The notes below the pieces were generated by a model. The model saw nothing but the letters and a program-made list of their open reading frames with translations, made no database searches and was not told where the DNA came from. The position numbers and the translations under genes are program-made. Positions 1-59,375 of a stretch of DNA of 59,375 nt are shown here, in pieces. Numbering within the stretch: position 1 is the stretch's first letter; the number at the start of each line of letters is the position of its first letter. The stretch is from the NCBI GenBank assembly GCA_021373175.1, contig JAJFTE010000025.1, positions 1 to 59,375 on the forward strand, given 5' to 3'. The stretch comes from Actinomycetes bacterium (GTDB taxonomy: Bacteria; Actinomycetota; Coriobacteriia; Anaerosomatales; Anaerosomataceae).

Positions 1-330
1 GGTGAGAAGCAGCGGGCCGTTCACGGCACCCGCAAGCGCAGCTCCGCCCAGTGCGTCCGGGAACGTCTCGCCTGTCGCGACGACAACCGTCGCAGCCGAG
101 CCGAACTTCTTGGACGCTTCGACAGCGGTCAGATAGCGATCGGTCCCCTGTACAGGGATCGCGACGGGGTCGCCTGCGGTGGCCGTGGCAAACACCTTCA
201 CCAGCCCAACCTTCGGTCCCGGACCCTCAGCAGCGACCGCGATTGCTGGCGCGCTCAGAGCGATCACCAACCCCGCCACGAATACGCCGAGTAACCCGGC
301 GCGTCTGGACGGACCCCCTCTGTTTCTCAT
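1..330 (-). CDS. cell-wall-binding repeat protein, N-terminal part (cut by window edge)
   Basis: The gene starts at ATG 328-330 on the minus strand and runs off the left edge, so only 110 residues are visible. It opens with a basic N terminus (MRNRGGPSRR), a hydrophobic core to about residue 30 and a likely signal-peptidase site near AIAVAA, so the product should be exported. Residues 60-110 match the start of a CW_binding_2 (PF04122) repeat: GTDRYLTAVEASKKF followed by VATGETFPDALGGAALAG. In this family the repeats hold proteins non-covalently on the Gram-positive wall; the catalytic or adhesive part, if any, lies outside the window. It is divergent from nothing visible; the ABC operon downstream is on the same strand. 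Confidence 0.85.
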   Translation of the reverse strand, partial: MRNRGGPSRRAGLLGVFVAGLVIALSAPAIAVAAEGPGPKVGLVKVFATATAGDPVAIPVQGTDRYLTAVEASKKFGSAATVVVATGETFPDALGGAALAGAVNGPLLLT

Positions 331-488
331 GCTGTACCTCCTTCGCTCGCTTCACACCACACGCTCCAGACTCGCCCTCGGCGCGCCCGCTAATCTGCAT
401 CAATGTACCCGCAACTCAATCCGCGTGTACATACACCCCCAGGTATTCGGTCGACGAGAACGATGAGAGGCCCTTCCCCCTACCGCCC

Positions 489-1478
489 CTACCGTACCTC
501 CGGATAGAGGTAGCACGACACGAAATGCCCGGGCGACAGCTCTACAAGCTCAGGCATCTCAGTCTCGCACGCGCACCCGATGCAGCCGGTCCTCGCATAA
601 CACCGGCTCGCGAACCGGCACCCTGGCGGCGGATCGATGGGGCTGGAGACATCGCCCTCAAGCAGGATCCGCTCCCTGCGATACGCGGGGTTCGTGACCG
701 GGATCGCCGAGAGCAGCGCCTTCGTGTACGGGTGAAGCGGGTTGTTGTAGAGCTCGCGTTTTGGCGCCAACTCCACCAGGCGGCCCAGGTACATCACGCC
801 CACCCGGTCGCTGATGTGCTTGACCACGTTCAGTCCATGGGCGATGAACAGGTACGTCAGACCGAACTCGTCAGAGAGCTCGGAGAGCAGGTTGAGCACC
901 TGCGCCTGAATCGACACGTCGAGCGCCGAGACCGGCTCGTCGCACACGATGAGCTTCGGCTCCATGGCGAGCGCCCGGGCGATGCTCACCCTCTGGCGCT
1001 GTCCGCCGGAGAACTCGTGTGCGAAGCGGTTCCGGTACGTCGCCGAGAGCCCGACGGCATTGAGCAGGTAGCCAACACGGTCGTCGACCTTGTTGGCCGC
1101 CAGTAGATGGTTGATGCGGATCGGCTCGGAGATGATGTCGCCCACCGTCATGCGCGGGTTGAGCGACCCGTACGGGTCCTGGAAGATGAGTTGGATGTTC
1201 CTGCACTGGGAGCGACGTTCGCGCGCCGACATCTGCGCCAGGTCCTTGCCCTCGTACCAGATCTCGCCGGCGGTCGGCCTGTACAGGTTCACCAGCATCT
1301 TGCCGACGGTCGTCTTGCCGCACCCGGACTCCCCCACAAGTCCGAGCGCTTCGCCCGGGAAGATCTCGAACGACAGGTCGTCGACCGCCTTGAGCACGGA
1401 CGTCGTCTGGCCGAGAAGGTTCTTTTCCACCGTGAAGAACTTCGAGAGGTGCTTGACCTGGAGTAGCGGCTCGGTCAC
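489..1478 (-). CDS. oligopeptide/dipeptide ABC transporter ATP-binding protein (OppF/DppF type)
   Basis: Second ATPase of a peptide importer and last gene of a five-gene operon. The 329-residue protein has Walker [10 protein letters not shown], signature FSGGQRQR, Walker [13 protein letters not shown] and a switch His in FIAHGLNVV. The C terminus carries the oligopeptide-transporter extension with a cysteine-rich stretch ([13 protein letters not shown] then CAC), which in this family can hold an Fe-S cluster. Length and motif spacing are normal. Its start overlaps the end of the OppD-type gene by 4 bp, so the two are translationally coupled. The substrate could be di/oligopeptides or another small ligand; the sequence does not decide. 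Confidence 0.93.
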
Positions 1479-2515
1479 GTGTTCGCCCCCTCGGCATCAG
1501 GGTCGAACAGGAAGCAGCGCAGCTGGCGCCCTTCGACCTCGTACAGCTCGGGGAACTCGCGTGTGCACCGCGGCATCCGTCGCGAGCAGCGGGCGGCAAA
1601 CGCGCAGCCCCTCGGCATGTGAAGCGGGTTGGGGACCATGCCCGGGATCATGTACAGTGGCTCGTCGTCCCCGGAATCGGCCATGGACGGGATCGATTCC
1701 AGTAGGCCGAGCGTGTACGGGTGCTTCGGGCAGTCGAAGAGGTCCTGCGCCGTCGCCTGTTCCACCACCTGGCCAGCGTACATCACCACAACCCGGTCGG
1801 CGGTCTCGGCCACCACTCCCAGGTCGTGCGTGATGAGCAGCACGGCCATCCCAAGCTTCTCCCGCAGGTGGCCGATAAGCGAGAGAATCTGCGCCTGGAT
1901 GGTCACGTCCAGGGCGGTGGTGGGCTCGTCGGCGATCAGAAGGTCGGGCCTGCACGCGAGCGCCATGGCGGTCATCACGCGCTGGCGCATGCCGCCTGAC
2001 ATCTGGTGCGGGTAGTCCGTGATGCGCTTCTCTGGTGACGGGATGCCCACAAGCCGCAGCATGTCGACCGCCCGCGCACGCGCCGCCTTCTTGTCAAGCT
2101 TCGTGTGCGCGCGGATGCCTTCGGTGAGTTGGTCTTCGATCGTGAACACGGGATTAAGACTCGTCATCGGCTCCTGGAAGATCATCGAGATGTGGTTGCC
2201 GCGAACATCGCGCATCTCGGCCGGCGAGAGGGCAAGCAGGTTGCGCCCCCTGTACAGGATCTCGCCGCCCACGACGAGGCCGGGCGGCTGCAGCAGTCCC
2301 ATCACCGACAGCGATGCCACGCTCTTGCCCGAGCCGGATTCGCCCACGATGGCGAGCACCTCGCCTTCGCGCACCGAGAAGCTCATGCCCACGACGGCGT
2401 GAACCGTCCCCTTCTTCATGATGAAGTCCGTGCTGAGGTTCTTCACTTCCAGAAGGGTAGACACGCTGTGCGGCGCGACAGCCGCGCTCTTGGTGTTGTT
2501 CGCATGTGTGGTCAC
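1475..2515 (-). CDS. oligopeptide/dipeptide ABC transporter ATP-binding protein (OppD/DppD type)
   Basis: First ATPase of the peptide importer, 346 residues. Walker A is GESGSGKSV, the signature is MSGGMRQRV, Walker B is [12 protein letters not shown] and the switch region is LLITHDLG. The C-terminal extension has the usual oligo_HPY cysteines ([14 protein letters not shown]). It forms a heterodimer with the OppF-type ATPase on the cytoplasmic face of the two permeases. It lies 12 bp after the DppC-type permease and overlaps the next gene by 4 bp. All motifs are intact and the length is typical. Confidence 0.93.
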
Positions 2516-2527
2516 GGTCGTCGGCTC

Positions 2528-3514
2528 CTACTTCACGCGCGACTTAGGATCGAGGGCATCGCGCAACCCGTCCCCGAGCAGGTTGAATGCCAGTACCGTG
2601 AGGGTGATGGCCAGACCCGGATACAGGAGCGTCCACGGGGCCTGGAAGATGAAACCGCGAGCGCGTCCCAGCATGTCGCCCCACTCGGCCTGCGGCGGTT
2701 GCACGCCCATCCCGAGGAAGCCGAGAGCGGCCGTGTCGAGCACCGCGCTGGAGATGCCAAGCGTCGCACGCACGATGATCACCGAGAGCGCGTTGGGCAG
2801 TATGTGCCGGAAGATGATCCGGAAGTCGGTGTTCCCAACCACACGCGCGGCCGCTATGTAATCGTTCTCCTTGATCGACAGGATGTTGCCGCGGACGATG
2901 CGGGCGTATTCCGGGATTGAGACAAGCCCGATCGCGATCACGGCCTTGTCGATCCCCTTGCCAAGCGCCGCCATGAGCGTGATGGCGAGCAGTATCGACG
3001 GGATCGCAAGCATCATATCCATCACGCGCATGATCACGCTGTCGAGCCAGCCGCCCGCGTAGCCGGCGACCGCGCCCAGGATGATCCCGATCGTGAGCGC
3101 GATCGAGACCGCCAGCAGGCCCACCGTGAGCGAGACGCGGGTACCGGCGATCACACGGCTGAAGATGTCCATGCCCAGCTGGTCGGTGCCGAAGAGGTGC
3201 GCGGAACTCGGCGGCCTCAGCGATTGGGCCATGTTGGTCGAGATCGGGTCGTACGGCGTGATATACGGGCCGATGATGGCGATAAGCACGAGGAACAGGA
3301 TGAAGATCAGGCTCACGAGCGCCGCCCGGTTGGCGATGAGGCTGCGCCACATCTCAAGCCACTGGTTCTCGGGCTTCTCGTCGAGCGTCTCGTCGAACTC
3401 CGGGACATCGCCGTCGGGCAGCCGCTCGCCGAGCGCCATGGTCTCATCGGCCAGATGGGTCTCTGAGGACGGATCGGGCAGCGGAACCGGGTTGGGGTAG
3501 TCGAACTCGCTCAT
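2528..3514 (-). CDS. oligopeptide/dipeptide ABC transporter permease (OppC/DppC type)
   Basis: Inner-membrane permease of the peptide importer, 328 residues. A hydrophilic acidic N-terminal region of about 50 residues precedes the first membrane helix (LVSLIFILFLVLIAIIGPYI), then an extracytoplasmic segment with FGTDQLGMDIFSRV, which is typical for OppC. Four to five more helices follow with the EAA-type loop (AARVVGNTDFRIIFRHILPN) that contacts the ATPases. It follows the DppB-type gene by 6 bp and precedes the OppD-type gene by 12 bp. It pairs with the other permease to form the channel. Confidence 0.93.
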   Translation of the reverse strand: MSEFDYPNPVPLPDPSSETHLADETMALGERLPDGDVPEFDETLDEKPENQWLEMWRSLIANRAALVSLIFILFLVLIAIIGPYITPYDPISTNMAQSLRPPSSAHLFGTDQLGMDIFSRVIAGTRVSLTVGLLAVSIALTIGIILGAVAGYAGGWLDSVIMRVMDMMLAIPSILLAITLMAALGKGIDKAVIAIGLVSIPEYARIVRGNILSIKENDYIAAARVVGNTDFRIIFRHILPNALSVIIVRATLGISSAVLDTAALGFLGMGVQPPQAEWGDMLGRARGFIFQAPWTLLYPGLAITLTVLAFNLLGDGLRDALDPKSRVK

Positions 3515-3520
3515 GTAGCG

Positions 3521-4540
3521 CTACCCCTCCTTCTTCGATGAGTACTTGATGCGGGGGTCGAGGAAGGCGTAGCCCAGATCGGCAATGAGGTTGATGGTGA
3601 CGAAGATGACCGCGACCAGGAGCACGATGCCCTGGACCACGGGAAAGTCCGATTTCAGGATGCTATCAACGGTGTACTTGCCGATCCCCGGCCACGAGAA
3701 GACGCTTTCGGTGAGCAGCGCGCCGCCGAGCAGCGCGCCGAACTGCAGGCCGATCACGGTGGTCACCGGGATGAGCGAGTTGCGCAGCGCATGCTTGCCG
3801 ATGACCTTGGTCTCGGAGATGCCCTTCGCGCGCGCCGTGCGGATGTAGTCCTGGCCGAGGGTGTCGAGCATGGACGAACGGGTCATGCGGGTGATGATCG
3901 CCATGGAGTACATGCCAAGCGTGAGCGCCGGCAGAATAAGGTGCCAGCCGGCGTCCTTGAACCCGTCCCAGTTGCCCTGGATTGCCGCGTCGATCATGTA
4001 GAACCCGGTGACGTGCGCGGGTTCCAGCATGACGTTGATGCGCCCACCGGAGGGCAGAATGTGAAGGAACCCGGCAAAGAGCATGATGAGCATGATGCCA
4101 AGCCAGAAGATAGGGATCGACACGCCGATCAAGGCGAACAGCGAGCCGGCCGCATCGAATATGGAGTTCTTCTTCACCGCCGCCATCACGCCGAGCAAGA
4201 CCCCCAGGACAGTCGCAAAGAGGATGGCGGCAACGGCGAGCTCGATCGTCGCCGGAAAACGCGCACCAATCTCGCGCGCGACGGATGACTTCGTGTAGTA
4301 CGAGGTTCCCAAATCACCTTTAAGCGCGTGTGAGATATACGTGAAGTACTGGTTGATGACCGGGGCATCGAGCCCGTTGGCGTGTCTCCACGTTGTGATT
4401 GACTCCTGCGTGGCGTGCTGACCGAGCACGATGGGCGCGGGGTCGGGCGAGAAGACCCGCATCAGGGAGAACACGATGATGGACACCCCGATCATGACCG
4501 GAATGACCATGAGTACCCTCTTGATCACATACTTGAGCAT
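3521..4540 (-). CDS. oligopeptide/dipeptide ABC transporter permease (OppB/DppB type)
   Basis: Membrane permease of the importer, 339 residues from ATG 4540. An upstream in-frame ATG at 4588 was rejected because it lies inside a strong hairpin (4573-4609) and would add 16 non-conserved residues; the chosen start gives the family-typical opening MLKYVIKRVLMVIPVMIGVS. Six membrane helices are visible, as is the cytoplasmic loop TRSSMLDTLGQDYIRTARAK that docks on the ATPases. It is the first permease after the substrate-binding protein gene and is 6 bp from the second permease, so the two are surely co-translated. Confidence 0.92.
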   Translation of the reverse strand: MLKYVIKRVLMVIPVMIGVSIIVFSLMRVFSPDPAPIVLGQHATQESITTWRHANGLDAPVINQYFTYISHALKGDLGTSYYTKSSVAREIGARFPATIELAVAAILFATVLGVLLGVMAAVKKNSIFDAAGSLFALIGVSIPIFWLGIMLIMLFAGFLHILPSGGRINVMLEPAHVTGFYMIDAAIQGNWDGFKDAGWHLILPALTLGMYSMAIITRMTRSSMLDTLGQDYIRTARAKGISETKVIGKHALRNSLIPVTTVIGLQFGALLGGALLTESVFSWPGIGKYTVDSILKSDFPVVQGIVLLVAVIFVTINLIADLGYAFLDPRIKYSSKKEG

Positions 4541-4572
4541 GCTGTGGGGCCTCTCGTGTGGTTCCCCGAACA

Positions 4573-4609
4573 TGCAGCCGGAAGTCACCGCTCGTGACTT
4601 CCGGCTGCA
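4573..4609 (-). other. perfect 16-bp hairpin between binding-protein and permease genes
   Basis: A perfect inverted repeat: arms 4573-4588 and 4594-4609 with a 5-nt loop. It lies between the stop of the substrate-binding protein gene and the start of the first permease. On the minus strand it is not followed by a T run, so it is more likely an RNA-stabilising or partial-attenuation hairpin than a classical terminator. That would give more binding protein than permease, as is common for such operons (inference). Confidence 0.7.
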
Positions 4610-4633
4610 CCGTGAGGTTCGCCAAATCTGGAG

Positions 4634-6205
4634 CTACTGCCCGACCACTGCCTTCGACAGGAACACGTTACCGGTCACGTGGTAGTTGAAGCCGGAGGCT
4701 TTGGGTCCATAGGCCGCCAGCGTCTTAGCATGCGAGATAGGCAGCCAGATCGCACGCTCGGCAACGTACTTCTCCATGGCAGCGTACTGAGCATCACGCT
4801 CGGGGCCGTTCGCTGTCTGGAGACCCTTCTTGATCATGTCGATGTAGACGGGATCCTGCCACCGGGCGATGTTCATGCTCGGGTCCTTATCGGCAAGCAG
4901 ATTGAGGAAGTTGTCAGGATCGCCGTTATCACCGATCCAGCCGTAGAAGGCGATGTCATAGTTGCCTTCCTTGACCTTGGCCTTGTAGGTGGTCCAGTCA
5001 AACGTGTCGATCGTGCACTCCACGCCGACCTTCTGCAGGTAGCCCTGGATCGCTGTCGCGAGCGCGACACCAGTGGCGGCATTGTAGGGGCGCGGGTTCG
5101 TGTAGGCGATCATGTGGATCTTCTTGATGCCCGCAGCTGCCAGACCGGCCTTCGCGGCGGCCTCATCGTATCCAACCTGCTGGACATCGGCGCTATAGCC
5201 AGGAACGAACGTCGGCAGAATCGTCGTTGCCTTCTCGGAATAGCCTTGGTAGAGGCTCTTCACAAGTTCGTCGACGTTGATGGCCTGCGAGACGGCCTTG
5301 CGAGCCGCGACGTCCTTGAACATGGCGGTCGTGGTGTTGTAGGCCATGTAGTTGACGTTCATGCCAGGGGCTTCGAACAGCTTGTCGCCGCCCTGTGTGA
5401 CCTTATCGACGACCGTGGCATCGATGCCGTCGATCATGTCGACTTCACCGTTGTTGAGCGCAAGGACGCGGGCGGAGTTGTCCGAGATAAAGCGGAAGAC
5501 GACGTTCTTCGTCTTGGCCTTCTCGCCCCAGTAGTCGTCGTTGCGCACGAGGACGACGTTCTCGCCCTTGCTCCACTTGACGAACTTGTAGGGGCCCGTG
5601 CCAACGGGGGCTTCCATCACACTGTTGTTGCCGTCGGTGAGTGCCTTGGGGCTGACCATCGGAGCGGCCAGGCTCATGGCCAGGTTCGCCAAAAACGCCG
5701 TGTTCTTCTGGTTGAGGTTGATCGTCACGGTGGACGGATCGACCACCACGACGTCTTTCACCGAGCCGAACACGAAGCCCGCATAGCCCATGTCCGCGGT
5801 GACCTTGGGCGGAAGCTGGCGGTCGATATTGAACTTCACGGCGTCGGCGTTGAAGTCGGTGCCGTCGTGGAACTTGACGCCCTGCTTCAGCTTGAAGGTG
5901 TAGCTCAAGCCGTCATCGCTGATCGTCCACGACTCCGCAAGGGCGGGCTCGACCTTCGTCGAGTCGGGGGCGTACTTCAACAGCCCCTCGTAGATGTTCA
6001 CGATGATCTTCGAGGACTCTCCATCATCCACGAGAGCCGGATCGAGACCGCGCGGGTCCGCACCCTGCGCGTACGTGAATGTGTCCTTGAAGGTTGGCGC
6101 GCTGGCGGTGGGCTTGGTCCCCGACGACGCACTACACCCTGCAAGGGCGGCGACGCACAGGGCCACAACCAGCACCAGTGCGAGCGAACGGACATTTCTC
6201 TTCAT
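4634..6205 (-). CDS. peptide ABC transporter substrate-binding lipoprotein (SBP_bac_5)
   Basis: First gene of the importer operon, 523 residues. The start at ATG 6205 is chosen over an ATG 90 bp upstream because it has a good ribosome site (AAGGGGTG) and begins a lipoprotein signal MKRNVRS... ending in the lipobox LAGC, with Cys about residue 24. The mature protein shows family 5 extracellular binding protein features: DPRGLDPALVDDGES, LAESWTISDDGLSYTFKLK, VKFHDGTDFNADAVKFN and VGTGPYKFVKWSKGE. It would sit anchored outside the membrane and hand peptides or similar ligands to the permeases. Length is typical and no damage is seen. Confidence 0.93.
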   Translation of the reverse strand: MKRNVRSLALVLVVALCVAALAGCSASSGTKPTASAPTFKDTFTYAQGADPRGLDPALVDDGESSKIIVNIYEGLLKYAPDSTKVEPALAESWTISDDGLSYTFKLKQGVKFHDGTDFNADAVKFNIDRQLPPKVTADMGYAGFVFGSVKDVVVVDPSTVTINLNQKNTAFLANLAMSLAAPMVSPKALTDGNNSVMEAPVGTGPYKFVKWSKGENVVLVRNDDYWGEKAKTKNVVFRFISDNSARVLALNNGEVDMIDGIDATVVDKVTQGGDKLFEAPGMNVNYMAYNTTTAMFKDVAARKAVSQAINVDELVKSLYQGYSEKATTILPTFVPGYSADVQQVGYDEAAAKAGLAAAGIKKIHMIAYTNPRPYNAATGVALATAIQGYLQKVGVECTIDTFDWTTYKAKVKEGNYDIAFYGWIGDNGDPDNFLNLLADKDPSMNIARWQDPVYIDMIKKGLQTANGPERDAQYAAMEKYVAERAIWLPISHAKTLAAYGPKASGFNYHVTGNVFLSKAVVGQ

Positions 6206-6313
6206 TTCCCACCCCTTCTTTACTCGTCGTGCCTTCGGTGGATCCCCCACAGCGGAGCGCCGCTCCGTTAACGTGGTTGAAAGAGTGTATCGCACCGTTG
6301 CGCCATGAAACAG

Positions 6314-6772
6314 TCACAACTGTTTTGACATGACCACCACCTCCTGGCCGAGGTATTCGCATGTTTGGGTGACGACCCATCCAAGACGCACGTAGAAGGC
6401 CGCAGCATCCGGCGTGTAGAGGTACAGGCGCCGCACCCCGAGCGCCCGGGCTTCGGACTCTGCGCGACCCACGAGCGCGGTCCCGTATCCGCGCCCACGG
6501 CAGGCAGCGACGACGTACAGGCCCGCAAGCCATGGGGTGAGTTCCCGGCGCGTCTCCATGTCGTTGGCCAGAAGCATCGCGGAGCCGCACAGCTTCGCGT
6601 CTTCCAGCGCCACGAGAGCGGTCGGAACGCCGCCGCGGCCGCACCCGGCTTGGAGGCGCGCGACGCGCTGCTCGAGCGTCTCCCCGGGGCGAAGGTAACC
6701 CCACTGCTCGAAGTGGAGACGGGCGAGCTGCGGGACGAGCGAGGTATGCTCCGAGAGATACTCGATGTGCAT
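6314..6772 (-). CDS. GNAT-family N-acetyltransferase
   Basis: A 152-residue acetyltransferase of the GNAT fold; the substrate is unknown. The start at ATG 6772 has a GGAGAG site upstream and removes an unconserved 31-residue extension. The acetyl-CoA-binding motif A is visible as VVAACRGRGYGTALVGRAES, followed by LGVRRLYLYTPDAAAFYVRLGW, typical of motif B. It lies 108 bp upstream of the ABC operon on the same strand but is probably a separate unit because the binding protein has its own leader. Confidence 0.85.
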   Translation of the reverse strand: MHIEYLSEHTSLVPQLARLHFEQWGYLRPGETLEQRVARLQAGCGRGGVPTALVALEDAKLCGSAMLLANDMETRRELTPWLAGLYVVAACRGRGYGTALVGRAESEARALGVRRLYLYTPDAAAFYVRLGWVVTQTCEYLGQEVVVMSKQL

Positions 6773-6903
6773 GAACTGCCACTCTCCGCGCCCGGCGCGA
6801 GGCCGGCGATGAAGCACAAGACGATGACCGGGACGAATGCTACGGCCTCGCTCTGGCCACCGCAAGCCACCGTGCCCGATGCGCCCCGCTCAAGACAGAA
6901 GAA

Positions 6904-6925
6904 GGCCCCGCAGACTCGCGGGGCC
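6904..6925 (-). terminator. Rho-independent terminator after the DoxX gene
   Basis: An 8-bp GC-only stem (arms 6904-6911 and 6918-6925) with a 6-nt loop. On the minus strand it is followed by a T-rich stretch (TTCTTCTGTCTT), so it should terminate the DoxX transcript 66 bp past its stop codon. Confidence 0.75.
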
Positions 6926-6990
6926 CGGATTCAGATTCGCAGCACCAGGTGCTTCGACAGGGTCGATCGCGTGAGCCAGTGCGTGTCGTT

Positions 6991-7392
6991 CTATTTGAAG
7001 AGCAGAGCATCCAGTGCGTACGCGCCCGGCCCCGTAAGGGCAACACCCACCGCCACCGCGATGATCGCCCAGTTGTACTCGGAACCACCGGCCGTGGCCA
7101 TGTAGCCATTCTTGCCGGTCACGGTGAAGACCGCCACGAGCATCGTCACCACGATGAGCGCGGACGCGAGCGGGGTGAGCAGGCCGAGCGCGAAGAACAA
7201 TCCGCCAGCCGTCTCACCGAGGCCGGCCAGCGTCGCCATCGTCGTGCCGGGCTTGATGCCGAGCGAGTCGAAGAACGCACCGGTTCCGGCGATGCCGTTG
7301 CCGCCGAACCAGCTGAAGAGCTTCTGCGTTCCGTGAACGGCGAATGTGAGGCCAAAGACGAGGCGAATGACGAGCAATCCAAGTGAAACCAT
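6991..7392 (-). CDS. DoxX family membrane protein
   Basis: A 133-residue protein with four hydrophobic segments and the DoxX signature near the N terminus (GLTFAVHGTQKLFSWFGG). DoxX proteins are small integral membrane proteins associated with quinol or thiol redox chemistry; the exact role here is unknown. It has its own start with an upstream AGGAGG-like site and a terminator downstream. The next gene upstream on the same strand encodes a Rieske protein, which hints at a shared redox role, though a hairpin lies between them. Confidence 0.88.
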   Translation of the reverse strand: MVSLGLLVIRLVFGLTFAVHGTQKLFSWFGGNGIAGTGAFFDSLGIKPGTTMATLAGLGETAGGLFFALGLLTPLASALIVVTMLVAVFTVTGKNGYMATAGGSEYNWAIIAVAVGVALTGPGAYALDALLFK

Positions 7393-7490
7393 CGCGTATT
7401 CCCTCCTAAGAATCCATACCTATTCGGTAAGGATTAGAAGCACGCCGCGTGCCAACCGGTCGGCTTCGACGATGCGTTCGCGCCCAAGCG

Positions 7491-7524
7491 GGCGGAGGCC
7501 CCACGGGCTCGCGGGGCCTCCGCC
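7491..7524 (-). terminator. strong hairpin between Rieske and DoxX genes
   Basis: A 12-bp GC-rich stem (arms 7491-7502 and 7513-7524) with a 10-nt loop, placed just after the stop codon of the Rieske gene. There is no clear T run on either side, so termination is likely but not proven. Confidence 0.5.
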
Positions 7525-7542
7525 GTGCTCATCGGGATCGGG

Positions 7543-7920
7543 TCACTCTGGCACGGCGCCCTGGGGCTTCTGCGGGCCGACGAGGACCTTGCCGTCCTCG
7601 ACCGTGCTTTCGTATGCGCGCAACGGACGGGGGTGCTGAACGAGTTCGGCGATCGTGAGCACCGGACCCTTCCAGTCGGTCCACCGCAGGCAGCTGCCAT
7701 CGGTCACGTCGAACTGAGAGTGATGCGACGGGCACGTCACAACGGTGCCGTTGAGCTCGCCCTCGGCAAGAGGGCCGCCGATGTGCGGGCAACGAGCGTC
7801 GGTGACGAAGTAGTCGTCGCCGACACGCGACACCAGCAGCTTGTGACCGTCCAGCTCGACCGCGCGCATCGTTCCTGGTTCGAAGCTCTCGGTCGTCGTG
7901 ACCTCGATGAATCCTTCCAT
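7543..7920 (-). CDS. Rieske [2Fe-2S] domain protein
   Basis: A 125-residue soluble Rieske ferredoxin-like protein. Both cluster motifs are present: CPHIGG and CPSHHSQFDVTDG, i.e. C-x-H and C-x2-H. ATG 7920 is chosen as start because the GAAGAGG site sits 8 bp upstream; a GTG three codons earlier is too close to that site. No membrane anchor is seen, so it probably acts as a small electron carrier or as a subunit of an oxygenase or oxidoreductase. No oxygenase subunit is adjacent; DoxX lies downstream. Confidence 0.9.
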   Translation of the reverse strand: MEGFIEVTTTESFEPGTMRAVELDGHKLLVSRVGDDYFVTDARCPHIGGPLAEGELNGTVVTCPSHHSQFDVTDGSCLRWTDWKGPVLTIAELVQHPRPLRAYESTVEDGKVLVGPQKPQGAVPE

Positions 7921-8005
7921 GATGTACACCTCTTCTCGAGCGGTTCGACAGACGAGGTATTCCCCAAACGCGTCGATGGGAGTCGCGGTGGGTGTGAGCG
8001 CGAGG

Positions 8006-8197
8006 CTAGTCGTTCAGCATACCAGCAAGGTGCTCCGCCACGTCGCCGGTGAAGGCAACGCACTGGTCGACATGCGCGGGTGATCCGACGAGTCCGAGCA
8101 CCATCACGCCGCCAGACAGGGCTCCGCAGGTACAACCGCCCGTCCCAATCCCGACCGGGAATCCGGAGGCGAGCTTGATCGCCTCCGGAGGCAGCGG
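8006..8197 (-). pseudogene. C-terminal remnant of a C_GCAxxG_C_C redox protein
   Basis: A 63-codon open stretch between in-frame stops at 8198-8200 and 8006-8008, without a start at its 5' end. It encodes PPEAIKLASGFPVGIGTG, then GCTCGALSGGVMVLGLVGS, close to the C-terminal half of the putative redox-active C_GCAxxG_C_C family (PF09719). The expected N-terminal half with its first cysteine is absent from all frames upstream to 8282. I read it as a decayed gene. The rest of the 7930-8282 gap shows nothing else I can support. Confidence 0.55.
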
Positions 8198-8282
8198 CTA
8201 CCAGCCACCGATCTCGCGGGTCGACTGACAACAACGTCCGTGGGAACTACAGCTAGGTAACAGGGGGACAGGCGCCCGCCAC

Positions 8283-8960
8283 CTACTGATTGGTCACCAG
8301 ATTCGCGACGAGGATGTACCGGTTCGGCGCACTGCCGACGTAGTTGAAGGGATAGCAGGTGGTCACCGTCAGGACGGCATGGTCGGCAGGCACGATGACC
8401 GTCTTGTCATCCTTGTCGACGATCCTGGTCCGAACGATCTGGTAGGTGAAGCTGCCAGCCGAGGTTTCTACAACCAGCTGGTCGCCCACCTTCAGCTTGC
8501 CGAGCCCCGTAAAGACCGTGTCGCGATGGCCGGACAGGACGCAGTTGTCCCGCACCCCCGGGAGAACGCTCTGCGTGAAATGCCCCACGCCCCTCTTGAG
8601 CTCCTTCGCACCAGTACCTTCGATGATGGGGAGCGTCTGCTTCAAAGCCGGGATCGTCAGGCTCCCGACGGTGTCACCGACGGCAGGGTACTCGCGATAG
8701 ACAACCTCGTCAGAATCAGGGTTCTGGGATGGAGCGTCCGATCCTGGCAGGGCGACGCCGTCCTCGGCCGTCGTGGCCTGCCCCGTGGCCGACGCGGTCT
8801 CACTCGAGGCAGGACTCTGGTAGGCGTTGATGGGCTCGCCGGACGGTGCCCCGATGTTCATCGAAGCCCACCACACCACGCCAAATCCCAGCGCCAGCGC
8901 TCCCAAGGACAAGCCGACGGCAAGGGAGCGCCTGCCCCGCGACCATTTCTCCTTAAGCAT
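8283..8960 (-). CDS. class D-like sortase
   Basis: A 225-residue membrane-anchored transpeptidase. A basic start and one hydrophobic segment (about residues 13-33) give a type II membrane topology, then a Ser/Thr-rich linker and the catalytic domain from about residue 90. The triad is complete: His145 in LSGHRDT, Cys202 in TVTTCYPF, Arg214 in APNRYIL. The TCYPF context is typical of class D. The start overlaps by 8 bp the end of a gene whose product ends in an IPKTA-type sorting signal, so this is probably its dedicated sortase. Confidence 0.92.
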   Translation of the reverse strand: MLKEKWSRGRRSLAVGLSLGALALGFGVVWWASMNIGAPSGEPINAYQSPASSETASATGQATTAEDGVALPGSDAPSQNPDSDEVVYREYPAVGDTVGSLTIPALKQTLPIIEGTGAKELKRGVGHFTQSVLPGVRDNCVLSGHRDTVFTGLGKLKVGDQLVVETSAGSFTYQIVRTRIVDKDDKTVIVPADHAVLTVTTCYPFNYVGSAPNRYILVANLVTNQ

Positions 8961-10116
8961 GGATCCTTCTGGTCGTTCTCCAGTAACCCATGGCTCCCAG
9001 GAGCATCAGGGCAATGCCTGCGACCAGGGCGTTGTACCAGGGCGTGGCTGTCTTCGGGATCTGCCCGCCCGTCACGGTGCTCACAGCGACACGAACGGAC
9101 GCGGTATCGGTGATAGCCGTCTCGCCTGACATGGCCATGGCGGTGGCGATGTTCGTCGTGGTTGCGGTCAGTCGCGTCGTGCCGGTGTAGACCCAGGTCT
9201 CGCCGGATTGAAGCAAGCCGTCAGTGTTGGCGTCACCGGAGGCATACGTCACGGGACTAAGCTTGTTGTCGGTGACAACCACATCGCTGAGCGGGTTCGT
9301 GCCCGGGTTGGTGACCCGGTAGGTGTACGTGACCGAGCCCGGTCCAGACGTCAATGCCGTTGGGCTCGCCGTCTTCGTGATCTGGATGCCCGGGACCGTC
9401 TGCGCGGCACACAGCCCGTTTGTGATGGTGTTGGTATCGAGCGTGACCTCGCCGTTGCGTGCCAGTAGCTGTCCTTGGATCGTCGCCCCGGTCTGTGCCG
9501 CAATGGACGTCAGTGCGAAGATATGTCCCGCGAAATGGGAGTTCGTGCCCAAAGTCGCCGAACTTCCGACCTTCCAAAAGACTCTGCAGAACCGCGCTCC
9601 GTTGATGAGATCGACGTTACTGGCTGATGCCGTGATCAACGTGGAGTCGGTCTTGAAGATAAAGACGCCGTCGGGGTCGCCCTGGGCGTCAAGTGTGAGC
9701 GTTCCCGTAATCTGGAACGTGCCACTTTCTGAAGCGTACACGCCGGGGTTCAGGGTGGCCCCACCAAGCTCGGTGGGGATGATCGTGACGGGCGTCCTTC
9801 CGGCAGCGTCGTCGTATGCGGTGACCAGATCGTCCTTAGCAACACCGGCGACCGCATCGTTGATATGCACCGTGCCATTCACGGTGGCGCTCGCCTGCCC
9901 GGTGAACGCGGTACCTGGAAACAGTCCGACGTCTCCGTTGATCGTGGTCGGCCCGGTGTTGGTGATCGTCTCGCCGGCCAAGACCGCGAAACTGGCGGTG
10001 GACCCGAGGTTCACCGTCGGCTCAGCGGCCATGGTCCTCGTCGGCACTGCCATCATGACCACCAGAATCAGCGTCAGCATCAGCGATACGAATCGTACCT
10101 TCTTGAGGGTCTTCAT
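8953..10116 (-). CDS. surface protein: ice-binding-like DUF3494 domain, DUF11-type repeat, sorting signal
   Basis: A 387-residue exported protein. ATG 10116 follows a GGGGAGG site and starts a signal peptide (MKTLKKVRFVSLML...) cut near TMAAEP. Residues about 32-235 match the DUF3494 ice-binding-like beta-helix family (NLGSTASFAVLAGETITNTG, TTINGDVGLFPGTAF, FQITGTLTLDAQGDP). Residues about 245-340 look like a DUF11/conserved-repeat domain (ITKTASPTALTSGPGSVTY). The C terminus is a sorting signal: IPKTA at about 353, a hydrophobic helix, then RTTRRIHA. It would be wall-linked by the adjacent sortase. DUF3494 proteins bind ice or act as adhesins; which applies here cannot be told. Confidence 0.88.
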   Translation of the reverse strand: MKTLKKVRFVSLMLTLILVVMMAVPTRTMAAEPTVNLGSTASFAVLAGETITNTGPTTINGDVGLFPGTAFTGQASATVNGTVHINDAVAGVAKDDLVTAYDDAAGRTPVTIIPTELGGATLNPGVYASESGTFQITGTLTLDAQGDPDGVFIFKTDSTLITASASNVDLINGARFCRVFWKVGSSATLGTNSHFAGHIFALTSIAAQTGATIQGQLLARNGEVTLDTNTITNGLCAAQTVPGIQITKTASPTALTSGPGSVTYTYRVTNPGTNPLSDVVVTDNKLSPVTYASGDANTDGLLQSGETWVYTGTTRLTATTTNIATAMAMSGETAITDTASVRVAVSTVTGGQIPKTATPWYNALVAGIALMLLGAMGYWRTTRRIHA

Positions 10117-10242
10117 CGTTGTATCCAACCTCCCCACTCCACTCGCTCTTCGTGGTCCACGTACCCATGAACGACGCCGAGCCTGCGTCAGACAACGCGT
10201 TGCGAACCAGCCCCGCGCCGCCATCAGCGCGACCTGCTCCCC

Positions 10243-10383
10243 TTAACGGCCCCGCGTGAACAGGTTATACAGCAGAACGATAAGTGCGATCACCAGCAAG
10301 ATGTGAATCAGACCACCGCCGATGTGGAAGCTGAAGCCAAGAAGCCAGAGAATCACGAGAATGACGAAGATGGACCACAGCAT
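10243..10383 (-). CDS. 46-residue membrane protein, lmo0937 family
   Basis: A short gene with a clear site (AAGGGAG) before ATG 10383. The product is two hydrophobic stretches around a glycine turn (LLGFSFHIGGGLIHILLVIA) and ends NLFTRGR. This pattern matches the lmo0937-family small membrane proteins, often stress-induced and of unknown function. It ends 127 bp upstream of the surface-protein gene on the same strand. Confidence 0.8.
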   Translation of the reverse strand: MLWSIFVILVILWLLGFSFHIGGGLIHILLVIALIVLLYNLFTRGR

Positions 10384-10738
10384 GGTGCTCTCCCTTGAAC
10401 AGAGGCGCCCGTTTGTCGCTGTACGTGGTGTAGCTTCCCAAGCGGCGCATGCCTCTCACACGCGCCGGGTGAAGGCCACGGGCAGCACCTCCTGATCGAG
10501 TTGCCCAATCTCGCGGTCCAGCCCTCGTGAGGTTGTTGGATCAGACTCTGAGCCAGCCCACGACAGGGAAGCTCGAGAACGCGGTGAGGTCGGGTGCCAC
10601 CTCCTGGAGCTTGGCCGTGGAGCCGAGCGACCGCGACGGTCGAAGCGGCGCGATGGCCCGGTCGGCGTAGGCGTACCGACGGATCCTCAGCTCACACAAA
10701 GGGCCAGACCTCCCGGCCCGACCCTCATTTCATGTGTA
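10384..10738. other. intergenic stretch, no supported gene
   Basis: I see no convincing gene here. A short GC stem (about 10701-10719) just past the 3' end of the tRNA-Phe gene could be its terminator. A minus-strand open stretch ending about 10543 has no start or recognisable motif. Confidence 0.4.
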
Positions 10739-10814
10739 TGGTGGCCAGATACGGACTTGAACCGCCGACACGGGGATTTTCAGTCCCCTGCTCTACCACC
10801 TGAGCTACCTGGCC
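10739..10814 (-). tRNA. tRNA-Phe (GAA)
   Basis: A 76-nt cloverleaf on the minus strand. The acceptor starts GGCCAGG and pairs with the 3' strand (one G-U), the anticodon loop is CTGAAAA inside a GGGGA/TCCCC stem, and the T loop is TTCAAGT. The CCA end is encoded. It lies 59 bp downstream of the MprF-like gene. Confidence 0.97.
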
Positions 10815-10873
10815 GAAGCATGCTGAAAGACTGTAGCGAACGGCCGCCGATAATTCAAGGCGACGGCCGCCCC

Positions 10874-13564
10874 CTACACGCCCCTGCGCTTGCGCAACGC
10901 GCTTTTCACGTAGTTTTGAACGACGCCCTCGCCCGCGTCCGCGCTCAAGAGCGCATAGAACACCAGCGGCAGGTCCGACGCGCTCGGATACACGAGGTAC
11001 CTCGGCTCCCATCGTGGGTCGAATTTCTCCTTGTAGGCGTGCAGACCCTGGAAGTTGTAGAACTGGTTCACGTGGTCGTAGACGAGGCCCAGGGCCTTCT
11101 CCACTGCCGGGTCCTGCGTCTCTCTGCCCACGTCCGCAAGCGAGCTCAGCCCCAGGTTGAACGTCTGGCACCCCGGTCGCGCCGCGCACCACTCGAACAG
11201 CCGCACGAACATGAAGTCCATCGTCCCGCTTGGCGCTTCGGGCAAATGCCGCATGAGGTCGATCGTGATCTCCGGACGTTGGTACTCGCTCACGATATTC
11301 GCGAAGGCGACCACGCGCCCGTCCGCCGCGTGCACGGTCATGATCGGGCATGCCGAGATGTACTCCGGCAGGAACCAGCCGAGCGAATACCGCTTCTCGG
11401 TACCGTTCATCATCGTGAGCCATTCGTCGCTCACCTCCTGCAGTTCGCGCATGAGCGCGGCCGGGATCGGCGGCTCGTGCACCACTGCCGAGAAGCCCTC
11501 CTCCTCCAGATGCCGGATGCGATTGCGAATGTTCTTCTTCGCGCCGCCGCCCGCAAGCGAGAACGTCGCCACGTCGATGATCGCCTCGTGACCGACCTTG
11601 GTGGCCTTGAACCCCGCCGCCGCATAGGTGTCCAGCCCGTCCGGGAGCGTCTGGTAGAAGATCGGTGTCCAGTCGTTCGCCGCGCACAGCTGCTTGAAGT
11701 CCTCGACCGCAGGCCCGAAGTCATCCGGTGGGCCGATGGGATCGCCCAGCGCCAGGGCATAGCCGTTCTCGGCAGCAAACGCGATCACCGAGCCACCCGG
11801 GCTGAAGCGATACACCTTGTCCGGCAGAAGGTTCATCGCGGCAAGAGACGAACACCCCCACCGCTCCACGATCGCCGTCGCGCGTTCCCGCTCGGCGGGC
11901 GTGGAAGGGGCACGAATCAGGACCGGTCGCAGCAGCATTATGAGCGCATACCCGAAACTCACGACGCCAACGGCGTAGATGGAGTCGGCGAAGTACCTGC
12001 CGAAGCGCGTGAGCGGTTCAAGCCGTGGATCGTAGAACTGCGTGAACATGACGATGGTCTGCCTGAGCGCCGCCGAGAGGCTAAAGGTCATCACGTAGTG
12101 CCGATCGAGCAGGTAGAAGCCCACCGTCCCGTACGCAAGCGTCCCCACGATAGCGGCCGCAAGCACGCGTAGACCCTGCGTGAGCGAAGGCCCGTCAGAG
12201 CGCGCGTGGAACGCGGAGCGCTCGCTCACGAGCCAGACCAGCAGCGCTCCGGCGATGATCGCCTCCTCATAGTCGAGGCCTTTGGCGAGGTTGCTCACCA
12301 CGGAGACCGCCAGCAGCGCCACTGCCAGCATCCACGCGCTCCGTTTACGCCGCCACAGGCCGCGCGATAGAAAGATGAGCGCGAGGCCCGCGAGCGCTGC
12401 CGCGAGATGACCGTAGCGGACGTGCAGCGGCAGATACTCCTCCAGCATCACGATGCGCGCGCGAATGCCCGGCGTGACCGCCGACAGGACGTCGATCACC
12501 CCCACAAGCGCGGTTATCACCGCCGCGGCGCGAACCGCGAACGTCTCGGCGCCTTCCGAGCGACGTGCCGGCTGGAACGTGCTCACGCGACGCAGGAGCA
12601 CGAAGCCGAGCAGCAGCGGGAGCCAGAAGCTGAGGCCGCGGAACACGAGCGAGATCGCGGTCGCCTGTGGAACCGCCGCACCGAACGACGTGAGCACCAC
12701 CGCGATCGCGCCTTCCACCACGCCGATCCCCTGCGGGACGATCGACACGATCCACACGAGCACGCCCACGGCGTATGCGGCAAGCAGCGAGCCCGGCTTG
12801 TCCCAGCCAAAAGCGAAGCCCACAGCCATGAGGCCGAGCAGGTCGAGCCCGTAGCCTGCAACACCGATGACGCCCGCTTTCGCGACGCCGCGTGGCCGCT
12901 CGGCAAGCATGCTGGCCGAGGAAGTGAACTCGCCGGCGGTGCGCGCGGCCCAGTCCTCGGCGAGCGGGGACGAGCGCCTCGCGACGCGCCACAGGCCGCC
13001 CACCACGCGTGCGAAGAACTCGAGCACGCGCACGAACGCGGGCGGCCGCACGAACGCCAGGACGAGCGCGCCCGCGAAGAGCGCGATGAGCGCGAGCAGG
13101 ACGGCTGCCGCCGCGATCTCGTAGGTCTGCAGGCGTCCGACGATGCCCAGGTACACGAAGCCGACCACCATGATGACCGCGAACGACGCGAAGTCGACCA
13201 CCTGCGTGAGCACCATCGCGGCAGCCGAGCCTGCCGGCGAGTGGCCGCGTCGGACCGCGTCGTCCACCACAAGCGCGGGCCCCGCCGTCCCGCCGGTGGG
13301 CGTCACGACGTTCACGAAGATGCTGCCGAGGACCACCGGCACGAGCTCGGCGTACGGACGCCTGATGCCGACGGCCTCGAACGACGCTTTGAATGTCCAG
13401 ATGTAGAAGGCGTAGTAGGCCACCTGCAGGAGCGTCGCAACGATAAGCCATCGCGGATCGCCGCCGCGCATCACCTGCCACAGGCGCGTGATGTCGGCGG
13501 TGTGCGTCGCGACAAACCATGCGGCGGCCGCAAGCGCGATCCAAAGCAAGATGCGACGCCGCAC
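10874..13564 (-). CDS. mprF: MprF-like phosphatidylglycerol lysyltransferase / flippase
   Basis: An 896-residue membrane protein from GTG 13564, which sits 7 bp after GAGGAGG; a much longer upstream open frame antisense to the Mg2+ ATPase was rejected. The N-terminal third is a UPF0104/LPG_synthase_TM flippase-type region (VNVVTPTGGTAGPALVVDDA, GVVEGAIAVVLTSFG). More helices follow, then a C-terminal DUF2156 acyl-tRNA transferase domain (about 590-890) with SVIAFAAENGYALALGDPIG and DFMFVRLFEWCAARPG. MprF enzymes move an amino acid from tRNA to phosphatidylglycerol and flip it, lowering surface charge. The amino acid is not predictable; DUF2156 proteins can differ. Confidence 0.88.
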   Translation of the reverse strand: MRRRILLWIALAAAAWFVATHTADITRLWQVMRGGDPRWLIVATLLQVAYYAFYIWTFKASFEAVGIRRPYAELVPVVLGSIFVNVVTPTGGTAGPALVVDDAVRRGHSPAGSAAAMVLTQVVDFASFAVIMVVGFVYLGIVGRLQTYEIAAAAVLLALIALFAGALVLAFVRPPAFVRVLEFFARVVGGLWRVARRSSPLAEDWAARTAGEFTSSASMLAERPRGVAKAGVIGVAGYGLDLLGLMAVGFAFGWDKPGSLLAAYAVGVLVWIVSIVPQGIGVVEGAIAVVLTSFGAAVPQATAISLVFRGLSFWLPLLLGFVLLRRVSTFQPARRSEGAETFAVRAAAVITALVGVIDVLSAVTPGIRARIVMLEEYLPLHVRYGHLAAALAGLALIFLSRGLWRRKRSAWMLAVALLAVSVVSNLAKGLDYEEAIIAGALLVWLVSERSAFHARSDGPSLTQGLRVLAAAIVGTLAYGTVGFYLLDRHYVMTFSLSAALRQTIVMFTQFYDPRLEPLTRFGRYFADSIYAVGVVSFGYALIMLLRPVLIRAPSTPAERERATAIVERWGCSSLAAMNLLPDKVYRFSPGGSVIAFAAENGYALALGDPIGPPDDFGPAVEDFKQLCAANDWTPIFYQTLPDGLDTYAAAGFKATKVGHEAIIDVATFSLAGGGAKKNIRNRIRHLEEEGFSAVVHEPPIPAALMRELQEVSDEWLTMMNGTEKRYSLGWFLPEYISACPIMTVHAADGRVVAFANIVSEYQRPEITIDLMRHLPEAPSGTMDFMFVRLFEWCAARPGCQTFNLGLSSLADVGRETQDPAVEKALGLVYDHVNQFYNFQGLHAYKEKFDPRWEPRYLVYPSASDLPLVFYALLSADAGEGVVQNYVKSALRKRRGV

Positions 13565-13649
13565 GCGGTCCTCCTCGGCCGGTCTGCACGCACATGGTAT
13601 TCCCGAGACGCCCTTGGGGATACTGCCAGTGTCAACATGAAGGTACGCA

Positions 13650-16172
<2,523 letters not shown>

Positions 16173-16194
16173 ACCGCAGGCCCCGCATAAGGCG

Positions 16195-16224
16195 AAGCGG
16201 GCGCCGGGCGCCCGGAACCCGCTT
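16195..16224 (+). terminator. GC-rich hairpin after mgtA
   Basis: Arms AAGCGGG (16195-16201) and CCCGCTT (16218-16224) enclose a further GC palindrome, 22 bp past the mgtA stop. No clear T run follows, so this is a weak terminator call. Confidence 0.4.
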
Positions 16225-16244
16225 GCGTGCCTGTGCCCTTGCCC

Positions 16245-16343
16245 CTACGGGAGCAGCGCTTTGATCGAGTCGTACACCTTAGCGCTCACAGCGGCGGAGC
16301 TGCCGAAGACCGCCACACGGCTGATGGAGCCTGCGTATGCCAT
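16245..16343 (-). pseudogene. C-terminal fragment of a cell-wall-binding repeat protein
   Basis: A 32-codon open stretch ending at TAG 16245-16247, preceded in frame by a stop seven codons before its ATG. The peptide SRVAVFGSSAAVSAKVYD followed by SIKALLP resembles the end of a CW_binding_2 repeat (typically VFGG..AVS..VY..I...LP). No upstream gene continues it. It may be the relic of a gene like the one at the left edge of the window. The call rests on a short match, hence modest confidence. Confidence 0.4.
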
Positions 16344-16370
16344 GATCGCTGTCGCACGATTTTAAGAGCG

Positions 16371-17708
16371 CTAGGCACCCAATCGCTCGAACAGCAGTGC
16401 CTCGGCAAGCGACGCCCGCTCAAGCTCTCCGCGGTCGACGCTCTCGTTTGGCGCGTGGATCGCGCAGGCGCCGTCCTCGGCACCCCACAGCACGATCTCA
16501 GCGCCAGGCAGCGCCGAGGCAAACGCACTCACAAGCGGGATCGAGCCTCCCGAGCCCATGGCAACCGAGAACTTCCCGTATGCCTCGGCGAGTGCCTCGT
16601 GCGCCATCTCGTGTTCGGGGCCCCGATCCACGGACGAGAACCCGGGGCCCGTGGCTCCGGGCGTCACCGTGACCTGCGCTCCCCACGGAACGGCATGCTC
16701 GAGGTGCTTCATGAGCAGCTCGAGGGCGTGCGCCGGGTCTTCGGCCGGAGGGAGTCGCAGGCTCACACGCGCCCGCGCTTCGTGCACGATCGCGTTGCGC
16801 GAACCCGCCACCGGTGGCGCGTCGATGCCGATGACGCTCACCGAGTACTTCGTCCACAGCCGCTCACCAAGCCCGCCGGAACCCACGAACTCCACGCCGT
16901 CAAGCATGCCGGACTCAACGCGGATGTCTTCTTCGGCAGGTTCGTATCCGGTCCATGGCGTTTCCGCGAGACCGTCGATGGTCACGTTCGCGTGCTCATC
17001 GGTGAGCGTGCCCAGGGCGCGGATGAGCGCCATGAACGCGTCGGGGACCGGGCCGCCGTACGCGCCCGAGTGCACCGGTGCCGCGAGCGTCCGGACTTCG
17101 ATCACACAATCAGTGACGCCGCGAAGCGACGTGGTGAGCGTCGGCTCGCCGACGCGCCAGTTGCCCATGTCCGCGACGACGACCATATCCGCTGCGAAGA
17201 GCTCTGGGTGCGCGATCACGTACTCCTCTAGGTCGCTCTTGCCGGTCTCCTCCTCGCCCTCGACGACCACCTTTACCCCGACCGGCGGCTTGCCGCCGAA
17301 GGCGCGGACCGCCGCCAGATGCATGCAGATGCCGGCCTTGTTGTCGGCTGCACCGCGACCGTACAGGCGGCCGTCGCGTTCGGCGAGTTCGTAGGGCTCC
17401 GAGCGCCACGCGTCCGGGTCGCCAACGGGCTGGATGTCGTAGTGCGCGTACAGCAGCACGGTCGGCGCGCCCGGCGGTGCCGGGATCTCGCCAAAAACAG
17501 CCGGCGGCCCATCGGGCAGCTCCAGCAGGCGCACCGAGCAACCCGCTTCTCGCAGGAGCCTGGCGGTCAGCTCGGCGGCCTCGAGAACGGGCTCGCGGTC
17601 GAAGCCGGGAAAGGCGATCGACGGGATCTCGACGAGAGCGCGCAGATCTTTCACAAGCTGCGGCATGCCGTCTCGGACGGCAGCGCGAATGGCGTCAGGT
17701 GATGTCAC
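16371..17708 (-). CDS. M20 family dipeptidase/metallopeptidase
   Basis: A 445-residue cytosolic zinc peptidase. Metal and catalytic motifs are intact: LLYAHYDIQP (His ligand and Asp), GRGAADNKAG (bridging Asp), VEGEEETGKSD (catalytic Glu pair) and VVVADMGNW (Asp ligand). The central dimerisation domain begins near TLAAPVHSGAYGGPVPDAF and a final His ligand lies in CAIHAPNES. It is close to the dipeptidase (carnosinase-like) subgroup. It starts 9 bp after the tautomerase gene and is likely co-transcribed with it. Confidence 0.92.
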   Translation of the reverse strand: MTSPDAIRAAVRDGMPQLVKDLRALVEIPSIAFPGFDREPVLEAAELTARLLREAGCSVRLLELPDGPPAVFGEIPAPPGAPTVLLYAHYDIQPVGDPDAWRSEPYELAERDGRLYGRGAADNKAGICMHLAAVRAFGGKPPVGVKVVVEGEEETGKSDLEEYVIAHPELFAADMVVVADMGNWRVGEPTLTTSLRGVTDCVIEVRTLAAPVHSGAYGGPVPDAFMALIRALGTLTDEHANVTIDGLAETPWTGYEPAEEDIRVESGMLDGVEFVGSGGLGERLWTKYSVSVIGIDAPPVAGSRNAIVHEARARVSLRLPPAEDPAHALELLMKHLEHAVPWGAQVTVTPGATGPGFSSVDRGPEHEMAHEALAEAYGKFSVAMGSGGSIPLVSAFASALPGAEIVLWGAEDGACAIHAPNESVDRGELERASLAEALLFERLGA

Positions 17709-17717
17709 GACGCCCCC

Positions 17718-17903
17718 TCAGGAGTCGGCGTTCAAGACGCCGGCCTCGCCGAAGTTCTCGCGCTCCATCTCGTGGAGCACGATGTGGACTCGCTCGGGCG
17801 CGGCGTCCACGGACTTCACGACCGCTTCGGTCACCGTTCGGACCAGCTCGCGCTTCTGGTCGAGCGTCCGGCCTTCGAGCATATGGATGTGGACGATGGG
17901 CAT
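17718..17903 (-). CDS. 4-oxalocrotonate tautomerase family protein
   Basis: A 61-residue protein beginning MPIVHIHMLEGRTLDQKREL. Removal of Met exposes Pro1, the catalytic base of the tautomerase superfamily. Length and the V..V.E.M..ENFGEAG segment fit the family. It forms oligomers in known members. The physiological substrate is unknown, and no aromatic meta-cleavage genes are near, so a promiscuous tautomerase is likely. It precedes the M20 peptidase by 9 bp. Confidence 0.9.
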   Translation of the reverse strand: MPIVHIHMLEGRTLDQKRELVRTVTEAVVKSVDAAPERVHIVLHEMERENFGEAGVLNADS

Positions 17904-17996
17904 GTGGGACTCCTTTGGCTTCGGGTGTCCATGAGTGTACAGCGGGTGACGCCGTCCATGAAGGCGTGTCCGAGAAACGACTCCCGGTCGTGGCCG

Positions 17997-19142
17997 CTAC
18001 TCTCCGAAGAGGTCCGCCGCGGTGGCAAGCAGCGAGCGGATCGGCAGCTGTTGCGGGCACGACGCCTCGCACAGCCCGCACTCGGTGCACAGCGATGCGG
18101 TGCCCTCGAGCTTGCGGTACGCGGCCCTGATGCCCTCGGCATCGTCCCACATGCTCGCGGCGTTCAGTTTCGCGAAGCACCCCGGGATGTCCACGCCCGA
18201 GGGACACGGCATGCAGTACCGGCACGCGGTGCAGTCCGCCTTCGTGCGCGCCCGGAACGCGGCACGCGCCCGCGCGATGAGGGCGTGCTCGCTCTGGCAG
18301 AGCCCGCCTACCTGGGCCCGCTCGGCTGAGCGCAGGTTCTGCTCGACCTGCTCCATCGTCGACATGCCCGAGAGCAGCAGGCTCACCGCGGGATCGTCCC
18401 ACACGAAGTCGAGCGCCCACTCGGCAGCTGTCCGCGGACGGTCCGCCTCGTCAAGGACCGCCTGCACGTCGTCCGGGAGCCGCCCTGCCAGACGGCCGCC
18501 CTTGAGCGGTTCCATGACGACGACGCCCATGCCTCTGGCCTCGGCATGGCGCACGCCCGCGGTGCCGGCCTGCTCGTCCACATCGAGGTAGTTGTACTGC
18601 AGCTGACAGAACGTCCAGTCGTACGCGTCAGCGATCGGCGCGAACGCCGCCGCCTCATCGTGGAACGAGAAGCCGGCGTACCTGATGCGGCCGTCGGCCA
18701 GCGCGGCGTCGAGGAACGCAAGCACGCCGAGCGAATCGAGCGTGCTCCACTGCCCGGCGTTAAGGCCGTGGAGCAGGTAGCAGTCGATGTGGTCCGTCGC
18801 GAGGCGCTCGAGCTGGCCGTCCAGATGGCGCTCCATGTCCTCCCGCGACTCGATGAGCCAGCTTGGCATCTTCGTCGCCAGCAGCACCCGCTCGCGGTAG
18901 CCGTCAGCGAGCGTGCGACCCACGAACGGCTCGCTCTGCCCGTGTTCGGAGCGCGACGTCCCGTGATACGGGAACGCCGTGTCCACGTAGTTCACGCCAG
19001 CGTCGATGGCACGGCGGATCATCGCGCGGGCAAGTTCCTCGTCGATCGCGTCGCTGCGTCCGTCGATGATTGGCAGCCGCATCGCGCCGAAGCCGAGTGC
19101 CGACACCTTTGGGCCGCTCGGCCCCAGCGTCCGATACTGCAT
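17997..19142 (-). CDS. aldo/keto reductase with C-terminal 4Fe-4S domain
   Basis: A 381-residue protein. ATG 19142 is chosen because it has an AACGGAG site and starts the family-typical MQYRTLGPSGPKVSALGFG. The TIM barrel carries the reductase residues (VDTAFPYHG, LATKMPSW, CYLLHGL). The last ~90 residues hold two clusters of cysteines, CTACRYCMPCPSGVDIPGC and CTECGLCEASCPQQLP, a ferredoxin-like addition found in many anaerobe AKRs. It follows the MFS exporter gene with no gap worth a promoter and ends the MarR operon. Confidence 0.92.
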   Translation of the reverse strand: MQYRTLGPSGPKVSALGFGAMRLPIIDGRSDAIDEELARAMIRRAIDAGVNYVDTAFPYHGTSRSEHGQSEPFVGRTLADGYRERVLLATKMPSWLIESREDMERHLDGQLERLATDHIDCYLLHGLNAGQWSTLDSLGVLAFLDAALADGRIRYAGFSFHDEAAAFAPIADAYDWTFCQLQYNYLDVDEQAGTAGVRHAEARGMGVVVMEPLKGGRLAGRLPDDVQAVLDEADRPRTAAEWALDFVWDDPAVSLLLSGMSTMEQVEQNLRSAERAQVGGLCQSEHALIARARAAFRARTKADCTACRYCMPCPSGVDIPGCFAKLNAASMWDDAEGIRAAYRKLEGTASLCTECGLCEASCPQQLPIRSLLATAADLFGE

Positions 19143-19186
19143 CTGGCAATCTCCGTTCCTCGTGTGCTGTGTGGTCGTGAGCGCAT

Positions 19187-20506
19187 TCACGCGCGTGCTT
19201 CCTGCTCAATCGGCGCCATGGATGCCTGCGCGCTCGCCAACCCGGCGGCGTGCGCTCGTGCCGAAGTCATCCCTCTTACGCCGGCAAGGACAGCGGCAAG
19301 CGCGCCGATAGCAAGGCTCCATCTCGGCCCGATGTTCTGGCCGACCCAGCCGATGATCGGCGCGCCTATCACGGTCGCCCCCATGAACGCCATCGCCCAC
19401 AGGGCCATCACGCGCCCACGCATGTGCGCTCCCGTGGACACCTGCAAGATGGTGTTGGTAAGTGCCGAGAACGACACTGAGAAGAACCCGACGACGCCCA
19501 TCGCAACGGCCGCCCATCCGATCGCCGGCGACAGGGCGACCAGCGCGATCGCCACGCCGAACCCGAACGCGCTCGCCGTGAGCGCCTCCATCGTCGCCTT
19601 GTGGCGGCTGGCGGTATACAGGCCGCCGAGCACAGCTCCGGCGCCCATCGAGGACATGAGCACCGCCACCGAGCTGGCAACCTGCGACGGCGTGCCGGAG
19701 AACGTGACGTGCGCGAGCAGCGGCAGCGTGACCGAGAACTCGTAGGAGAACGTCCCGACGAGCGCCAGCATCAGGAGCACGTCGCGCACGATCGGCGTCT
19801 TCCACGCGTACGCGAACCCTGCCCGTAGCTGGCCTTTGGCGGCCGTCACCGGCGCCGAGCGCGCCAGCTCGCTTGCGCGCATCATCGCCAGGCACAACAG
19901 CACGGCAATGAAGGACACGCCGTTCGTAAAGAAACATGCGGCCAGGCCCAGACGGGCGACGACGATGCCCGCGATCGCGGGGCCCACGATGCGGCTGGCG
20001 TTCACGATGATCGAGTTGAGCGTCACCGCATTGCCAAGCTGCTCCCCGCCGACCATCTCGTGCACGAACGTTTGCCGTGTAGGGTTGTCGACCGAGTTCA
20101 CCAGTCCGAGGCTGGCCGCGAGCACGTACACCATCCACAGGCGCACCGCACCGGTTGCCACAAGCGTCCCGAGAATGAGCGCAAGCGCACCGGCCACCGA
20201 TTGCGTGATGAAGAGCAGCTTTCGCTTGGAGAAGCGGTCGGCCAGCACGCCGCCCAGCGGCGCGAAGAACAAGACGGGGGCGAACTGCAAGCCCGTGACC
20301 AGGCCAAGCGCCACGCCAGAGCCGGTGAGGTGCAGCACCAGGAGCGACTGCCCGATGGACTGCATCCAGGTACCGCACAGCGAGATCGCCTGCCCCACGA
20401 AGTACAGCCGGTAGTTGTGCACGCCAAGCGACGCGAACGTGTGCGACGCCCGCGCTTGAAGCGCCCCGGTCACGTTCAGGCGCGCTGAGTGGATCCGAGA
20501 GGTCAC
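19187..20506 (-). CDS. MFS exporter (enterobactin-exporter / MFS_3 type)
   Basis: A 439-residue transporter with twelve predicted helices. The opening NYRLYFVGQAISLCGTWMQ and the loop GVLADRFSKRKLLF are typical of the MFS_3/EntS-like group, which export siderophores or drugs. It lies 8 bp after the MarR-type regulator gene and 44 bp before the aldo/keto reductase, forming one operon. The substrate is unknown; the regulator suggests a small toxic or aromatic molecule. Confidence 0.9.
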   Translation of the reverse strand: MTSRIHSARLNVTGALQARASHTFASLGVHNYRLYFVGQAISLCGTWMQSIGQSLLVLHLTGSGVALGLVTGLQFAPVLFFAPLGGVLADRFSKRKLLFITQSVAGALALILGTLVATGAVRLWMVYVLAASLGLVNSVDNPTRQTFVHEMVGGEQLGNAVTLNSIIVNASRIVGPAIAGIVVARLGLAACFFTNGVSFIAVLLCLAMMRASELARSAPVTAAKGQLRAGFAYAWKTPIVRDVLLMLALVGTFSYEFSVTLPLLAHVTFSGTPSQVASSVAVLMSSMGAGAVLGGLYTASRHKATMEALTASAFGFGVAIALVALSPAIGWAAVAMGVVGFFSVSFSALTNTILQVSTGAHMRGRVMALWAMAFMGATVIGAPIIGWVGQNIGPRWSLAIGALAAVLAGVRGMTSARAHAAGLASAQASMAPIEQEARA

Positions 20507-20514
20507 GAGATAGG

Positions 20515-20955
20515 TCAGCTCCGGTCTTCCAGATTGGCGATCATCGCTTCGAGAACACGCCGCATGTGAATGCGGTCCTCGGCGGGGATGTCGGCGAGCA
20601 TCCGGGTCTCGACAAGCTCGTACGGGTCGGGAATGGCCTTCACGCGCTCGCGCCCCGCCGGCGTGAACTCAAGCACCTTCACACGCTTGTCCTCGGCGCT
20701 TTCCAGGCGCTGGAGCCAGCCCTTCGCGGCGAGCGTGTCCACGATGCCGGTGAGTGTCGCGGATTCCACCTGGAGCGCATGCTGCAGGTCCTTCTGCGTG
20801 AGCGTGCCGGCCCGCGCCAGCCGAGACAGGATCTGCCACTGACTGCGGCCAAGGCCATGCGGCCGTAGCTCGTCGTCGATACGCTGAGAGATCAACAGGT
20901 ACAGGCGCTTGGTTCGGTACGACAGAAACTCGGGGTGCGCGGCGGCGGCGGTCAT
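20515..20955 (-). CDS. MarR family transcriptional regulator
   Basis: A 146-residue winged-helix dimeric regulator: LGRSQWQILSRLARAGTLTQ starts the DNA-binding region, ATLTGIVDTLAAKGWLQRLE is the recognition helix plus wing, and EDKRVKVLEFTPAG follows. It heads an operon with an MFS exporter and an aldo/keto reductase and probably represses it, with a palindromic site upstream (see 20981-20990). The ligand is unknown. Confidence 0.92.
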   Translation of the reverse strand: MTAAAAHPEFLSYRTKRLYLLISQRIDDELRPHGLGRSQWQILSRLARAGTLTQKDLQHALQVESATLTGIVDTLAAKGWLQRLESAEDKRVKVLEFTPAGRERVKAIPDPYELVETRMLADIPAEDRIHMRRVLEAMIANLEDRS

Positions 20956-20980
20956 GATAATGCCCTCGGACGGAATCGCT

Positions 20981-20990
20981 TAGGTACCTA
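20981..20990. promoter_or_regulatory. palindromic candidate operator of the MarR operon
   Basis: A perfect 10-bp palindrome TAGGTACCTA, extended imperfectly by CGCT/AGCG, 26 bp upstream of the MarR start. MarR proteins usually bind such dyads near their own promoter; binding here is inferred. Confidence 0.5.
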
Positions 20991-21048
20991 GCGATTATAG
21001 CGGAACCTGAGGGTGGCTGGCAAGGCGAGCTCGTCGAGGCGACGCTCG

Positions 21049-21279
21049 CTACGCGGCGACAGCCGTCACTGCAAGCGCGCACCCGGCGACTGCCAGCACC
21101 ACCAGCGACACCTTGAACGCCGGCGTGCTGTTCGCAAAGCCGAGCCACCGCCACTTCCAAAGCGCTTGTCGCTGCAGTTCTCTCACATGCTCACGATCGC
21201 TCATCCGCTGCTCCGCATATCGTTCGGGGACTTCATACTCGGTCATCGGAACGCGCGCGCGCGAGGTTGACACGTTCAC
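21049..21279 (-). CDS. small hypothetical protein with one membrane helix
   Basis: A 76-residue ORF; translation may instead begin at an internal ATG 11 codons later (MTEYEVPERYAEQRMSDRE). The first part is charged and the C terminus is one hydrophobic helix (VSLVVLAVAGCALAVTAVAA), so it is probably a tail-anchored membrane protein. I do not recognise the family. It stands alone between the MarR operon and the CDGSH gene, with which it is divergent. Confidence 0.55.
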   Translation of the reverse strand: MNVSTSRARVPMTEYEVPERYAEQRMSDREHVRELQRQALWKWRWLGFANSTPAFKVSLVVLAVAGCALAVTAVAA

Positions 21280-21348
21280 GACAAGCGGTACGCGCGCTGC
21301 CGCTCGGCGCTAAGATAGAGGCAACCGGCCCCCGTGGAGGCGATACCG

Positions 21349-22041
21349 ATGAGCGACAGCGCGGCAGGCATGAAGATCGTCGTTAGCAGCAACGGGCCGT
21401 ACTACGTGCGCGGCGGCGTCCCGCTCTTCCGGGGCGAGATCGTCGTGAACGACGCGGCCGAGTCGGTTGGCTGGCGCGAACTCGAGCGGATTGCCACAGG
21501 CGAGTCGTACGCGCTGTGCCGTTGCGGCCACTCGTCGAACAAGCCGCTGTGCGACGGCACGCACTTCTCGATCGGCTTCGACGGTACCGAGACGGCCGAG
21601 CGAACCCCGTACACCGAGGCTGCCGTGTGCACCACCGGCCCGGGGCTCAAGCTGCTCGACGCGCGCAAGCTGTGCGCCGAGGCCCGCTTCTGCGATCGTG
21701 GCGGCGGCATCTGGAATCTCATCGAGCGCTGCGACGACCCCGACACACTGGCGCTTGTCGAGGAGGAGAGCGCGCTGTGCCCGTCGGGACGGTACGTCAC
21801 GTGCGATGCCGAGACGATGGCGCCACACGAGCCGGCGCTCGGACCTTCTATCTGGCTCATCGAAGACCCGCAGCTTGGCGTGAGCGGCGGCATCTGGGTT
21901 CGCGGCGGCATCCCGATTGAATCGGCGGACGGCACCCCGTACGAGGTCCGCAACCGCGTCACGCTCTGCCGATGCGGCGCGTCGAAGAACAAGCCGTTCT
22001 GCGACGGCTCGCACATCGTCGAGAAGTTCCAAGGGCGCTAG
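21349..22041 (+). CDS. iron-sulphur protein with two CDGSH motifs
   Basis: A 230-residue protein from ATG 21349, which has TGGAGG 8 bp upstream; an ATG five codons earlier lacks a site. Two CDGSH-type clusters are visible, CRCGHSSNKPLCDGTH near residue 60 and CRCGASKNKPFCDGSH near residue 215, each a 3Cys-1His [2Fe-2S] ligand set. Between them is a cysteine-containing region (LCAEARFCDRGGGIWNLIE) of the divergent-CDGSH-linked type. Such proteins store or transfer Fe-S clusters or electrons. It is convergent with the YaiI gene, ending 2 bp from it. Confidence 0.9.
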   Translation: MSDSAAGMKIVVSSNGPYYVRGGVPLFRGEIVVNDAAESVGWRELERIATGESYALCRCGHSSNKPLCDGTHFSIGFDGTETAERTPYTEAAVCTTGPGLKLLDARKLCAEARFCDRGGGIWNLIERCDDPDTLALVEEESALCPSGRYVTCDAETMAPHEPALGPSIWLIEDPQLGVSGGIWVRGGIPIESADGTPYEVRNRVTLCRCGASKNKPFCDGSHIVEKFQGR

Positions 22042-22043
22042 GG

Positions 22044-22502
22044 CTAGGACCGCTCCGGACGCGACAGCAGCCACTCGAGCTGCTCGGCGAAATGCTCGCG
22101 GTCCTCCTCGGTGAACCTCGGGGGACCGCCGGTGCGCCCGCCGGAGCGCCGGAGCTTCTGCTCGGCATGGCGGACCTCCATCTCGGCGTCAATCGTGGCA
22201 AGGTGGAAGATGCGGCCGCGCGGACCGATCGCGCGCGCTCCCCTGCCAAGCACCATCGCCGCCAGGCCCGTGTCCTGCGTGACGACGGCATCGTCGGGCT
22301 GCAAGCGCTCGATGATCGCGAAGTCGGCAGCGTCGCGCCCGCCGGAGACCTGGACGGCCTCGACGCCGTTGCGCATCGTGTGACGCTCAAGATTCTGCGT
22401 GCCGTTGGCCACGAGCACCACCGGCATCCCGTGGGCCCGGGCGATCGAGATCGCTTCCCGGGTGACGGGGCAGGCATCGGCGTCGATGAACAGCGTGCTC
22501 AT
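22044..22502 (-). CDS. YaiI/YqxD family protein (DUF188), full-length copy
   Basis: A 152-residue protein of the PIN-like YaiI/YqxD family. ATG 22502 begins the canonical MSTLFIDADACPVTREAI; a longer frame upstream was rejected. Later landmarks are VVLVANGTQNLERH, DAVVTQDTGLAAMVLGRGA and the basic stretch GRTGGPPRFTEEDREHF. Family function is unproven, with a nuclease-like fold predicted. A second, internally deleted copy sits at 24748-24891. Confidence 0.9.
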   Translation of the reverse strand: MSTLFIDADACPVTREAISIARAHGMPVVLVANGTQNLERHTMRNGVEAVQVSGGRDAADFAIIERLQPDDAVVTQDTGLAAMVLGRGARAIGPRGRIFHLATIDAEMEVRHAEQKLRRSGGRTGGPPRFTEEDREHFAEQLEWLLSRPERS

Positions 22503-22548
22503 AGCACCAGTGTACGTCACCCGCCGCGTTGGCCGACCGCGAGCGCGC

Positions 22549-22971
22549 TCACGAGTCCTCCGTCTCCCACAACTCACAGCGGTACTCGCCACAGATGGGC
22601 GCACGGTACTCGCGCGGGAGCAGGCAGCCGGTCTCGGGATGGCAGAACTGGCACATGCGGGTGTCAACCCACTCGGGAAGCGTCGCCCGGTAGGCGGCGC
22701 CTTCGGCGGTCGCCAGGTGGCTCAGTCGCGGGTCGTGCAGCGGTTCGACGCCAGCCTGCCCGGCCGCATACACGGACTGTGTAGGCGCCACCAGTGCGCC
22801 GCTTGCCACGAATCGCTCCAGCCACAGCTCGATGTACTCGGGCAGCCAGCCTTCGCCGATGTACGCGCCGTTCTCGTCGTGCGCGAGGTAGAGCGCGCAG
22901 CACAGGCCGCCGCACTCGTGACAGAGCGCGGGATTGCCGTACGCGTCGGTCGTAAAGCCGGTGGTCGCCAA
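22549..22971 (-). CDS. YkgJ-like cysteine-cluster protein, copy 1
   Basis: A 140-residue protein rich in spaced cysteines: CHECGGLCCALYLA at the N terminus, then CQFCHPETGCLL and ICGEYRCELW near the C terminus. The layout (CxxCxxxCC ... CxxC ... C ... C) matches the YkgJ/CxxCxxCC zinc-or-iron-binding group of unknown function. It is 46 bp upstream of the YaiI gene on the same strand. A second copy of equal length is at 25535-25957. Confidence 0.75.
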   Translation of the reverse strand: MATTGFTTDAYGNPALCHECGGLCCALYLAHDENGAYIGEGWLPEYIELWLERFVASGALVAPTQSVYAAGQAGVEPLHDPRLSHLATAEGAAYRATLPEWVDTRMCQFCHPETGCLLPREYRAPICGEYRCELWETEDS

Positions 22972-23139
22972 CAGCTCGTTCTGCCGTCTCCCGATTGTGG
23001 ACGTGCCGAGGGTAGCACACGGCCCGACCGGCCCGGTGCCACGCGTCTTCGCGCCGAATCATGTAATCTATGAGTGTTACAAACTGCGGTGGCGCCCGCC
23101 GAGAGACTCCGGGCGTGCATCGTCGACGAAAGGATTCCC

Positions 23140-24537
23140 ATGGCGCACAGCGACAACGCCGCTTCGGATCAACCCAGGCTCGAGGTCCCGAACGGCCGGG
23201 ATGTCGCCCTCGATACCTGGACAGCCATCGCCGAGGAACGCAGTCCCGTCGATCCGGGGCTCTACGTCGAGTACGACGTCAAGCGCGGCCTCCGCGATCA
23301 GAGTGGCAGGGGTGTGCTCGCGGGACTCACGCGAATCGGGGACGTTGTGGGCACCGTGCCCGAAGGCGATCAGCTGGTTCCCGCGCCCGGCAAGCTGCTG
23401 TACCGCGGGATCGAGATCACCGACCTCGTCAATGGGTTCGTGGCCGAGCACCAGCCCGGGTTCGAGGAGACAGCCTACCTCCTGCTGTTCGGCGCGCTTC
23501 CGAACAAGGCGGAGTTGGACGAGTTCGCGGAGTATCTTTCGGGCATGCGCAGGATGCCTCGCTCGTTCATTCACGATGGGATCCTCCGGATGCCGAGCAC
23601 GGACATCATGAACGCCATGATGCGGGGCGTGCTCGGCCTCTACACGCTCGACCCGAATGCCGACGACACCTCGACCCGCAACGTGCTGCGCCAGAGCTTG
23701 CACCTGATCGCGAAGCTACCGATGCTCGCTGTCTACGCCTATCAGGCGTATCTCGATGAATTCCACGGCAAGAGCCTCGTCATCCACCGGCCCGAGCCAC
23801 GGTACTCGACTGCGGAGAACTTCCTGCACATGCTGCGCCCGGACAGCAGCTTCACCGAGCTCGAGGCGCTCGTGCTCGACATGACGCTGGTGCTTCACGC
23901 CGAGCACGGTGGCGGCAACAACTCCTCGTTCACCACGCATGTCGTGTCGTCTACCGGCACGGACACGTACTCGTCCATCGCGGCTTCGCTCGGCTCTCTC
24001 AAGGGCCCACGGCACGGCGGAGCGAATCTCAAAGTCGTTGGGATGCTGGATGATCTTCGTGCCAACGTGTCGGACTTGGAGGATGACGGGCAGATCGCGA
24101 ACTACCTGCACTTGCTGCTCGAGAAGAAGGCGTTCGACCGATCCGGCCTGGTCTACGGGATGGGTCATCCCGTCTACTCTGTGTCTGACCCGCGCGCGGT
24201 CATCCTACGTGACTACGCCGAGAAGCTTGCCGACGCGAAGGGATTCTCCGAGGAATTCGCGCTCCACGCCCGTATCGAGCGGATCGCACCGCTGATAATC
24301 ACCGCTCAGCGCAGACTGTGCAACAGCGTCAGCGCCAACGTCGACTTCTATTCCGGCTTCGTCTATCGCATGCTCGACATCCCGGCCGAGCTGTACACGC
24401 CGCTCTTCGCGGTCTCGCGCGTCGTGGGCTGGAGCGCGCACCGGCTTGAGGAGCTCGCCAACGGCGGCAAGATCATCCGGCCGGCGTACAAGGGCGTCTC
24501 CCCGCTGCAGACGTACGTGCCGCTTAGAGACCGGTAG
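23140..24537 (+). CDS. gltA: citrate synthase
   Basis: A 465-residue enzyme of the citrate/methylcitrate synthase family. ATG 23140 with a GAAAGG site 6 bp upstream is chosen over an in-frame start 66 bp earlier. Active-site regions are visible: LLYRGIEITDLVNGF, VLHAEHGGGNNSSFTTHVVS (catalytic His), LGSLKGPRHGGAN (His and oxaloacetate site), MGHPVYSVSDPRA (His, Arg) and VDFYSGFVYRMLDIP (Asp). It condenses acetyl-CoA and oxaloacetate in the cytoplasm. The N-terminal ~75 residues are the longer type seen in anaerobic Firmicutes and Actinobacteria. Confidence 0.93.
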   Translation: MAHSDNAASDQPRLEVPNGRDVALDTWTAIAEERSPVDPGLYVEYDVKRGLRDQSGRGVLAGLTRIGDVVGTVPEGDQLVPAPGKLLYRGIEITDLVNGFVAEHQPGFEETAYLLLFGALPNKAELDEFAEYLSGMRRMPRSFIHDGILRMPSTDIMNAMMRGVLGLYTLDPNADDTSTRNVLRQSLHLIAKLPMLAVYAYQAYLDEFHGKSLVIHRPEPRYSTAENFLHMLRPDSSFTELEALVLDMTLVLHAEHGGGNNSSFTTHVVSSTGTDTYSSIAASLGSLKGPRHGGANLKVVGMLDDLRANVSDLEDDGQIANYLHLLLEKKAFDRSGLVYGMGHPVYSVSDPRAVILRDYAEKLADAKGFSEEFALHARIERIAPLIITAQRRLCNSVSANVDFYSGFVYRMLDIPAELYTPLFAVSRVVGWSAHRLEELANGGKIIRPAYKGVSPLQTYVPLRDR

Positions 24538-24747
24538 GGTCAGCAGCTGCGCCGCGCGCTGCAGCCCCGCTCTCCCTGTGACGAGCGACGCACCTTGCCT
24601 TCTAATCGCGTGGGAGACTTCCTGTACCCCGTGGTGACGGACGTCCGCGCGGAGCGAAATAGCGACCGGGGTTTGCGAGGCGGGCGCGCGGACGAATTCC
24701 TAACGATAGTTACCAATTCTGACGCGCGCGTGACAAGACCCGATCGG

Positions 24748-24891
24748 CTAGAAGCGGTCCGGGGTCGTGATAAGCCACTCCAGCCGCTCACTGAAGTGCT
24801 CGCGGTCTTCCTCGGTGAACTTCGAGGGGCCGCCGGTGCGTCCGCGGGGGCCGACAGGGCAGGCGTCGGCGTCTATGAAGAACGTGCTCAT
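24748..24891 (-). pseudogene. internally deleted copy of the YaiI/DUF188 gene
   Basis: A 47-codon frame that joins the YaiI N terminus (MSTFFIDADACPV) directly to its C-terminal segment (GRTGGPSKFTEEDREHF). Compared with the copy at 22044-22502 about 105 residues are missing, and the frame is kept. The start codon and flanking sequence (TGGGACCAGTGTACGT versus TAGCACCAGTGTACGT in copy 1) are conserved. The product could still be made but lacks the fold core. It follows the LysE gene with a 14-bp gap. The rest of the gap back to citrate synthase (24538-24747) shows nothing else. Confidence 0.8.
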
Positions 24892-24905
24892 GGGACCAGT
24901 GTACG

Positions 24906-25538
24906 TCAGAAGCCGAGCTGGCCGAGTGCGAGCGTGCCCGCGATCCACCACATCACACAGCCAACGAACACGTCGAGCACGCGCCACGCAACCGGCCGGG
25001 CGAAGAGCGGCGCAAGCAGCCGCGCGCCGTACGCAAGCGAGAAGAACCACGTGAACGACGCGCACATCGCTCCCAGAGCGAAGAACACGCGCACGTCGGC
25101 CGCGTACTGCGCCGCCACGCTGCCGAGCAGCACGACGGTGTCGAGGTAGACGTGCGGGTTGAGCAGGCTCACCGCGAGCGTGGCCGAGATCACGGCCGCG
25201 CGCGAGGTCTCGTCGGGCTCGCTTCCGGCCCGCTGGGCTTCGAGCGCTGCAGGCCTGATGGCCGAATACAACGATCGCGCGCCGTAGTAGCCGAGGAACG
25301 CGACACCACCCCACGCGGCAAGGGCCGTGACGGTCGGGTAAGCGGCGATGATCGCGCCGAAGCCACCTGCGCCGAGCGTGATGAGCGCGGCGTCGATGAG
25401 CGCACAGGTGAGCGCCACGGCGAACACATAGCGACGCAGCAGGCCCTGGCGCAGGACGAAGGCGTTCTGCGCGCCGATTGCGACGATGAGGCTCGCGCCG
25501 AGGCCGAAGCCGGACGCGGCGACCGCGAGCGCGCTCAC
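24906..25538 (-). CDS. LysE/ArgO family amino-acid exporter
   Basis: A membrane exporter of about 210 residues with six helices. The LysE signature GLGASLIVAIGAQNAFVLRQ is at the N terminus, and VSLLNPHVYLDTVVLLGS later is typical of ArgO/LysE. I place the start at GTG 25538, which overlaps the upstream stop by 4 bp (GTGA); ATG 25565 would overlap the upstream gene by 31 bp and is possible. It exports basic or other amino acids in known members. It sits between the second YkgJ-like gene and the deleted YaiI, as an apparent insertion into the duplicated pair. Confidence 0.88.
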   Translation of the reverse strand: MSALAVAASGFGLGASLIVAIGAQNAFVLRQGLLRRYVFAVALTCALIDAALITLGAGGFGAIIAAYPTVTALAAWGGVAFLGYYGARSLYSAIRPAALEAQRAGSEPDETSRAAVISATLAVSLLNPHVYLDTVVLLGSVAAQYAADVRVFFALGAMCASFTWFFSLAYGARLLAPLFARPVAWRVLDVFVGCVMWWIAGTLALGQLGF

Positions 25539-25957
25539 GAGTCCACCGCGGACCACAGCTCGCACCGGTACTCGCCACAGACCGGCGCCCGGTACTCACC
25601 CGGCAGGAGGCATCCCGTCTCGGGATGGCGGAACTGGCACGTGCAGGTGTCGACCCAGTCGGCCAGCATGGCGCGATAGGCGGCGCCTTCGGGCGTGGGC
25701 AGGTGACTCAGCCGCGGGTCGTGCAGCGGCTCAACGCCGGCCTCACCCGCCGCATACACGGACTGTGTAAGCGCCAACAGGGCGCCGCTCGCCACGAACC
25801 GCTCGAGCCACAACTCGATATACTCAGGCAGCCAACCGTCGCCGATGTACTCGCCGTTCTCGTCGTGCGCGAGGTAGCGCGCGCAGCACAGCCCGCCACA
25901 CTCGTGACAGAGCGGAGGGTTACCGTGGGCGTCGATCGGATGATCGGGAGTCGTCAC
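25535..25957 (-). CDS. YkgJ-like cysteine-cluster protein, copy 2
   Basis: A 140-residue paralogue of the protein at 22549-22971, with the same cysteine layout (CHECGGLCCARYLA, CQFRHPETGCLL, VCGEYRCELW); one Cys in the CxxC of copy 1 is Arg here. The start is GTG 25957, giving exactly the same length as copy 1. Nucleotide similarity is high over the whole gene, so duplication looks fairly recent. It begins 4 bp after the LURP-one-related gene ends, so it is in an operon with it and with LysE. Confidence 0.78.
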   Translation of the reverse strand: MTTPDHPIDAHGNPPLCHECGGLCCARYLAHDENGEYIGDGWLPEYIELWLERFVASGALLALTQSVYAAGEAGVEPLHDPRLSHLPTPEGAAYRAMLADWVDTCTCQFRHPETGCLLPGEYRAPVCGEYRCELWSAVDS

Positions 25958-25961
25958 AGCA

Positions 25962-26552
25962 CTAGTTCTGCCGTCCTTCGATCGCGGCAAGGAGAATCGC
26001 GGCCGAGACCGCCAGACGCCGGTCGAAGCGTTTCGCGGGGTCGGTGGACAGATCGACGTCGAGCTTGTAGACGAACGGGTTGAACTGCTGGTCCATGTTC
26101 GCGATCTTCTGGCCGGTTGTGACATCGGGGAAGAAGACGTCGTACTTCTGCGGCACGAGGTTCGTGAGCATGCGGCGGAAGAGCGCCCAGCCCATCGAGT
26201 CCTCGATGATCGTGCCCACCTCGGCATCGCTCGGGTCGAGGACCTTCCACTCATCGCGCAGGATGGACCTGCCGCCGCGGCGTCGCAGCGCGCCGACCTT
26301 CGCGCGGGTGGTGGAGTCCGTGACGTCGTAGGCTGCCGAGAAGTCGATGACCTGGCGCGCCTGGATCACCAGCAGCTCGCGGGTCTTGGACTCATCGGCG
26401 TACACGCGAATGTCCTCTTTGAGCTTGAACGCCTTCTGCTCGGAGTACGCCACGAGCATGCCTTGCGGGTCGTACACGTGAAACGCGCCGCCTGCCAGCT
26501 TGAACACCTTGCGACGCACGACATAGCGCTCAGCGCTGAACAGCTCGGACAT
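25962..26552 (-). CDS. LURP-one-related / scramblase-like protein
   Basis: A 196-residue protein from ATG 26552, which has a GGGGAGG site 5 bp upstream. The pattern ERYVVRRKVFKLAGGAFHVY, MLVAYSEQKAFKLKEDI and RDEWKVLDPSDAEVGTIIED is that of the LURP-one-related/phospholipid scramblase-like beta-barrel family (PF04525). Bacterial members have no firm function; a membrane-lipid or tubby-like role is suspected. It is first in the minus-strand operon with YkgJ copy 2 and LysE. Confidence 0.82.
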   Translation of the reverse strand: MSELFSAERYVVRRKVFKLAGGAFHVYDPQGMLVAYSEQKAFKLKEDIRVYADESKTRELLVIQARQVIDFSAAYDVTDSTTRAKVGALRRRGGRSILRDEWKVLDPSDAEVGTIIEDSMGWALFRRMLTNLVPQKYDVFFPDVTTGQKIANMDQQFNPFVYKLDVDLSTDPAKRFDRRLAVSAAILLAAIEGRQN

Positions 26553-26693
26553 CGGTGCCTCCCCGGATGCGACTACAGACGAGCCGAGGGTAGCACAGGC
26601 GTCGCCCTGCGGGCGCATAACACCGGCACGACGATGCCCAGACCGCCCGCAGGCGGCCCCCGGCATCAAGCGCCACTCTTGCGGCAGTCCCGC

Positions 26694-27392
26694 CTAGTCG
26701 CCGCCTGCCTCGGCTCCGGCCGCGTCCTTCTTCACGCTGCTGGTCTGCGGTGCGAAGCCCGCAGCGTGGAGCGTCACGCTCACCGACAGCTGGTTCTGAC
26801 CCTTGTAGAAGCTGCTGTTGGGGTCAGCGCGGAAGTGCCCTGCCGCGCGGGTCGTGTCCACGTGCACATGCACCGTCGCGCCCGACTTGAGCGAGAAACC
26901 GTCAAGCGGCAGGTAGAAGCTCTGGACCTCGCCTGTCTTCGCGTCCGAGAGCGAGTAGTAGAGATCCCACGCGCTCGTGATGTCCGTGCCGCTCGTGTTC
27001 GTGACCGTGATCTCCAGGTGGTCGCCCACGGCAGCGCCGTCGGCATCGACGTGGTTCTCGGCAAGCACCGAGTCGATCTTGAAGCCCTGTATCGTCGAGG
27101 TCTCCTTGATCGGGTTGTCGGCCTGAAGCGGCTTCGGGTCGACCTTGTCGTTCTGTCCGTCACCGTCGGTGTCGGGATTCTGCGGATCAGTGCCGAGAAG
27201 CGCCTCGGCGGTATCCGGCAGGCCGTCGCCGTCGGTGTCCGTACCCGGCGCAGCCTGCGCGCCGGACTGTGCCACGGCACCTGCGGTGCTCGTCTTGGTG
27301 CTCTTCGCCCCTGTGGCCGAGGAACATCCTCCAGCGACCGCCATCGCAGCAATCGCGGCAAGCGCGACCAGCGGCAACCATCGTCTCTTCAT
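26694..27392 (-). CDS. lipoprotein with calcium-binding thrombospondin type 3-like repeats
   Basis: A 232-residue exported lipoprotein from ATG 27392, preceded by AAAGGA. The signal MKRRWLPLVALAAIAAMAVA ends in a GGC lipobox-like site. Acidic repeats follow (DTDGDGLPDTAEALLGTDP, NPDTDGDGQNDKVDP) that match Ca2+-binding thrombospondin type 3 motifs. The rest is a beta-rich domain (GDHLEITVTNTSGTDITSAW, TVHVHVDTTRAAGHF) resembling DUF4352-like immunoglobulin folds. It lies 35 bp downstream of the ABC-2 permease frame on the same strand. Confidence 0.85.
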   Translation of the reverse strand: MKRRWLPLVALAAIAAMAVAGGCSSATGAKSTKTSTAGAVAQSGAQAAPGTDTDGDGLPDTAEALLGTDPQNPDTDGDGQNDKVDPKPLQADNPIKETSTIQGFKIDSVLAENHVDADGAAVGDHLEITVTNTSGTDITSAWDLYYSLSDAKTGEVQSFYLPLDGFSLKSGATVHVHVDTTRAAGHFRADPNSSFYKGQNQLSVSVTLHAAGFAPQTSSVKKDAAGAEAGGD

Positions 27393-27427
27393 CGATTCTG
27401 TCCTTTCGGTATGTGCGTTCATTCCGG

Positions 27428-28416
27428 TCACGACTCCTGCCTGAGGAACACCACGTACGACCCGCCGATCAACAGCACGATCGGCACAAGCAGCCCGACC
27501 ACGTTCACGGCCTTGAGCCTGATGATCTCGGCGGGTTTGGTGTTGGCGAACTCCGTCTTTATGCCGAGCAGAGCGAAGCTGATCCGCTCGTAGTGTTTGG
27601 TCGGCGAGAGCTCTTCGACGCCATCGCGGAGCTTCTCGTACCACTTGAACTGCAGGAGCGCCGCCGTCTCCTGCGTCTTGTTCATGCCGAGCGTCGCGAA
27701 GAACCCGCCGGGCAGTTGGTTGTCCAGGTCCATCGTGTCGCCGATCTGCGGGAAGATGAACGCGAAGACCAGCCAGACGATGATCGTGAGAAGCAGCGCC
27801 TGATTGCCTTTGGGCAGCCAGAGGCTGAAGAACATCGCCAACAGGAAGAAGACGAGCATGTAGAGCCACGACATCACCATGGTGAACGCCAGCTTGTCGA
27901 TCTGCACGAGGGTGAGCGGGACCCCGCCCACGAGCGCAAGCGCAAGTGCCGTGACCGCACCGACGGCGATCATCAGCACGCCGAGGATCGCGGCATTGCC
28001 GAGGATCTTGCCGGTGAGCAGCTGGTCCCGGTAGACCGGTCGCGACAGGATATGGCCGAGCGTCCCGCCTTCGCGCTCTTTCCGGACGGTCGTGAAGCCG
28101 AGCACCATCGCGAGCAGCGCGCCTACCATCGCAAGGTAGTTGATGAAGTTCTTCGAGACTGCGATGGGGTTGAGCGACGGCATCGGCGGAATCTCGGTGC
28201 GTCCCAGGCTCTTGAGGAGCGCGACGGTCTGGTTGTACTCGGCAAGCTTGGTGTGCACCGACGCGGCGCCAAGCCCGACAGCGATGAGGGTGAGCGCCAG
28301 GAGCAGCACCAGCGCGACGACGACGAGCCGGTTGGGGAGCGCGTCGGTGAACTCCTTGCGCGCGAGGATGCGCAGGCGACGCCCGGGCTCGCGGCGGCCG
28401 TAGGTGTTTCGGGCAT
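27428..28416 (-). CDS. ABC-2 type permease, 5' end frameshifted
   Basis: The main frame encodes an ABC-2 permease: RLRILARKEFTDALPNRLVV, then helices, TTVRKEREGGTLGHILSRPV and KILGNAAILGVLMIAVGAV, six to seven membrane segments, ending VVFLRQES. No ATG, GTG or TTG lies in this frame near the expected N terminus. The only good start is ATG 28416 (AAGGAG, 8 bp upstream) in another frame; moving from it into the permease frame needs a -1 shift around 28370-28400. So either one base is missing or wrong, or the gene is broken, or it uses an unusual start. It belongs with the ATPase at 28715-29287. Confidence 0.7.
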
Positions 28417-28445
28417 CGGGGTGACTCCTTCTGTTGTCTTCATCG

Positions 28446-28718
28446 CTATCGCCGGCCCTTGCGCTTGAAGTAGACGGCGACGCCAACCACTGACAGGAGC
28501 GCCACGGCGATAGCGGCCGGCGGCAACGAGGTGATGCCCTGCGCCGTGAGCCCGGCAACGGTCTCGTTGTAGATGCGGAGCTCAGCGTGCTTGGTGGTGC
28601 TCCCGATGTATGCCGAGAGTACCGAAAGGCCGAGGAACAGCACGGTGATGGTCACGAACATCTTGTTCCGGAGCGCCGAGCGGGCCTCCTTGCGGGCGAT
28701 CGTCCAGATCGCGCTCAT
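28446..28718 (-). CDS. 90-residue ABC-2-like membrane ORF, probably a deletion fusion
   Basis: Residues 1-68 look like the start of an ABC-2 permease (AIWTIARKEARSALRNKMFV, ELRIYNETVAGLTAQGITS) and align with the N-terminal part of the next permease (KLAEYNQTVALLKSLGRTE). The last 22 residues are a single membrane anchor ending AVYFKRKGRR, which is unlike a permease and like the C-terminal anchor of the NEW3-type proteins often encoded in such operons. I infer a deletion that joined the front of one gene to the tail of the next. It overlaps the ATPase gene by 4 bp. It may be non-functional. Confidence 0.6.
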   Translation of the reverse strand: MSAIWTIARKEARSALRNKMFVTITVLFLGLSVLSAYIGSTTKHAELRIYNETVAGLTAQGITSLPPAAIAVALLSVVGVAVYFKRKGRR

Positions 28719-29287
28719 CGGGCCACAACCTCATCGGCAACCGTGCTTCCGTTGCGGCGGAAGTGCAGGTAGATGTCCTCGAGCGAGCGTTCCTCGGCAA
28801 ACCGCGCTGTGATGTTCGGGAGCGAGTCGGCGACCATCAGGCGACCCTGGTTCATGATGCCGATGCTCGTGCAGATGCGCGTCACCTGAGAGAGCAGGTG
28901 CGTGTTCATGAAGACGGTCATCCCGAACTCTCGGTTGAGCATGAGGATGAGGTCGTCGACCTCTCGCGTGGCTTCAGGATCGAGGCCGGAGGACGGCTCG
29001 TCGAGGAAGAGCACCTCGGGGCCGTGCATGAGCGCCTGTGCGACACCAACGCGCTGCCGCACCGCGAGGTTCTCGGTCACGACGTCGTGACCGGCTACGC
29101 GCGCGCTGCCGGAATCGGGCAGGATGAGCGTCGTGAGCATGTTCACTGTCGTGGTCTTGCCAGCTCCGTTGTGGCCGAGAAACCCAAAGATCTCCCCCTG
29201 CGCCACATTCAGCGTGAGCGCGTCGACGGCGACGGTGTCGCCGTAATGACGCGTGAGTTCGTGCGTCTCGATCGCTAGATTCGTCAT
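28715..29287 (-). CDS. ABC-2 exporter ATP-binding protein lacking Q-loop and signature motif
   Basis: A 190-residue ATPase from ATG 29287. Walker A (GHNGAGKTTTVNML) and Walker B (VLFLDEPSSGLDPEA) are present, as is the switch His region (NTHLLSQV). Between them ENLAVRQRVGV runs straight into AQALMHGPEVLFLDEP, so about 60-70 residues holding the Q-loop and the LSGG signature are missing compared with the family. The frame is intact. Without the signature it should not form a working ATP sandwich. It lies 93 bp downstream of a two-component system that may have controlled it. Confidence 0.8.
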   Translation of the reverse strand: MTNLAIETHELTRHYGDTVAVDALTLNVAQGEIFGFLGHNGAGKTTTVNMLTTLILPDSGSARVAGHDVVTENLAVRQRVGVAQALMHGPEVLFLDEPSSGLDPEATREVDDLILMLNREFGMTVFMNTHLLSQVTRICTSIGIMNQGRLMVADSLPNITARFAEERSLEDIYLHFRRNGSTVADEVVAR

Positions 29288-29379
29288 CGGTGGTCCCTTC
29301 AGGCGGTGTCCCGGGTGTCCGACCACCTTCGCCGGACGACCGAAACCGTAGACGCTCGTACCTGAGGAATCGCTGAAGA

Positions 29380-30786
29380 CTAGCGGAGAGGCTCCGACGG
29401 GAGATGCAGCACGAACGTCGCGCCTCCGTGCGTCGGCTCGCCGACGATGACATCGCCGCCCATCGACCGGGCGATCGCTCTGCACACGGCAAGACCCAGA
29501 CCGGTGCCGCCCTCGGATCTGGCGCGCGAGTCATCGAGACGCACGAAGCGATCGAAGACCCGCTCACGCTCCGACGGCGCAATGCCGTTGCCGTCATCGC
29601 TCACGGTCACGACCACCAGACCGTCAGTCACGTCAGCGGTGACCCACACACACGCTGCCGCATGTCGCACCGCATTCTCAAGGAGGTTCCGGATGAGGGA
29701 GTTCACGTCGTCAGGCGATGCCGTTATGCGCACCGGATGCACGCCGCTGAGGTCGCACGCCACGACTCCCGAGCGGGCGGCTGCCGATGTCGCCTGCAGC
29801 AAGACATCATCCAGGTCGACCTCCACCACGTTGGTCGAACGCGTGCCTTCATCAAACCGCGCAAGGGTGAGCAGGTCTCTCACCAGATGCTCAAGACGCG
29901 AGTCCTCGGCGACCAGATCGTCGAGAAACACGTCGAAGTCCTCCGGTCGCTCCTTGCGCGCGACATCGAGCATCGTCCGCATCGACGCGATCGGGCTCTT
30001 GAGCTCGTGCGATGCGTCCGAGACGAACTGTCGCTGCGCCAGCGATGAGAGTTCAAGCCGATCGAGCATTCGATTCATAGTGAGTGCGAGGCGCTCGATC
30101 TCGTCCGACGTGCCCGAGAGCGGTAGGCGTCGTTCAAGCGAGGTGGCCGAGATGGCCTCGGCCTGGATTCTGATCGCTTCGACCGGTCGGAGGGCGCGAC
30201 CTGTGAGCAGCCACACCGTGACCCCCACAACGAGGAGTATCGCCGGCAGACCGTATGAGAGACGCGGAACGAGTACGTCGACGAGCTGCTGAACCGGGTC
30301 GAGCGAAGCCGCGACGATGACGGTCACCGGTCCGGCGGGAGATGACACGCCCACTCCCGTGATGAGAAAGGACGTGCCTGCATCCGCTCCGCCCTCGCCT
30401 GCGGATTCCCCGCCCGCGGACTCTGCGAGGGCCGGGACCTTGCACGTGCGCGACTGCCCCGGAGCAAGCGTCAGGTCGACGAGCGCCGCCTGCCCGTTGA
30501 TCGATGCGCTGGAAGCAGTGACTTTCCCTCCCGAGTCGACCACCTGCACGAGGAGTGCCTCGCCCTTGCCGGGAATCGGGTCGGGAACCGAGCCTGCCTT
30601 CGCGAGCAGTCCGATGTCTTGGGCGCGCGCCTCGGCGTTCGACGTGATCTGCCCTGTCAGCGCGCTCCGGGCCGTGATGACGAGCGCCGCCAGTGCGATC
30701 GCCGCCGCGACTCCGACCACCAGCACCGCGATGATGGTGGTTCGAGCGCGGATCCCGCGCAGGTTCAGCAGGCGCGGCTTACGCAT
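29380..30786 (-). CDS. two-component sensor histidine kinase
   Basis: A 468-residue membrane kinase: helix near residues 15-40, an extracytoplasmic sensor region to about 175, second helix (LSYGLPAILLVVGVTVWLLT), HAMP, then HisKA with the H-box SDASHELKSPIASM and HATPase with N-box NLLENAVRHAA, G1 VSDDGNGIAPSE and G2 GGTGLGLAVCRAIA. All catalytic motifs are intact. It overlaps its response regulator gene by 8 bp. Downstream is the damaged ABC exporter. The signal is unknown. Confidence 0.93.
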   Translation of the reverse strand: MRKPRLLNLRGIRARTTIIAVLVVGVAAAIALAALVITARSALTGQITSNAEARAQDIGLLAKAGSVPDPIPGKGEALLVQVVDSGGKVTASSASINGQAALVDLTLAPGQSRTCKVPALAESAGGESAGEGGADAGTSFLITGVGVSSPAGPVTVIVAASLDPVQQLVDVLVPRLSYGLPAILLVVGVTVWLLTGRALRPVEAIRIQAEAISATSLERRLPLSGTSDEIERLALTMNRMLDRLELSSLAQRQFVSDASHELKSPIASMRTMLDVARKERPEDFDVFLDDLVAEDSRLEHLVRDLLTLARFDEGTRSTNVVEVDLDDVLLQATSAAARSGVVACDLSGVHPVRITASPDDVNSLIRNLLENAVRHAAACVWVTADVTDGLVVVTVSDDGNGIAPSERERVFDRFVRLDDSRARSEGGTGLGLAVCRAIARSMGGDVIVGEPTHGGATFVLHLPSEPLR

Positions 30787-31453
30787 CGGGCACCAGTCTG
30801 TAGCCGACGCCGCGCACCGTCAGAAGCGTCGCAAGCCCGAACGGCGCGTCGATCTTCTTCCGGAGGTAGCCGACGTACACTTCGATGATGTTCGGGTCCC
30901 CCTCGAACTCCCAGTCCCAGACATGGCCGAGGATGTCGAGCTTGGGCAACACGTCGCCCGGGTGTCGCATCAGGTACTCGAGGAGCGAGTACTCGCGCGG
31001 TGTAAGAGTGATCGGCGTCCCGGCACGGGTGACCGAGTGACTCGCCGGATCCATCTGGAGCGTTCCCACCGCAAGGACAGGCGGGCGTTCGGACTGACCC
31101 CGCCGGAGCATCGCGCGCAGTCGCGCGAGCAACACGACGAACGAGAACGGCTTCGACAGGAAATCGTCTGCGCCGGTGTCGAGCGCCTCGGCCTCGTCGT
31201 ATTCGCCATCTTTCGCCGTGAGCACCAGGATCGGCACCCAGTTGCCAGCTTCGCGCAGCGACTGACACACCTTGTAGCCGTTCATGCCGGGCAGCATTAT
31301 GTCGAGGACGACCGCGTCGAACTCCTGCTCCGTAGCCATCCACAGGCCATCGGTGCCGGTCTGAGCGATGTCGACGGCGAACCCCTCGGCCTCAAGACCG
31401 CGCTTGAGATACGCAGCGAGGCGGACTTCGTCTTCCACGATGAGCACGTGCAC
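30779..31453 (-). CDS. OmpR/PhoB-type response regulator
   Basis: A 224-residue regulator. GTG 31453 has AAGGAGG 8 bp upstream and starts VHVLIVEDEVRLAAYLKRGL; the ORF extends 22 codons further up without conservation. The receiver has acidic pocket EDE, phospho-Asp51 in VVLDIMLPGMNG, Thr in LTAKDG and Lys in SKPFSF. The C-terminal winged helix shows LTPREYSLLEYLMRHPGDVL and VRGVGYRLV. It is translationally coupled to the kinase and probably controls the neighbouring exporter. Confidence 0.94.
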   Translation of the reverse strand: MHVLIVEDEVRLAAYLKRGLEAEGFAVDIAQTGTDGLWMATEQEFDAVVLDIMLPGMNGYKVCQSLREAGNWVPILVLTAKDGEYDEAEALDTGADDFLSKPFSFVVLLARLRAMLRRGQSERPPVLAVGTLQMDPASHSVTRAGTPITLTPREYSLLEYLMRHPGDVLPKLDILGHVWDWEFEGDPNIIEVYVGYLRKKIDAPFGLATLLTVRGVGYRLVPDA

Positions 31454-31597
31454 GAAATCCACCTCCTTACGGTCTAGCGAGAGGTATAGACCGCGAGCGG
31501 CACGACCGTCCTCGGCCATTATCGCGCCGAAACCTGAGCATATGCTGAGAAGATCCGCCCAACGGGGTGTGGACTCCCGGACGCGCCGAAACGGAAC

Positions 31598-31624
31598 AAG
31601 GGGCCCCCGAAACGGGGACCCCTT
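31598..31624 (-). terminator. terminator after the acidic secreted-protein gene
   Basis: A 12-bp stem with one mismatch (from AAGGGG at 31598 to CCCCTT at 31624), followed on the minus strand by TTGTTCCGTTT. It lies about 24 bp past the stop of the gene at 31648-31995. Confidence 0.7.
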
Positions 31625-31647
31625 GCCGGACGCGGGTTGTGCGGGAA

Positions 31648-31995
31648 CTACTGCGCTTCGGTGGCGTCTCCAGCATCGGGAATCCCGTTGCCGTTGTTGC
31701 CGACCTCTTCGCCCTCGAACTGGTGATCGACGCCGTCCGTCTCGGCGCTGCCGCTCTTCGCTTCGGTACCCTCGACGCCCTGGGCCTCGGTCGCGTCGTC
31801 CGCGCCGTTCTGATCCTGGACGTTGTCGGTGTCAGGCGTCGTGGCCAGACTCGACTCCGCGGACGTGGCCGCCTTGACGGCCACTGGTGCTGTCGCGACC
31901 TTCGGCGCGGCAAACGCCATACCGGCAACGAGCGCACTGGTGGCCACAGCTGCCATGAGCGCTGACGCGAACGCCAGCTTGTTACGCTTCTCCAT
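31648..31995 (-). CDS. small secreted acidic protein
   Basis: A 115-residue protein from ATG 31995 with AAAGGAG 6 bp upstream. A signal peptide (MEKRNKLAFASALMAAVATS, cut near AFAAP) is followed by a low-complexity acidic domain with PDTDNVQDQNGADDATEAQ and GNNGNGIPDAGDATEAQ, which recall calcium-binding D/N-rich loops. I do not recognise a family beyond that. It has its own terminator and lies 93 bp downstream of the sigma factor gene. Confidence 0.75.
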   Translation of the reverse strand: MEKRNKLAFASALMAAVATSALVAGMAFAAPKVATAPVAVKAATSAESSLATTPDTDNVQDQNGADDATEAQGVEGTEAKSGSAETDGVDHQFEGEEVGNNGNGIPDAGDATEAQ

Positions 31996-32087
31996 CACGT
32001 GCTCCTTTCAGAGGGGACGAACAAGGCGAGTCTGCGCCTCGCCCCCTGAGACAGTGCTGAGTGATGCTGAGAGAAGCCGGCGCGTCC

Positions 32088-33344
32088 CTAATGGCCGGTG
32101 CCGGTGTGAGAGTCGATAGTGTGCGCGCCGGTCGGCGCCGAGCCGGAGGTCATGCCGTCCGTGGTGGTCGTATGATCGCTCGCGTGGGTCGCGTCGGTCG
32201 TCGCCGTATGATGCGAACCGTCGCTAAGCTTCGGGTGGACGTCCATGTGCAGCATCACGGAGTCGTGTGCGCCGACCATCGCCTCTGCGTGCCCGCTCAT
32301 CGGCGCGCCATCGTCGCGAGCCGGGGCTGATGCCTCGCCCGAAGGCGCTCCCGACACGGTCGCCTCGCCCATCAGGCCGCTCACGAACGTCGGCAGGGGC
32401 TTTGGCGCCACGGCGCCAACAATGCTTGGCGTCACCGCGCTCAACACAAGCACCGCGCCAAGCGCAGCTCTGGCAGGTACGGACCATCCCGACAGCACCG
32501 TCCCGTCCACGTACCCCACAACCGACTGGCCGAGCGTCTGGAGCCGGGCAAGGGGACCTGCAAGCCCGGCGGTCTGCAGCCCGTGCCACAACCATGGACC
32601 GAAGCCGCCGAGGAAACGCGTGCCATGTGCGCGACGGCGTGTAGCAGCGCAGCGGGGACACACGGCGAGATGCGATTGCATGAGCTCGAGCTGACGCTCG
32701 GAAGCGCCCGAACCCATTTCCCTGTAGATGAGCTCGGTGGCCTGGCGGCACGCGAAGGGAAGGTCGGCGACCTCCGCATACGCCTGGCCGAACGCGGCTC
32801 TCGCGCGGCAGAGCAAGACGTCGACGGCGCCCGGGCGGATGTCGAACTCCTCGGCGATCTCGGCAGACGATGCGTCGTGGAACTCCCGAAGCACGAGCGC
32901 CTTCCGATCGCGGGCAGACAGGCTCCGAAGCGCGATGAACACATTCGAGGTAACATCCATCGCCAGGAACGGAGCCTCGTAGTTGTCGGCCTCCGTGGAG
33001 TCCAGCGCAGCTTCAAGGTCGACCTGATCCGGCAGCGTGCCGCGACGCCGCGTGGCGTCGATGACGACGTTGCGCGCGACCGTGAACAGCCACGCCTTCA
33101 CATTCTCGACCGCTTCGCCGCGTGCGGTGCTGACCTTGAGGAACGTCTCCTGGGTCGCGTCCTCGGCGGCATGCCGGTCCCCAAGCCGCATCAGGCAGTA
33201 GCCGTACACCGCCGAGTGGTATCGGCGATAGATCTCCTCGAAAGCACGAGCGTCACCGCCCGTGGCCCGGACGAGAACGTGCTCGTCCGAGCCGCTGGCG
33301 ATGCGCATCCTGGAGAGAATGCCGGTGTCTGCCGGGGCGCTCAC
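32088..33344 (-). CDS. ECF sigma factor fused to zf-HC2-like and transmembrane tail
   Basis: A 418-residue protein. Residues 25-95 form sigma region 2 (DARAFEEIYRRYHSAVYGYC, AAEDATQETFLK, NVKAWLFTVARN) and about 130-195 region 4 (LSARDRKALVLREFHDASSA, IAEEFDIRPGAVDVLLCRAR). Then comes an anti-sigma-like zinc motif C199...H225-x3-C229-x2-C232, one membrane helix about 291-312, and an outside tail rich in His, Thr and Asp (SDGSHHTATTDATHASDH). The start is GTG 33344, or ATG 33308. Sigma and anti-sigma functions seem combined in one chain. It is 27 bp after the His-rich protein gene. Confidence 0.85.
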   Translation of the reverse strand: MSAPADTGILSRMRIASGSDEHVLVRATGGDARAFEEIYRRYHSAVYGYCLMRLGDRHAAEDATQETFLKVSTARGEAVENVKAWLFTVARNVVIDATRRRGTLPDQVDLEAALDSTEADNYEAPFLAMDVTSNVFIALRSLSARDRKALVLREFHDASSAEIAEEFDIRPGAVDVLLCRARAAFGQAYAEVADLPFACRQATELIYREMGSGASERQLELMQSHLAVCPRCAATRRRAHGTRFLGGFGPWLWHGLQTAGLAGPLARLQTLGQSVVGYVDGTVLSGWSVPARAALGAVLVLSAVTPSIVGAVAPKPLPTFVSGLMGEATVSGAPSGEASAPARDDGAPMSGHAEAMVGAHDSVMLHMDVHPKLSDGSHHTATTDATHASDHTTTTDGMTSGSAPTGAHTIDSHTGTGH

Positions 33345-33371
33345 GAGAGCGACACGACTCCGGCGGCCGAT

Positions 33372-33767
33372 CTAGTCATTGCAGGTCCCGTCGTGATGGA
33401 CAGCAGCGGTGCTGTCGCGATGCGGAGCAGAAACCGTGCCGTGAGTCACGTCGTGATGCTGCGCGTGCACCTGCTCGTAGACTTGCGCGTGTACCTGCTC
33501 GTAGACTTGCGCGTGCACCTGCTCGCGGACGCGCTCATGCACCTGCGTGGGCGTGGCTTCGTGACCGGACGGCGCACCCGGCACGTTCGACGTCTCGACC
33601 GACGGTGTCACCTCTGTCGACCGCGTGCTCGCCTGCGACGTGTTCGCCGCGTGCGTGACGGCCGCGGAACCAGCCGGAGCCGCGACGCCCAGCGCGAACG
33701 CCGCACCACTCGCAAGTACTGCACCTGCCACCAAGCCCATTACCAGACCTGTGATACTCTGCCGCAT
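33372..33767 (-). CDS. secreted His/Gln-rich repeat protein
   Basis: A 131-residue protein from ATG 33767, with AAAGGAG 6 bp upstream. A signal sequence (MRQSITGLVMGLVAGAVLAS) leads to a Ser/Thr-rich part and then a repeat of the unit QVYEQVHA (VHERVREQVHAQVYEQVHAQ), followed by HHDVTHGTVSAPHRDS. Histidine spacing suggests metal binding (inference). It is first in an operon with the fused sigma factor, whose outer tail is similarly His-rich. Confidence 0.75.
   Translation of the reverse strand: MRQSITGLVMGLVAGAVLASGAAFALGVAAPAGSAAVTHAANTSQASTRSTEVTPSVETSNVPGAPSGHEATPTQVHERVREQVHAQVYEQVHAQVYEQVHAQHHDVTHGTVSAPHRDSTAAVHHDGTCND
33471..33542. repeat. three 24-bp tandem repeats inside the His-rich gene
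   Basis: Units at 33471-33494, 33495-33518 and 33519-33542. The first two match at 23 of 24 positions; the third is degenerate. Each unit encodes eight residues, so the frame is kept when the unit number changes. Confidence 0.8.
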
Positions 33768-33948
33768 GAGATACTCCTTTCGTGGGTTACAGGAGCTAAG
33801 ACGCAGCAAGGCATGCCACCTTACGAAACTCCTTACGGAACTCGCTCCCCGGAGCATGCGTTGCAGTTGACCCACGCTCGTCCCGTCGCCCGGCGGCACC
33901 GCGAACGCGACGAACAGCGAAGCATCCAAGCATGGCAACAGGAGCCCT

Positions 33949-34616
33949 GTGAACATTCTGGTATTTCTGACCGACCTGTTCCTGCACTTAGACGTCGTGC
34001 TCAAGGCATGGGTGGTCGCCTATCCCGGCTGGATCTATCTCATGCTGTTCGCCGTCGTCTTCATGGAGACGGGTGCCGTGGTGACGCCGTTCCTGCCCGG
34101 AGACTCGCTGCTGTTCGCCTCGGGCGCGATTTCCGCGATACGCGGCGGTGGGCTCGATGTGTGGCTCTTGCTGGGGGCGATGATCGGCGCCGCCGTTCTC
34201 GGCGACACGCCCAACTACTCCATCGGTCGCACGTGGGGCAGACGCATCCTCGACTCCGGACGACTCTCCCGCGTGATAACCGCCGAACGCATCGCTCGGA
34301 CCGAGGCGTTCTTCGCGAAACACGGCGGCAAGACGGTCTCGCTGGCGCGCTTCTTCCCGTCATCAGAACGTTCGCGCCATTCCTCGCGGGAATCTCCCGG
34401 ATGAGCCGCGGCTCCTTCGCACTCTTCAACCTCGCGGGCGCTGCCGCCTGGGTCTCGCTCTTCCTGGGGGCGGGCTACTTCCTCGGCACGATCCCGTTCG
34501 TCGCCAACAACCTGGAGTACATCGTGATCGGCATCATCTCGTTCACGATCGTGCCCGCGACCTGGGAGGCGGTTCGTTCTCGGCGCGCACGACGACACAA
34601 GGCCGAGGAAGGCTAG
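33949..34616 (+). pseudogene. DedA family membrane protein, frameshifted
   Basis: Two frames together make one complete DedA (SNARE-associated/VTT) protein. Frame one starts at GTG 33949 (CAGGAG upstream) and runs through FMETGAVVTPFLPGDSLLFA, GDTPNYSIGRTWGRR to AKHGGKTVSLARFFP. Frame two continues with VIRTFAPFLAGISRMSRGSF and ends at TAG 34614-34616. The switch is at about 34359-34362, where one G seems lost between TTCCC and GTCATC. The site is the conserved RF.P..RTFAP motif. It could be a real pseudogene or a base error. DedA proteins act in lipid flipping and membrane homeostasis. Confidence 0.85.
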
Positions 34617-34629
34617 GGCCGAGAAGACA

Positions 34630-34662
34630 AAGACGGCGGGTCATCACAGACCACGCCGTCTT
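34630..34662 (+). terminator. hairpin after the DedA gene
   Basis: Arms AAGACGGCG (34630-34638) and CGCCGTCTT (34654-34662) form a perfect 9-bp stem, 14 bp past the DedA stop and just past the 3' end of the minus-strand tRNA-Asp gene. It could serve both converging units. Confidence 0.6.
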
Positions 34663-34673
34663 GCTGGGCTCCA

Positions 34674-34750
34674 TGGCGGGAGTGACGGGGCTCGAACCCG
34701 CGACCTCCGGCTTGACAGGCCGGCGCTCTAACCAGCTGAGCTACACCCCC
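34674..34750 (-). tRNA. tRNA-Asp (GTC)
   Basis: A 77-nt cloverleaf on the minus strand with acceptor GGGGGTG paired to CACTCCC (one G-U), anticodon loop CTGTCAA in a CCGGC/GCCGG stem, T loop TTCGAGC, discriminator G and encoded CCA. Confidence 0.97.
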
Positions 34751-34861
34751 GAGGGTGTCCGCCCGCAATCGCGGACAGCACGCGGAATGTTACCAGCGAC
34801 CTGGGTCGATGTCCACAGGCAATGTGCGCCACACGGTCGCACCGTCGCCTCCGATTGCTCG

Positions 34862-35371
34862 CTAGACCAGCCTGCTCGCAATGCCGATCGCCCAGGCGTG
34901 CACCCGGTCGAGATCGACCCAATCGCCCACGGGCAACTTCGCCATGCGCATCATGAAACGCGTGGGCGCGGGAAGCTTGTTCGCGTCGATGCGGCCCGCG
35001 AAGCGACCCCTCGGCAGACCCGCGCCGAGATTCGGCACGTCGCACAGCGCCTGCTCCATCGCGCTATCAAGCGCGGCGCGCGTCTCGGGCGTGTCGTCTC
35101 GCGCCGAGGCGCCCACCACGAAGACCGCCGTCGGCAGCTCGGCGAGCGCGTCTCGGTTAGCATGCACCCAGTCACACAGCGGCTGCTCGACCTTGCCGCA
35201 AAAGACAGGAGCGCCGAGCACGACGGCCGAGTACTTCGTGATGTCGGGATCGGCGCTTACGGCCTCGACGTCGGCGGGCAGTCCGACTCCACACAGCGCG
35301 CTGCCGATCGCCTCGGCGATTTCGCGCGTTGCGCCGAACTTGGTGTCGAAGATGACGAGCACCCGGCTCAT
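34862..35371 (-). CDS. flavodoxin domain protein (HemG-like)
   Basis: A 169-residue protein with an FMN-binding start RVLVIFDTKFGATREIAEAI and the second flavodoxin loop SAVVLGAPVFCGKVEQPL. The C-terminal half (FAGRIDANKLPAPTRFMMRM) resembles the flavodoxin-type menaquinone-dependent protoporphyrinogen oxidase group, but no haem genes are near, so a general flavodoxin role is as likely. It is divergent from the TetR gene with a 145-bp shared promoter region and may be its target. Confidence 0.85.
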   Translation of the reverse strand: MSRVLVIFDTKFGATREIAEAIGSALCGVGLPADVEAVSADPDITKYSAVVLGAPVFCGKVEQPLCDWVHANRDALAELPTAVFVVGASARDDTPETRAALDSAMEQALCDVPNLGAGLPRGRFAGRIDANKLPAPTRFMMRMAKLPVGDWVDLDRVHAWAIGIASRLV

Positions 35372-35516
35372 GGCGGCCCCCGGCCCCTGATTGGCTCTCA
35401 GCGTACAGTTTCGGCTCGCGCGCCGGCTTTCCCTGCGCCACTCGGCGGATGGGCGTGCGGATGGGCGCCCGTAGTGTTAAGTTATCGCTACGGTCGCCAT
35501 CCGAAGGGAGCCTGAC

Positions 35517-36140
35517 ATGGCGCGTCCATCCAACCCTGGGCTTGCCGACAAGATGATGCACGCCACAGCCGCGATCATCGAGGAAAGCGGTCTGGATGAA
35601 CTCACGATGCGCGGAGTGGCACGTGCGATCGGCTACAGCGCCACCACGATCTACCTCTATTTCGACAACAAGGAAGACCTGCTCGATCAGACGGTCATCC
35701 ACGCCTTCGGCTGGCTCTCGGACGCGCTGGCCGCGGCTACCGGCACTGGCACCGATGACCTCACGGCCGTTGCGCGCATCAGAAGCCGTGCACGCGCCTA
35801 CGTGCTGTGGGCGCTCGGGCACAAGGGCATGTACCGCCTCATGTTCCAGCACGACACCATCCGGCCGCTCGACTCGGAAACCGGCTCGGTCCAACCGCGT
35901 ACCCTGAGAGACAGCGAGCTCCTTATTGCCGAGGCGATCGCGGCCGGAGAGCTCCCCGCCTCGCTCGATGCGGCGGTGATGGCGCGCATCAACTGGGCAG
36001 GGCTGCACGGCATCGTCTCGCTAGCGCTTGCTGGGCGCCTCTTCGGCGCACCGGACGATGTCGGCATGGAGCAGGTCGAGGAGCAGGCCATCGAACTCGC
36101 CCGCCAGTTCGTCGACGCCTGGCTGGGTGGACGCGCCTAA
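35517..36140 (+). CDS. TetR family transcriptional regulator
   Basis: A 207-residue regulator: helix-turn-helix in LTMRGVARAIGYSATTIYLY with FDNKEDLLDQTV after it, then a WHG-type ligand-binding domain (AYVLWALGHKGMYRLMF, INWAGLHGIVSLALAGRLFG). A GAAGGGAG site precedes ATG 35517. It is divergent from the flavodoxin gene, the usual layout for TetR control of a neighbour. The 3' end overlaps the convergent DUF72 gene by 4 bp. Confidence 0.92.
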   Translation: MARPSNPGLADKMMHATAAIIEESGLDELTMRGVARAIGYSATTIYLYFDNKEDLLDQTVIHAFGWLSDALAAATGTGTDDLTAVARIRSRARAYVLWALGHKGMYRLMFQHDTIRPLDSETGSVQPRTLRDSELLIAEAIAAGELPASLDAAVMARINWAGLHGIVSLALAGRLFGAPDDVGMEQVEEQAIELARQFVDAWLGGRA

Positions 36141-37099
36141 ACGCCGAGGTCGAGCTGCCCGGCATCGGACAGCGCCCCGCCCTCTGCGTACGGCGCCGCG
36201 ACGTCGCCAAGGATCTCCGCCATCTCGCGGGCGTTTCTCGGCGCGTAGTCATACTTGCAGTTGTTGAACATCACCCAGGTGGTGTCGCTCTCGGTCGCAA
36301 GCGAGTGCACGCGCGGCGCCCACTCCGCGAGTTCCTCGGCGGTGTAGAGGTAGTCGAAGCGGTCGGCGGCACTCGCGCTCCGGCCGAAGTATGTCTCGCG
36401 GTTGCGGCCGTGCAGGCGCACGTACGACCAGTCCGACGTGGCGGCCGTGACCGGCGGCATCGTCGAGTGATCCGGAAATTGCGGCGCGTCGACACTCACA
36501 TACGTGAGCCCTCTGTCCGAGAGGAACCTCATCGTCTCGGCCTCGCGCTCGCCGGTGACCCACGACGGGTGCCGGAACTCGACGAGCATGCGCGCATCAC
36601 CAAGCTTCTCGGCCGCATACTCGATGTAGCCGAGATGCTCGTGCATGCGCGCGTGGTCAGTGGCCGCGATGTACGGCGGGAACTGCATGAGCACCCCGCC
36701 CAGCTTGCCCGCGACGCGTAGCGGCTCGATGAAGTCGTTAAAGCTGTCGAACGACGCGTCCACAAGCTCCGCCGAGGGGTGCCGCACTCGGCCGCGCTCG
36801 TCCACGTCGCGCACAAGCTCGCGGAGTTCCGGCGACAGGCGGCGCTCGTCGACCGCATGACGGGTCATGAGGCCAAACGCCTTCACGTGGAAGACAAACC
36901 CGTCAGGCGTGCGCTTCGCCCAGTTCTCGGCAACGACCGGCCGCGGGATCGCGTAAAATGGCGAGTCCGCTTCAACGGTGTCGTACCGCTCGGCATAGAA
37001 GCGCAGACGTGCCTCGGCGGACGACACCTGGGGCGGATACCACGCCTCGATCATCGTCTTGTCGGTCCATGAACAGGTGCCGACGCGAACGCGGCCCAC
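36137..37099 (-). CDS. DUF72 family protein
   Basis: A 320-residue protein of the YecE-like TIM-barrel family DUF72. Typical stretches are VRVGTCSWTDKTMIEAWYPP, TVEADSPFYAIPRPVVAENW, VLMQFPPYIAATDHAR, LVEFRHPSWVTGER and a late WVMFNNCKYDYAPRNA. The biochemical role of the family is not established; a nuclease-like metal site has been proposed. It overlaps the TetR gene 3' end to 3' end by 4 bp. Confidence 0.92.
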   Translation of the reverse strand: MGRVRVGTCSWTDKTMIEAWYPPQVSSAEARLRFYAERYDTVEADSPFYAIPRPVVAENWAKRTPDGFVFHVKAFGLMTRHAVDERRLSPELRELVRDVDERGRVRHPSAELVDASFDSFNDFIEPLRVAGKLGGVLMQFPPYIAATDHARMHEHLGYIEYAAEKLGDARMLVEFRHPSWVTGEREAETMRFLSDRGLTYVSVDAPQFPDHSTMPPVTAATSDWSYVRLHGRNRETYFGRSASAADRFDYLYTAEELAEWAPRVHSLATESDTTWVMFNNCKYDYAPRNAREMAEILGDVAAPYAEGGALSDAGQLDLGV

Positions 37100-37114
37100 A
37101 GACGGCCTCCGGTG

Positions 37115-37687
37115 CTACTCCTCGTCGAACCCGCGGCGACCGACAATCAGCCCGAACACCAGCGCGAACACCGCGCCGAACGCCGCGCCGAGGAAGACGG
37201 CCTCACGGGGCCGGAACATGACCTCGACGCCCTCGGCGATCTCCACGTTGCTGCCGACCGCCAGACCGACCCAACCGTCCTTGATGGCGACCTCGCGCGC
37301 TGCCACGATGCCCGCGCCGCCGCCATCGATGCTGACGGACCCGCCTGCGATGATCGTCTCGGCGCCGCCCTGCGTGATGTGCACGTCGCCACCGGCGGCG
37401 ATCACGCTCGCGCCGGCGCGCTCTATCGCGATGTCGCCCTGCGCCGCGACCGCGACCGCACCGGCCATTGACATCGAGACGTCGTGCTTTGCCGCAACCG
37501 CGCCCACCGCCGAGCCGGTGATCTGCGCGTCCGCCGCCCTGGCCATGCCGACCGCGCTCGTGCTGAGCGCCAGGTTGTCTGCCTCGACACGCGAGATGAC
37601 GAGGTCCTCGCCCACCAGGTCCTCGAAACGCTCGTTCTCGGTCTCGCCCTCGGCCTCGGACGCCGGCGCGATGGTGTCGTCGCTCAT
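37115..37687 (-). CDS. bactofilin-like beta-repeat membrane protein
   Basis: A 190-residue protein from ATG 37687 with GAGGGAGG upstream. An acidic N terminus is followed by about 120 residues of regular six-residue-type turns (ALSTSAVGMARAADAQITGS, GDIAIERAGASVIAAGGDVH) that predict a right-handed beta-helix of the polymer-forming kind. A single C-terminal helix (FLGAAFGAVFALVFGLIVGR) would anchor it. Function unknown; scaffold-type assembly is inference. It lies 15 bp downstream-side of the DUF72 gene start on the same strand. Confidence 0.75.
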   Translation of the reverse strand: MSDDTIAPASEAEGETENERFEDLVGEDLVISRVEADNLALSTSAVGMARAADAQITGSAVGAVAAKHDVSMSMAGAVAVAAQGDIAIERAGASVIAAGGDVHITQGGAETIIAGGSVSIDGGGAGIVAAREVAIKDGWVGLAVGSNVEIAEGVEVMFRPREAVFLGAAFGAVFALVFGLIVGRRGFDEE

Positions 37688-37887
37688 GGTTCCTCCCTCG
37701 GTGTTGTTGCTTACCCAGTGACAATACCCGTTTCCGCCGCCGAGAACAGCCGGGGACACTCGGGCAGCGAGCGTCTGTGGCCGCGCAGGGGCGCGCCTCC
37801 GTCTGGCGGATGTCGTGTATCATTCTCGCAACACCCTGTACGAACGGTATGATTGTCGAGCGCAAACCACCGAGGGAGGTCCCGAGC

Positions 37888-38814
37888 ATGTCGTCCGGAG
37901 AATCGAACGTCGCCGTCATTGCGGCCGTTATCGGCAACCTGGTCATCGCCACGATCAAGTTCATAGCCGCCGCGATCACCGGTTCCTCGGCCATGATCGC
38001 CGAGGGGATCCACTCGCTCGTGGACACGGGCAATGGCATGCTGTTGCTGCTCGGCCTGAAACAATCGAAGCGGCCTGCTGACGACGAGCACCCGTTCGGG
38101 TACGGCAAGTCGCTCTACTTCTGGAGCCTTATCGTCGCGATAAGCATCTTCGGCATCGGCGGCGGCATGTCGGTGTACGAAGGCATCACGCACATCCAGC
38201 ACCCCAGTCTGCTCCAAAACCCCACCTGGAACTACGTCGTGCTGGCCATCTCGTTCATCGTCGAGGGCTCGTCGTTCACCGTGGCCATACGCCAGTTCAA
38301 CAAGGCGCGCGGATCGGCCGGCATCTGGGAGTTCATCCGGGCGTCGAAGGACCCCAGCCTGTACACGGTCGTCTTCGAGGACAGCGCCGCGATGCTCGGC
38401 CTCACCGTCGCGTTCCTCGGCGTGTTCTTCGGCCACCTGCTGAACAACCCCTACTTTGATGGTGGCGCGTCGGTGGTCATCGGGCTCATCCTCATGGGCG
38501 TCGCCTGGCTGCTCGCGTCGGAGACGCAAGGTCTGCTGCTCGGCGAAGGCGCGGATCCGGAAACCGTGAAGCGCATCCGGCAGATCGTCGACGCCGACGA
38601 GGCCGTGGACCGCGCGGGCGATGTCCTCACGATGTACATGGGCAGCCACGACATGATCTTGAACGTCGGAGTCCAGTTCAAGCCTGGTATTCACGCCGAG
38701 ACGATCCATCGCTCGATCCACCGCATCGAGGACGCGATCACAGCCGAGTATCCCAAGGTGAGCAGCATCTACATCGAGGTCGAATCCCTGCCGAGAGTGG
38801 AGACGTCAGCCTAG
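37888..38814 (+). CDS. cation diffusion facilitator (CDF) transporter
   Basis: A 308-residue protein from ATG 37888 (GAGGGAGG upstream). Six membrane helices carry the family metal motifs: SSAMIAEGIHSLVDTGNGML in helix 2, DDEHPFGYGKSLYFWS after helix 2, and VFEDSAAMLGLTVAFLGVFF in helix 5. A C-terminal cytoplasmic domain follows. It probably exports Zn2+, Fe2+ or a similar cation by proton antiport; the E/D set in helix 5 (ED-AA) does not pin down the metal. Its end overlaps the convergent gene by 4 bp. Confidence 0.92.
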   Translation: MSSGESNVAVIAAVIGNLVIATIKFIAAAITGSSAMIAEGIHSLVDTGNGMLLLLGLKQSKRPADDEHPFGYGKSLYFWSLIVAISIFGIGGGMSVYEGITHIQHPSLLQNPTWNYVVLAISFIVEGSSFTVAIRQFNKARGSAGIWEFIRASKDPSLYTVVFEDSAAMLGLTVAFLGVFFGHLLNNPYFDGGASVVIGLILMGVAWLLASETQGLLLGEGADPETVKRIRQIVDADEAVDRAGDVLTMYMGSHDMILNVGVQFKPGIHAETIHRSIHRIEDAITAEYPKVSSIYIEVESLPRVETSA

Positions 38815-39524
38815 CGGCTATCAGACTCGCTCACGATGCGGGCGACCATCGCATCGGCCTCATGGCGCACCAAGATGACCTCGGGATCCACGTCGAGTGC
38901 CTGCTCCAGATGCTCGACCAGACGATCGCCGTCGAGGAACGACGCCCTGCGCAGCCGCCTTGCGAGCGGCTCCCACGGGCTGTGACGCTGCCGGTTCCAG
39001 GCGTATACAGCCACGCCGGCAAGCACCACGAGCGGGAGCACGCCGTACCAGCTCTCCTGGGGGAACTCGATAACGGCGCGCACAACCAGAGCGGCGGCGG
39101 CGAGAAGCCAAATCACGGGGCTCGGCTCGTTGAGGGTGACAAACATGAGCTTGGGAATCTCGATCACCTCGCCTGCGGGATGGAAGCTCAGCTCTTCCCG
39201 GCGAAGCCGGATATACACCGCGAGCGTTCCGCGACGCCGGCGCATGTCCCACATCGTGCCGAGCAGGAACGTCGCGACCGCGATGCCGAGCACGGCCCGC
39301 GCGAGCACATGCGCCCACTCCATCGACACAACGACGCCGGCGCCTGCGCCGAGCGCCGCGATGAAGTACAGGACCGGCATGCTTCCAAGCGTCTGCGTCA
39401 GGCGCGCCTCGGCAACCGTGTCGACGTGGCTCGAGAGCAGATAGCCCCAGCCGATGGGGTCGCGAAGCGATGCGATCAGCACGAGGAGGACAAACGTGAG
39501 AACGCCGACCAAGACCTGCAGCAC
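38811..39524 (-). CDS. hypothetical membrane protein
   Basis: A 237-residue protein I do not recognise. It has about five hydrophobic segments: one at the N terminus, two around LYFIAALGAGAGVVVSMEWA, and two near LLAAAALVVRAVIEF and GVLPLVVLAGVAVYAW. The C-terminal 50 residues are charged (SFLDGDRLVEHLEQALDVDP). It has no obvious partner; the nearest upstream feature is tRNA-Val. Confidence 0.7.
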   Translation of the reverse strand: MLQVLVGVLTFVLLVLIASLRDPIGWGYLLSSHVDTVAEARLTQTLGSMPVLYFIAALGAGAGVVVSMEWAHVLARAVLGIAVATFLLGTMWDMRRRRGTLAVYIRLRREELSFHPAGEVIEIPKLMFVTLNEPSPVIWLLAAAALVVRAVIEFPQESWYGVLPLVVLAGVAVYAWNRQRHSPWEPLARRLRRASFLDGDRLVEHLEQALDVDPEVILVRHEADAMVARIVSESDSR

Positions 39525-39551
39525 GCTTCACCTTTCCGTCAGGGACGTGAA

Positions 39552-39626
39552 TGGTGGGCGATGAGGGATTCGAACCCCCGACTTCCTCCGTGTAAAGGAG
39601 GCACTCTCCCGCTGAGTTAATCGCCC
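39552..39626 (-). tRNA. tRNA-Val (TAC)
   Basis: A 75-nt cloverleaf on the minus strand with acceptor GGGCGAT paired to ATCGCCC, anticodon loop TTTACAC in a CCTCC/GGAGG stem, T loop TTCGAAT and encoded CCA. Confidence 0.97.
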
Positions 39627-39721
39627 ATTGGTGGCTCAACCCGCAACTATACGGCATTGGCGATTGTTCGACCGCCGAACGCGCGCCGGCGCGGTCGCGC
39701 GATAGCCGAACGAGCGCGGGC

Positions 39722-40321
39722 TTATGCGGGAGCGTCCTCGTCGAGTTCGCTGAGCGCCTTTCTGAGCCGCTCGAGCCCCAGGCGGTAGCTTTCGGCATCC
39801 CCGAACTCGAAGAACTGGGGGTAGTACTCATGGGCCGAAACGATTCGCCGAGCGTGCTTGATGGGGCACCAGTACTGCTCCGTTCGCGCGGCAATCTCCC
39901 TGAAGTAGCTTGCCAGTCCGTTCGCATACCCGCAGTAGAAGCAGTTCACCTTTTCGATGGCATTCAGGTATGGAAGATCGCCTCGGTCAAAGACAAGGTA
40001 CTCAGAACGCTTGACCCTCGGAATCTGGTAGGCGCGGAAGCATACGGCCTGGAAGACGGTAAGGAATACATCGAGCAGGAGCATCGGCACGACACCGGAC
40101 CAGATCACAGGAGTCGCCAACCAGTTGAGCGGCGACGCCCCGAAGACGTAGCGGAGCAAACCCCGCTTGGACTTACGCTGCAGCTCCATGACGTCCTGGC
40201 TGAAACGAATCCGCTTCTTTTCGATGACGAACTGGAAGTCATCGCGTTTCTTCTCGAACTCGGCCTGCACCTCTTCATCGAGCTGCTGGATTCGCTCGAG
40301 GAGGTCGTCGATTCGGGGCAT
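39722..40321 (-). CDS. hypothetical protein with coiled coil, membrane segment and Cys/His motif
   Basis: A 199-residue protein from ATG 40321 with an AGAGGAG site upstream; the longer open frame is not conserved in character. The first 60 residues are a charged coiled coil (LLERIQQLDEEVQAEFEKKR). A hydrophobic stretch (WSGVVPMLLLDVFLTVFQAV) follows, then NCFYCGYANGLASYFREI and YWCPIKHARR, which could bind a metal through Cys and His. I do not know the family name. It is divergent from the 1027-residue oxidoreductase gene, and both face the same pair of operators. Confidence 0.7.
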   Translation of the reverse strand: MPRIDDLLERIQQLDEEVQAEFEKKRDDFQFVIEKKRIRFSQDVMELQRKSKRGLLRYVFGASPLNWLATPVIWSGVVPMLLLDVFLTVFQAVCFRAYQIPRVKRSEYLVFDRGDLPYLNAIEKVNCFYCGYANGLASYFREIAARTEQYWCPIKHARRIVSAHEYYPQFFEFGDAESYRLGLERLRKALSELDEDAPA

Positions 40322-40524
40322 GAAAGCTCCTCTGATCCGCGGCTTTGTCGGGACGGGCTCAAGCATGAGCACGAGCCTGGCGGGCGGGTTTGAACGTGCA
40401 CGCCCCCGCCGACACCGTGCACACACTACGCCACTGGGCAGAATTCGGCACCCAATCCCCTCTTGACCCTTCAAGGTCGCGACGGCCGGAAGCAGCCGGG
40501 CGACTTTTCGGCGGTTGACGGCCG

Positions 40525-40540
40525 ATACCCGGAAGGGTAT
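40525..40540. promoter_or_regulatory. inverted repeat ATACCC-N4-GGGTAT, site 1
   Basis: Perfect 6-4-6 dyad, 80 bp upstream of the FAD/CCG oxidoreductase start. It recurs at 40559, 49346 and, with one mismatch, 44965. Dyads of this shape are known for CsoR/CstR-family regulators; no such gene is in the window, so the regulator is inferred. Confidence 0.7.
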
Positions 40541-40558
40541 GGTCATTCACAGAATCGC

Positions 40559-40574
40559 ATACCCAGCTGGGTAT
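40559..40574. promoter_or_regulatory. inverted repeat ATACCC-N4-GGGTAT, site 2
   Basis: Perfect 16-bp palindrome (spacer AGCT), 34 bp after site 1 centre to centre and 46 bp upstream of the ATG at 40620. Two sites about three helical turns apart suggest cooperative repression. Confidence 0.72.
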
Positions 40575-40619
40575 TTCTAGTCCCGCGCCGAGCGGGACAC
40601 GAGTAGCTTAGGAGTCAGC

Positions 40620-43600
40620 ATGTCGGCCGTTTCCCAGCACGTGGAAGAATCGCTGCGCGCGATCGTGGGTGACAGGATCCGTACCGATCGGGTGGAGCGC
40701 AAGCTCTACTCAGCCGACATTGGAGACATGCCAAAGCTGGTGAAACCGCTCGTCCCCTCGGGTGTCGCCGGCGCCGTGGTACGGCCCAAGACCGAGGACG
40801 AGGTCGTCGCGCTGGTGAAGCTCGCCGCCCGCGAGGGCATCAAGCTGGTTCCGCGCGGCGCGTCGACCTCCGGCTACGGCGGCGTCCTCCCCGTCGAGGG
40901 AGCGGTCATGGTCGACCTGTCGGGGATGCACGAGGTCCTCGATGTCGATGTCGTCGGCCAGAAGGTCCGCGTTCAGCCTGGTCTCATCTGGGAGGAGCTG
41001 CAGCGCAAGCTCGATCCCTTCGGGCTGGCCCTGCGCCTCTATCCGTCCTCTACCCCCTCGTCATCGGTCGCCGGCTGGCTCGCCCAGGGCGGTGCCGGCT
41101 TTGGCAGCTTCGAGTACGGCATGTTCAAGGACAACGTCGAGTCCGTCCGCGTGGTCCTCGCCTCCGGCGAGGTCCGCTCCTTCTCCGGCGACGAACTCGC
41201 CCGCTACGTCGCGGACGCCGAGGGCATCACGGGCATCATCACCGAGGTCACGGTCCTGCTTCGCGAGCTCGCGCCCGAGGTGCACCGGCTGATCGCGTTC
41301 AAGGACGCCACCTCCATCCATGCCGCGCTCGCCGACATCTCCGCCCAGCACCTGCCCATCTGGTCGATCACGTTCCTCAACCCGGAATCGACGCGGCTCA
41401 AAAAGACGCTCCCGCACCACCACGGCCACCCCTACGAGGAGGCCCACCCCTACTACGAGCCGGAGTTGCCCGAGCAGTACCTCGCCGTCGTCGCCTACCC
41501 CGAGTCCCGGCGGAACGCGATCGACGTGGCGCTGGCCGCCATCGTGGGCGCGCACAACGGGACCGAGATGGCGCCCGAGGCGGCCGAGCACGAGTGGGAG
41601 CAGCGGTTCGCAGCGATGCGCCTCAAGCGCATCGGACCGTCCATCATCCCGACGGAGGTCGTCGTCCCGCTCGGCCAGCTGTCAGAGGTGCTCGCCGAGA
41701 TCGATGCGAAGATCGGCCAGCCGTTCATCCTCGAGGGCATGGTCGGCAAGGGCGACAAGGTCGTCCTGCTCGGCTTCATCCCGCACGACAGCCGCACGTT
41801 CGCCTTCAATGCGGCCTTCGCGCTATCGCTCTCGGTCATCAACATCGCGAAGCGGCACGGGGGCTCCGCGTACTCCACGGGCCTCTACTTCCGGGGCCAG
41901 GCCGACTCGGTCCTCGGCGCGGACCGCGTCCGCGACCTCGATGCCTTCAAGCGCAAGGTCGACCCCACCGGCATCATGAACCCGAACAAGGTCCTCGGCC
42001 GCGGCTTCATCGACGTGCTGATGGGCACCGCCCAGGCGCTCGAGCCGGTCATCCGGCCCATCGCGAACGCCTTCAAGCCGCCGACGACCACGAAGCTGAA
42101 GGAGCGCCGCGGCATCCCGGCCGACGTCGCGTATTACGCCTACGCCTGCGCCCAGTGCGGCTACTGCGTCCACACCTGCGAGGAGTACTCGGGCCGCGGC
42201 TGGATGAGCCACTCGCCGCGCGGCAAGTACCTCTATCTCCGCGAGGTCATGGAGGGGCGTGAGAAGTTCGACCAGCACATGGTCGACACGTTCCTCGTGT
42301 GCACCACGTGCGAGGTCTGCAACACGCGCTGCCAGCTGCAGCTCCCGGTCGAGCACTCGTGGATGACCATGCGCGGGCGCCTCATCCAGGAAGAGGACCG
42401 CATGACCTTCCCGCCCTTCGAGATGATCAGGGCCTCGCTCAAGAGCGAGAACGACATCTGGGCCGGCAAGCGCGAGAACCGCGCCAACTGGGTGCCGGAG
42501 GACATCCGTCCGAAGATCAAGGAGACCGCGGACGTCATGTACTTCGCGGGCTGCACCGCGAGCTACGTGACGACCGACGTGGCCGAAGCGACGGTGCGCC
42601 TGCTGGACAAGTCGGGCGTCGACTTCACCTACATGGGCACCGACGAGGCGTGCTGTGGCATCCCGATGAAGATGGCCGGGAAGTGGGACGAGTTCGAGCG
42701 CATCTACGAGCACAACGTGGCGGCGGCGCGGAAGCACGGAGCGAAGACGATCGTGACCTCCTGCCCGGCCTGCGCCCTGGTGTGGAAGGAGATGTACGCC
42801 GACCTGGCCGGCCAGCGCGGCGAGACCTACGAGTTCGAGGTCAAGCACTACTCCGAGATCGCCGCAGAGCGCGTGGCGTCGGGCGACCTCGTCTTCGACC
42901 ACCCTATCGAGAAGAAGCTCACGTTCCACGACAGCTGCCACGCCGGCCGTGCTCAGGGCATCTACGACCCGCCGCGCGAGCTGCTCAAGGCCATCCCGGG
43001 CGTCGAGCTGGTCGAGATGGAGCACAACCGCGAGAGCGGCCTGTGCTGCGGCTCGGTCGTTACGCTGATCGGCGAGCCGGACGTTGCGCCGATCCTCGGC
43101 AAGGCACGGCTCGACGAGGCCGTGGATATCGGCGCGGACGCGCTCGTGGCGCTCTGTCCGTGCTGCCAGGTCCAGCTGCGCGACTCGAGCGTGAAAAACG
43201 GCATCGACATGCCGGTCGACGACCTGGCGCGCGTCGTGATGGAGGGCCTCGGCTTCCACATCGACACGCAGTCCGACTACTCGCTTGAGATGTGGGGCTA
43301 CTTCGACAAGTTCATCTTCCTCATGAAGCCCGAGAACATGGCGGCGCTGATGGCGAAGATCTTCCCGCAGATGGTGGACGCCATGCCGCTCGGGATGGGC
43401 ACCCTGGTGAAGAAGATGCGGGGCGTGCCCGGGTTCCTGCCGCTCATGGGCAAGGTCATGCCGGCGATGTTCCCGATGATGGCGCCGAGCATCATGCCGA
43501 AGATCATGCCCGACCTGTTCAAGGCCGTGAGCGAGTATGTCGGCAAGATGCCGGAGGACATGGAGGCGCTCATGCCCGACCTCCTGCCGGAGACCATGGA

Positions 43601-43703
43601 CGCGCTCATGCCGAACTACCTGCCACAGCTGATCCCCTACCTCGTCCCGTCGTTCATCGACTGCGCCAGAATGGGCGAGTGCGAGGCCGCACCCGCAGTC
43701 TAG
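40620..43703 (+). CDS. FAD-binding / (Fe-S)-binding / CCG-domain oxidoreductase with Met-rich tail
   Basis: A 1027-residue fusion. N-terminal FAD_binding_4 ([40 protein letters not shown]), an FAD-oxidase C-domain to about 475, then 4Fe-4S motifs [11 protein letters not shown] (about 509) and [11 protein letters not shown] (about 560). Two CCG domains follow ([34 protein letters not shown]; then [30 protein letters not shown]). This is the GlcD-GlpC/HdrD-like layout of 2-hydroxyacid or heterodisulphide-type dehydrogenases. Residues about 900-1027 are an unusual Met-rich amphipathic tail ([28 protein letters not shown]). The substrate is unknown. Two dyads control its promoter. Confidence 0.88.
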
Positions 43704-43715
43704 ACAGACCTCCTG

Positions 43716-43750
43716 GCGGGCCGCTCGCACGAGCGGCCCGCTTCAATTCT
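43716..43750 (+). terminator. Rho-independent terminator after the oxidoreductase
   Basis: Near-perfect 11-12-bp GC stem (43716-43741) with a tiny loop, followed by TTCAATTCT. It lies 13 bp past the stop codon and would separate the oxidoreductase from the DUF302 gene unless read-through occurs. Confidence 0.78.
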
Positions 43751-43762
43751 CAGGAAGCAGAC

Positions 43763-44206
43763 ATGGAACTCGACTACACCGTGAAGACGGAGAAGAGCTA
43801 CGATGCCGCTGTCGCGGACGTCATCGCGCGCACGGAGGCGCACGGCTTCCGCGTCCAGTTCGTCCACGACGTCGCGGCCACCCTCGCCGAGAAGGGCTTC
43901 GACCGCGAGCCCGTCGCCATCGTCGAGATGTGCAACGCAAAGCACGCGAGCAAGGTGCTCGCCGCGGACGTGAAGATCGGGCTCATGCTCCCCTGCCCGA
44001 TCATGGTCTACGTGAAGGACGGCGAGGTCTTCATCTCGACCATGCGCCCGTCCCTCATCGGGGCGTTCTTCCCCGAGGCCGGCATCAGCGACGTGGCGGC
44101 CGAGGTCGAGACCGTCCTGCTCGAGATCGTCGACGAGGCGGCCACTGCTCCATCCCCGTCACCGCCCGCACGGACGAGATCGACAGACTCATCGGGCTCG
44201 AGGTAG
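43763..44206 (+). CDS. DUF302 protein with an altered C terminus
   Basis: A 147-residue ORF from ATG 43763 (GGAAG upstream). Residues 1-125 are a DUF302 domain ([60 protein letters not shown]), a small fold linked to sulphur and metal gene clusters. After VDEAA the frame enters sequence that, in another frame, is a response-regulator receiver, and it ends with 20 low-complexity residues ([19 protein letters not shown]). The native stop seems to have been lost by a deletion at about 44145-44150. The DUF302 fold itself is complete. Confidence 0.82.
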
Positions 44207-44522
44207 GCGCGGACGACTACATCGCCGAGCCCTTCAGCCCGCGAGAGGTCGTCGCTCGCGTGAAGGCGGTCCTGCGCCCGCCCTGGTCGACCTCACGCGC
44301 AGCGAGTTCGACATCCTCGCCACGCTGGCGGCGCATCCGGGCCGCGTCTACACCCGCATGCAGCTCATGGAGGCCGCTCAGGGCGACGCTTTCGAGGGCT
44401 ACGAGCGCACAATCGACGCGCACGTGAAGAACGTCCGTCGCAAGCTGGGCGACGATTCGAAGCGTCCCCGCTACGTCCAGACGGTCTTCGGCGTGGGCTA
44501 CAAGCTGGAGGAGCGACCGTGA
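44152..44522 (+). pseudogene. response regulator remnant (OmpR type)
   Basis: Starts within the receiver domain ([20 protein letters not shown] then [20 protein letters not shown]) and continues, in another frame, as a full winged helix ([37 protein letters not shown], stop 44520-44522). The phospho-Asp half of the receiver is missing at the 5' end, and the linker between domains is also missing (about 44277-44285) with a frame change. It cannot encode a working regulator. Confidence 0.82.
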
Positions 44523-44960
44523 AGCGCCGCTGTTCGTCCAGGCGTTCTTCGCGATGCTCGTGGTGGTGCTATTCACCGTTGAGCTTGCGGGCCTCGTCAC
44601 CCGTGCGCTGTATCACGCGGCCCCATCAAGCGCCTCACCGCCGCGGCGCGCACGCTGGCGGCCGGAGACCTCACGCAGCGCGTGGACGTCGGAGGGCCGG
44701 GCGAGGTGGCCAGCCTCGGCGAGGCCTTCAACGAGATGGCCGACCACACGCGCTACCGCTCCCAGCTGGTGGCTGACCTCCAGGAGCTGTCGGCGGCCGA
44801 AGCCGGTCAGGTCATGCGCAACCTCCCGGCCAACGCGCAGCGCCATACCGAGGCCGCAGCGATGACGGTGACGTGCTCCGCGGCGAGCGGCATGGCGCGC
44901 CTCGAGGTGCGCGACAACGGCGGCGCCGTCGTGGGCTTCGAGGTCCCCCTCCGGCCATAG
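44519..44960 (+). pseudogene. sensor histidine kinase remnant with several internal deletions
   Basis: Begins at GTG 44519 overlapping the response-regulator stop, as in an intact pair. Pieces in three frames are: first membrane helix (LFVQAFFAMLVVVLFTVELA), HAMP (PIKRLTAAARTLAAGDLTQR, ASLGEAFNEMADH), a short DHp end (LVADLQELSAAEAGQ), an N-box-like VMRNLPANAQRHTEAA, VEVRD-like LEVRDNGGA, and the end VVGFEVPLRP. The extracytoplasmic domain, second helix, phospho-His box and both G boxes are missing. Deletions took the most conserved blocks. Confidence 0.8.
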
Positions 44961-44964
44961 GGCC

Positions 44965-44980
44965 ACACCCCTTCGGGTAT
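44965..44980. promoter_or_regulatory. inverted repeat ACACCC-N4-GGGTAT, site 3 (one mismatch)
   Basis: Same 6-4-6 layout as the sites at 40525 and 40559, with C for T in the left arm. It lies 96 bp upstream of the polyferredoxin gene start at 45076. Confidence 0.5.
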
Positions 44981-45075
44981 CCTCACGAGCCCTTCCCGAC
45001 GCGTTCACGACCGCTTCACAAGTGGCCGCCATCCTCTGACGCGTACATCAACTCGCGTCCAGGGAGGCCACCCTC

Positions 45076-46335
45076 GTGTCCGACGAACGGGTCACACCCA
45101 CTGCCGAGGCGCCGACGAAGGCGCAGGGCGGCCGGTACGAGAAGACGGACCACGCGGCGCAGAAGCGCAGCCGGCTCGTCCGGTTCGCGATACTGATCGC
45201 CGGCCTGCTCGGCATCACGGCGATCGGCTACATCCATCAGATCGGCGTCCCCTTCAAGGTGGTCGGGGTCGACGCGCTCTGCCCGTTCGGCGGCATCGAG
45301 ACGATCTGGTCGCTGATCTCGGGCGGGACGTTCGTGAAGCAGATCGCGGCCTCGAGCGTCATCCTGCTCGCGGTGACGATCGTGCTCGCGCTCTTGTTCC
45401 GCCGCTCGTTCTGCGGCTACGTCTGCCCGCTCGGCGCGTTCCAGGAGCTCTTCGGCAAGCTCGGCAAGGCCTTGTGGGGAAAGCGCCGCCGCCCCGAGCT
45501 GCCCGCGGCGCTGGACAAGCCGGCGCGCTGGCTCAAGTACGTTGTGCTCGTCGTGTTCACGGTGTGGACCTGGACCACCGCCACGCTCGTCATCCGTCCG
45601 TACGACCCGTGGGTCGCATGGATGCACCTGACCAGCGCGGAGGTCTTCGCCGAGTTCTCCATCGGCCTGGGCGTGCTCGTCGTGTCCCTGTCGGCCTCGA
45701 TCGTCTACGAGCGCTTCTTCTGCAAGTACCTCTGCCCGATGGGCGGCTTCCTCGGCGTCATCTCCCGCTTCTCGCTGTTCAAGGTCCACCGCGAGGCGGC
45801 CACCTGCATCGACTGCAAGCTGTGCGACAGGGCCTGCCCCGTCAACATCAAGGTCTCCCAGGTTGAGACAGTCCAGAGCCCCGAGTGCATCAACTGCAAC
45901 GAGTGCGTGAACGCGTGCCCGGTGAAGGACACGCTCGTGGTCGCCACGAACGGCTCTGCCGCGACACGCAAGGTGCTGACCCCGGACAAGGTCCTGCTGG
46001 CGGTGCTCGCGATCGTCGCCGTGCTGCTCGCCGCCACCACTGCGGTCGGCTCCTTCGCGTGGACCACGCCAGGGCTCGCGGCCGCCACGCCCGCTGCCGG
46101 CACCGGCGCTCCGGCGGTGCCCAAGGTCAACGTCGACGACATCAAGGGCTCGATGACGCTGGCCGAGGTCATCGCCGCCACCACCATCCCCGCAAGCGAC
46201 TTCGAGGCGAGGTTCGGGATCCAGGCGACCGAGACCGGCGAAAAGATCAAGGACCTGGCCGCGAAGTATGGCTTCGACATCCACACCGACTTCCGCACCT
46301 TCGTTGAGGAGCGTCTGGACGCGATGAGGCAGTAG
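45076..46335 (+). CDS. NapH/CcoG-like membrane polyferredoxin
   Basis: A 419-residue membrane Fe-S protein from GTG 45076 (GGGAGG 9 bp upstream). Five helices; two CxxxCP motifs at membrane borders (FCGYVCPLGAFQELFG, FFCKYLCPMGGFLGVIS) are typical of NapH/NosR/CcoG. Two 4Fe-4S sets follow (CIDCKLCDRACPVNIKV, CINCNECVNACPVKD). After a further helix an extracytoplasmic domain holds MTLAEVIAATTIPASDFEAR and a related repeat-like segment. It probably moves electrons between the quinone pool and an outside or inside reductase. No catalytic partner is adjacent. Confidence 0.9.
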   Translation: MSDERVTPTAEAPTKAQGGRYEKTDHAAQKRSRLVRFAILIAGLLGITAIGYIHQIGVPFKVVGVDALCPFGGIETIWSLISGGTFVKQIAASSVILLAVTIVLALLFRRSFCGYVCPLGAFQELFGKLGKALWGKRRRPELPAALDKPARWLKYVVLVVFTVWTWTTATLVIRPYDPWVAWMHLTSAEVFAEFSIGLGVLVVSLSASIVYERFFCKYLCPMGGFLGVISRFSLFKVHREAATCIDCKLCDRACPVNIKVSQVETVQSPECINCNECVNACPVKDTLVVATNGSAATRKVLTPDKVLLAVLAIVAVLLAATTAVGSFAWTTPGLAAATPAAGTGAPAVPKVNVDDIKGSMTLAEVIAATTIPASDFEARFGIQATETGEKIKDLAAKYGFDIHTDFRTFVEERLDAMRQ

Positions 46336-46506
46336 CGCGGGCGCCCCTGGCATCGCGTCCACGTCGATGTCCCCGACGCAGGCCACGCCGCCGTTCAGTC
46401 TCTCCTCCAGCACGTGGAGGCGCCGAAGGACGGGCATGACTCAAGTCGAGCCCTCGTCGAAGCCCAGAAGCTCGAGCGGACCGCCCGAGTACAGGTTCGC
46501 GCTGCC

Positions 46507-46554
46507 TCAACCACAGGCCTCGGCGTTGATGATCCTGACGGAGATGGCCTCCAT
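46507..46554 (-). pseudogene. truncated 15-codon ORF with strong ribosome site
   Basis: ATG 46554 has GAGGAGG four bases upstream, as for a real gene, but the frame (MEAISVRIINAEACG) stops at 46507-46509 after a Cys-Gly pair. Further in-frame segments downstream (NLYSGGPLELLGFDEG, then LRRLHVLEERLNGGVACVGD up to about 46339) look coding. I infer the front of a broken gene, perhaps a small redox protein given the CcdA gene beside it, but cannot name it. Confidence 0.4.
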
Positions 46555-46573
46555 CGTTCCTCCTCGAGACACT

Positions 46574-47116
46574 TCAGGGCAGCCACACGAGGTATGCCGC
46601 GGCACCCAGAAGCGCCAGCTCCCCGATCCGCGAGAGCGACCGCACGAGCGCCAGGGACCCCGAGGCGACTCCCAGGAGCAGCAGCGGCACGCCCTTCCCG
46701 AGACCGAAGGCGAACAGCAGCGCGGAGCCGCGAACGGCGGCGATCGTCGCGATGGCGGCCAGGATCGGCGTCGAGCACGGCGAGGCGACCACACCGAACA
46801 GCACGCCGAGAAGGAGGGCGCCCACGAGTCCGCGGCGCTCCGGCCGCCTCGCCGGAAGGAAGCGGTTGAGGGCGTCGAAAGGCAGGTCGATCGCACCGAG
46901 CATGTGCAGCCCCAGGACGACGCAGATGGCGGCGACCGCCTAGTACGCCCACGCGCCGACGACGATGGCGTGCCCAAGCGCGCCTCCCGCGGCACCGATG
47001 CAGGCGAACAGAAGGCTCTCGCCCAGCACGAACGTGGCGGACAGGGCGAGCCCCTTGCCCGATGTCGTTCTCGCGGAGTGGCCTGGCACCTTCGCGACCT
47101 CGCCCGTCACATAGCC
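46574..47116 (-). pseudogene. CcdA/DsbD-like thiol-redox membrane protein, truncated with in-frame stop
   Basis: The frame reads GYVTGEVAKVPGHSARTT, ALSATFVLGESLLFACIGAA, then TAG at 46940-46942, then AVAAICVVLGLHMLGAIDLP, LLLGVLFGVVASPCSTPILA and ends VWLP. Apart from the stop it is a CcdA-type protein, with the second half-repeat Cys in ASPCSTP. The first ~30 residues, which should hold the first SPC motif, are replaced by the end of the permease gene. CcdA passes electrons from thioredoxin across the membrane. This copy appears dead. Confidence 0.8.
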
Positions 47117-47582
47117 TTGCCCAGCATGAGCTCCATGAGCGGCGCCATGATGAACGCCGAGGCGAACAGCAGCCCCTCGCGCAGCGGCGTGAACTTCCAG
47201 CCGAACAGGCGCAACTCGAGCGGGATCATGGGCAGCTTGATCGCCCATGTGGAGACGCTCGCCACCACGACCCCAACACGCGCGCCCTTCGACAGCAGCG
47301 CCTTCAGGAGCGGGAAGACGCTGACGAGCGGGCCGTGGAGGACTGTGCCGAGATCCGCGCCCAGCGCGAGGCCTTTGAACCCTGAGCTATCGCCGAGATG
47401 CCTCATCACGAACGCATCGGCCACCCACACCTGGAACAGCCCCACGATGACGAAGACCGTCAACAGCGTGGCCGCGAGCTCCCCGAGCGTCCGGAGCCCC
47501 AGCAGGCCGCCACGATGATGTATGCGAGCGCCACCGCCCATACGAGCCAGTTCGCCTTCGACCATTTCGCGAGCTTCTTCAC
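47107..47582 (-). pseudogene. ArsP/DUF318-type permease, frameshifted by small deletion
   Basis: Front part from GTG 47582 (GGGGTGG upstream): KKLAKWSKANWLVWAVALAY then IIVAA. Main part in another frame: LGELAATLLTVFVIVGLFQV, WVADAFVMRHLGDSSGFKGL, VLHGPLVSVFPLLKALLSKG, VSTWAIKLPMIPLELRLFGW, end MLGKAM. The two parts are joined with loss of about ten residues and a frame change near 47500. The main part matches the putative permease/ArsP_1 family of organoarsenical exporters. It is downstream of arsR with a TTCGA-type site between them. Confidence 0.78.
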
Positions 47583-47621
47583 GGCAGCCACCCCATGACC
47601 ATGGACGTTCCCTTCTCACGG

Positions 47622-47637
47622 TTCGGTGACTGTCGAA
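47622..47637. promoter_or_regulatory. ArsR-type dyad TTCGG-N6-TCGAA
   Basis: Same 5-6-5 layout as the sites at 48025 and 49312 with one mismatch. It lies 40 bp upstream of the permease start (47582) and 43 bp past the arsR stop. Confidence 0.55.
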
Positions 47638-47679
47638 ATCGTAGGACCGCCGGGAGCGCCGGACGGGTCCTTCCCGCTC

Positions 47680-48012
47680 CTACAGCCTGGAGAGTTCCGC
47701 CATGACGTCACGAAGGACGTCTCGCCGAACCGAGTAGTACACCCATACGCCGTCTTTGCGGGCGGTCACGAGCCCTGCCTCGCGAAGGATGGCCATGTGG
47801 TGCGAGATGGTCGACGCCGCGAGTCCGAGGCGGTCCGACAGCTTGCAGCCGCACACCTCGTCCGCGGCGCAGCATGTCTTCCCGGGTGCGGGGATCACCT
47901 CGCCCAGGATGCGGAGGATCTCGCGGCGCTGACCGGATGCGAGCGCCTTGAAGGCCGCGTCCAGCTGCGCCTTCTCCGGCCTGCTTCTCACGGTGGTCGC
48001 GATCACGGCCAT
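47680..48012 (-). CDS. ArsR family metalloregulator
   Basis: A 110-residue winged-helix repressor. The start is ATG 48012 or, by ribosome-site spacing (AGGAGG), GTG 48006; a start at 48054 is excluded because the operator would then be coding. The recognition helix is CKLSDRLGLAASTISHHMAI, preceded by a cysteine-rich loop TCCAADEVCGCK that can bind As(III) or another thiophilic ligand, and followed by the wing ARKDGVWVYYSVR. It sits between the MFS exporter and the broken permease/CcdA genes and probably controls both and itself. Confidence 0.92.
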   Translation of the reverse strand: MAVIATTVRSRPEKAQLDAAFKALASGQRREILRILGEVIPAPGKTCCAADEVCGCKLSDRLGLAASTISHHMAILREAGLVTARKDGVWVYYSVRRDVLRDVMAELSRL

Positions 48013-48024
48013 CCCTCCTAGGAT

Positions 48025-48040
48025 TTCGATACTTGTCGAA
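48025..48040. promoter_or_regulatory. ArsR-type dyad TTCGA-N6-TCGAA upstream of arsR
   Basis: Perfect 5-6-5 inverted repeat 13 bp upstream of the arsR start, in the 58-bp gap after the MFS gene. Autoregulation is the expected use. Confidence 0.7.
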
Positions 48041-48069
48041 GTATGGTCGCCCACCGTTCGCGGTGGGTG

Positions 48070-49293
48070 CTAGACGGTCTCGGACTCCGCCTCGACAACG
48101 GATGCGACCGCGGGCGCGGGAGACGCCGCATCTGTCGCGCCGCGCAGGGCCGGTACCGCGACGGCGGCCAGCACCGCCGCGCCGATCCCGTAAGCGACGT
48201 ACAGGGTGCCAAACGACGCGCCGCCGATGATGCGAGAGCCGAGCTGCGTCCCGATGGCCCCGCCACCCATGAAGGCGAAGGCGACGAGCGACATCGCCGA
48301 GCCGCGCGCCTTGGCGGCGAACTCGGTGGCGATGGTCAGCAGCGTCGAGTGCGCGGTCATCAGGCCCAGGCCGAGCAGAAAGATCCCGACCGTCGAGACC
48401 AGCAGGCTCGCGCCTCCAGCGAACACGATGAGGTCAGCGGCGGCGGCGGTCGCGAGACCGGCCGCGGTGGTGGCCGGCCTGCCGATCCTCTCCGCCACGC
48501 GGTTGCTCACCCTGCCGCCGAGCACGGCACCGATGCCGAACGCCGTCATGATCGCACCGACCAGCAGGAACGACAGGCCGAAGCGGTCCACCAGGAGGGC
48601 ACCGAGGTAGCTGAAGCTGCCGATGAGCAGCGCGCCCTCGAGCAGGACCATCAGGTAGGTGCGGACGCTCGAACCGCTGCGCAGCAGCTGCAGGTACGGC
48701 TTGAGGACCGGGGCGTGCGGATCGCGGGTCTCCCGCCCTCCCGTGGCTGCGGGCAGCGCCCGCCACAGCACGGCCGTTATGACCGCCGCGACAACGCCGT
48801 AGACGATGAACACGCCGCGCCAGTCGAGGAAGTACGCGATCGCTCCGCCGATCCCCATGGACAGCGCCTGACCGAGGAACGAGATGCCCATGAACGAGCC
48901 GATCGCGCTCTGGCGGCTCTCCATGGGGAAGAGGTCTCCGATCAGCGCCAGCGAGATGGGCATCGTCGCGGCGGCGAAGACGCCGGTCAGGGCGCGGAAC
49001 GCGGCGACGCCGGTCACCGTCGTCCCGATGGCGCACAGCGCGGTGGCCATCGAGAATGCGGTCAGCGTCACAAGGATCACGCGCGTCTTGCCGAAGCGGT
49101 CGGCCAACGGACCGAAGACGAGCTGGAAGATCCCGAACGGGAGCATGTAGGCCACGATGAGCACGCCCGCAGCCTCCGGCCGGACGCCGACCCCCTTCGC
49201 GATCGCGGGCAGGATGGGCGACACCACCCAGTTGTCGGCCATGACGATGAAGCCGGCCAGGCCCAGCAGCAGGACAACGCGCTTTGATGGCAT
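48070..49293 (-). CDS. MFS exporter
   Basis: A 407-residue, twelve-helix transporter. ATG 49293 has GGAGG 9 bp upstream and begins MPSKRVVLLLGLAGFIVMAD; an ATG ten codons earlier would put the ArsR dyad inside the gene. The loop GPLADRFGKTRVILVTL is the MFS motif A. Its promoter region holds both dyad types found in this region, so it should answer to the ArsR protein and to the ATACCC regulator. The substrate is unknown, plausibly a metalloid or thiol-reactive compound. Confidence 0.88.
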   Translation of the reverse strand: MPSKRVVLLLGLAGFIVMADNWVVSPILPAIAKGVGVRPEAAGVLIVAYMLPFGIFQLVFGPLADRFGKTRVILVTLTAFSMATALCAIGTTVTGVAAFRALTGVFAAATMPISLALIGDLFPMESRQSAIGSFMGISFLGQALSMGIGGAIAYFLDWRGVFIVYGVVAAVITAVLWRALPAATGGRETRDPHAPVLKPYLQLLRSGSSVRTYLMVLLEGALLIGSFSYLGALLVDRFGLSFLLVGAIMTAFGIGAVLGGRVSNRVAERIGRPATTAAGLATAAAADLIVFAGGASLLVSTVGIFLLGLGLMTAHSTLLTIATEFAAKARGSAMSLVAFAFMGGGAIGTQLGSRIIGGASFGTLYVAYGIGAAVLAAVAVPALRGATDAASPAPAVASVVEAESETV

Positions 49294-49311
49294 TGAAGGA
49301 ACCTCCAACGT

Positions 49312-49327
49312 TTCGACAGTCATCGAA
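49312..49327. promoter_or_regulatory. ArsR-type dyad TTCGA-N6-TCGAA upstream of the MFS gene
   Basis: Perfect 5-6-5 inverted repeat 19 bp upstream of the MFS start codon, matching the arsR site at 48025. Confidence 0.7.
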
Positions 49328-49345
49328 CTCTCAAGCCACGAGCGT

Positions 49346-49361
49346 ATACCCTGCCGGGTAT
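49346..49361. promoter_or_regulatory. inverted repeat ATACCC-N4-GGGTAT, site 4
   Basis: Perfect 6-4-6 dyad 53 bp upstream of the MFS start. It links this exporter to the oxidoreductase promoter 9 kb away. Confidence 0.7.
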
Positions 49362-49413
49362 GAAGGTCAATGGAGCGCGCGGAGCCGGGGACGGCCCGCG
49401 GGCCTCTAGGGCC

Positions 49414-49613
49414 TTTGGTGCTCGATTTCAAGCACGCAACAGGGATTGGCAAGCCTGTGACCTGCGAACAAATGGTGCCCCTAAGGGAATTCGAATCCTG
49501 ATTGTGCTTGTGACTATTGGGACTCTCTGGGCCTCGTTGGTACAGCGGAGCTGCGGCGAGTCCCAATAGGTACCAACGAGTACCATGTATTTGGGCGACA
49601 AATCCGGGGGATC
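49414..49613. repeat. ~200-bp direct repeat, left copy
   Basis: Closely matches 56451-56665 in the same orientation. Shared landmarks are GCAACAGGGATTGGCAAGCC, GGGAATTCGAATCCTGAT, GTACAGCGGAGCTGCGGCGA and the short dispersed repeat at the right end. It has interleaved inverted repeats (ATTGGGAC, CTCGTTGGTAC, then GTCCCAAT, GTACCAACGAG). The AATTCGAATCC part resembles a tRNA T arm, but no full tRNA can be folded. No integrase gene is present. Confidence 0.8.
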
Positions 49614-49647
49614 AGACCGACCGCGAAGCACCAGGTTCCCCGGGCCG

Positions 49648-49932
49648 TCAGCTCTCCTGCGCCCATCCGGAAATCGGCGTCCACGTCTTGCCGAAGTCGG
49701 CGCCGCTCGCCGCCGCAACAGAAGCGGGCATCACGAATGCGACGATAGCGTCGGCCACGTCTTGAAGATCCTCAGGCAGATTGCCCGCGGATGCCGAGAA
49801 CCCCTTCCGATACGTGTCCCACATGCGTGACGTCTCCGGCTGCCCGGTGTATTCGCGCGTGAGTTCGACCGGCATCTCGGCTGGCAGCTCCGTGTCGCGA
49901 CGGGGTATCTCGATCGAGGTCTGGGTGCTCAC
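49648..49932 (-). pseudogene. AbiEii-type toxin gene with the nucleotidyltransferase core deleted
   Basis: GTG 49932 overlaps the stop of the AbiEi gene by 4 bp, the normal abiE arrangement. The 94-residue product starts VSTQTSIEIPRRDTELPAEM and runs into the normal C-terminal part of an AbiEii nucleotidyltransferase (MWDTYRKGFSASAGNLPEDL, DVADAIVAFVMPASVAAASG). AbiEii proteins are usually 270-310 residues with a GSD-type nucleotidyltransferase core, all missing here. The frame is kept. Confidence 0.75.
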
Positions 49933-50543
49933 ATCAGCGCCTGGACGTAGGGGCTCATGACCTGCTCCACGCGGTCGACCTTGGCGTAGCGCATCACCTG
50001 TGCGGGCGTCGCCCGGCGAGAGCGGATCGTCTCCTGCAGCGCCTCGATAGCCACGTCCTGTCCGATGCGATTGCGGTACTTGAAGCAGTCGGCGACGGTC
50101 TTGGCCAGATCGAACACGCGGACGGGCGTTCCGTCCATGTCGTGCTCTTCGACGCCGGCCGCCATGGCCTCGGCGCTCATCGAGAACCGCTCGATGCGCG
50201 GGTAGGCTATCCTCGGTGCCTTGACTCCCCTCGGTAGCGCGATCTGAACCGCCGTCGGGATCTGCGTGCCGATTCCGTGGTACTCGAGTGCGCTCACCAG
50301 ACACAGGACGGCGCGGGGGACGCGCCTCAGGACTGCGGCCACGCTTGGGTATGCAGGCAGCGGCGACGCGGCGAGATGGTAGACCCCCCGGGAGAGCGCC
50401 TCGACGAGACCGGTATCACGCATCCAGTACAGCGTGCGCTCCTCGATGCCTGAGGAAAGCGCTTCGGAGGTGCCGAGCACTCCGCCAGCACGTTCGAATG
50501 CGGCTGTCGCGCGTGCGAGTTCCATGTCCGAAGGTGTCCTCAT
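49929..50543 (-). CDS. AbiEi-type antitoxin / transcriptional regulator
   Basis: A 204-residue protein: N-terminal winged helix (AAFERAGGVLGTSEALSSGI, YWMRDTGLVEALSRGVYHLA) and C-terminal AbiEi antitoxin domain (VPRAVLCLVSALEYHGIGTQ, RVFDLAKTVADCFKYRNRIG, DVAIEALQETIRSRRATPAQ). Known AbiEi proteins repress their operon and counter the AbiEii toxin. It looks intact while its toxin is reduced to 94 residues, so it may now be an orphan antitoxin. Site usage upstream is weak; ATG 50543 is the first start. Confidence 0.88.
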   Translation of the reverse strand: MRTPSDMELARATAAFERAGGVLGTSEALSSGIEERTLYWMRDTGLVEALSRGVYHLAASPLPAYPSVAAVLRRVPRAVLCLVSALEYHGIGTQIPTAVQIALPRGVKAPRIAYPRIERFSMSAEAMAAGVEEHDMDGTPVRVFDLAKTVADCFKYRNRIGQDVAIEALQETIRSRRATPAQVMRYAKVDRVEQVMSPYVQALM

Positions 50544-50587
50544 GGCATATAAGTTACCACAGTTGCGGACAACTGTAGTCGTTTTTA

Positions 50588-50617
50588 TGCCACCTCAATT
50601 TGGGCACCAAATCGGGC
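50588..50617. repeat. dispersed island repeat, copy between AbiE and pRiA4b ORF-3-like genes
   Basis: Contains AATTTGGGCACCAAATCGGG followed by CAACAGATCG. The same unit, with small changes, is found in most intergenic gaps from 49.5 to 58.0 kb. Confidence 0.7.
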
Positions 50618-50813
50618 AACAGATCGCTGCGTCCACTCGCACCAGAGCCAGAGCACAGCGAGGGCCGCGCGCGGCGCGGATCGTCTCGGCCGCTTCAGCC
50701 GTGACGAGTTGGCGACGCGGCCCCCCACTGTGGCATCGGCCCGCCTCAGTTCCGACTCGCTTCCGAGGTAGAATGCGAACGACCAGATTCCGCTGCTACC
50801 TCAGGAGTACGAC

Positions 50814-52199
50814 ATGTCGCCATCCACTCCCCCCGCACTCGAGCAGCGCCTCTTCGCCGCGGATCCACGCGACCCTGAAGGGATTCTCCGCACCGACACC
50901 TCTCTGGGGCTCGATGCCCTGGCGGAGTCCCGCACGCTCGTCAACGCGCGCACGCTGCTGGCCGCGCTCGTCGAGCAGCCAGCGAAGGCGACGAGCGAGC
51001 TGAGGAACCTCAACCGGGCCTTCGTGAAGCGCATGACGGAGAAGATGTCGTGGCCTCCTGGATACGTCGAGCAGGTCTGGCGCTACAACCGGGTGCTCGA
51101 CGAGACGGATGTGCCGCGCCTGTTCATCCTGCGCCACCTCATGGAGATCGCAGGACTGGTGAAACGCCGCAAGGGTGCATTCCACGCGACCCGGCTCGGC
51201 AAGCGCTTCCTGGTTCCGGAACGCGCCGGAGAGCTGTTCGACCTGCTGCTGCGCACCTATCTCGGCCGTCTGAACTGGGCGTTCGTCGACCTCGGCCCCG
51301 AGGATCGCGAGATGCAGCGCTACTGCGTGCATGCGCTGTGGACGATCCGCCAGCTCGCCGAGAAGGGTGCCACAGCCGACGAGATCGCGTCGCGCCTGGC
51401 CGTGAGCGACACGATCTGGCTGGAGGGCCGACCCTGGCCCGGGGGACCCGACAGCCTGCGGACGGCGGTGCGGCGACGCCTGCTGGAACCGCTCTGGGAC
51501 TTCGGGCTGCTCGCACGCGAGGACGCGGACGAAAGGCCGCCGCTGTGGCCAGTCACCCCCCTGTTCGACGCCGCGATCCGCTTCGAGCTCGGCGTTCCGA
51601 GCGCTGCGGCAGCGTCTTCGGGCGAGACTGTCGTCACGCTCACGGTAACGCTGCTGGGTACCGAGCCGCCTGTGTGGCGAAGGCTCGCGGTGCCGTCGTC
51701 GCTGACACTCGACCGGCTCCACGAGATCCTCGTCACCGCGATGGGGTGGCTCGACTACCACCTGCACGCATTCGAGATCGACGGACGCCGCTACGGAGTG
51801 CCCGACGATTCCTTCAATTTCGACGGCACCTTGCCTGAAGAGGAGCTCGTGCTGGCCGATCTGGTCGGCATCGGTGTGGATCGGTTCATCTACGGGTACG
51901 ACTTCGGCGACGGCTGGCAACACGAGATCGTGATCGAGTCTGTCGGCGAGTCCATCTCCGGCGTCAGTTATCCACGGTGCACCGCCGGAGAGCGTGCCTG
52001 CCCGCCAGAGGACTGCGGAGGCATTCCCGGCTTCGCTGAGTTCGTCGAGGTGATGGCAGACCCCCGCCACCCCGAGCACGAGGCAATGAGTGCCTGGTAC
52101 GGCGGCGAGTTCGATCCGGCGGCTTTCAGCGCCGAGGTGACGTCGTCGCTGCTTCGCATGCTTTGGACCGGGGAGATCCCTGACGACCTGGAGACATGA
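50814..52199 (+). CDS. plasmid pRiA4b ORF-3 family protein with N-terminal helical domain
   Basis: A 461-residue protein. The C-terminal ~190 residues are a PRiA4_ORF3 domain (TVTLLGTEPPVWRRLAVPSS, DRLHEILVTAMGWLDYHLHA, YGYDFGDGWQHEIVIESV, CPPEDCGGIPGFAEFVE). The N-terminal 270 residues are helical (LLAALVEQPAKATSELRNLN) with no family I can name. The family is common on plasmids and islands and its role is unknown. No partner gene is adjacent. The start ATG 50814 lacks a clear ribosome site. Confidence 0.85.
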   Translation: MSPSTPPALEQRLFAADPRDPEGILRTDTSLGLDALAESRTLVNARTLLAALVEQPAKATSELRNLNRAFVKRMTEKMSWPPGYVEQVWRYNRVLDETDVPRLFILRHLMEIAGLVKRRKGAFHATRLGKRFLVPERAGELFDLLLRTYLGRLNWAFVDLGPEDREMQRYCVHALWTIRQLAEKGATADEIASRLAVSDTIWLEGRPWPGGPDSLRTAVRRRLLEPLWDFGLLAREDADERPPLWPVTPLFDAAIRFELGVPSAAAASSGETVVTLTVTLLGTEPPVWRRLAVPSSLTLDRLHEILVTAMGWLDYHLHAFEIDGRRYGVPDDSFNFDGTLPEEELVLADLVGIGVDRFIYGYDFGDGWQHEIVIESVGESISGVSYPRCTAGERACPPEDCGGIPGFAEFVEVMADPRHPEHEAMSAWYGGEFDPAAFSAEVTSSLLRMLWTGEIPDDLET

Positions 52200-52248
52200 G
52201 GCCTCACGAGTCGTCGGCAGCATCATGAAGGCACACACGATAGTCGTC

Positions 52249-52901
52249 CTACTTCTCGTCAACCGCCGATTCCATCGTCGCGATCAACCCAGACATCACC
52301 GAGAAACCGTACTGCCTGAACTGCGCGTCGCCGAGGCGCGGAAAGGCCGTGGGCGGCTTCTGGTTGAGAAGTGCATCCACACCACCAGACTCCGACCCGT
52401 CGAAGATCGCGCTCAGGTTCTTGAGGCTCTTCTTGAACCACACCGACTTCTGCGCGGCGAGGAGCTCAAGTTCCGCGTCGATCGCCTCTCGCCACTCCGG
52501 AAAGGCGTCGAGCACGAAGAAGACGTAGCCTGAGCCGTGAGATCCGGCTGCACCATGATCGCGGCCTCGGACGCGCCCGGCGCGTCGGTGATGAACTCGA
52601 TCTCTATGTCGTCATCGCCATGGGTCGCAACGTACTTCGTGACTGGCGGCGAATCCAGCGAGTGGAACTCACAGCGGAAGTCGGCTCCCTTGAGCAGCTC
52701 ATCGATGCTCTTGCTCCTGACCGGCACCGAACGGGGCACGGCGAGATCGATGTCGCGTGTTCGAGGTGATCGACCGGCCGTGCCGGCATCGTAGAGGAGT
52801 TCGTAGATGTGCGGCACCCATCCCCCGGCGACGACGACGACGTCGAGGTAGGGCTCGATGGCGGAAAGGCCGCGCGCAAGGACCGGGTCGAGCCGGCTCA
52901 C
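52249..52901 (-). pseudogene. GSU2403-like nucleotidyltransferase-fold gene with out-of-frame deletion
   Basis: Front part from ATG 52901: LARGLSAIEPYLDVVVVAGG, then WVPHIYELL and TRDIDLAVPRSVPV, a Pol-beta-type nucleotidyltransferase start, up to MVQPDLTAQ. The rest is in another frame: YVFFVLDAFPEWREAIDAEL to the stop at 52249. Compared with the family about 40-60 residues are missing near 52530 and the frame is lost. Its start overlaps the preceding AbiEi-like gene by 4 bp, so this was the toxin-type partner of that gene. Confidence 0.72.
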
Positions 52902-53998
52902 GGTCGATCATCCCGCTCGACGAGCGAGCGCAGGTGTCGTTCGTAGAGGTGCTCGGCCTGCTCCCGGCCACGGACGGGATAGTCGTAGAGGTCCAGATAG
53001 AGCTGGAGGTCGGAGGCTACTTTGATTCCGCCTTTCGACATCTGCCGGTCGTAGAACGCCGACTCCCGATAGTAGGGCACCGATATGTTGACATTGCCGC
53101 CGCGCTCGACTCGCCGTGCGCCGAGGTCTGCAAGCGCCGGCACCGCGTCTTCGAGTTCCCTCACGTAGACGTCTGCGACGTCGAACGCAGTGTAGCGGTC
53201 AACGAGACTCGCACCGGCGTGACCCGTGAGGACGTAGTCGGCACCCTTGGCGTCGAACGCCTCGGCGACGCGGGGCAGGAGGTCTTCAGCGCTCGGCGCG
53301 AGGACGAAATAGCTTGCCGGGACCGGCCGGCGGCGGCCTCGATACGCCGAGGTCCAGTCGCGCAGCAGCTCGTCGGCATGGCGAAGCACGATCTTCTCGT
53401 CGCTTCTGGACACGTAGCCGCGCCTCTCGAGCTCCCCGACCATCTTGGACACATAGCCCGGGGTGAGCCGGATCCGCTCGTCTTTCGAGCTGACGGTGTT
53501 CGCTATCTCACGCACACCCATCGGGGAGCGCGCGACGAGGAGGGTGCGAAGTACGAGCGACGCCTTGTCGGAGAAGAGGTCGCGTTGACCGCGCTCTTCT
53601 TTGCCTGGGTTGGCGAAGCCGCGGCGATCGATGTGGATCCCCGGTGCCACGAGCCACGCGTTGCCCGCGTAGTCGATGAAGGCCGCGTTCGCGTCGCGCA
53701 GCAACTGCTGGTTGGCCGGGCTGAGGTATGGCGAAGCGATGACCGGGATCGACGATCCTTCGTCCACCGGAGCGAGGCGCGCCAGCTCGACGGCGTCGAT
53801 CAGCTGTGCCCGGCTGGCGGCGTGTTGCAGCACGACCCGGAGATGAAGACGCCCGCTGGCGAGGTGCACGTCAGCCCAGGCCGCCAGTGCATGGCCTCGC
53901 GATCGGCTCGGGCTCACCTCGACGGCCACGCCAGGGAAGATCTCCCGAAGCGCGTGCTCCAGACCTCGATACTCGTCATCAATACTGGCAACAGCCAT
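52898..53998 (-). CDS. AbiEi-like type IV antitoxin / regulator, long form
   Basis: A 366-residue protein from ATG 53998 (GGAGGAAAC). It has an N-terminal restriction-like region (IASPYLSPANQQLLRDANAA, FIDYAGNAWLVAPGIHIDRR), a winged helix (VREIANTVSSKDERIRLTPG, VSKMVGELERRGYVSRSDE) and a C-terminal nucleotidyltransferase-linked domain (YVLTGHAGASLVDRYTAFDV, VYVRELEDAVPALADLGARR). This layout is known as type IV TA antitoxin-like proteins paired with nucleotidyltransferase genes. The 4-bp overlap with the downstream gene supports the pairing. It looks intact while the partner is broken. Confidence 0.8.
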   Translation of the reverse strand: MAVASIDDEYRGLEHALREIFPGVAVEVSPSRSRGHALAAWADVHLASGRLHLRVVLQHAASRAQLIDAVELARLAPVDEGSSIPVIASPYLSPANQQLLRDANAAFIDYAGNAWLVAPGIHIDRRGFANPGKEERGQRDLFSDKASLVLRTLLVARSPMGVREIANTVSSKDERIRLTPGYVSKMVGELERRGYVSRSDEKIVLRHADELLRDWTSAYRGRRRPVPASYFVLAPSAEDLLPRVAEAFDAKGADYVLTGHAGASLVDRYTAFDVADVYVRELEDAVPALADLGARRVERGGNVNISVPYYRESAFYDRQMSKGGIKVASDLQLYLDLYDYPVRGREQAEHLYERHLRSLVERDDRP

Positions 53999-54014
53999 GT
54001 TTCCTCCGACATAT

Positions 54015-54029
54015 CTGTTTCCCAAACAG
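54015..54029. promoter_or_regulatory. dyad CTGTTT-CCC-AAACAG upstream of the AbiEi-like gene
   Basis: Perfect 6-3-6 inverted repeat 17 bp upstream of ATG 53998. A likely autoregulatory site for the winged-helix antitoxin. Confidence 0.55.
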
Positions 54030-54109
54030 GCAACACAATACGCGTTGGAAACCTTCGAGGCAAATGGCACTATTCGCGCGTTCCTGGGGAGGCCGCTCGG
54101 CATCCTCGG

Positions 54110-54156
54110 GCATGTTTGGGGAGGTTTGGGCGACAAATCGGGCGACAAGTCCGGGG
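54110..54156. repeat. dispersed island repeat, copy between the AbiEi-like and ATPase genes
   Basis: Contains GGTTTGGGCGACAAATCGGG followed by CGACAAGTCCGGGG, matching the copies at 49590 and 56636. The remaining 54160-54350 stretch shows nothing else I can support. Confidence 0.7.
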
Positions 54157-54352
54157 TGCCGATCCGATGCTTGGCGAGCTGTCTGATGGCTGGAAGCTCA
54201 AGCGATACCAAAGCCTCGCGTGCACACTAGAGCCGTTGCGTTTCGTATTCGCTCGGTCGTCCTGGTCCCCTGAGGAGGGCCGAGCGTGCAACGCAGGTGG
54301 CAAGCCCGTTGCGCGACCCCATCGCTGGACAATCACATCCGTCCGAGTAAAC

Positions 54353-54398
54353 TCACATCAGATGCTACTTACGTCGATGTAAGTTACAGGTGATGTGA
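54353..54398. promoter_or_regulatory. nested inverted repeats at the ATPase gene start
   Basis: Outer arms TCACATCA (54353-54360) and TGATGTGA (54391-54398); inner arms ACTTAC and GTAAGT around 54367-54384. The outer right arm runs into the start codon. This suggests a repressor site or a hairpin that hides the ribosome site. Confidence 0.5.
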
Positions 54399-55798
54399 TG
54401 AAGTCCGTTGGATTCGTGAACCGCCACGACGAGCTCGCGGCCCTTGAGGAATGGTGGGCGTCCGAGGGTGCGGGCCTCGCCATCGTCTGGGGCCGCCGGC
54501 GCGTCGGCAAGACGCTGCTGCTCCAGCGCTTCGCCGAAGACAAGCGCACGCTCTTCCATACCGCCGCAGGCAGGCCCGCGGTCGACGAACTCGGCCTGAT
54601 CTCCCGCGAGGCCGCAAACCTTGGCCTCTCGGGGATCCGCGACCTTCTGGCGCGCCCGTTCGCCGACTGGGACGATGCCTTGGATACGCTCGCATCGGCG
54701 GCGACGTCTGAGCCGCTGCTGCTCGTGCTCGATGAGTTCCCGGAACTCAAGTCGAGCACCCCGCACATCGAAGGCCTGATCCGCGCGTTCTGGGACCGTG
54801 CGGCGGGCGCAACGAAGCTGCGCATCTTGGTCTGCGGCTCGGCGGTGCGCACGATGCAGGCGATGCAGGAGGAGCGCTCCCCCCTCTACGGCCGCTTCGG
54901 CCTCGCGCTGCAGCTCCACCCGTTCAAGCCGAGCGACGCCGCCCTGATGCTTCCCGACCTGAAGCCCGCGGATCGCGCGCTCGTGTGGGGACTGCTCGGC
55001 GGGGTGCCGCTCTACCTGTCGTGGTGGGACCAGTCCGCCTCGATCGCTAAGAACATCGAGCGGCTCTTCTGCCGCCCGGGAGCGCCCCTGCTCACTGAAG
55101 GCCAACTGCTGCTCGCGACCGAGGCCGACCTGGGCGATGTGGGGGGGCGCGTGTTGCGCGCGATCGCGACGGGACGTACCAAGCACAACGAGATCTCCGA
55201 CGCGATCGGGACCGAGCCCGCCCGGACCCTGGACCGGCTGATCGAGCTCCGGTTGGTCGAGCGGCTAATCCCCGTGACCGAGGACGAACGTCGCACCAAG
55301 CGGCGCCTCTATCGCATCGCCGACAACTACCTCGCGTTCTGGCTCGCACACGTCGAGCCGAATCGCTCCGAGATCGAGCGCGGGCTCGGCGACGCGGTGG
55401 CCAAGACGCTTCTAGCCTCACTCGACGACGCGATGGGTCGGCCTTGGGAAGAGGCCTTCCGTTGGCATCTGCGGTCGCTCGTCGGCTCAGCGCTTGCGGC
55501 AGACATGGTGGCCATCGGACCCTGGTGGAACCAGGACAGTTCGGTCGAGATCGACGCGGTCGGACTCAGCGGCCGCTCGCGCACGCCGACCCTCGTCGGT
55601 GAGGCGAAGTGGGCGCGAAGCGAAGATGCCAGCTCGCTCGTGCGCGGACTCGAGCGAAAGGCCGCGGCGCTGCCCGGGCCAGCAAGTGACCTGGCGCTCG
55701 TGGTGTGCGCTCGCGAGGAGCTACGCAACGTACCGTCCGGGGTCATCTCAGTGACTGCCGAGAGCATCTTTGGATCCAAGGGTTGCTCCCAGTCCTGA
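54398..55798 (+). CDS. ATPase_2 / DUF234 family ATP-binding protein
   Basis: A 466-residue STAND-like AAA ATPase. The N terminus has a domain start [15 protein letters not shown], Walker [12 protein letters not shown] (about 33-40), Walker [12 protein letters not shown] and sensor region [16 protein letters not shown] winged helix follows ([20 protein letters not shown]), then a C-terminal DUF234 nuclease-like domain ([35 protein letters not shown] with AKWAR), which resembles a PD-(D/E)xK core (D...E-x-K). Such proteins are common in islands and are suspected in defence. Start is ATG 54398; GTG 54395 is possible. Confidence 0.88.
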
Positions 55799-55910
55799 CC
55801 CACGATCTCCCGTTCTCGTCGTAGCCAAGCCGCCGCATCAATCGCGACGCCGCCCGGGCGGAAACGCGCGCGTAGGTTGGCTGCCGATCTCGCCCACGGC
55901 GCATCGAGTG

Positions 55911-55936
55911 CAATCGGGCACCAAATCGGGCAACCA
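55911..55936. repeat. dispersed island repeat, copy after the ATPase gene
   Basis: CAATCGGGCACCAAATCGGG followed by CAACCAGCC; the phrase GAGTGCAATCGGGCACCAA recurs at 56321. The gap 55799-56023 holds nothing else clear. Confidence 0.68.
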
Positions 55937-56023
55937 GCCGTGGCCGAAGGCCGATTCTTTGCACAAGGGACTGCTCTTGGGACGCATGAAGGCATCTACA
56001 CCCCCTCTGCGCTGCGCCTTTAC

Positions 56024-56236
56024 CTACGTTAACGTCCCCGGTAGTGGTGTATGAAGGATCGGCCGCCTGACATGAGGCGGCCACTGCTCCATCCTCGAGG
56101 GTGGTTGAGACCCCAGAATCGAGGAGGAGACAGTGACTCGCGCATCCTCGTGCGAGAACGTGTACGTCCCCATTGTCTGAAGCTGGTCGACAAACACTGA
56201 GACCTCTTCAGGGGCTGTCACTTCTTGAATCGCCAT
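56024..56236 (-). pseudogene. N-terminal fragment of an AbiEi-type antitoxin
   Basis: A 70-residue ORF from ATG 56236. MAIQEVTAPEEVSVFVDQLQ then TMGTYTFSHEDARVTVSSS is like the first winged-helix segment of AbiEi antitoxins (a G.YTF..EEA motif). After about residue 42 the sequence is low-complexity and unrelated. No toxin gene follows. A strong inverted repeat lies directly upstream, as expected for such an operon, so this is read as a truncated third AbiE-type locus. Confidence 0.5.
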
Positions 56237-56239
56237 TTC

Positions 56240-56278
56240 ACTTTCATAAAGTAGCGCTCACCGCTGCTTTATGAAAGT
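56240..56278. promoter_or_regulatory. 12-bp inverted repeat upstream of the AbiEi fragment
   Basis: Perfect arms ACTTTCATAAAG (56240-56251) and CTTTATGAAAGT (56267-56278), spacer 15 bp, starting 4 bp upstream of the start codon. Known AbiEi proteins bind paired inverted repeats in their own promoter, so this is a candidate operator that outlived its gene. Confidence 0.65.
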
Positions 56279-56450
56279 AGATTGGCGCCTTCAGAAGGAA
56301 GTTGAGAGCAACGGGGCAGCGAGTGCAATCGGGCACCAAGGCGATGTCGAGGACCGACTCGCAGCAACAGGGATTCTCGGGCACCAAAATGGAGCGAAAT
56401 GGCCTCTGAGCTGCGGCTTTGTCCTCTGCGTGCCCCTCATGATGGCATGA

Positions 56451-56665
56451 TTTGGTGCCCGATTTCAAGTACGCAACAGGGATTGGCAAGCCTGTGACCT
56501 GCGAACATGTGGTGCCCCCAAGGGAATTCGAATCCTGATCGTGCTTGTGACTATTGGGACCTATTGGGACTCGTTGGTACAGCGGAGCTGCGGCGAGTCC
56601 CAATAGGTCCCAACGAGTACCAACAGTCACCGGGTATTTGGGCCACAAATCGGGCAACAAATCCG
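56451..56665. repeat. ~200-bp direct repeat, right copy
   Basis: Right partner of 49414-49613, with a ten-base insertion that doubles CTATTGGGAC. It ends with the best copy of the dispersed repeat (TATTTGGGCCACAAATCGGG then CAACAAATCCG). The stretch 56281-56450 before it holds two partial repeat copies and a 20-bp segment (56402-56421) found again at 57873-57892. Confidence 0.8.
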
Positions 56666-56685
56666 AGCGCTCCCGGGAAGCGCCG

Positions 56686-57726
56686 TCAGGCCTTGCCGCC
56701 CCTCGAGTACTTCGATGCCTTGTACGCCTCCACGGCGGCCCGACTGGATCGGTAGCGCCCGTCTGGCCCCATGATCGCCTCGAGCCGACCGCGTCCGGCC
56801 GCCTGCTTCAGCGCTGTCAGGCTGAACTCCTTGTCAGCGAGCGCCTCAAGCGGCACGTATTTGGCCGGGCCGGCGATGTTGGGGATGAGCCGGTGCAGGT
56901 TGTCCACGACCGACCTCGCGATGAGCTCCGCGAGCGGCCCGAGGTCGCCGTTGTCGGCACGGTCGAGTCCGCCGAGGTAGCGGCGGCGCTGCTCCTTGAA
57001 GATGACGATCGGCGGCCAGCCCAATCGAACCAGGATCAGGTTGAGCAGCAGTCGGCCCGTTCGCCCGTTGCCGTCGATGAACGGGTGAAGGCGCTCGAAG
57101 TCCACGTGGATGCGGGCGAGCGACTCGGGCACGTCGGCGAGCTCAAGGGTGCCGGCGCTCATCGCCCTACCGAACTCATTCGCCTGATCCACCCAAGACG
57201 TGACCCCCGCCGGGACGAGCGGGTGCGTCGGCGGCGTCCTGCCACCCGGGAAGGGCAGGATGTCATGCTTGCGGAAGCTTCCGGGCGCCTCGTCCGCGTT
57301 CGCCTGTGGATGGGGCGCGACCTCCCAGACCTTGGCCATCGCGAGCTCGTGGACGTGGCGTACCTCGGTCACGCTCATCAGGCCGTCGTGCACGAGCTTC
57401 TCTGGGGCCACTCCCTGCTCGTAGACCCAGCGCGCGGCCTCTGAGTACCCGAGGACCTCCATGTAGTCCTTGAGCTCCTTTGATCCCACCGCACGGCCCT
57501 GCTCGAGAAGCTGCTCGACTTCGCGCAGCACCAGGGTGTTGCCTTCTAGTGCCGTCGAGTGATGCGCCTCGAGATGCCACACCCCATCCCAGAGCTGTTT
57601 GGCCTCGACCGGGGTCGGAAGCCCGCCGTATCGCCCGAGCTCGTCAATGGCGGTTGCGAAGCGCTGGAATACCGCAGTGCGAGAAGGCCGCCCGCGTCGT
57701 GCGCGATCCTGCGAAGAATGTGTCAT
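56686..57726 (-). CDS. Fic domain protein (probable AMPylase) with N-terminal inhibitory motif
   Basis: A 346-residue protein. The catalytic loop HPFIDGNGRTGRL matches the Fic core HPFx(D/E)GNGRxxR exactly, so transfer of AMP or another nucleotide moiety to a protein target is expected. An inhibitory motif STALEGN (S57-x3-E61-G62) lies in the N-terminal helix, making it a self-inhibited class II Fic. The C-terminal ~70 residues form a winged-helix-like region (FSLTALKQAAGRGRLEAIMG). No separate antitoxin is seen. An inverted repeat lies upstream at 57763-57805. Confidence 0.92.
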   Translation of the reverse strand: MTHSSQDRARRGRPSRTAVFQRFATAIDELGRYGGLPTPVEAKQLWDGVWHLEAHHSTALEGNTLVLREVEQLLEQGRAVGSKELKDYMEVLGYSEAARWVYEQGVAPEKLVHDGLMSVTEVRHVHELAMAKVWEVAPHPQANADEAPGSFRKHDILPFPGGRTPPTHPLVPAGVTSWVDQANEFGRAMSAGTLELADVPESLARIHVDFERLHPFIDGNGRTGRLLLNLILVRLGWPPIVIFKEQRRRYLGGLDRADNGDLGPLAELIARSVVDNLHRLIPNIAGPAKYVPLEALADKEFSLTALKQAAGRGRLEAIMGPDGRYRSSRAAVEAYKASKYSRGGKA

Positions 57727-57762
57727 CGTAACCCCTCAGAAAGTCAACAATGACAACTTAGC

Positions 57763-57805
57763 AATTTGTCGTCGCTCATGCCAGCTAAATCAACAACGAC
57801 AAATT
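57763..57805. promoter_or_regulatory. inverted repeat upstream of the Fic gene
   Basis: Perfect 10-bp arms AATTTGTCGT (57763-57772) and ACGACAAATT (57796-57805) with a 23-bp spacer, 37 bp upstream of the start. A candidate operator in an otherwise AT-rich promoter patch. Confidence 0.5.
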
Positions 57806-57941
57806 CCGTGGAGAACGCCCGCGTACGTTCTTGAGAAGAGCCGGGCCCCGGTCGCAAGGCGACGCCTCACTGCCTCTGAGCTGCGGCTTTGATCCTGCAG
57901 CGGGGGCTGAAGTGGGCAGTACCACAGCCTGACATTCCCCA

Positions 57942-57984
57942 CGCATTTTGGGCACAAAATCGGGCGACAGACCGGGGCGCAATC
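57942..57984. repeat. dispersed island repeat, rightmost copy
   Basis: CATTTTGGGCACAAAATCGGG in form (ATTTTGGGCACAAAATCGGG) followed by CGACAGACCGGGG. A 20-bp segment GCCTCTGAGCTGCGGCTTTG at 57873-57892 repeats 56402-56421 exactly. The rest of 57806-58086 shows nothing clear. Confidence 0.65.
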
Positions 57985-58086
57985 CCAGCCTGAGTGCCTC
58001 GGTCAGATCCGGAGCGCTTCACGAAAGGAAAACAGCCGGACGGTGCAGTTCCCACCTGACCCTACGCAGAAGACCGCCGGTCAACC

Positions 58087-58494
58087 TCACCGCACCTGCC
58101 ACCAATCGCCCTGGTCCCTGACCAGCACCGCACGCTCGAATGAGGGATGCGATTCGAGTGATTCCAGCACCGCCTCCTGCGAGCCACGGGCGACGTCGAT
58201 CTCAAACCAAGCTTCACGCGATGGGTCGCCTTCTGGTCCCGGCGTCGATGTGCCGTTCGCGCTTGTCGCGTCTTCAGCCAGCATCACGTTCTCGTGGACG
58301 TAGCGACAGCCCAAGACCCGCTGGTCTGAGAGCAGCATGGACTGAAGGGCCTCAACGTCCGCGGGGGCATAGTCATCACGCAGCGGCACGACGAGAGTGA
58401 CAGTGTCCGTCTGGGGCCTACAGCCGAGCGCGACCAAGGATCCACACAGGATGACGAGGGCAAGGCCAGCCATGGCGAGCCTACGTGCAGCCAT
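58087..58494 (-). CDS. lipoprotein with FtsX-like extracellular domain
   Basis: A 135-residue lipoprotein: signal MAARRLAMAGLALVILCGSL with lipobox ALGC. The mature part (VPLRDDYAPADVEALQSMLL, RVLGCRYVHENVMLAED, EAWFEIDVARGSQEAVLESL) resembles the extracytoplasmic domain of FtsX, which normally sits inside a permease and contacts peptidoglycan hydrolases. Here it stands alone. The function is unknown; FtsX-like fold is my reading of the sequence pattern. Confidence 0.65.
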   Translation of the reverse strand: MAARRLAMAGLALVILCGSLVALGCRPQTDTVTLVVPLRDDYAPADVEALQSMLLSDQRVLGCRYVHENVMLAEDATSANGTSTPGPEGDPSREAWFEIDVARGSQEAVLESLESHPSFERAVLVRDQGDWWQVR

Positions 58495-58543
58495 GTCGTC
58501 CCTCCTGCCAAACGGCCAGTGCTTCAGCCGCGAACGAGCGGCC

Positions 58544-58846
58544 TCAGTTCGGCGTAGCGCGTGCGTGAGTCGACTGGAAGCACTTGCTAGTCAGTGCTCG
58601 CAGGGCCAGCCACACGCCGAATCCAATCGCTGCCCCGAGCACATTGAGAATGACGTCATCAATGTCTACGCCGCGAAAGTGCGCCACCCCGACTAGCAGC
58701 TCTGCCAACTGAAGGGCCTCGATAGTGACTGCCACGCTAAACGCCAGCGCCAGAAGCGATCGCAGCGTGCGCCTGCTGGAATAGAGCGAGGGCGCCAACA
58801 CGCCGAGCGGGGCGAGCAGCACCAGGTTGCCGCCCAGCTGGCGGAG
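58544..58846 (-). pseudogene. VanZ family membrane protein, 5'-truncated at the IS element
   Basis: The frame reads SLRQLGGNLVLLAPLGVLAP, ALAFSVAVTIEALQLAELLV and VDIDDVILNVLGAAIGFGVW, which is the second half of a VanZ-like protein. Its 5' part stops exactly at 58847, the left end of the IS3-type element. A GTG at 58822 could start a 92-residue product but it would lack the first helices. VanZ proteins are linked to glycopeptide tolerance; this copy is disrupted. Confidence 0.78.
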
Positions 58847-58919
58847 TGAAACACCCCGGGTTTGACGGAGGCTCCTTGGCTAGGATTCCATGAATCCTGG
58901 AGGAAAGGAGTCGTGTCCT

Positions 58920-59219
58920 ATGCGAGCTTCGAAGTACCCGCCCGAGTTCCGGGAGCGCGCGGTGCGCATCGCCCGGGAGTCGGACCGTCCGATCGCCGCG
59001 GTGGCGCGTGATCTGGGCATGCATGATGAGACCCTGAGAGTCTGGGTGCGCCAGGACGAGGCCGACGACGGGACGAGGTCCGATCGTCTCACCACGGCCG
59101 AGCGCGAGGAACTCGCCGCCCTGCGTCGCGAGAACCGCGACTTGAGGCGCAGCAACGAGATCCTGAAAGCGGCGAGCGTGTTTTTCGCCCGCGAACTCGA
59201 CCAGCCCCGTCCGAGGTGA
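58920..59219 (+). CDS. IS3-family transposase OrfA
   Basis: A 99-residue helix-turn-helix protein from ATG 58920 with GGAGGAAAGGAG upstream. KYPPEFRERAVRIARES, PIAAVARDLGMHDETLRVWV and a C-terminal leucine-zipper-like part (LAALRRENRDLRRSNEILKA then ASVFF) are typical of IS3 OrfA. A TTTTTC run at about 59180-59185 is placed where -1 frameshifting would make the OrfAB transposase. Confidence 0.92.
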   Translation: MRASKYPPEFRERAVRIARESDRPIAAVARDLGMHDETLRVWVRQDEADDGTRSDRLTTAEREELAALRRENRDLRRSNEILKAASVFFARELDQPRPR

Positions 59220-59375
59220 GCGCGTTTCTCGATGAGCACCGCGATCGCTTCGGGGTCGAGCCGATATGTCGGGAGATAGAGGTCTCCGCCTCCGCATACC
59301 GTGCCAGACGCACCCGGCCACCGTCGGCGCGCGCCGTGCGAGACGAATACCTGCTCGGTGAGATCAAGCGCGTGC
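59216..59375 (+). CDS. IS3-family transposase OrfB, N-terminal part (cut by window edge)
   Basis: Begins at GTG 59216, overlapping the OrfA stop by 4 bp, in the -1 frame. Visible residues (SAFLDEHRDRFGVEPICREI, EVSASAYRARRTRPPSARAV, RDEYLLGEIKRV) match the HTH_21-type start of OrfB before the DDE catalytic domain, which lies outside the window. Confidence 0.88.
   Translation, partial: MSAFLDEHRDRFGVEPICREIEVSASAYRARRTRPPSARAVRDEYLLGEIKRV

What the first reader, a model, noticed from the sequence alone, without database searches (positions are those of the whole stretch)
32088..33767. Sigma factor, anti-sigma-like zinc motif and membrane anchor in one chain, in an operon with a secreted His-rich protein
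Sigma regions 2 and 4 are followed by a zf-HC2-like set (C199, H225, C229, C232), one helix, and a His/Thr/Asp-rich outer tail. The gene just upstream makes a secreted protein with tandem QVYEQVHA units and many His residues. A direct membrane-tethered sigma that senses metal or envelope state through its tail, perhaps together with the His-rich protein, is an appealing model.
Basis: partly seen in the sequence, partly recalled or inferred. Interest (0 to 1): 0.58.

Follow-up and report, generated by a model that had tools for sequence, protein, structure and literature searches.

The report
Membrane-tethered sigma with secreted partner
This gene encodes a transcription switch fused to its own membrane anchor and likely brake, and comparative evidence suggests that its main job is to switch on itself and a neighbouring secreted repeat protein from one dedicated promoter.

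Summary
Gene 32088-33344(-) encodes ECF sigma regions 2 and 4, a zf-HC2-like C-H-C-C set, one transmembrane helix and a His/Thr-rich tail. Gene 33372-33767(-) encodes a signal-peptide-like, His-rich protein with QVYEQVHA repeats. The four zinc-ligand residues are invariant in 13 of 13 family members. The architecture itself is known in Actinobacteria (ECF48/52/53), so it is not new.

New here: the family carries a shared ECF-type promoter, GTAAGR-N15-CG(T/A)C, before the sigma gene and/or its secreted neighbour. In the window it lies at 33797-33824(-), upstream of both genes. Across 16 carrier genomes, 11 of 14 strict sites lie at family loci; 16 non-carriers have none. One off-locus site, in a genome of another class, precedes a gene for the same secreted repeat protein. 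Sigma residue 88 (Thr/Gly) matches the varying -10 base (T/A) in 17 of 17 proteins.

Best reading: a self-inhibited, membrane-tethered sigma with a private, autoregulated regulon whose main other product is a secreted low-complexity protein. Metal sensing is not supported as a family function, because tail His content varies from 0.6 to 10.6%. Tail and partner compositions co-vary (modest statistics). Release by proteolysis is inferred.

The parts
32088..33344 (-). Fused ECF sigma / zinc anti-sigma-like module / membrane anchor / outer tail, 418 aa (GTG start)
33039..33233 (-). Sigma region 2 (residues 38-102)
   Evidence: Pfam Sigma70_r2 E 2.2e-14
33081..33083 (-). Codon of Thr88; this residue matches the -10 base across the family (Thr with CGTC, Gly with CGAC)
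   Evidence: tree; aligned to Thr71 of Mtb SigL by reading the alignment
32793..32933 (-). Sigma region 4 (residues 138-184)
   Evidence: Pfam Sigma70_r4_2 E 5.6e-12
32646..32750 (-). zf-HC2-like anti-sigma module (residues 199-233; C199, H225, C229, C232)
   Evidence: family profile's best PDB match is RsiW, E 0.023; three predicted helices 197-209, 216-228, 230-244
32409..32465 (-). Single transmembrane segment (residues 294-312)
   Evidence: hydropathy 2.07; 16 of 16 full-length family proteins have one after the zinc module (1.68-2.17)
32091..32402 (-). His/Thr/Ser-rich outer tail, 104 aa
33372..33767 (-). Secreted His-rich repeat protein, 131 aa, first gene of the operon
   Evidence: relative in L083 885-1388 begins MRQGITGLVVGLAAGAM
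33460..33546 (-). 24-bp tandem repeat encoding the QVYEQVHA units
33797..33824 (-). Predicted autoregulatory ECF promoter GTAAGG-N15-CGTCTTA; -35 at 33819-33824, -10 at 33797-33803
31648..31995 (-). Co-oriented downstream secreted acidic protein, 115 aa; no copy of the promoter in front, so probably not in the private regulon unless by read-through

Best explanation
It is a one-protein envelope-signalling sigma factor. The ECF sigma domain is held inactive at the membrane by the fused zinc (ZAS-like) module and the transmembrane helix, with a low-complexity tail outside. On a surface signal the sigma domain is freed, most likely by regulated proteolysis. It then drives essentially one promoter in this genome, its own at 33797-33824(-), giving more sigma and the secreted His-rich repeat protein. 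Across the family this private regulon is the sigma gene plus a secreted low-complexity protein. Shown by comparison: architecture, conserved zinc ligands, shared promoter, narrow regulon, match of residue 88 to the -10 base. Inferred: auto-inhibition, proteolytic release, secretion, and the role of the secreted protein.
For: Zinc ligands invariant 13 of 13. De novo dyad GTAAG-N16-CGTC in 9 of 20 and -CGAC in 8 of 20 upstream regions; the most any dyad reached in 200 shuffled sets was 4. Leave-one-out scoring found the site as best hit in 18 of 18 regions, above all 100 shuffles in each, though barely for L116 (7.8 vs 7.5). Strict motif: 14 sites in 16 carrier genomes, 11 at family loci; 0 in 16 order genomes without the fusion; reversed-pattern control 12 and 6. 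One off-locus site, G675:C71, lies 93 bp upstream of an 89-aa secreted QTRDRDRDQLKDGSC-repeat protein; a search of 396 phylum genomes with the L123 repeat protein found only this gene and one in G448. Residue 88: Thr in 8 of 8 with CGTC, Gly in 9 of 9 with CGAC. Secreted gene plus promoter at 14 of 18 loci, L117 counted through its near-identical twin L119. M50 site-2 protease present in the genome.
Against: No experiment. At 4 of 18 loci (L113, L116, L148, L149) no secreted partner with the promoter was found. In the window genome the only strict site is the one that helped define the motif. The residue-88 match rests on 4 changes on the best tree, only 1 on well-supported branches. zf-HC2 is just under its cut-off in the window protein and matches 11 of 13 relatives. 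The AF2 model is mediocre (mean pLDDT 71.7, pTM 0.50), its coordinates were not seen, and it cannot show inhibition. M50 proteases are in all 14 control genomes too, so presence says little. The relaxed motif has 25 sites against 33 for the control in 16 genomes, so single sites mean little without context.
Confidence: 0.7

Rival explanations
1. Metal sensor: the His-rich tail binds Zn, Cu or Ni outside, which frees the sigma domain; the secreted His-rich protein buffers or scavenges the same metal.
For: Window tail 10.6% His and partner 11.7% His. His content of tail and partner co-vary (rho 0.71, n=12; 0.67, n=9 non-redundant). L119 lies in an island with cupredoxins, a P-type ATPase and a cation-efflux gene, and its near-identical twin L117 shares parts of it. 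A cation-efflux gene lies 4.1 kb from the window operon.
Against: Most family tails and partners are His-poor (0.6-5.5% in 13 of 17 tails), while sigma, zinc module and promoter are conserved. Carrier neighbourhoods include ribosomal-protein, polysaccharide, NAD-ligase-like and other genes with no common metal theme (most names read by eye from the sequences).
Confidence: 0.2
2. Conformational switch without proteolysis: the sigma stays anchored and the zinc module opens on redox or zinc change, so that transcription starts at the membrane.
For: Zinc modules of soluble anti-sigmas respond to oxidation (PMC8999054 passages); the four ligands are invariant.
Against: A conserved helix and a long outer tail would be unneeded for a cytoplasmic redox signal. 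The one characterised fusion, IutY, is freed by Prc and RseP (PMC8999054 passages).
Confidence: 0.15
3. The secreted gene is only a co-transcribed bystander; the sigma serves other promoters that this motif does not describe.
For: 4 of 18 loci lack a recognised partner. Partners differ in sequence and have no significant Pfam family.
Against: The partner has its own promoter copy in the loci where it lies downstream, and a repeat protein lies behind a remote copy in G675.
Confidence: 0.1

Closest known systems
ECF52, SCO4117 of Streptomyces coelicolor
   Same: Sigma domain, zinc finger, membrane segment and long outer extension in one chain; release from the membrane by proteolysis proposed; autoregulation proposed (PMC5826349 and PMC8999054, passages).
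   Different: No carbohydrate-binding domain here; different promoter; SCO4117 is reported to affect many genes, here one promoter is found.
ECF48 and ECF53 (Actinobacteria)
   Same: Predicted C-terminal fusions with zinc finger and one to two membrane helices, expected to be activated by proteolysis (PMC8999054 passages).
   Different: Sequence-group membership could not be tested; no promoter or partner data seen for them.
IutY of Pseudomonas putida (ECF243)
   Same: Sigma and membrane-bound anti-sigma in one chain, freed by Prc and RseP (PMC8999054 passages).
   Different: Belongs to an iron-starvation cell-surface signalling system for aerobactin; no such context is evident at this locus, and the FecR-type module is recalled, not tested.
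CorE of Myxococcus xanthus (ECF238)
   Different: Presented there as a conformational switch; the window protein has a predicted membrane helix. That CorE is not membrane-bound is recalled, not checked.
RsiW / SigW
   Same: Zinc anti-sigma fold: the family profile's best PDB match is RsiW, E 0.023.
   Different: Two separate proteins there.

Membership tests
ECF (group IV) sigma factor | Regions 2 and 4 only | tested here: met
   13 of 13 relatives
ECF (group IV) sigma factor | ECF-type -35/-10 promoter upstream of its own gene | tested here: met
   -35 core is AAG rather than the usual AAC (PMC8103513 passage)
zf-HC2 / ZAS anti-sigma module | Zinc ligands C/H...H-x3-C-x2-C | tested here: met
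   C199, H225, C229, C232 invariant 13 of 13
zf-HC2 / ZAS anti-sigma module | Pfam zf-HC2 over curated cut-off | tested here: inconclusive
   22.1 vs 22.2 bits; 11 of 13 relatives match at E<=0.01
ECF52 | Outer carbohydrate-binding domain after a proline-rich stretch | tested here: not met
   no Pfam match beyond the zinc module in the window protein (apart from sub-cut-off matches within the sigma/linker part), nor listed for the family
ECF52 | Zinc finger and transmembrane segment after the sigma domain | tested here: met
ECF48 / ECF53 | Membership of the sequence group in the ECF classification | not testable with these tools
   group models not available; the classification paper is not held
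Membrane-tethered sigma released by proteolysis | Cleavage frees an active sigma | not testable with these tools
   M50 protease present, which is no test
Metal-sensing sigma (CorE-like) | Conserved metal-binding residues in the extension | tested here: not met
   zinc-module ligands conserved, but tail His are not conserved across the family

The most novel reading that the evidence does not exclude
Tail and secreted protein are a matched, co-evolving pair: the sigma's outer tail resembles the very protein that it makes the cell secrete, so the tail reports how much of that protein (or of a shared receptor or protease) is present at the surface. This would be a homeostatic loop for a surface low-complexity protein, in which the secreted protein is both output and signal. 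The same RDRDQLKDGSC-type proteins also sit next to a second, unfused ECF system in G025 and G448.
Probability: 0.25. Interest if true: 0.75.

Novelty: new variant of a known kind. Interest (0 to 1): 0.56.

Why it matters
Fused, membrane-bound sigma factors are known in Actinobacteria, but few have a known signal or regulon. Here comparison alone gives a specific promoter, a nearly private regulon, a candidate specificity residue and a secreted output protein, so the whole circuit can be tested with one reporter and one purified protein. The pair Thr88/CGTC versus Gly88/CGAC is a simple, testable rule for how ECF sigma factors read the base at promoter position '-12'. The repeat proteins tied to two unlike ECF systems point to a little-known class of surface protein.

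Tried and rejected
Metal sensing as the family function: rejected because His content of tails is not conserved.

A broad regulon: the relaxed motif gave 25 sites in 16 carrier genomes against 33 for the reversed control; 13 lie at family loci and the other 12 are no more than chance. With one mismatch the own genome has 11 sites against 15 for the control. A first search with one base too many in the spacer gave 5 sites against 16 control and was a mistake of mine.

Shared C-terminal motif of tail and partner (a protease-recognition idea): last-25-residue similarity p 0.011 with 12 pairs, but 0.07 with 9 non-redundant pairs; not claimed. Composition match: p 0.001 (12 pairs), 0.035 (9 non-redundant), 0.11 when the last 25 residues are left out; own partner is top-ranked for only 3 of 12 tails. 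Read as suggestive only.

First gene calls missed the partner of L119 by calling the opposite strand; corrected. L117's partner was not translated separately and is counted through its twin.

Downstream gene 31648-31995 as regulon member: no promoter copy. DedA gene as target: no promoter copy.

Solirubrobacterales/Actinomycetes relatives L003 and L006 have the same architecture and His-containing tails but were not counted in the family.

Literature: searches found no paper on this family; the library lacks most subscription journals and the main ECF classification paper, so absence from print is not claimed.

Full report
What is there. The 418-aa protein has Sigma70_r2 (38-102), Sigma70_r4_2 (138-184) and a zf-HC2 match (199-233) at 22.1 bits, a tenth of a bit under the curated cut-off. 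One hydrophobic segment (294-312, mean hydropathy 2.07) is followed by a 104-aa tail with 11 His, 15 Thr, 12 Ser and 9 Asp. The sigma domain must be cytoplasmic to work, so a single membrane pass would put the tail outside; six Lys/Arg lie in the 61 residues before the helix and two in the 33 after it. The 131-aa protein has a signal-like N-terminus and a 24-bp repeat, 3.6 copies, coding for QVYEQVHA.

The family. A profile of the zinc-linker-helix part (A2) matches 15 of 69 genomes of the order (17 strong members and one distant one, L122) and, in a sample of 396 genomes of the class, only those same 15. In 396 genomes of the phylum it matches 4: the window's own, one strong member in another class (G675) and two weak ones. 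Distribution is patchy: of five genomes of the window's genus, two have a member. Closest is L083 (50% identity). In 13 aligned proteins C199, H225, C229 and C232 are invariant. The profile's best match among solved structures is the RsiW anti-sigma (E 0.023), and the predicted model has three helices (197-209, 216-228, 230-244) just after region 4 at pLDDT of about 70-77. Foldseek finds ECF sigmas, several solved with anti-sigmas, with the long model aligned only in part (TMq at most 0.26 among the best ranks).

The secreted neighbour. I counted 18 loci: the 17 strong order members, one of them (L146) cut at a contig start, and G675. At eight (window, L083, L112, L114, L118, L120, L123, L150) a small signal-bearing gene lies just upstream; at six (L115, L117, L119, L121, L146, L147) one lies downstream; at four (L113, L116, L148, L149) none with the promoter was found. 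L148 has a signal-bearing gene upstream but without the promoter. The partners differ: His-rich (window, L083), (Q)TRDRDQLKDGSC repeats (L114, L118, L120, L123; L150 and L112 mixed; one copy in L119), or Ser/Gly/Met-rich. None of ten scanned has a significant Pfam family.

The promoter. Upstream sequences share GTAAGR-N15-CG(T/A)C, usually followed by TTA or ATA. In an unbiased dyad count over 20 regions, GTAAG-N16-CGTC occurs in 9 and GTAAG-N16-CGAC in 8; in 200 dinucleotide-shuffled sets no dyad exceeded 4. Regions dropped from that count: the window's downstream gene and L148's upstream gene (neither has a site) and L119's sigma region (twin of L117). Leave-one-out scoring placed the site first in 18 of 18 regions with exact spacing and above every shuffle, narrowly for L116; L113 and L148 have spacing one longer. 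In the window the site is 33797-33824(-), 57 bp before the secreted gene; it is the only GTAAGG-N14-16-CGWC site in the window (0.29 expected) and scores 23.2 bits, with nothing else in the window above 12. Where the site directly precedes the sigma gene it lies 33-39 nt from the start codon in 8 of 9 regions, which would make these mRNAs leaderless or nearly so (inference).

A private regulon. The strict pattern has 14 sites in 16 carrier genomes, 11 of them at family loci, and none in 16 order genomes without the fusion; the reversed control has 12 and 6. Since the motif was learned from the family loci, those 11 are not independent. The independent part is that the other three are few, and that one (G675:C71) lies 93 bp before an 89-aa signal-bearing protein made of QTRDRDRDQLKDGSC repeats. 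G675 is in another class and carries a family member with such a protein upstream. A second (G042:C7) precedes a 70-aa signal-like ORF, the third a transposase-like ORF ('transposase-like' is my reading). A search of the phylum sample with the L123 repeat protein gave only this G675 gene and one in G448 out of 396 genomes.

A specificity residue. Of 17 sigma proteins with a site, 8 have CGTC and 9 CGAC; at position 88 all 8 have Thr and all 9 Gly. It is the only alignment column invariant within both groups and different between them. On a tree built without that column both traits need 4 changes and agree in all 4 independent pairs, but only 1 pair lies on well-supported branches, so this is not statistically secure. 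By the alignment, Thr88 corresponds to Thr71 of Mtb SigL (position counted by me), one helical turn after Trp68. In SigL Trp68 stacks on the base at '-11', and a thymidine at '-12' appears unstacked in a pocket (PMC6372665, section 8 part 1). The T/A base here is position '-12' in that scheme (CG at -14/-13). SigL itself pairs Thr with T. This fits direct recognition of the promoter by this sigma.

Tail and partner. In 12 pairs the amino-acid composition of tail and own partner match better than in permuted pairs (p 0.001), in 9 non-redundant pairs p 0.035, and without the last 25 residues p 0.11; His content correlates (rho 0.71, n=12; 0.67, n=9). In the seven upstream-partner loci alone rho is 0.92. 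Own partner is top for only 3 of 12 tails. Shared genome composition or ancestry could produce part of this. I treat it as a lead.

How it most likely works. By analogy with fused and separate membrane anti-sigmas (PMC8999054 passages), the zinc module blocks the sigma domain, the helix anchors it, the tail senses, and proteolysis frees it. The genome has M50 proteases, as all 14 control genomes do. The freed sigma raises its own level and that of the secreted protein. What the secreted protein does is unknown; a surface or wall-associated low-complexity protein is my guess.

What is known and what is new. The architecture is published for ECF48, ECF52 and ECF53 (PMC8999054 and PMC5826349 passages) and is not new. 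ECF52's carbohydrate-binding domain is absent, so I do not file it there; group membership in ECF48/53 could not be tested. The promoter, the narrow regulon, the link to secreted repeat proteins and the residue-88 match were not seen in the papers I could read or in the search listings. Verdict: a new variant of a known kind, with a testable circuit.

Noticed in passing
L216 (G025:C16) 3295-5120 and L220 (G448:C5) 1423-3378: Secreted QTQ/RDRDQLKDGSC repeat proteins lie beside a different, unfused ECF sigma followed by a membrane protein (DUF5667-like by recall); neither repeat gene has the GTAAGR promoter.
   Followed up: partly
L119 (G004:C21) 405-14375: This family member sits among cupredoxins, CcmF, a cation-efflux gene and a P-type ATPase, like a metal-resistance island; its near-identical sigma twin L117 in G014 shares parts of the neighbourhood.
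   Followed up: partly
L003 5926-7638; L006 4736-7671: Solirubrobacterales and Actinomycetes MAGs carry the same sigma-zinc-helix-tail architecture with His-containing tails; L006 has an upstream gene product ending in a run of His and Lys.
   Followed up: partly
window 33949-34616: A DedA/VTT-type gene seems split into two overlapping ORFs in different frames (33949-34404 and 34401-34616), suggesting a frameshift or a sequence error.
   Followed up: no
window 26694-27422: A 242-aa protein with an N-terminus that looks lipoprotein-like to me, carrying a bacterial TSP3 repeat.
   Followed up: no
L122 (G031:C137) 6618-7850: A more distant sigma / zinc / transmembrane fusion in a genome that also has a family member, directly downstream of a sortase-like gene (label by eye).
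   Followed up: no
L113, L116, L117, L119, L148, L115, L121, L147 sigma starts: The promoter lies only 33-39 nt upstream of the sigma start codon, so these sigma mRNAs may be leaderless.
   Followed up: partly
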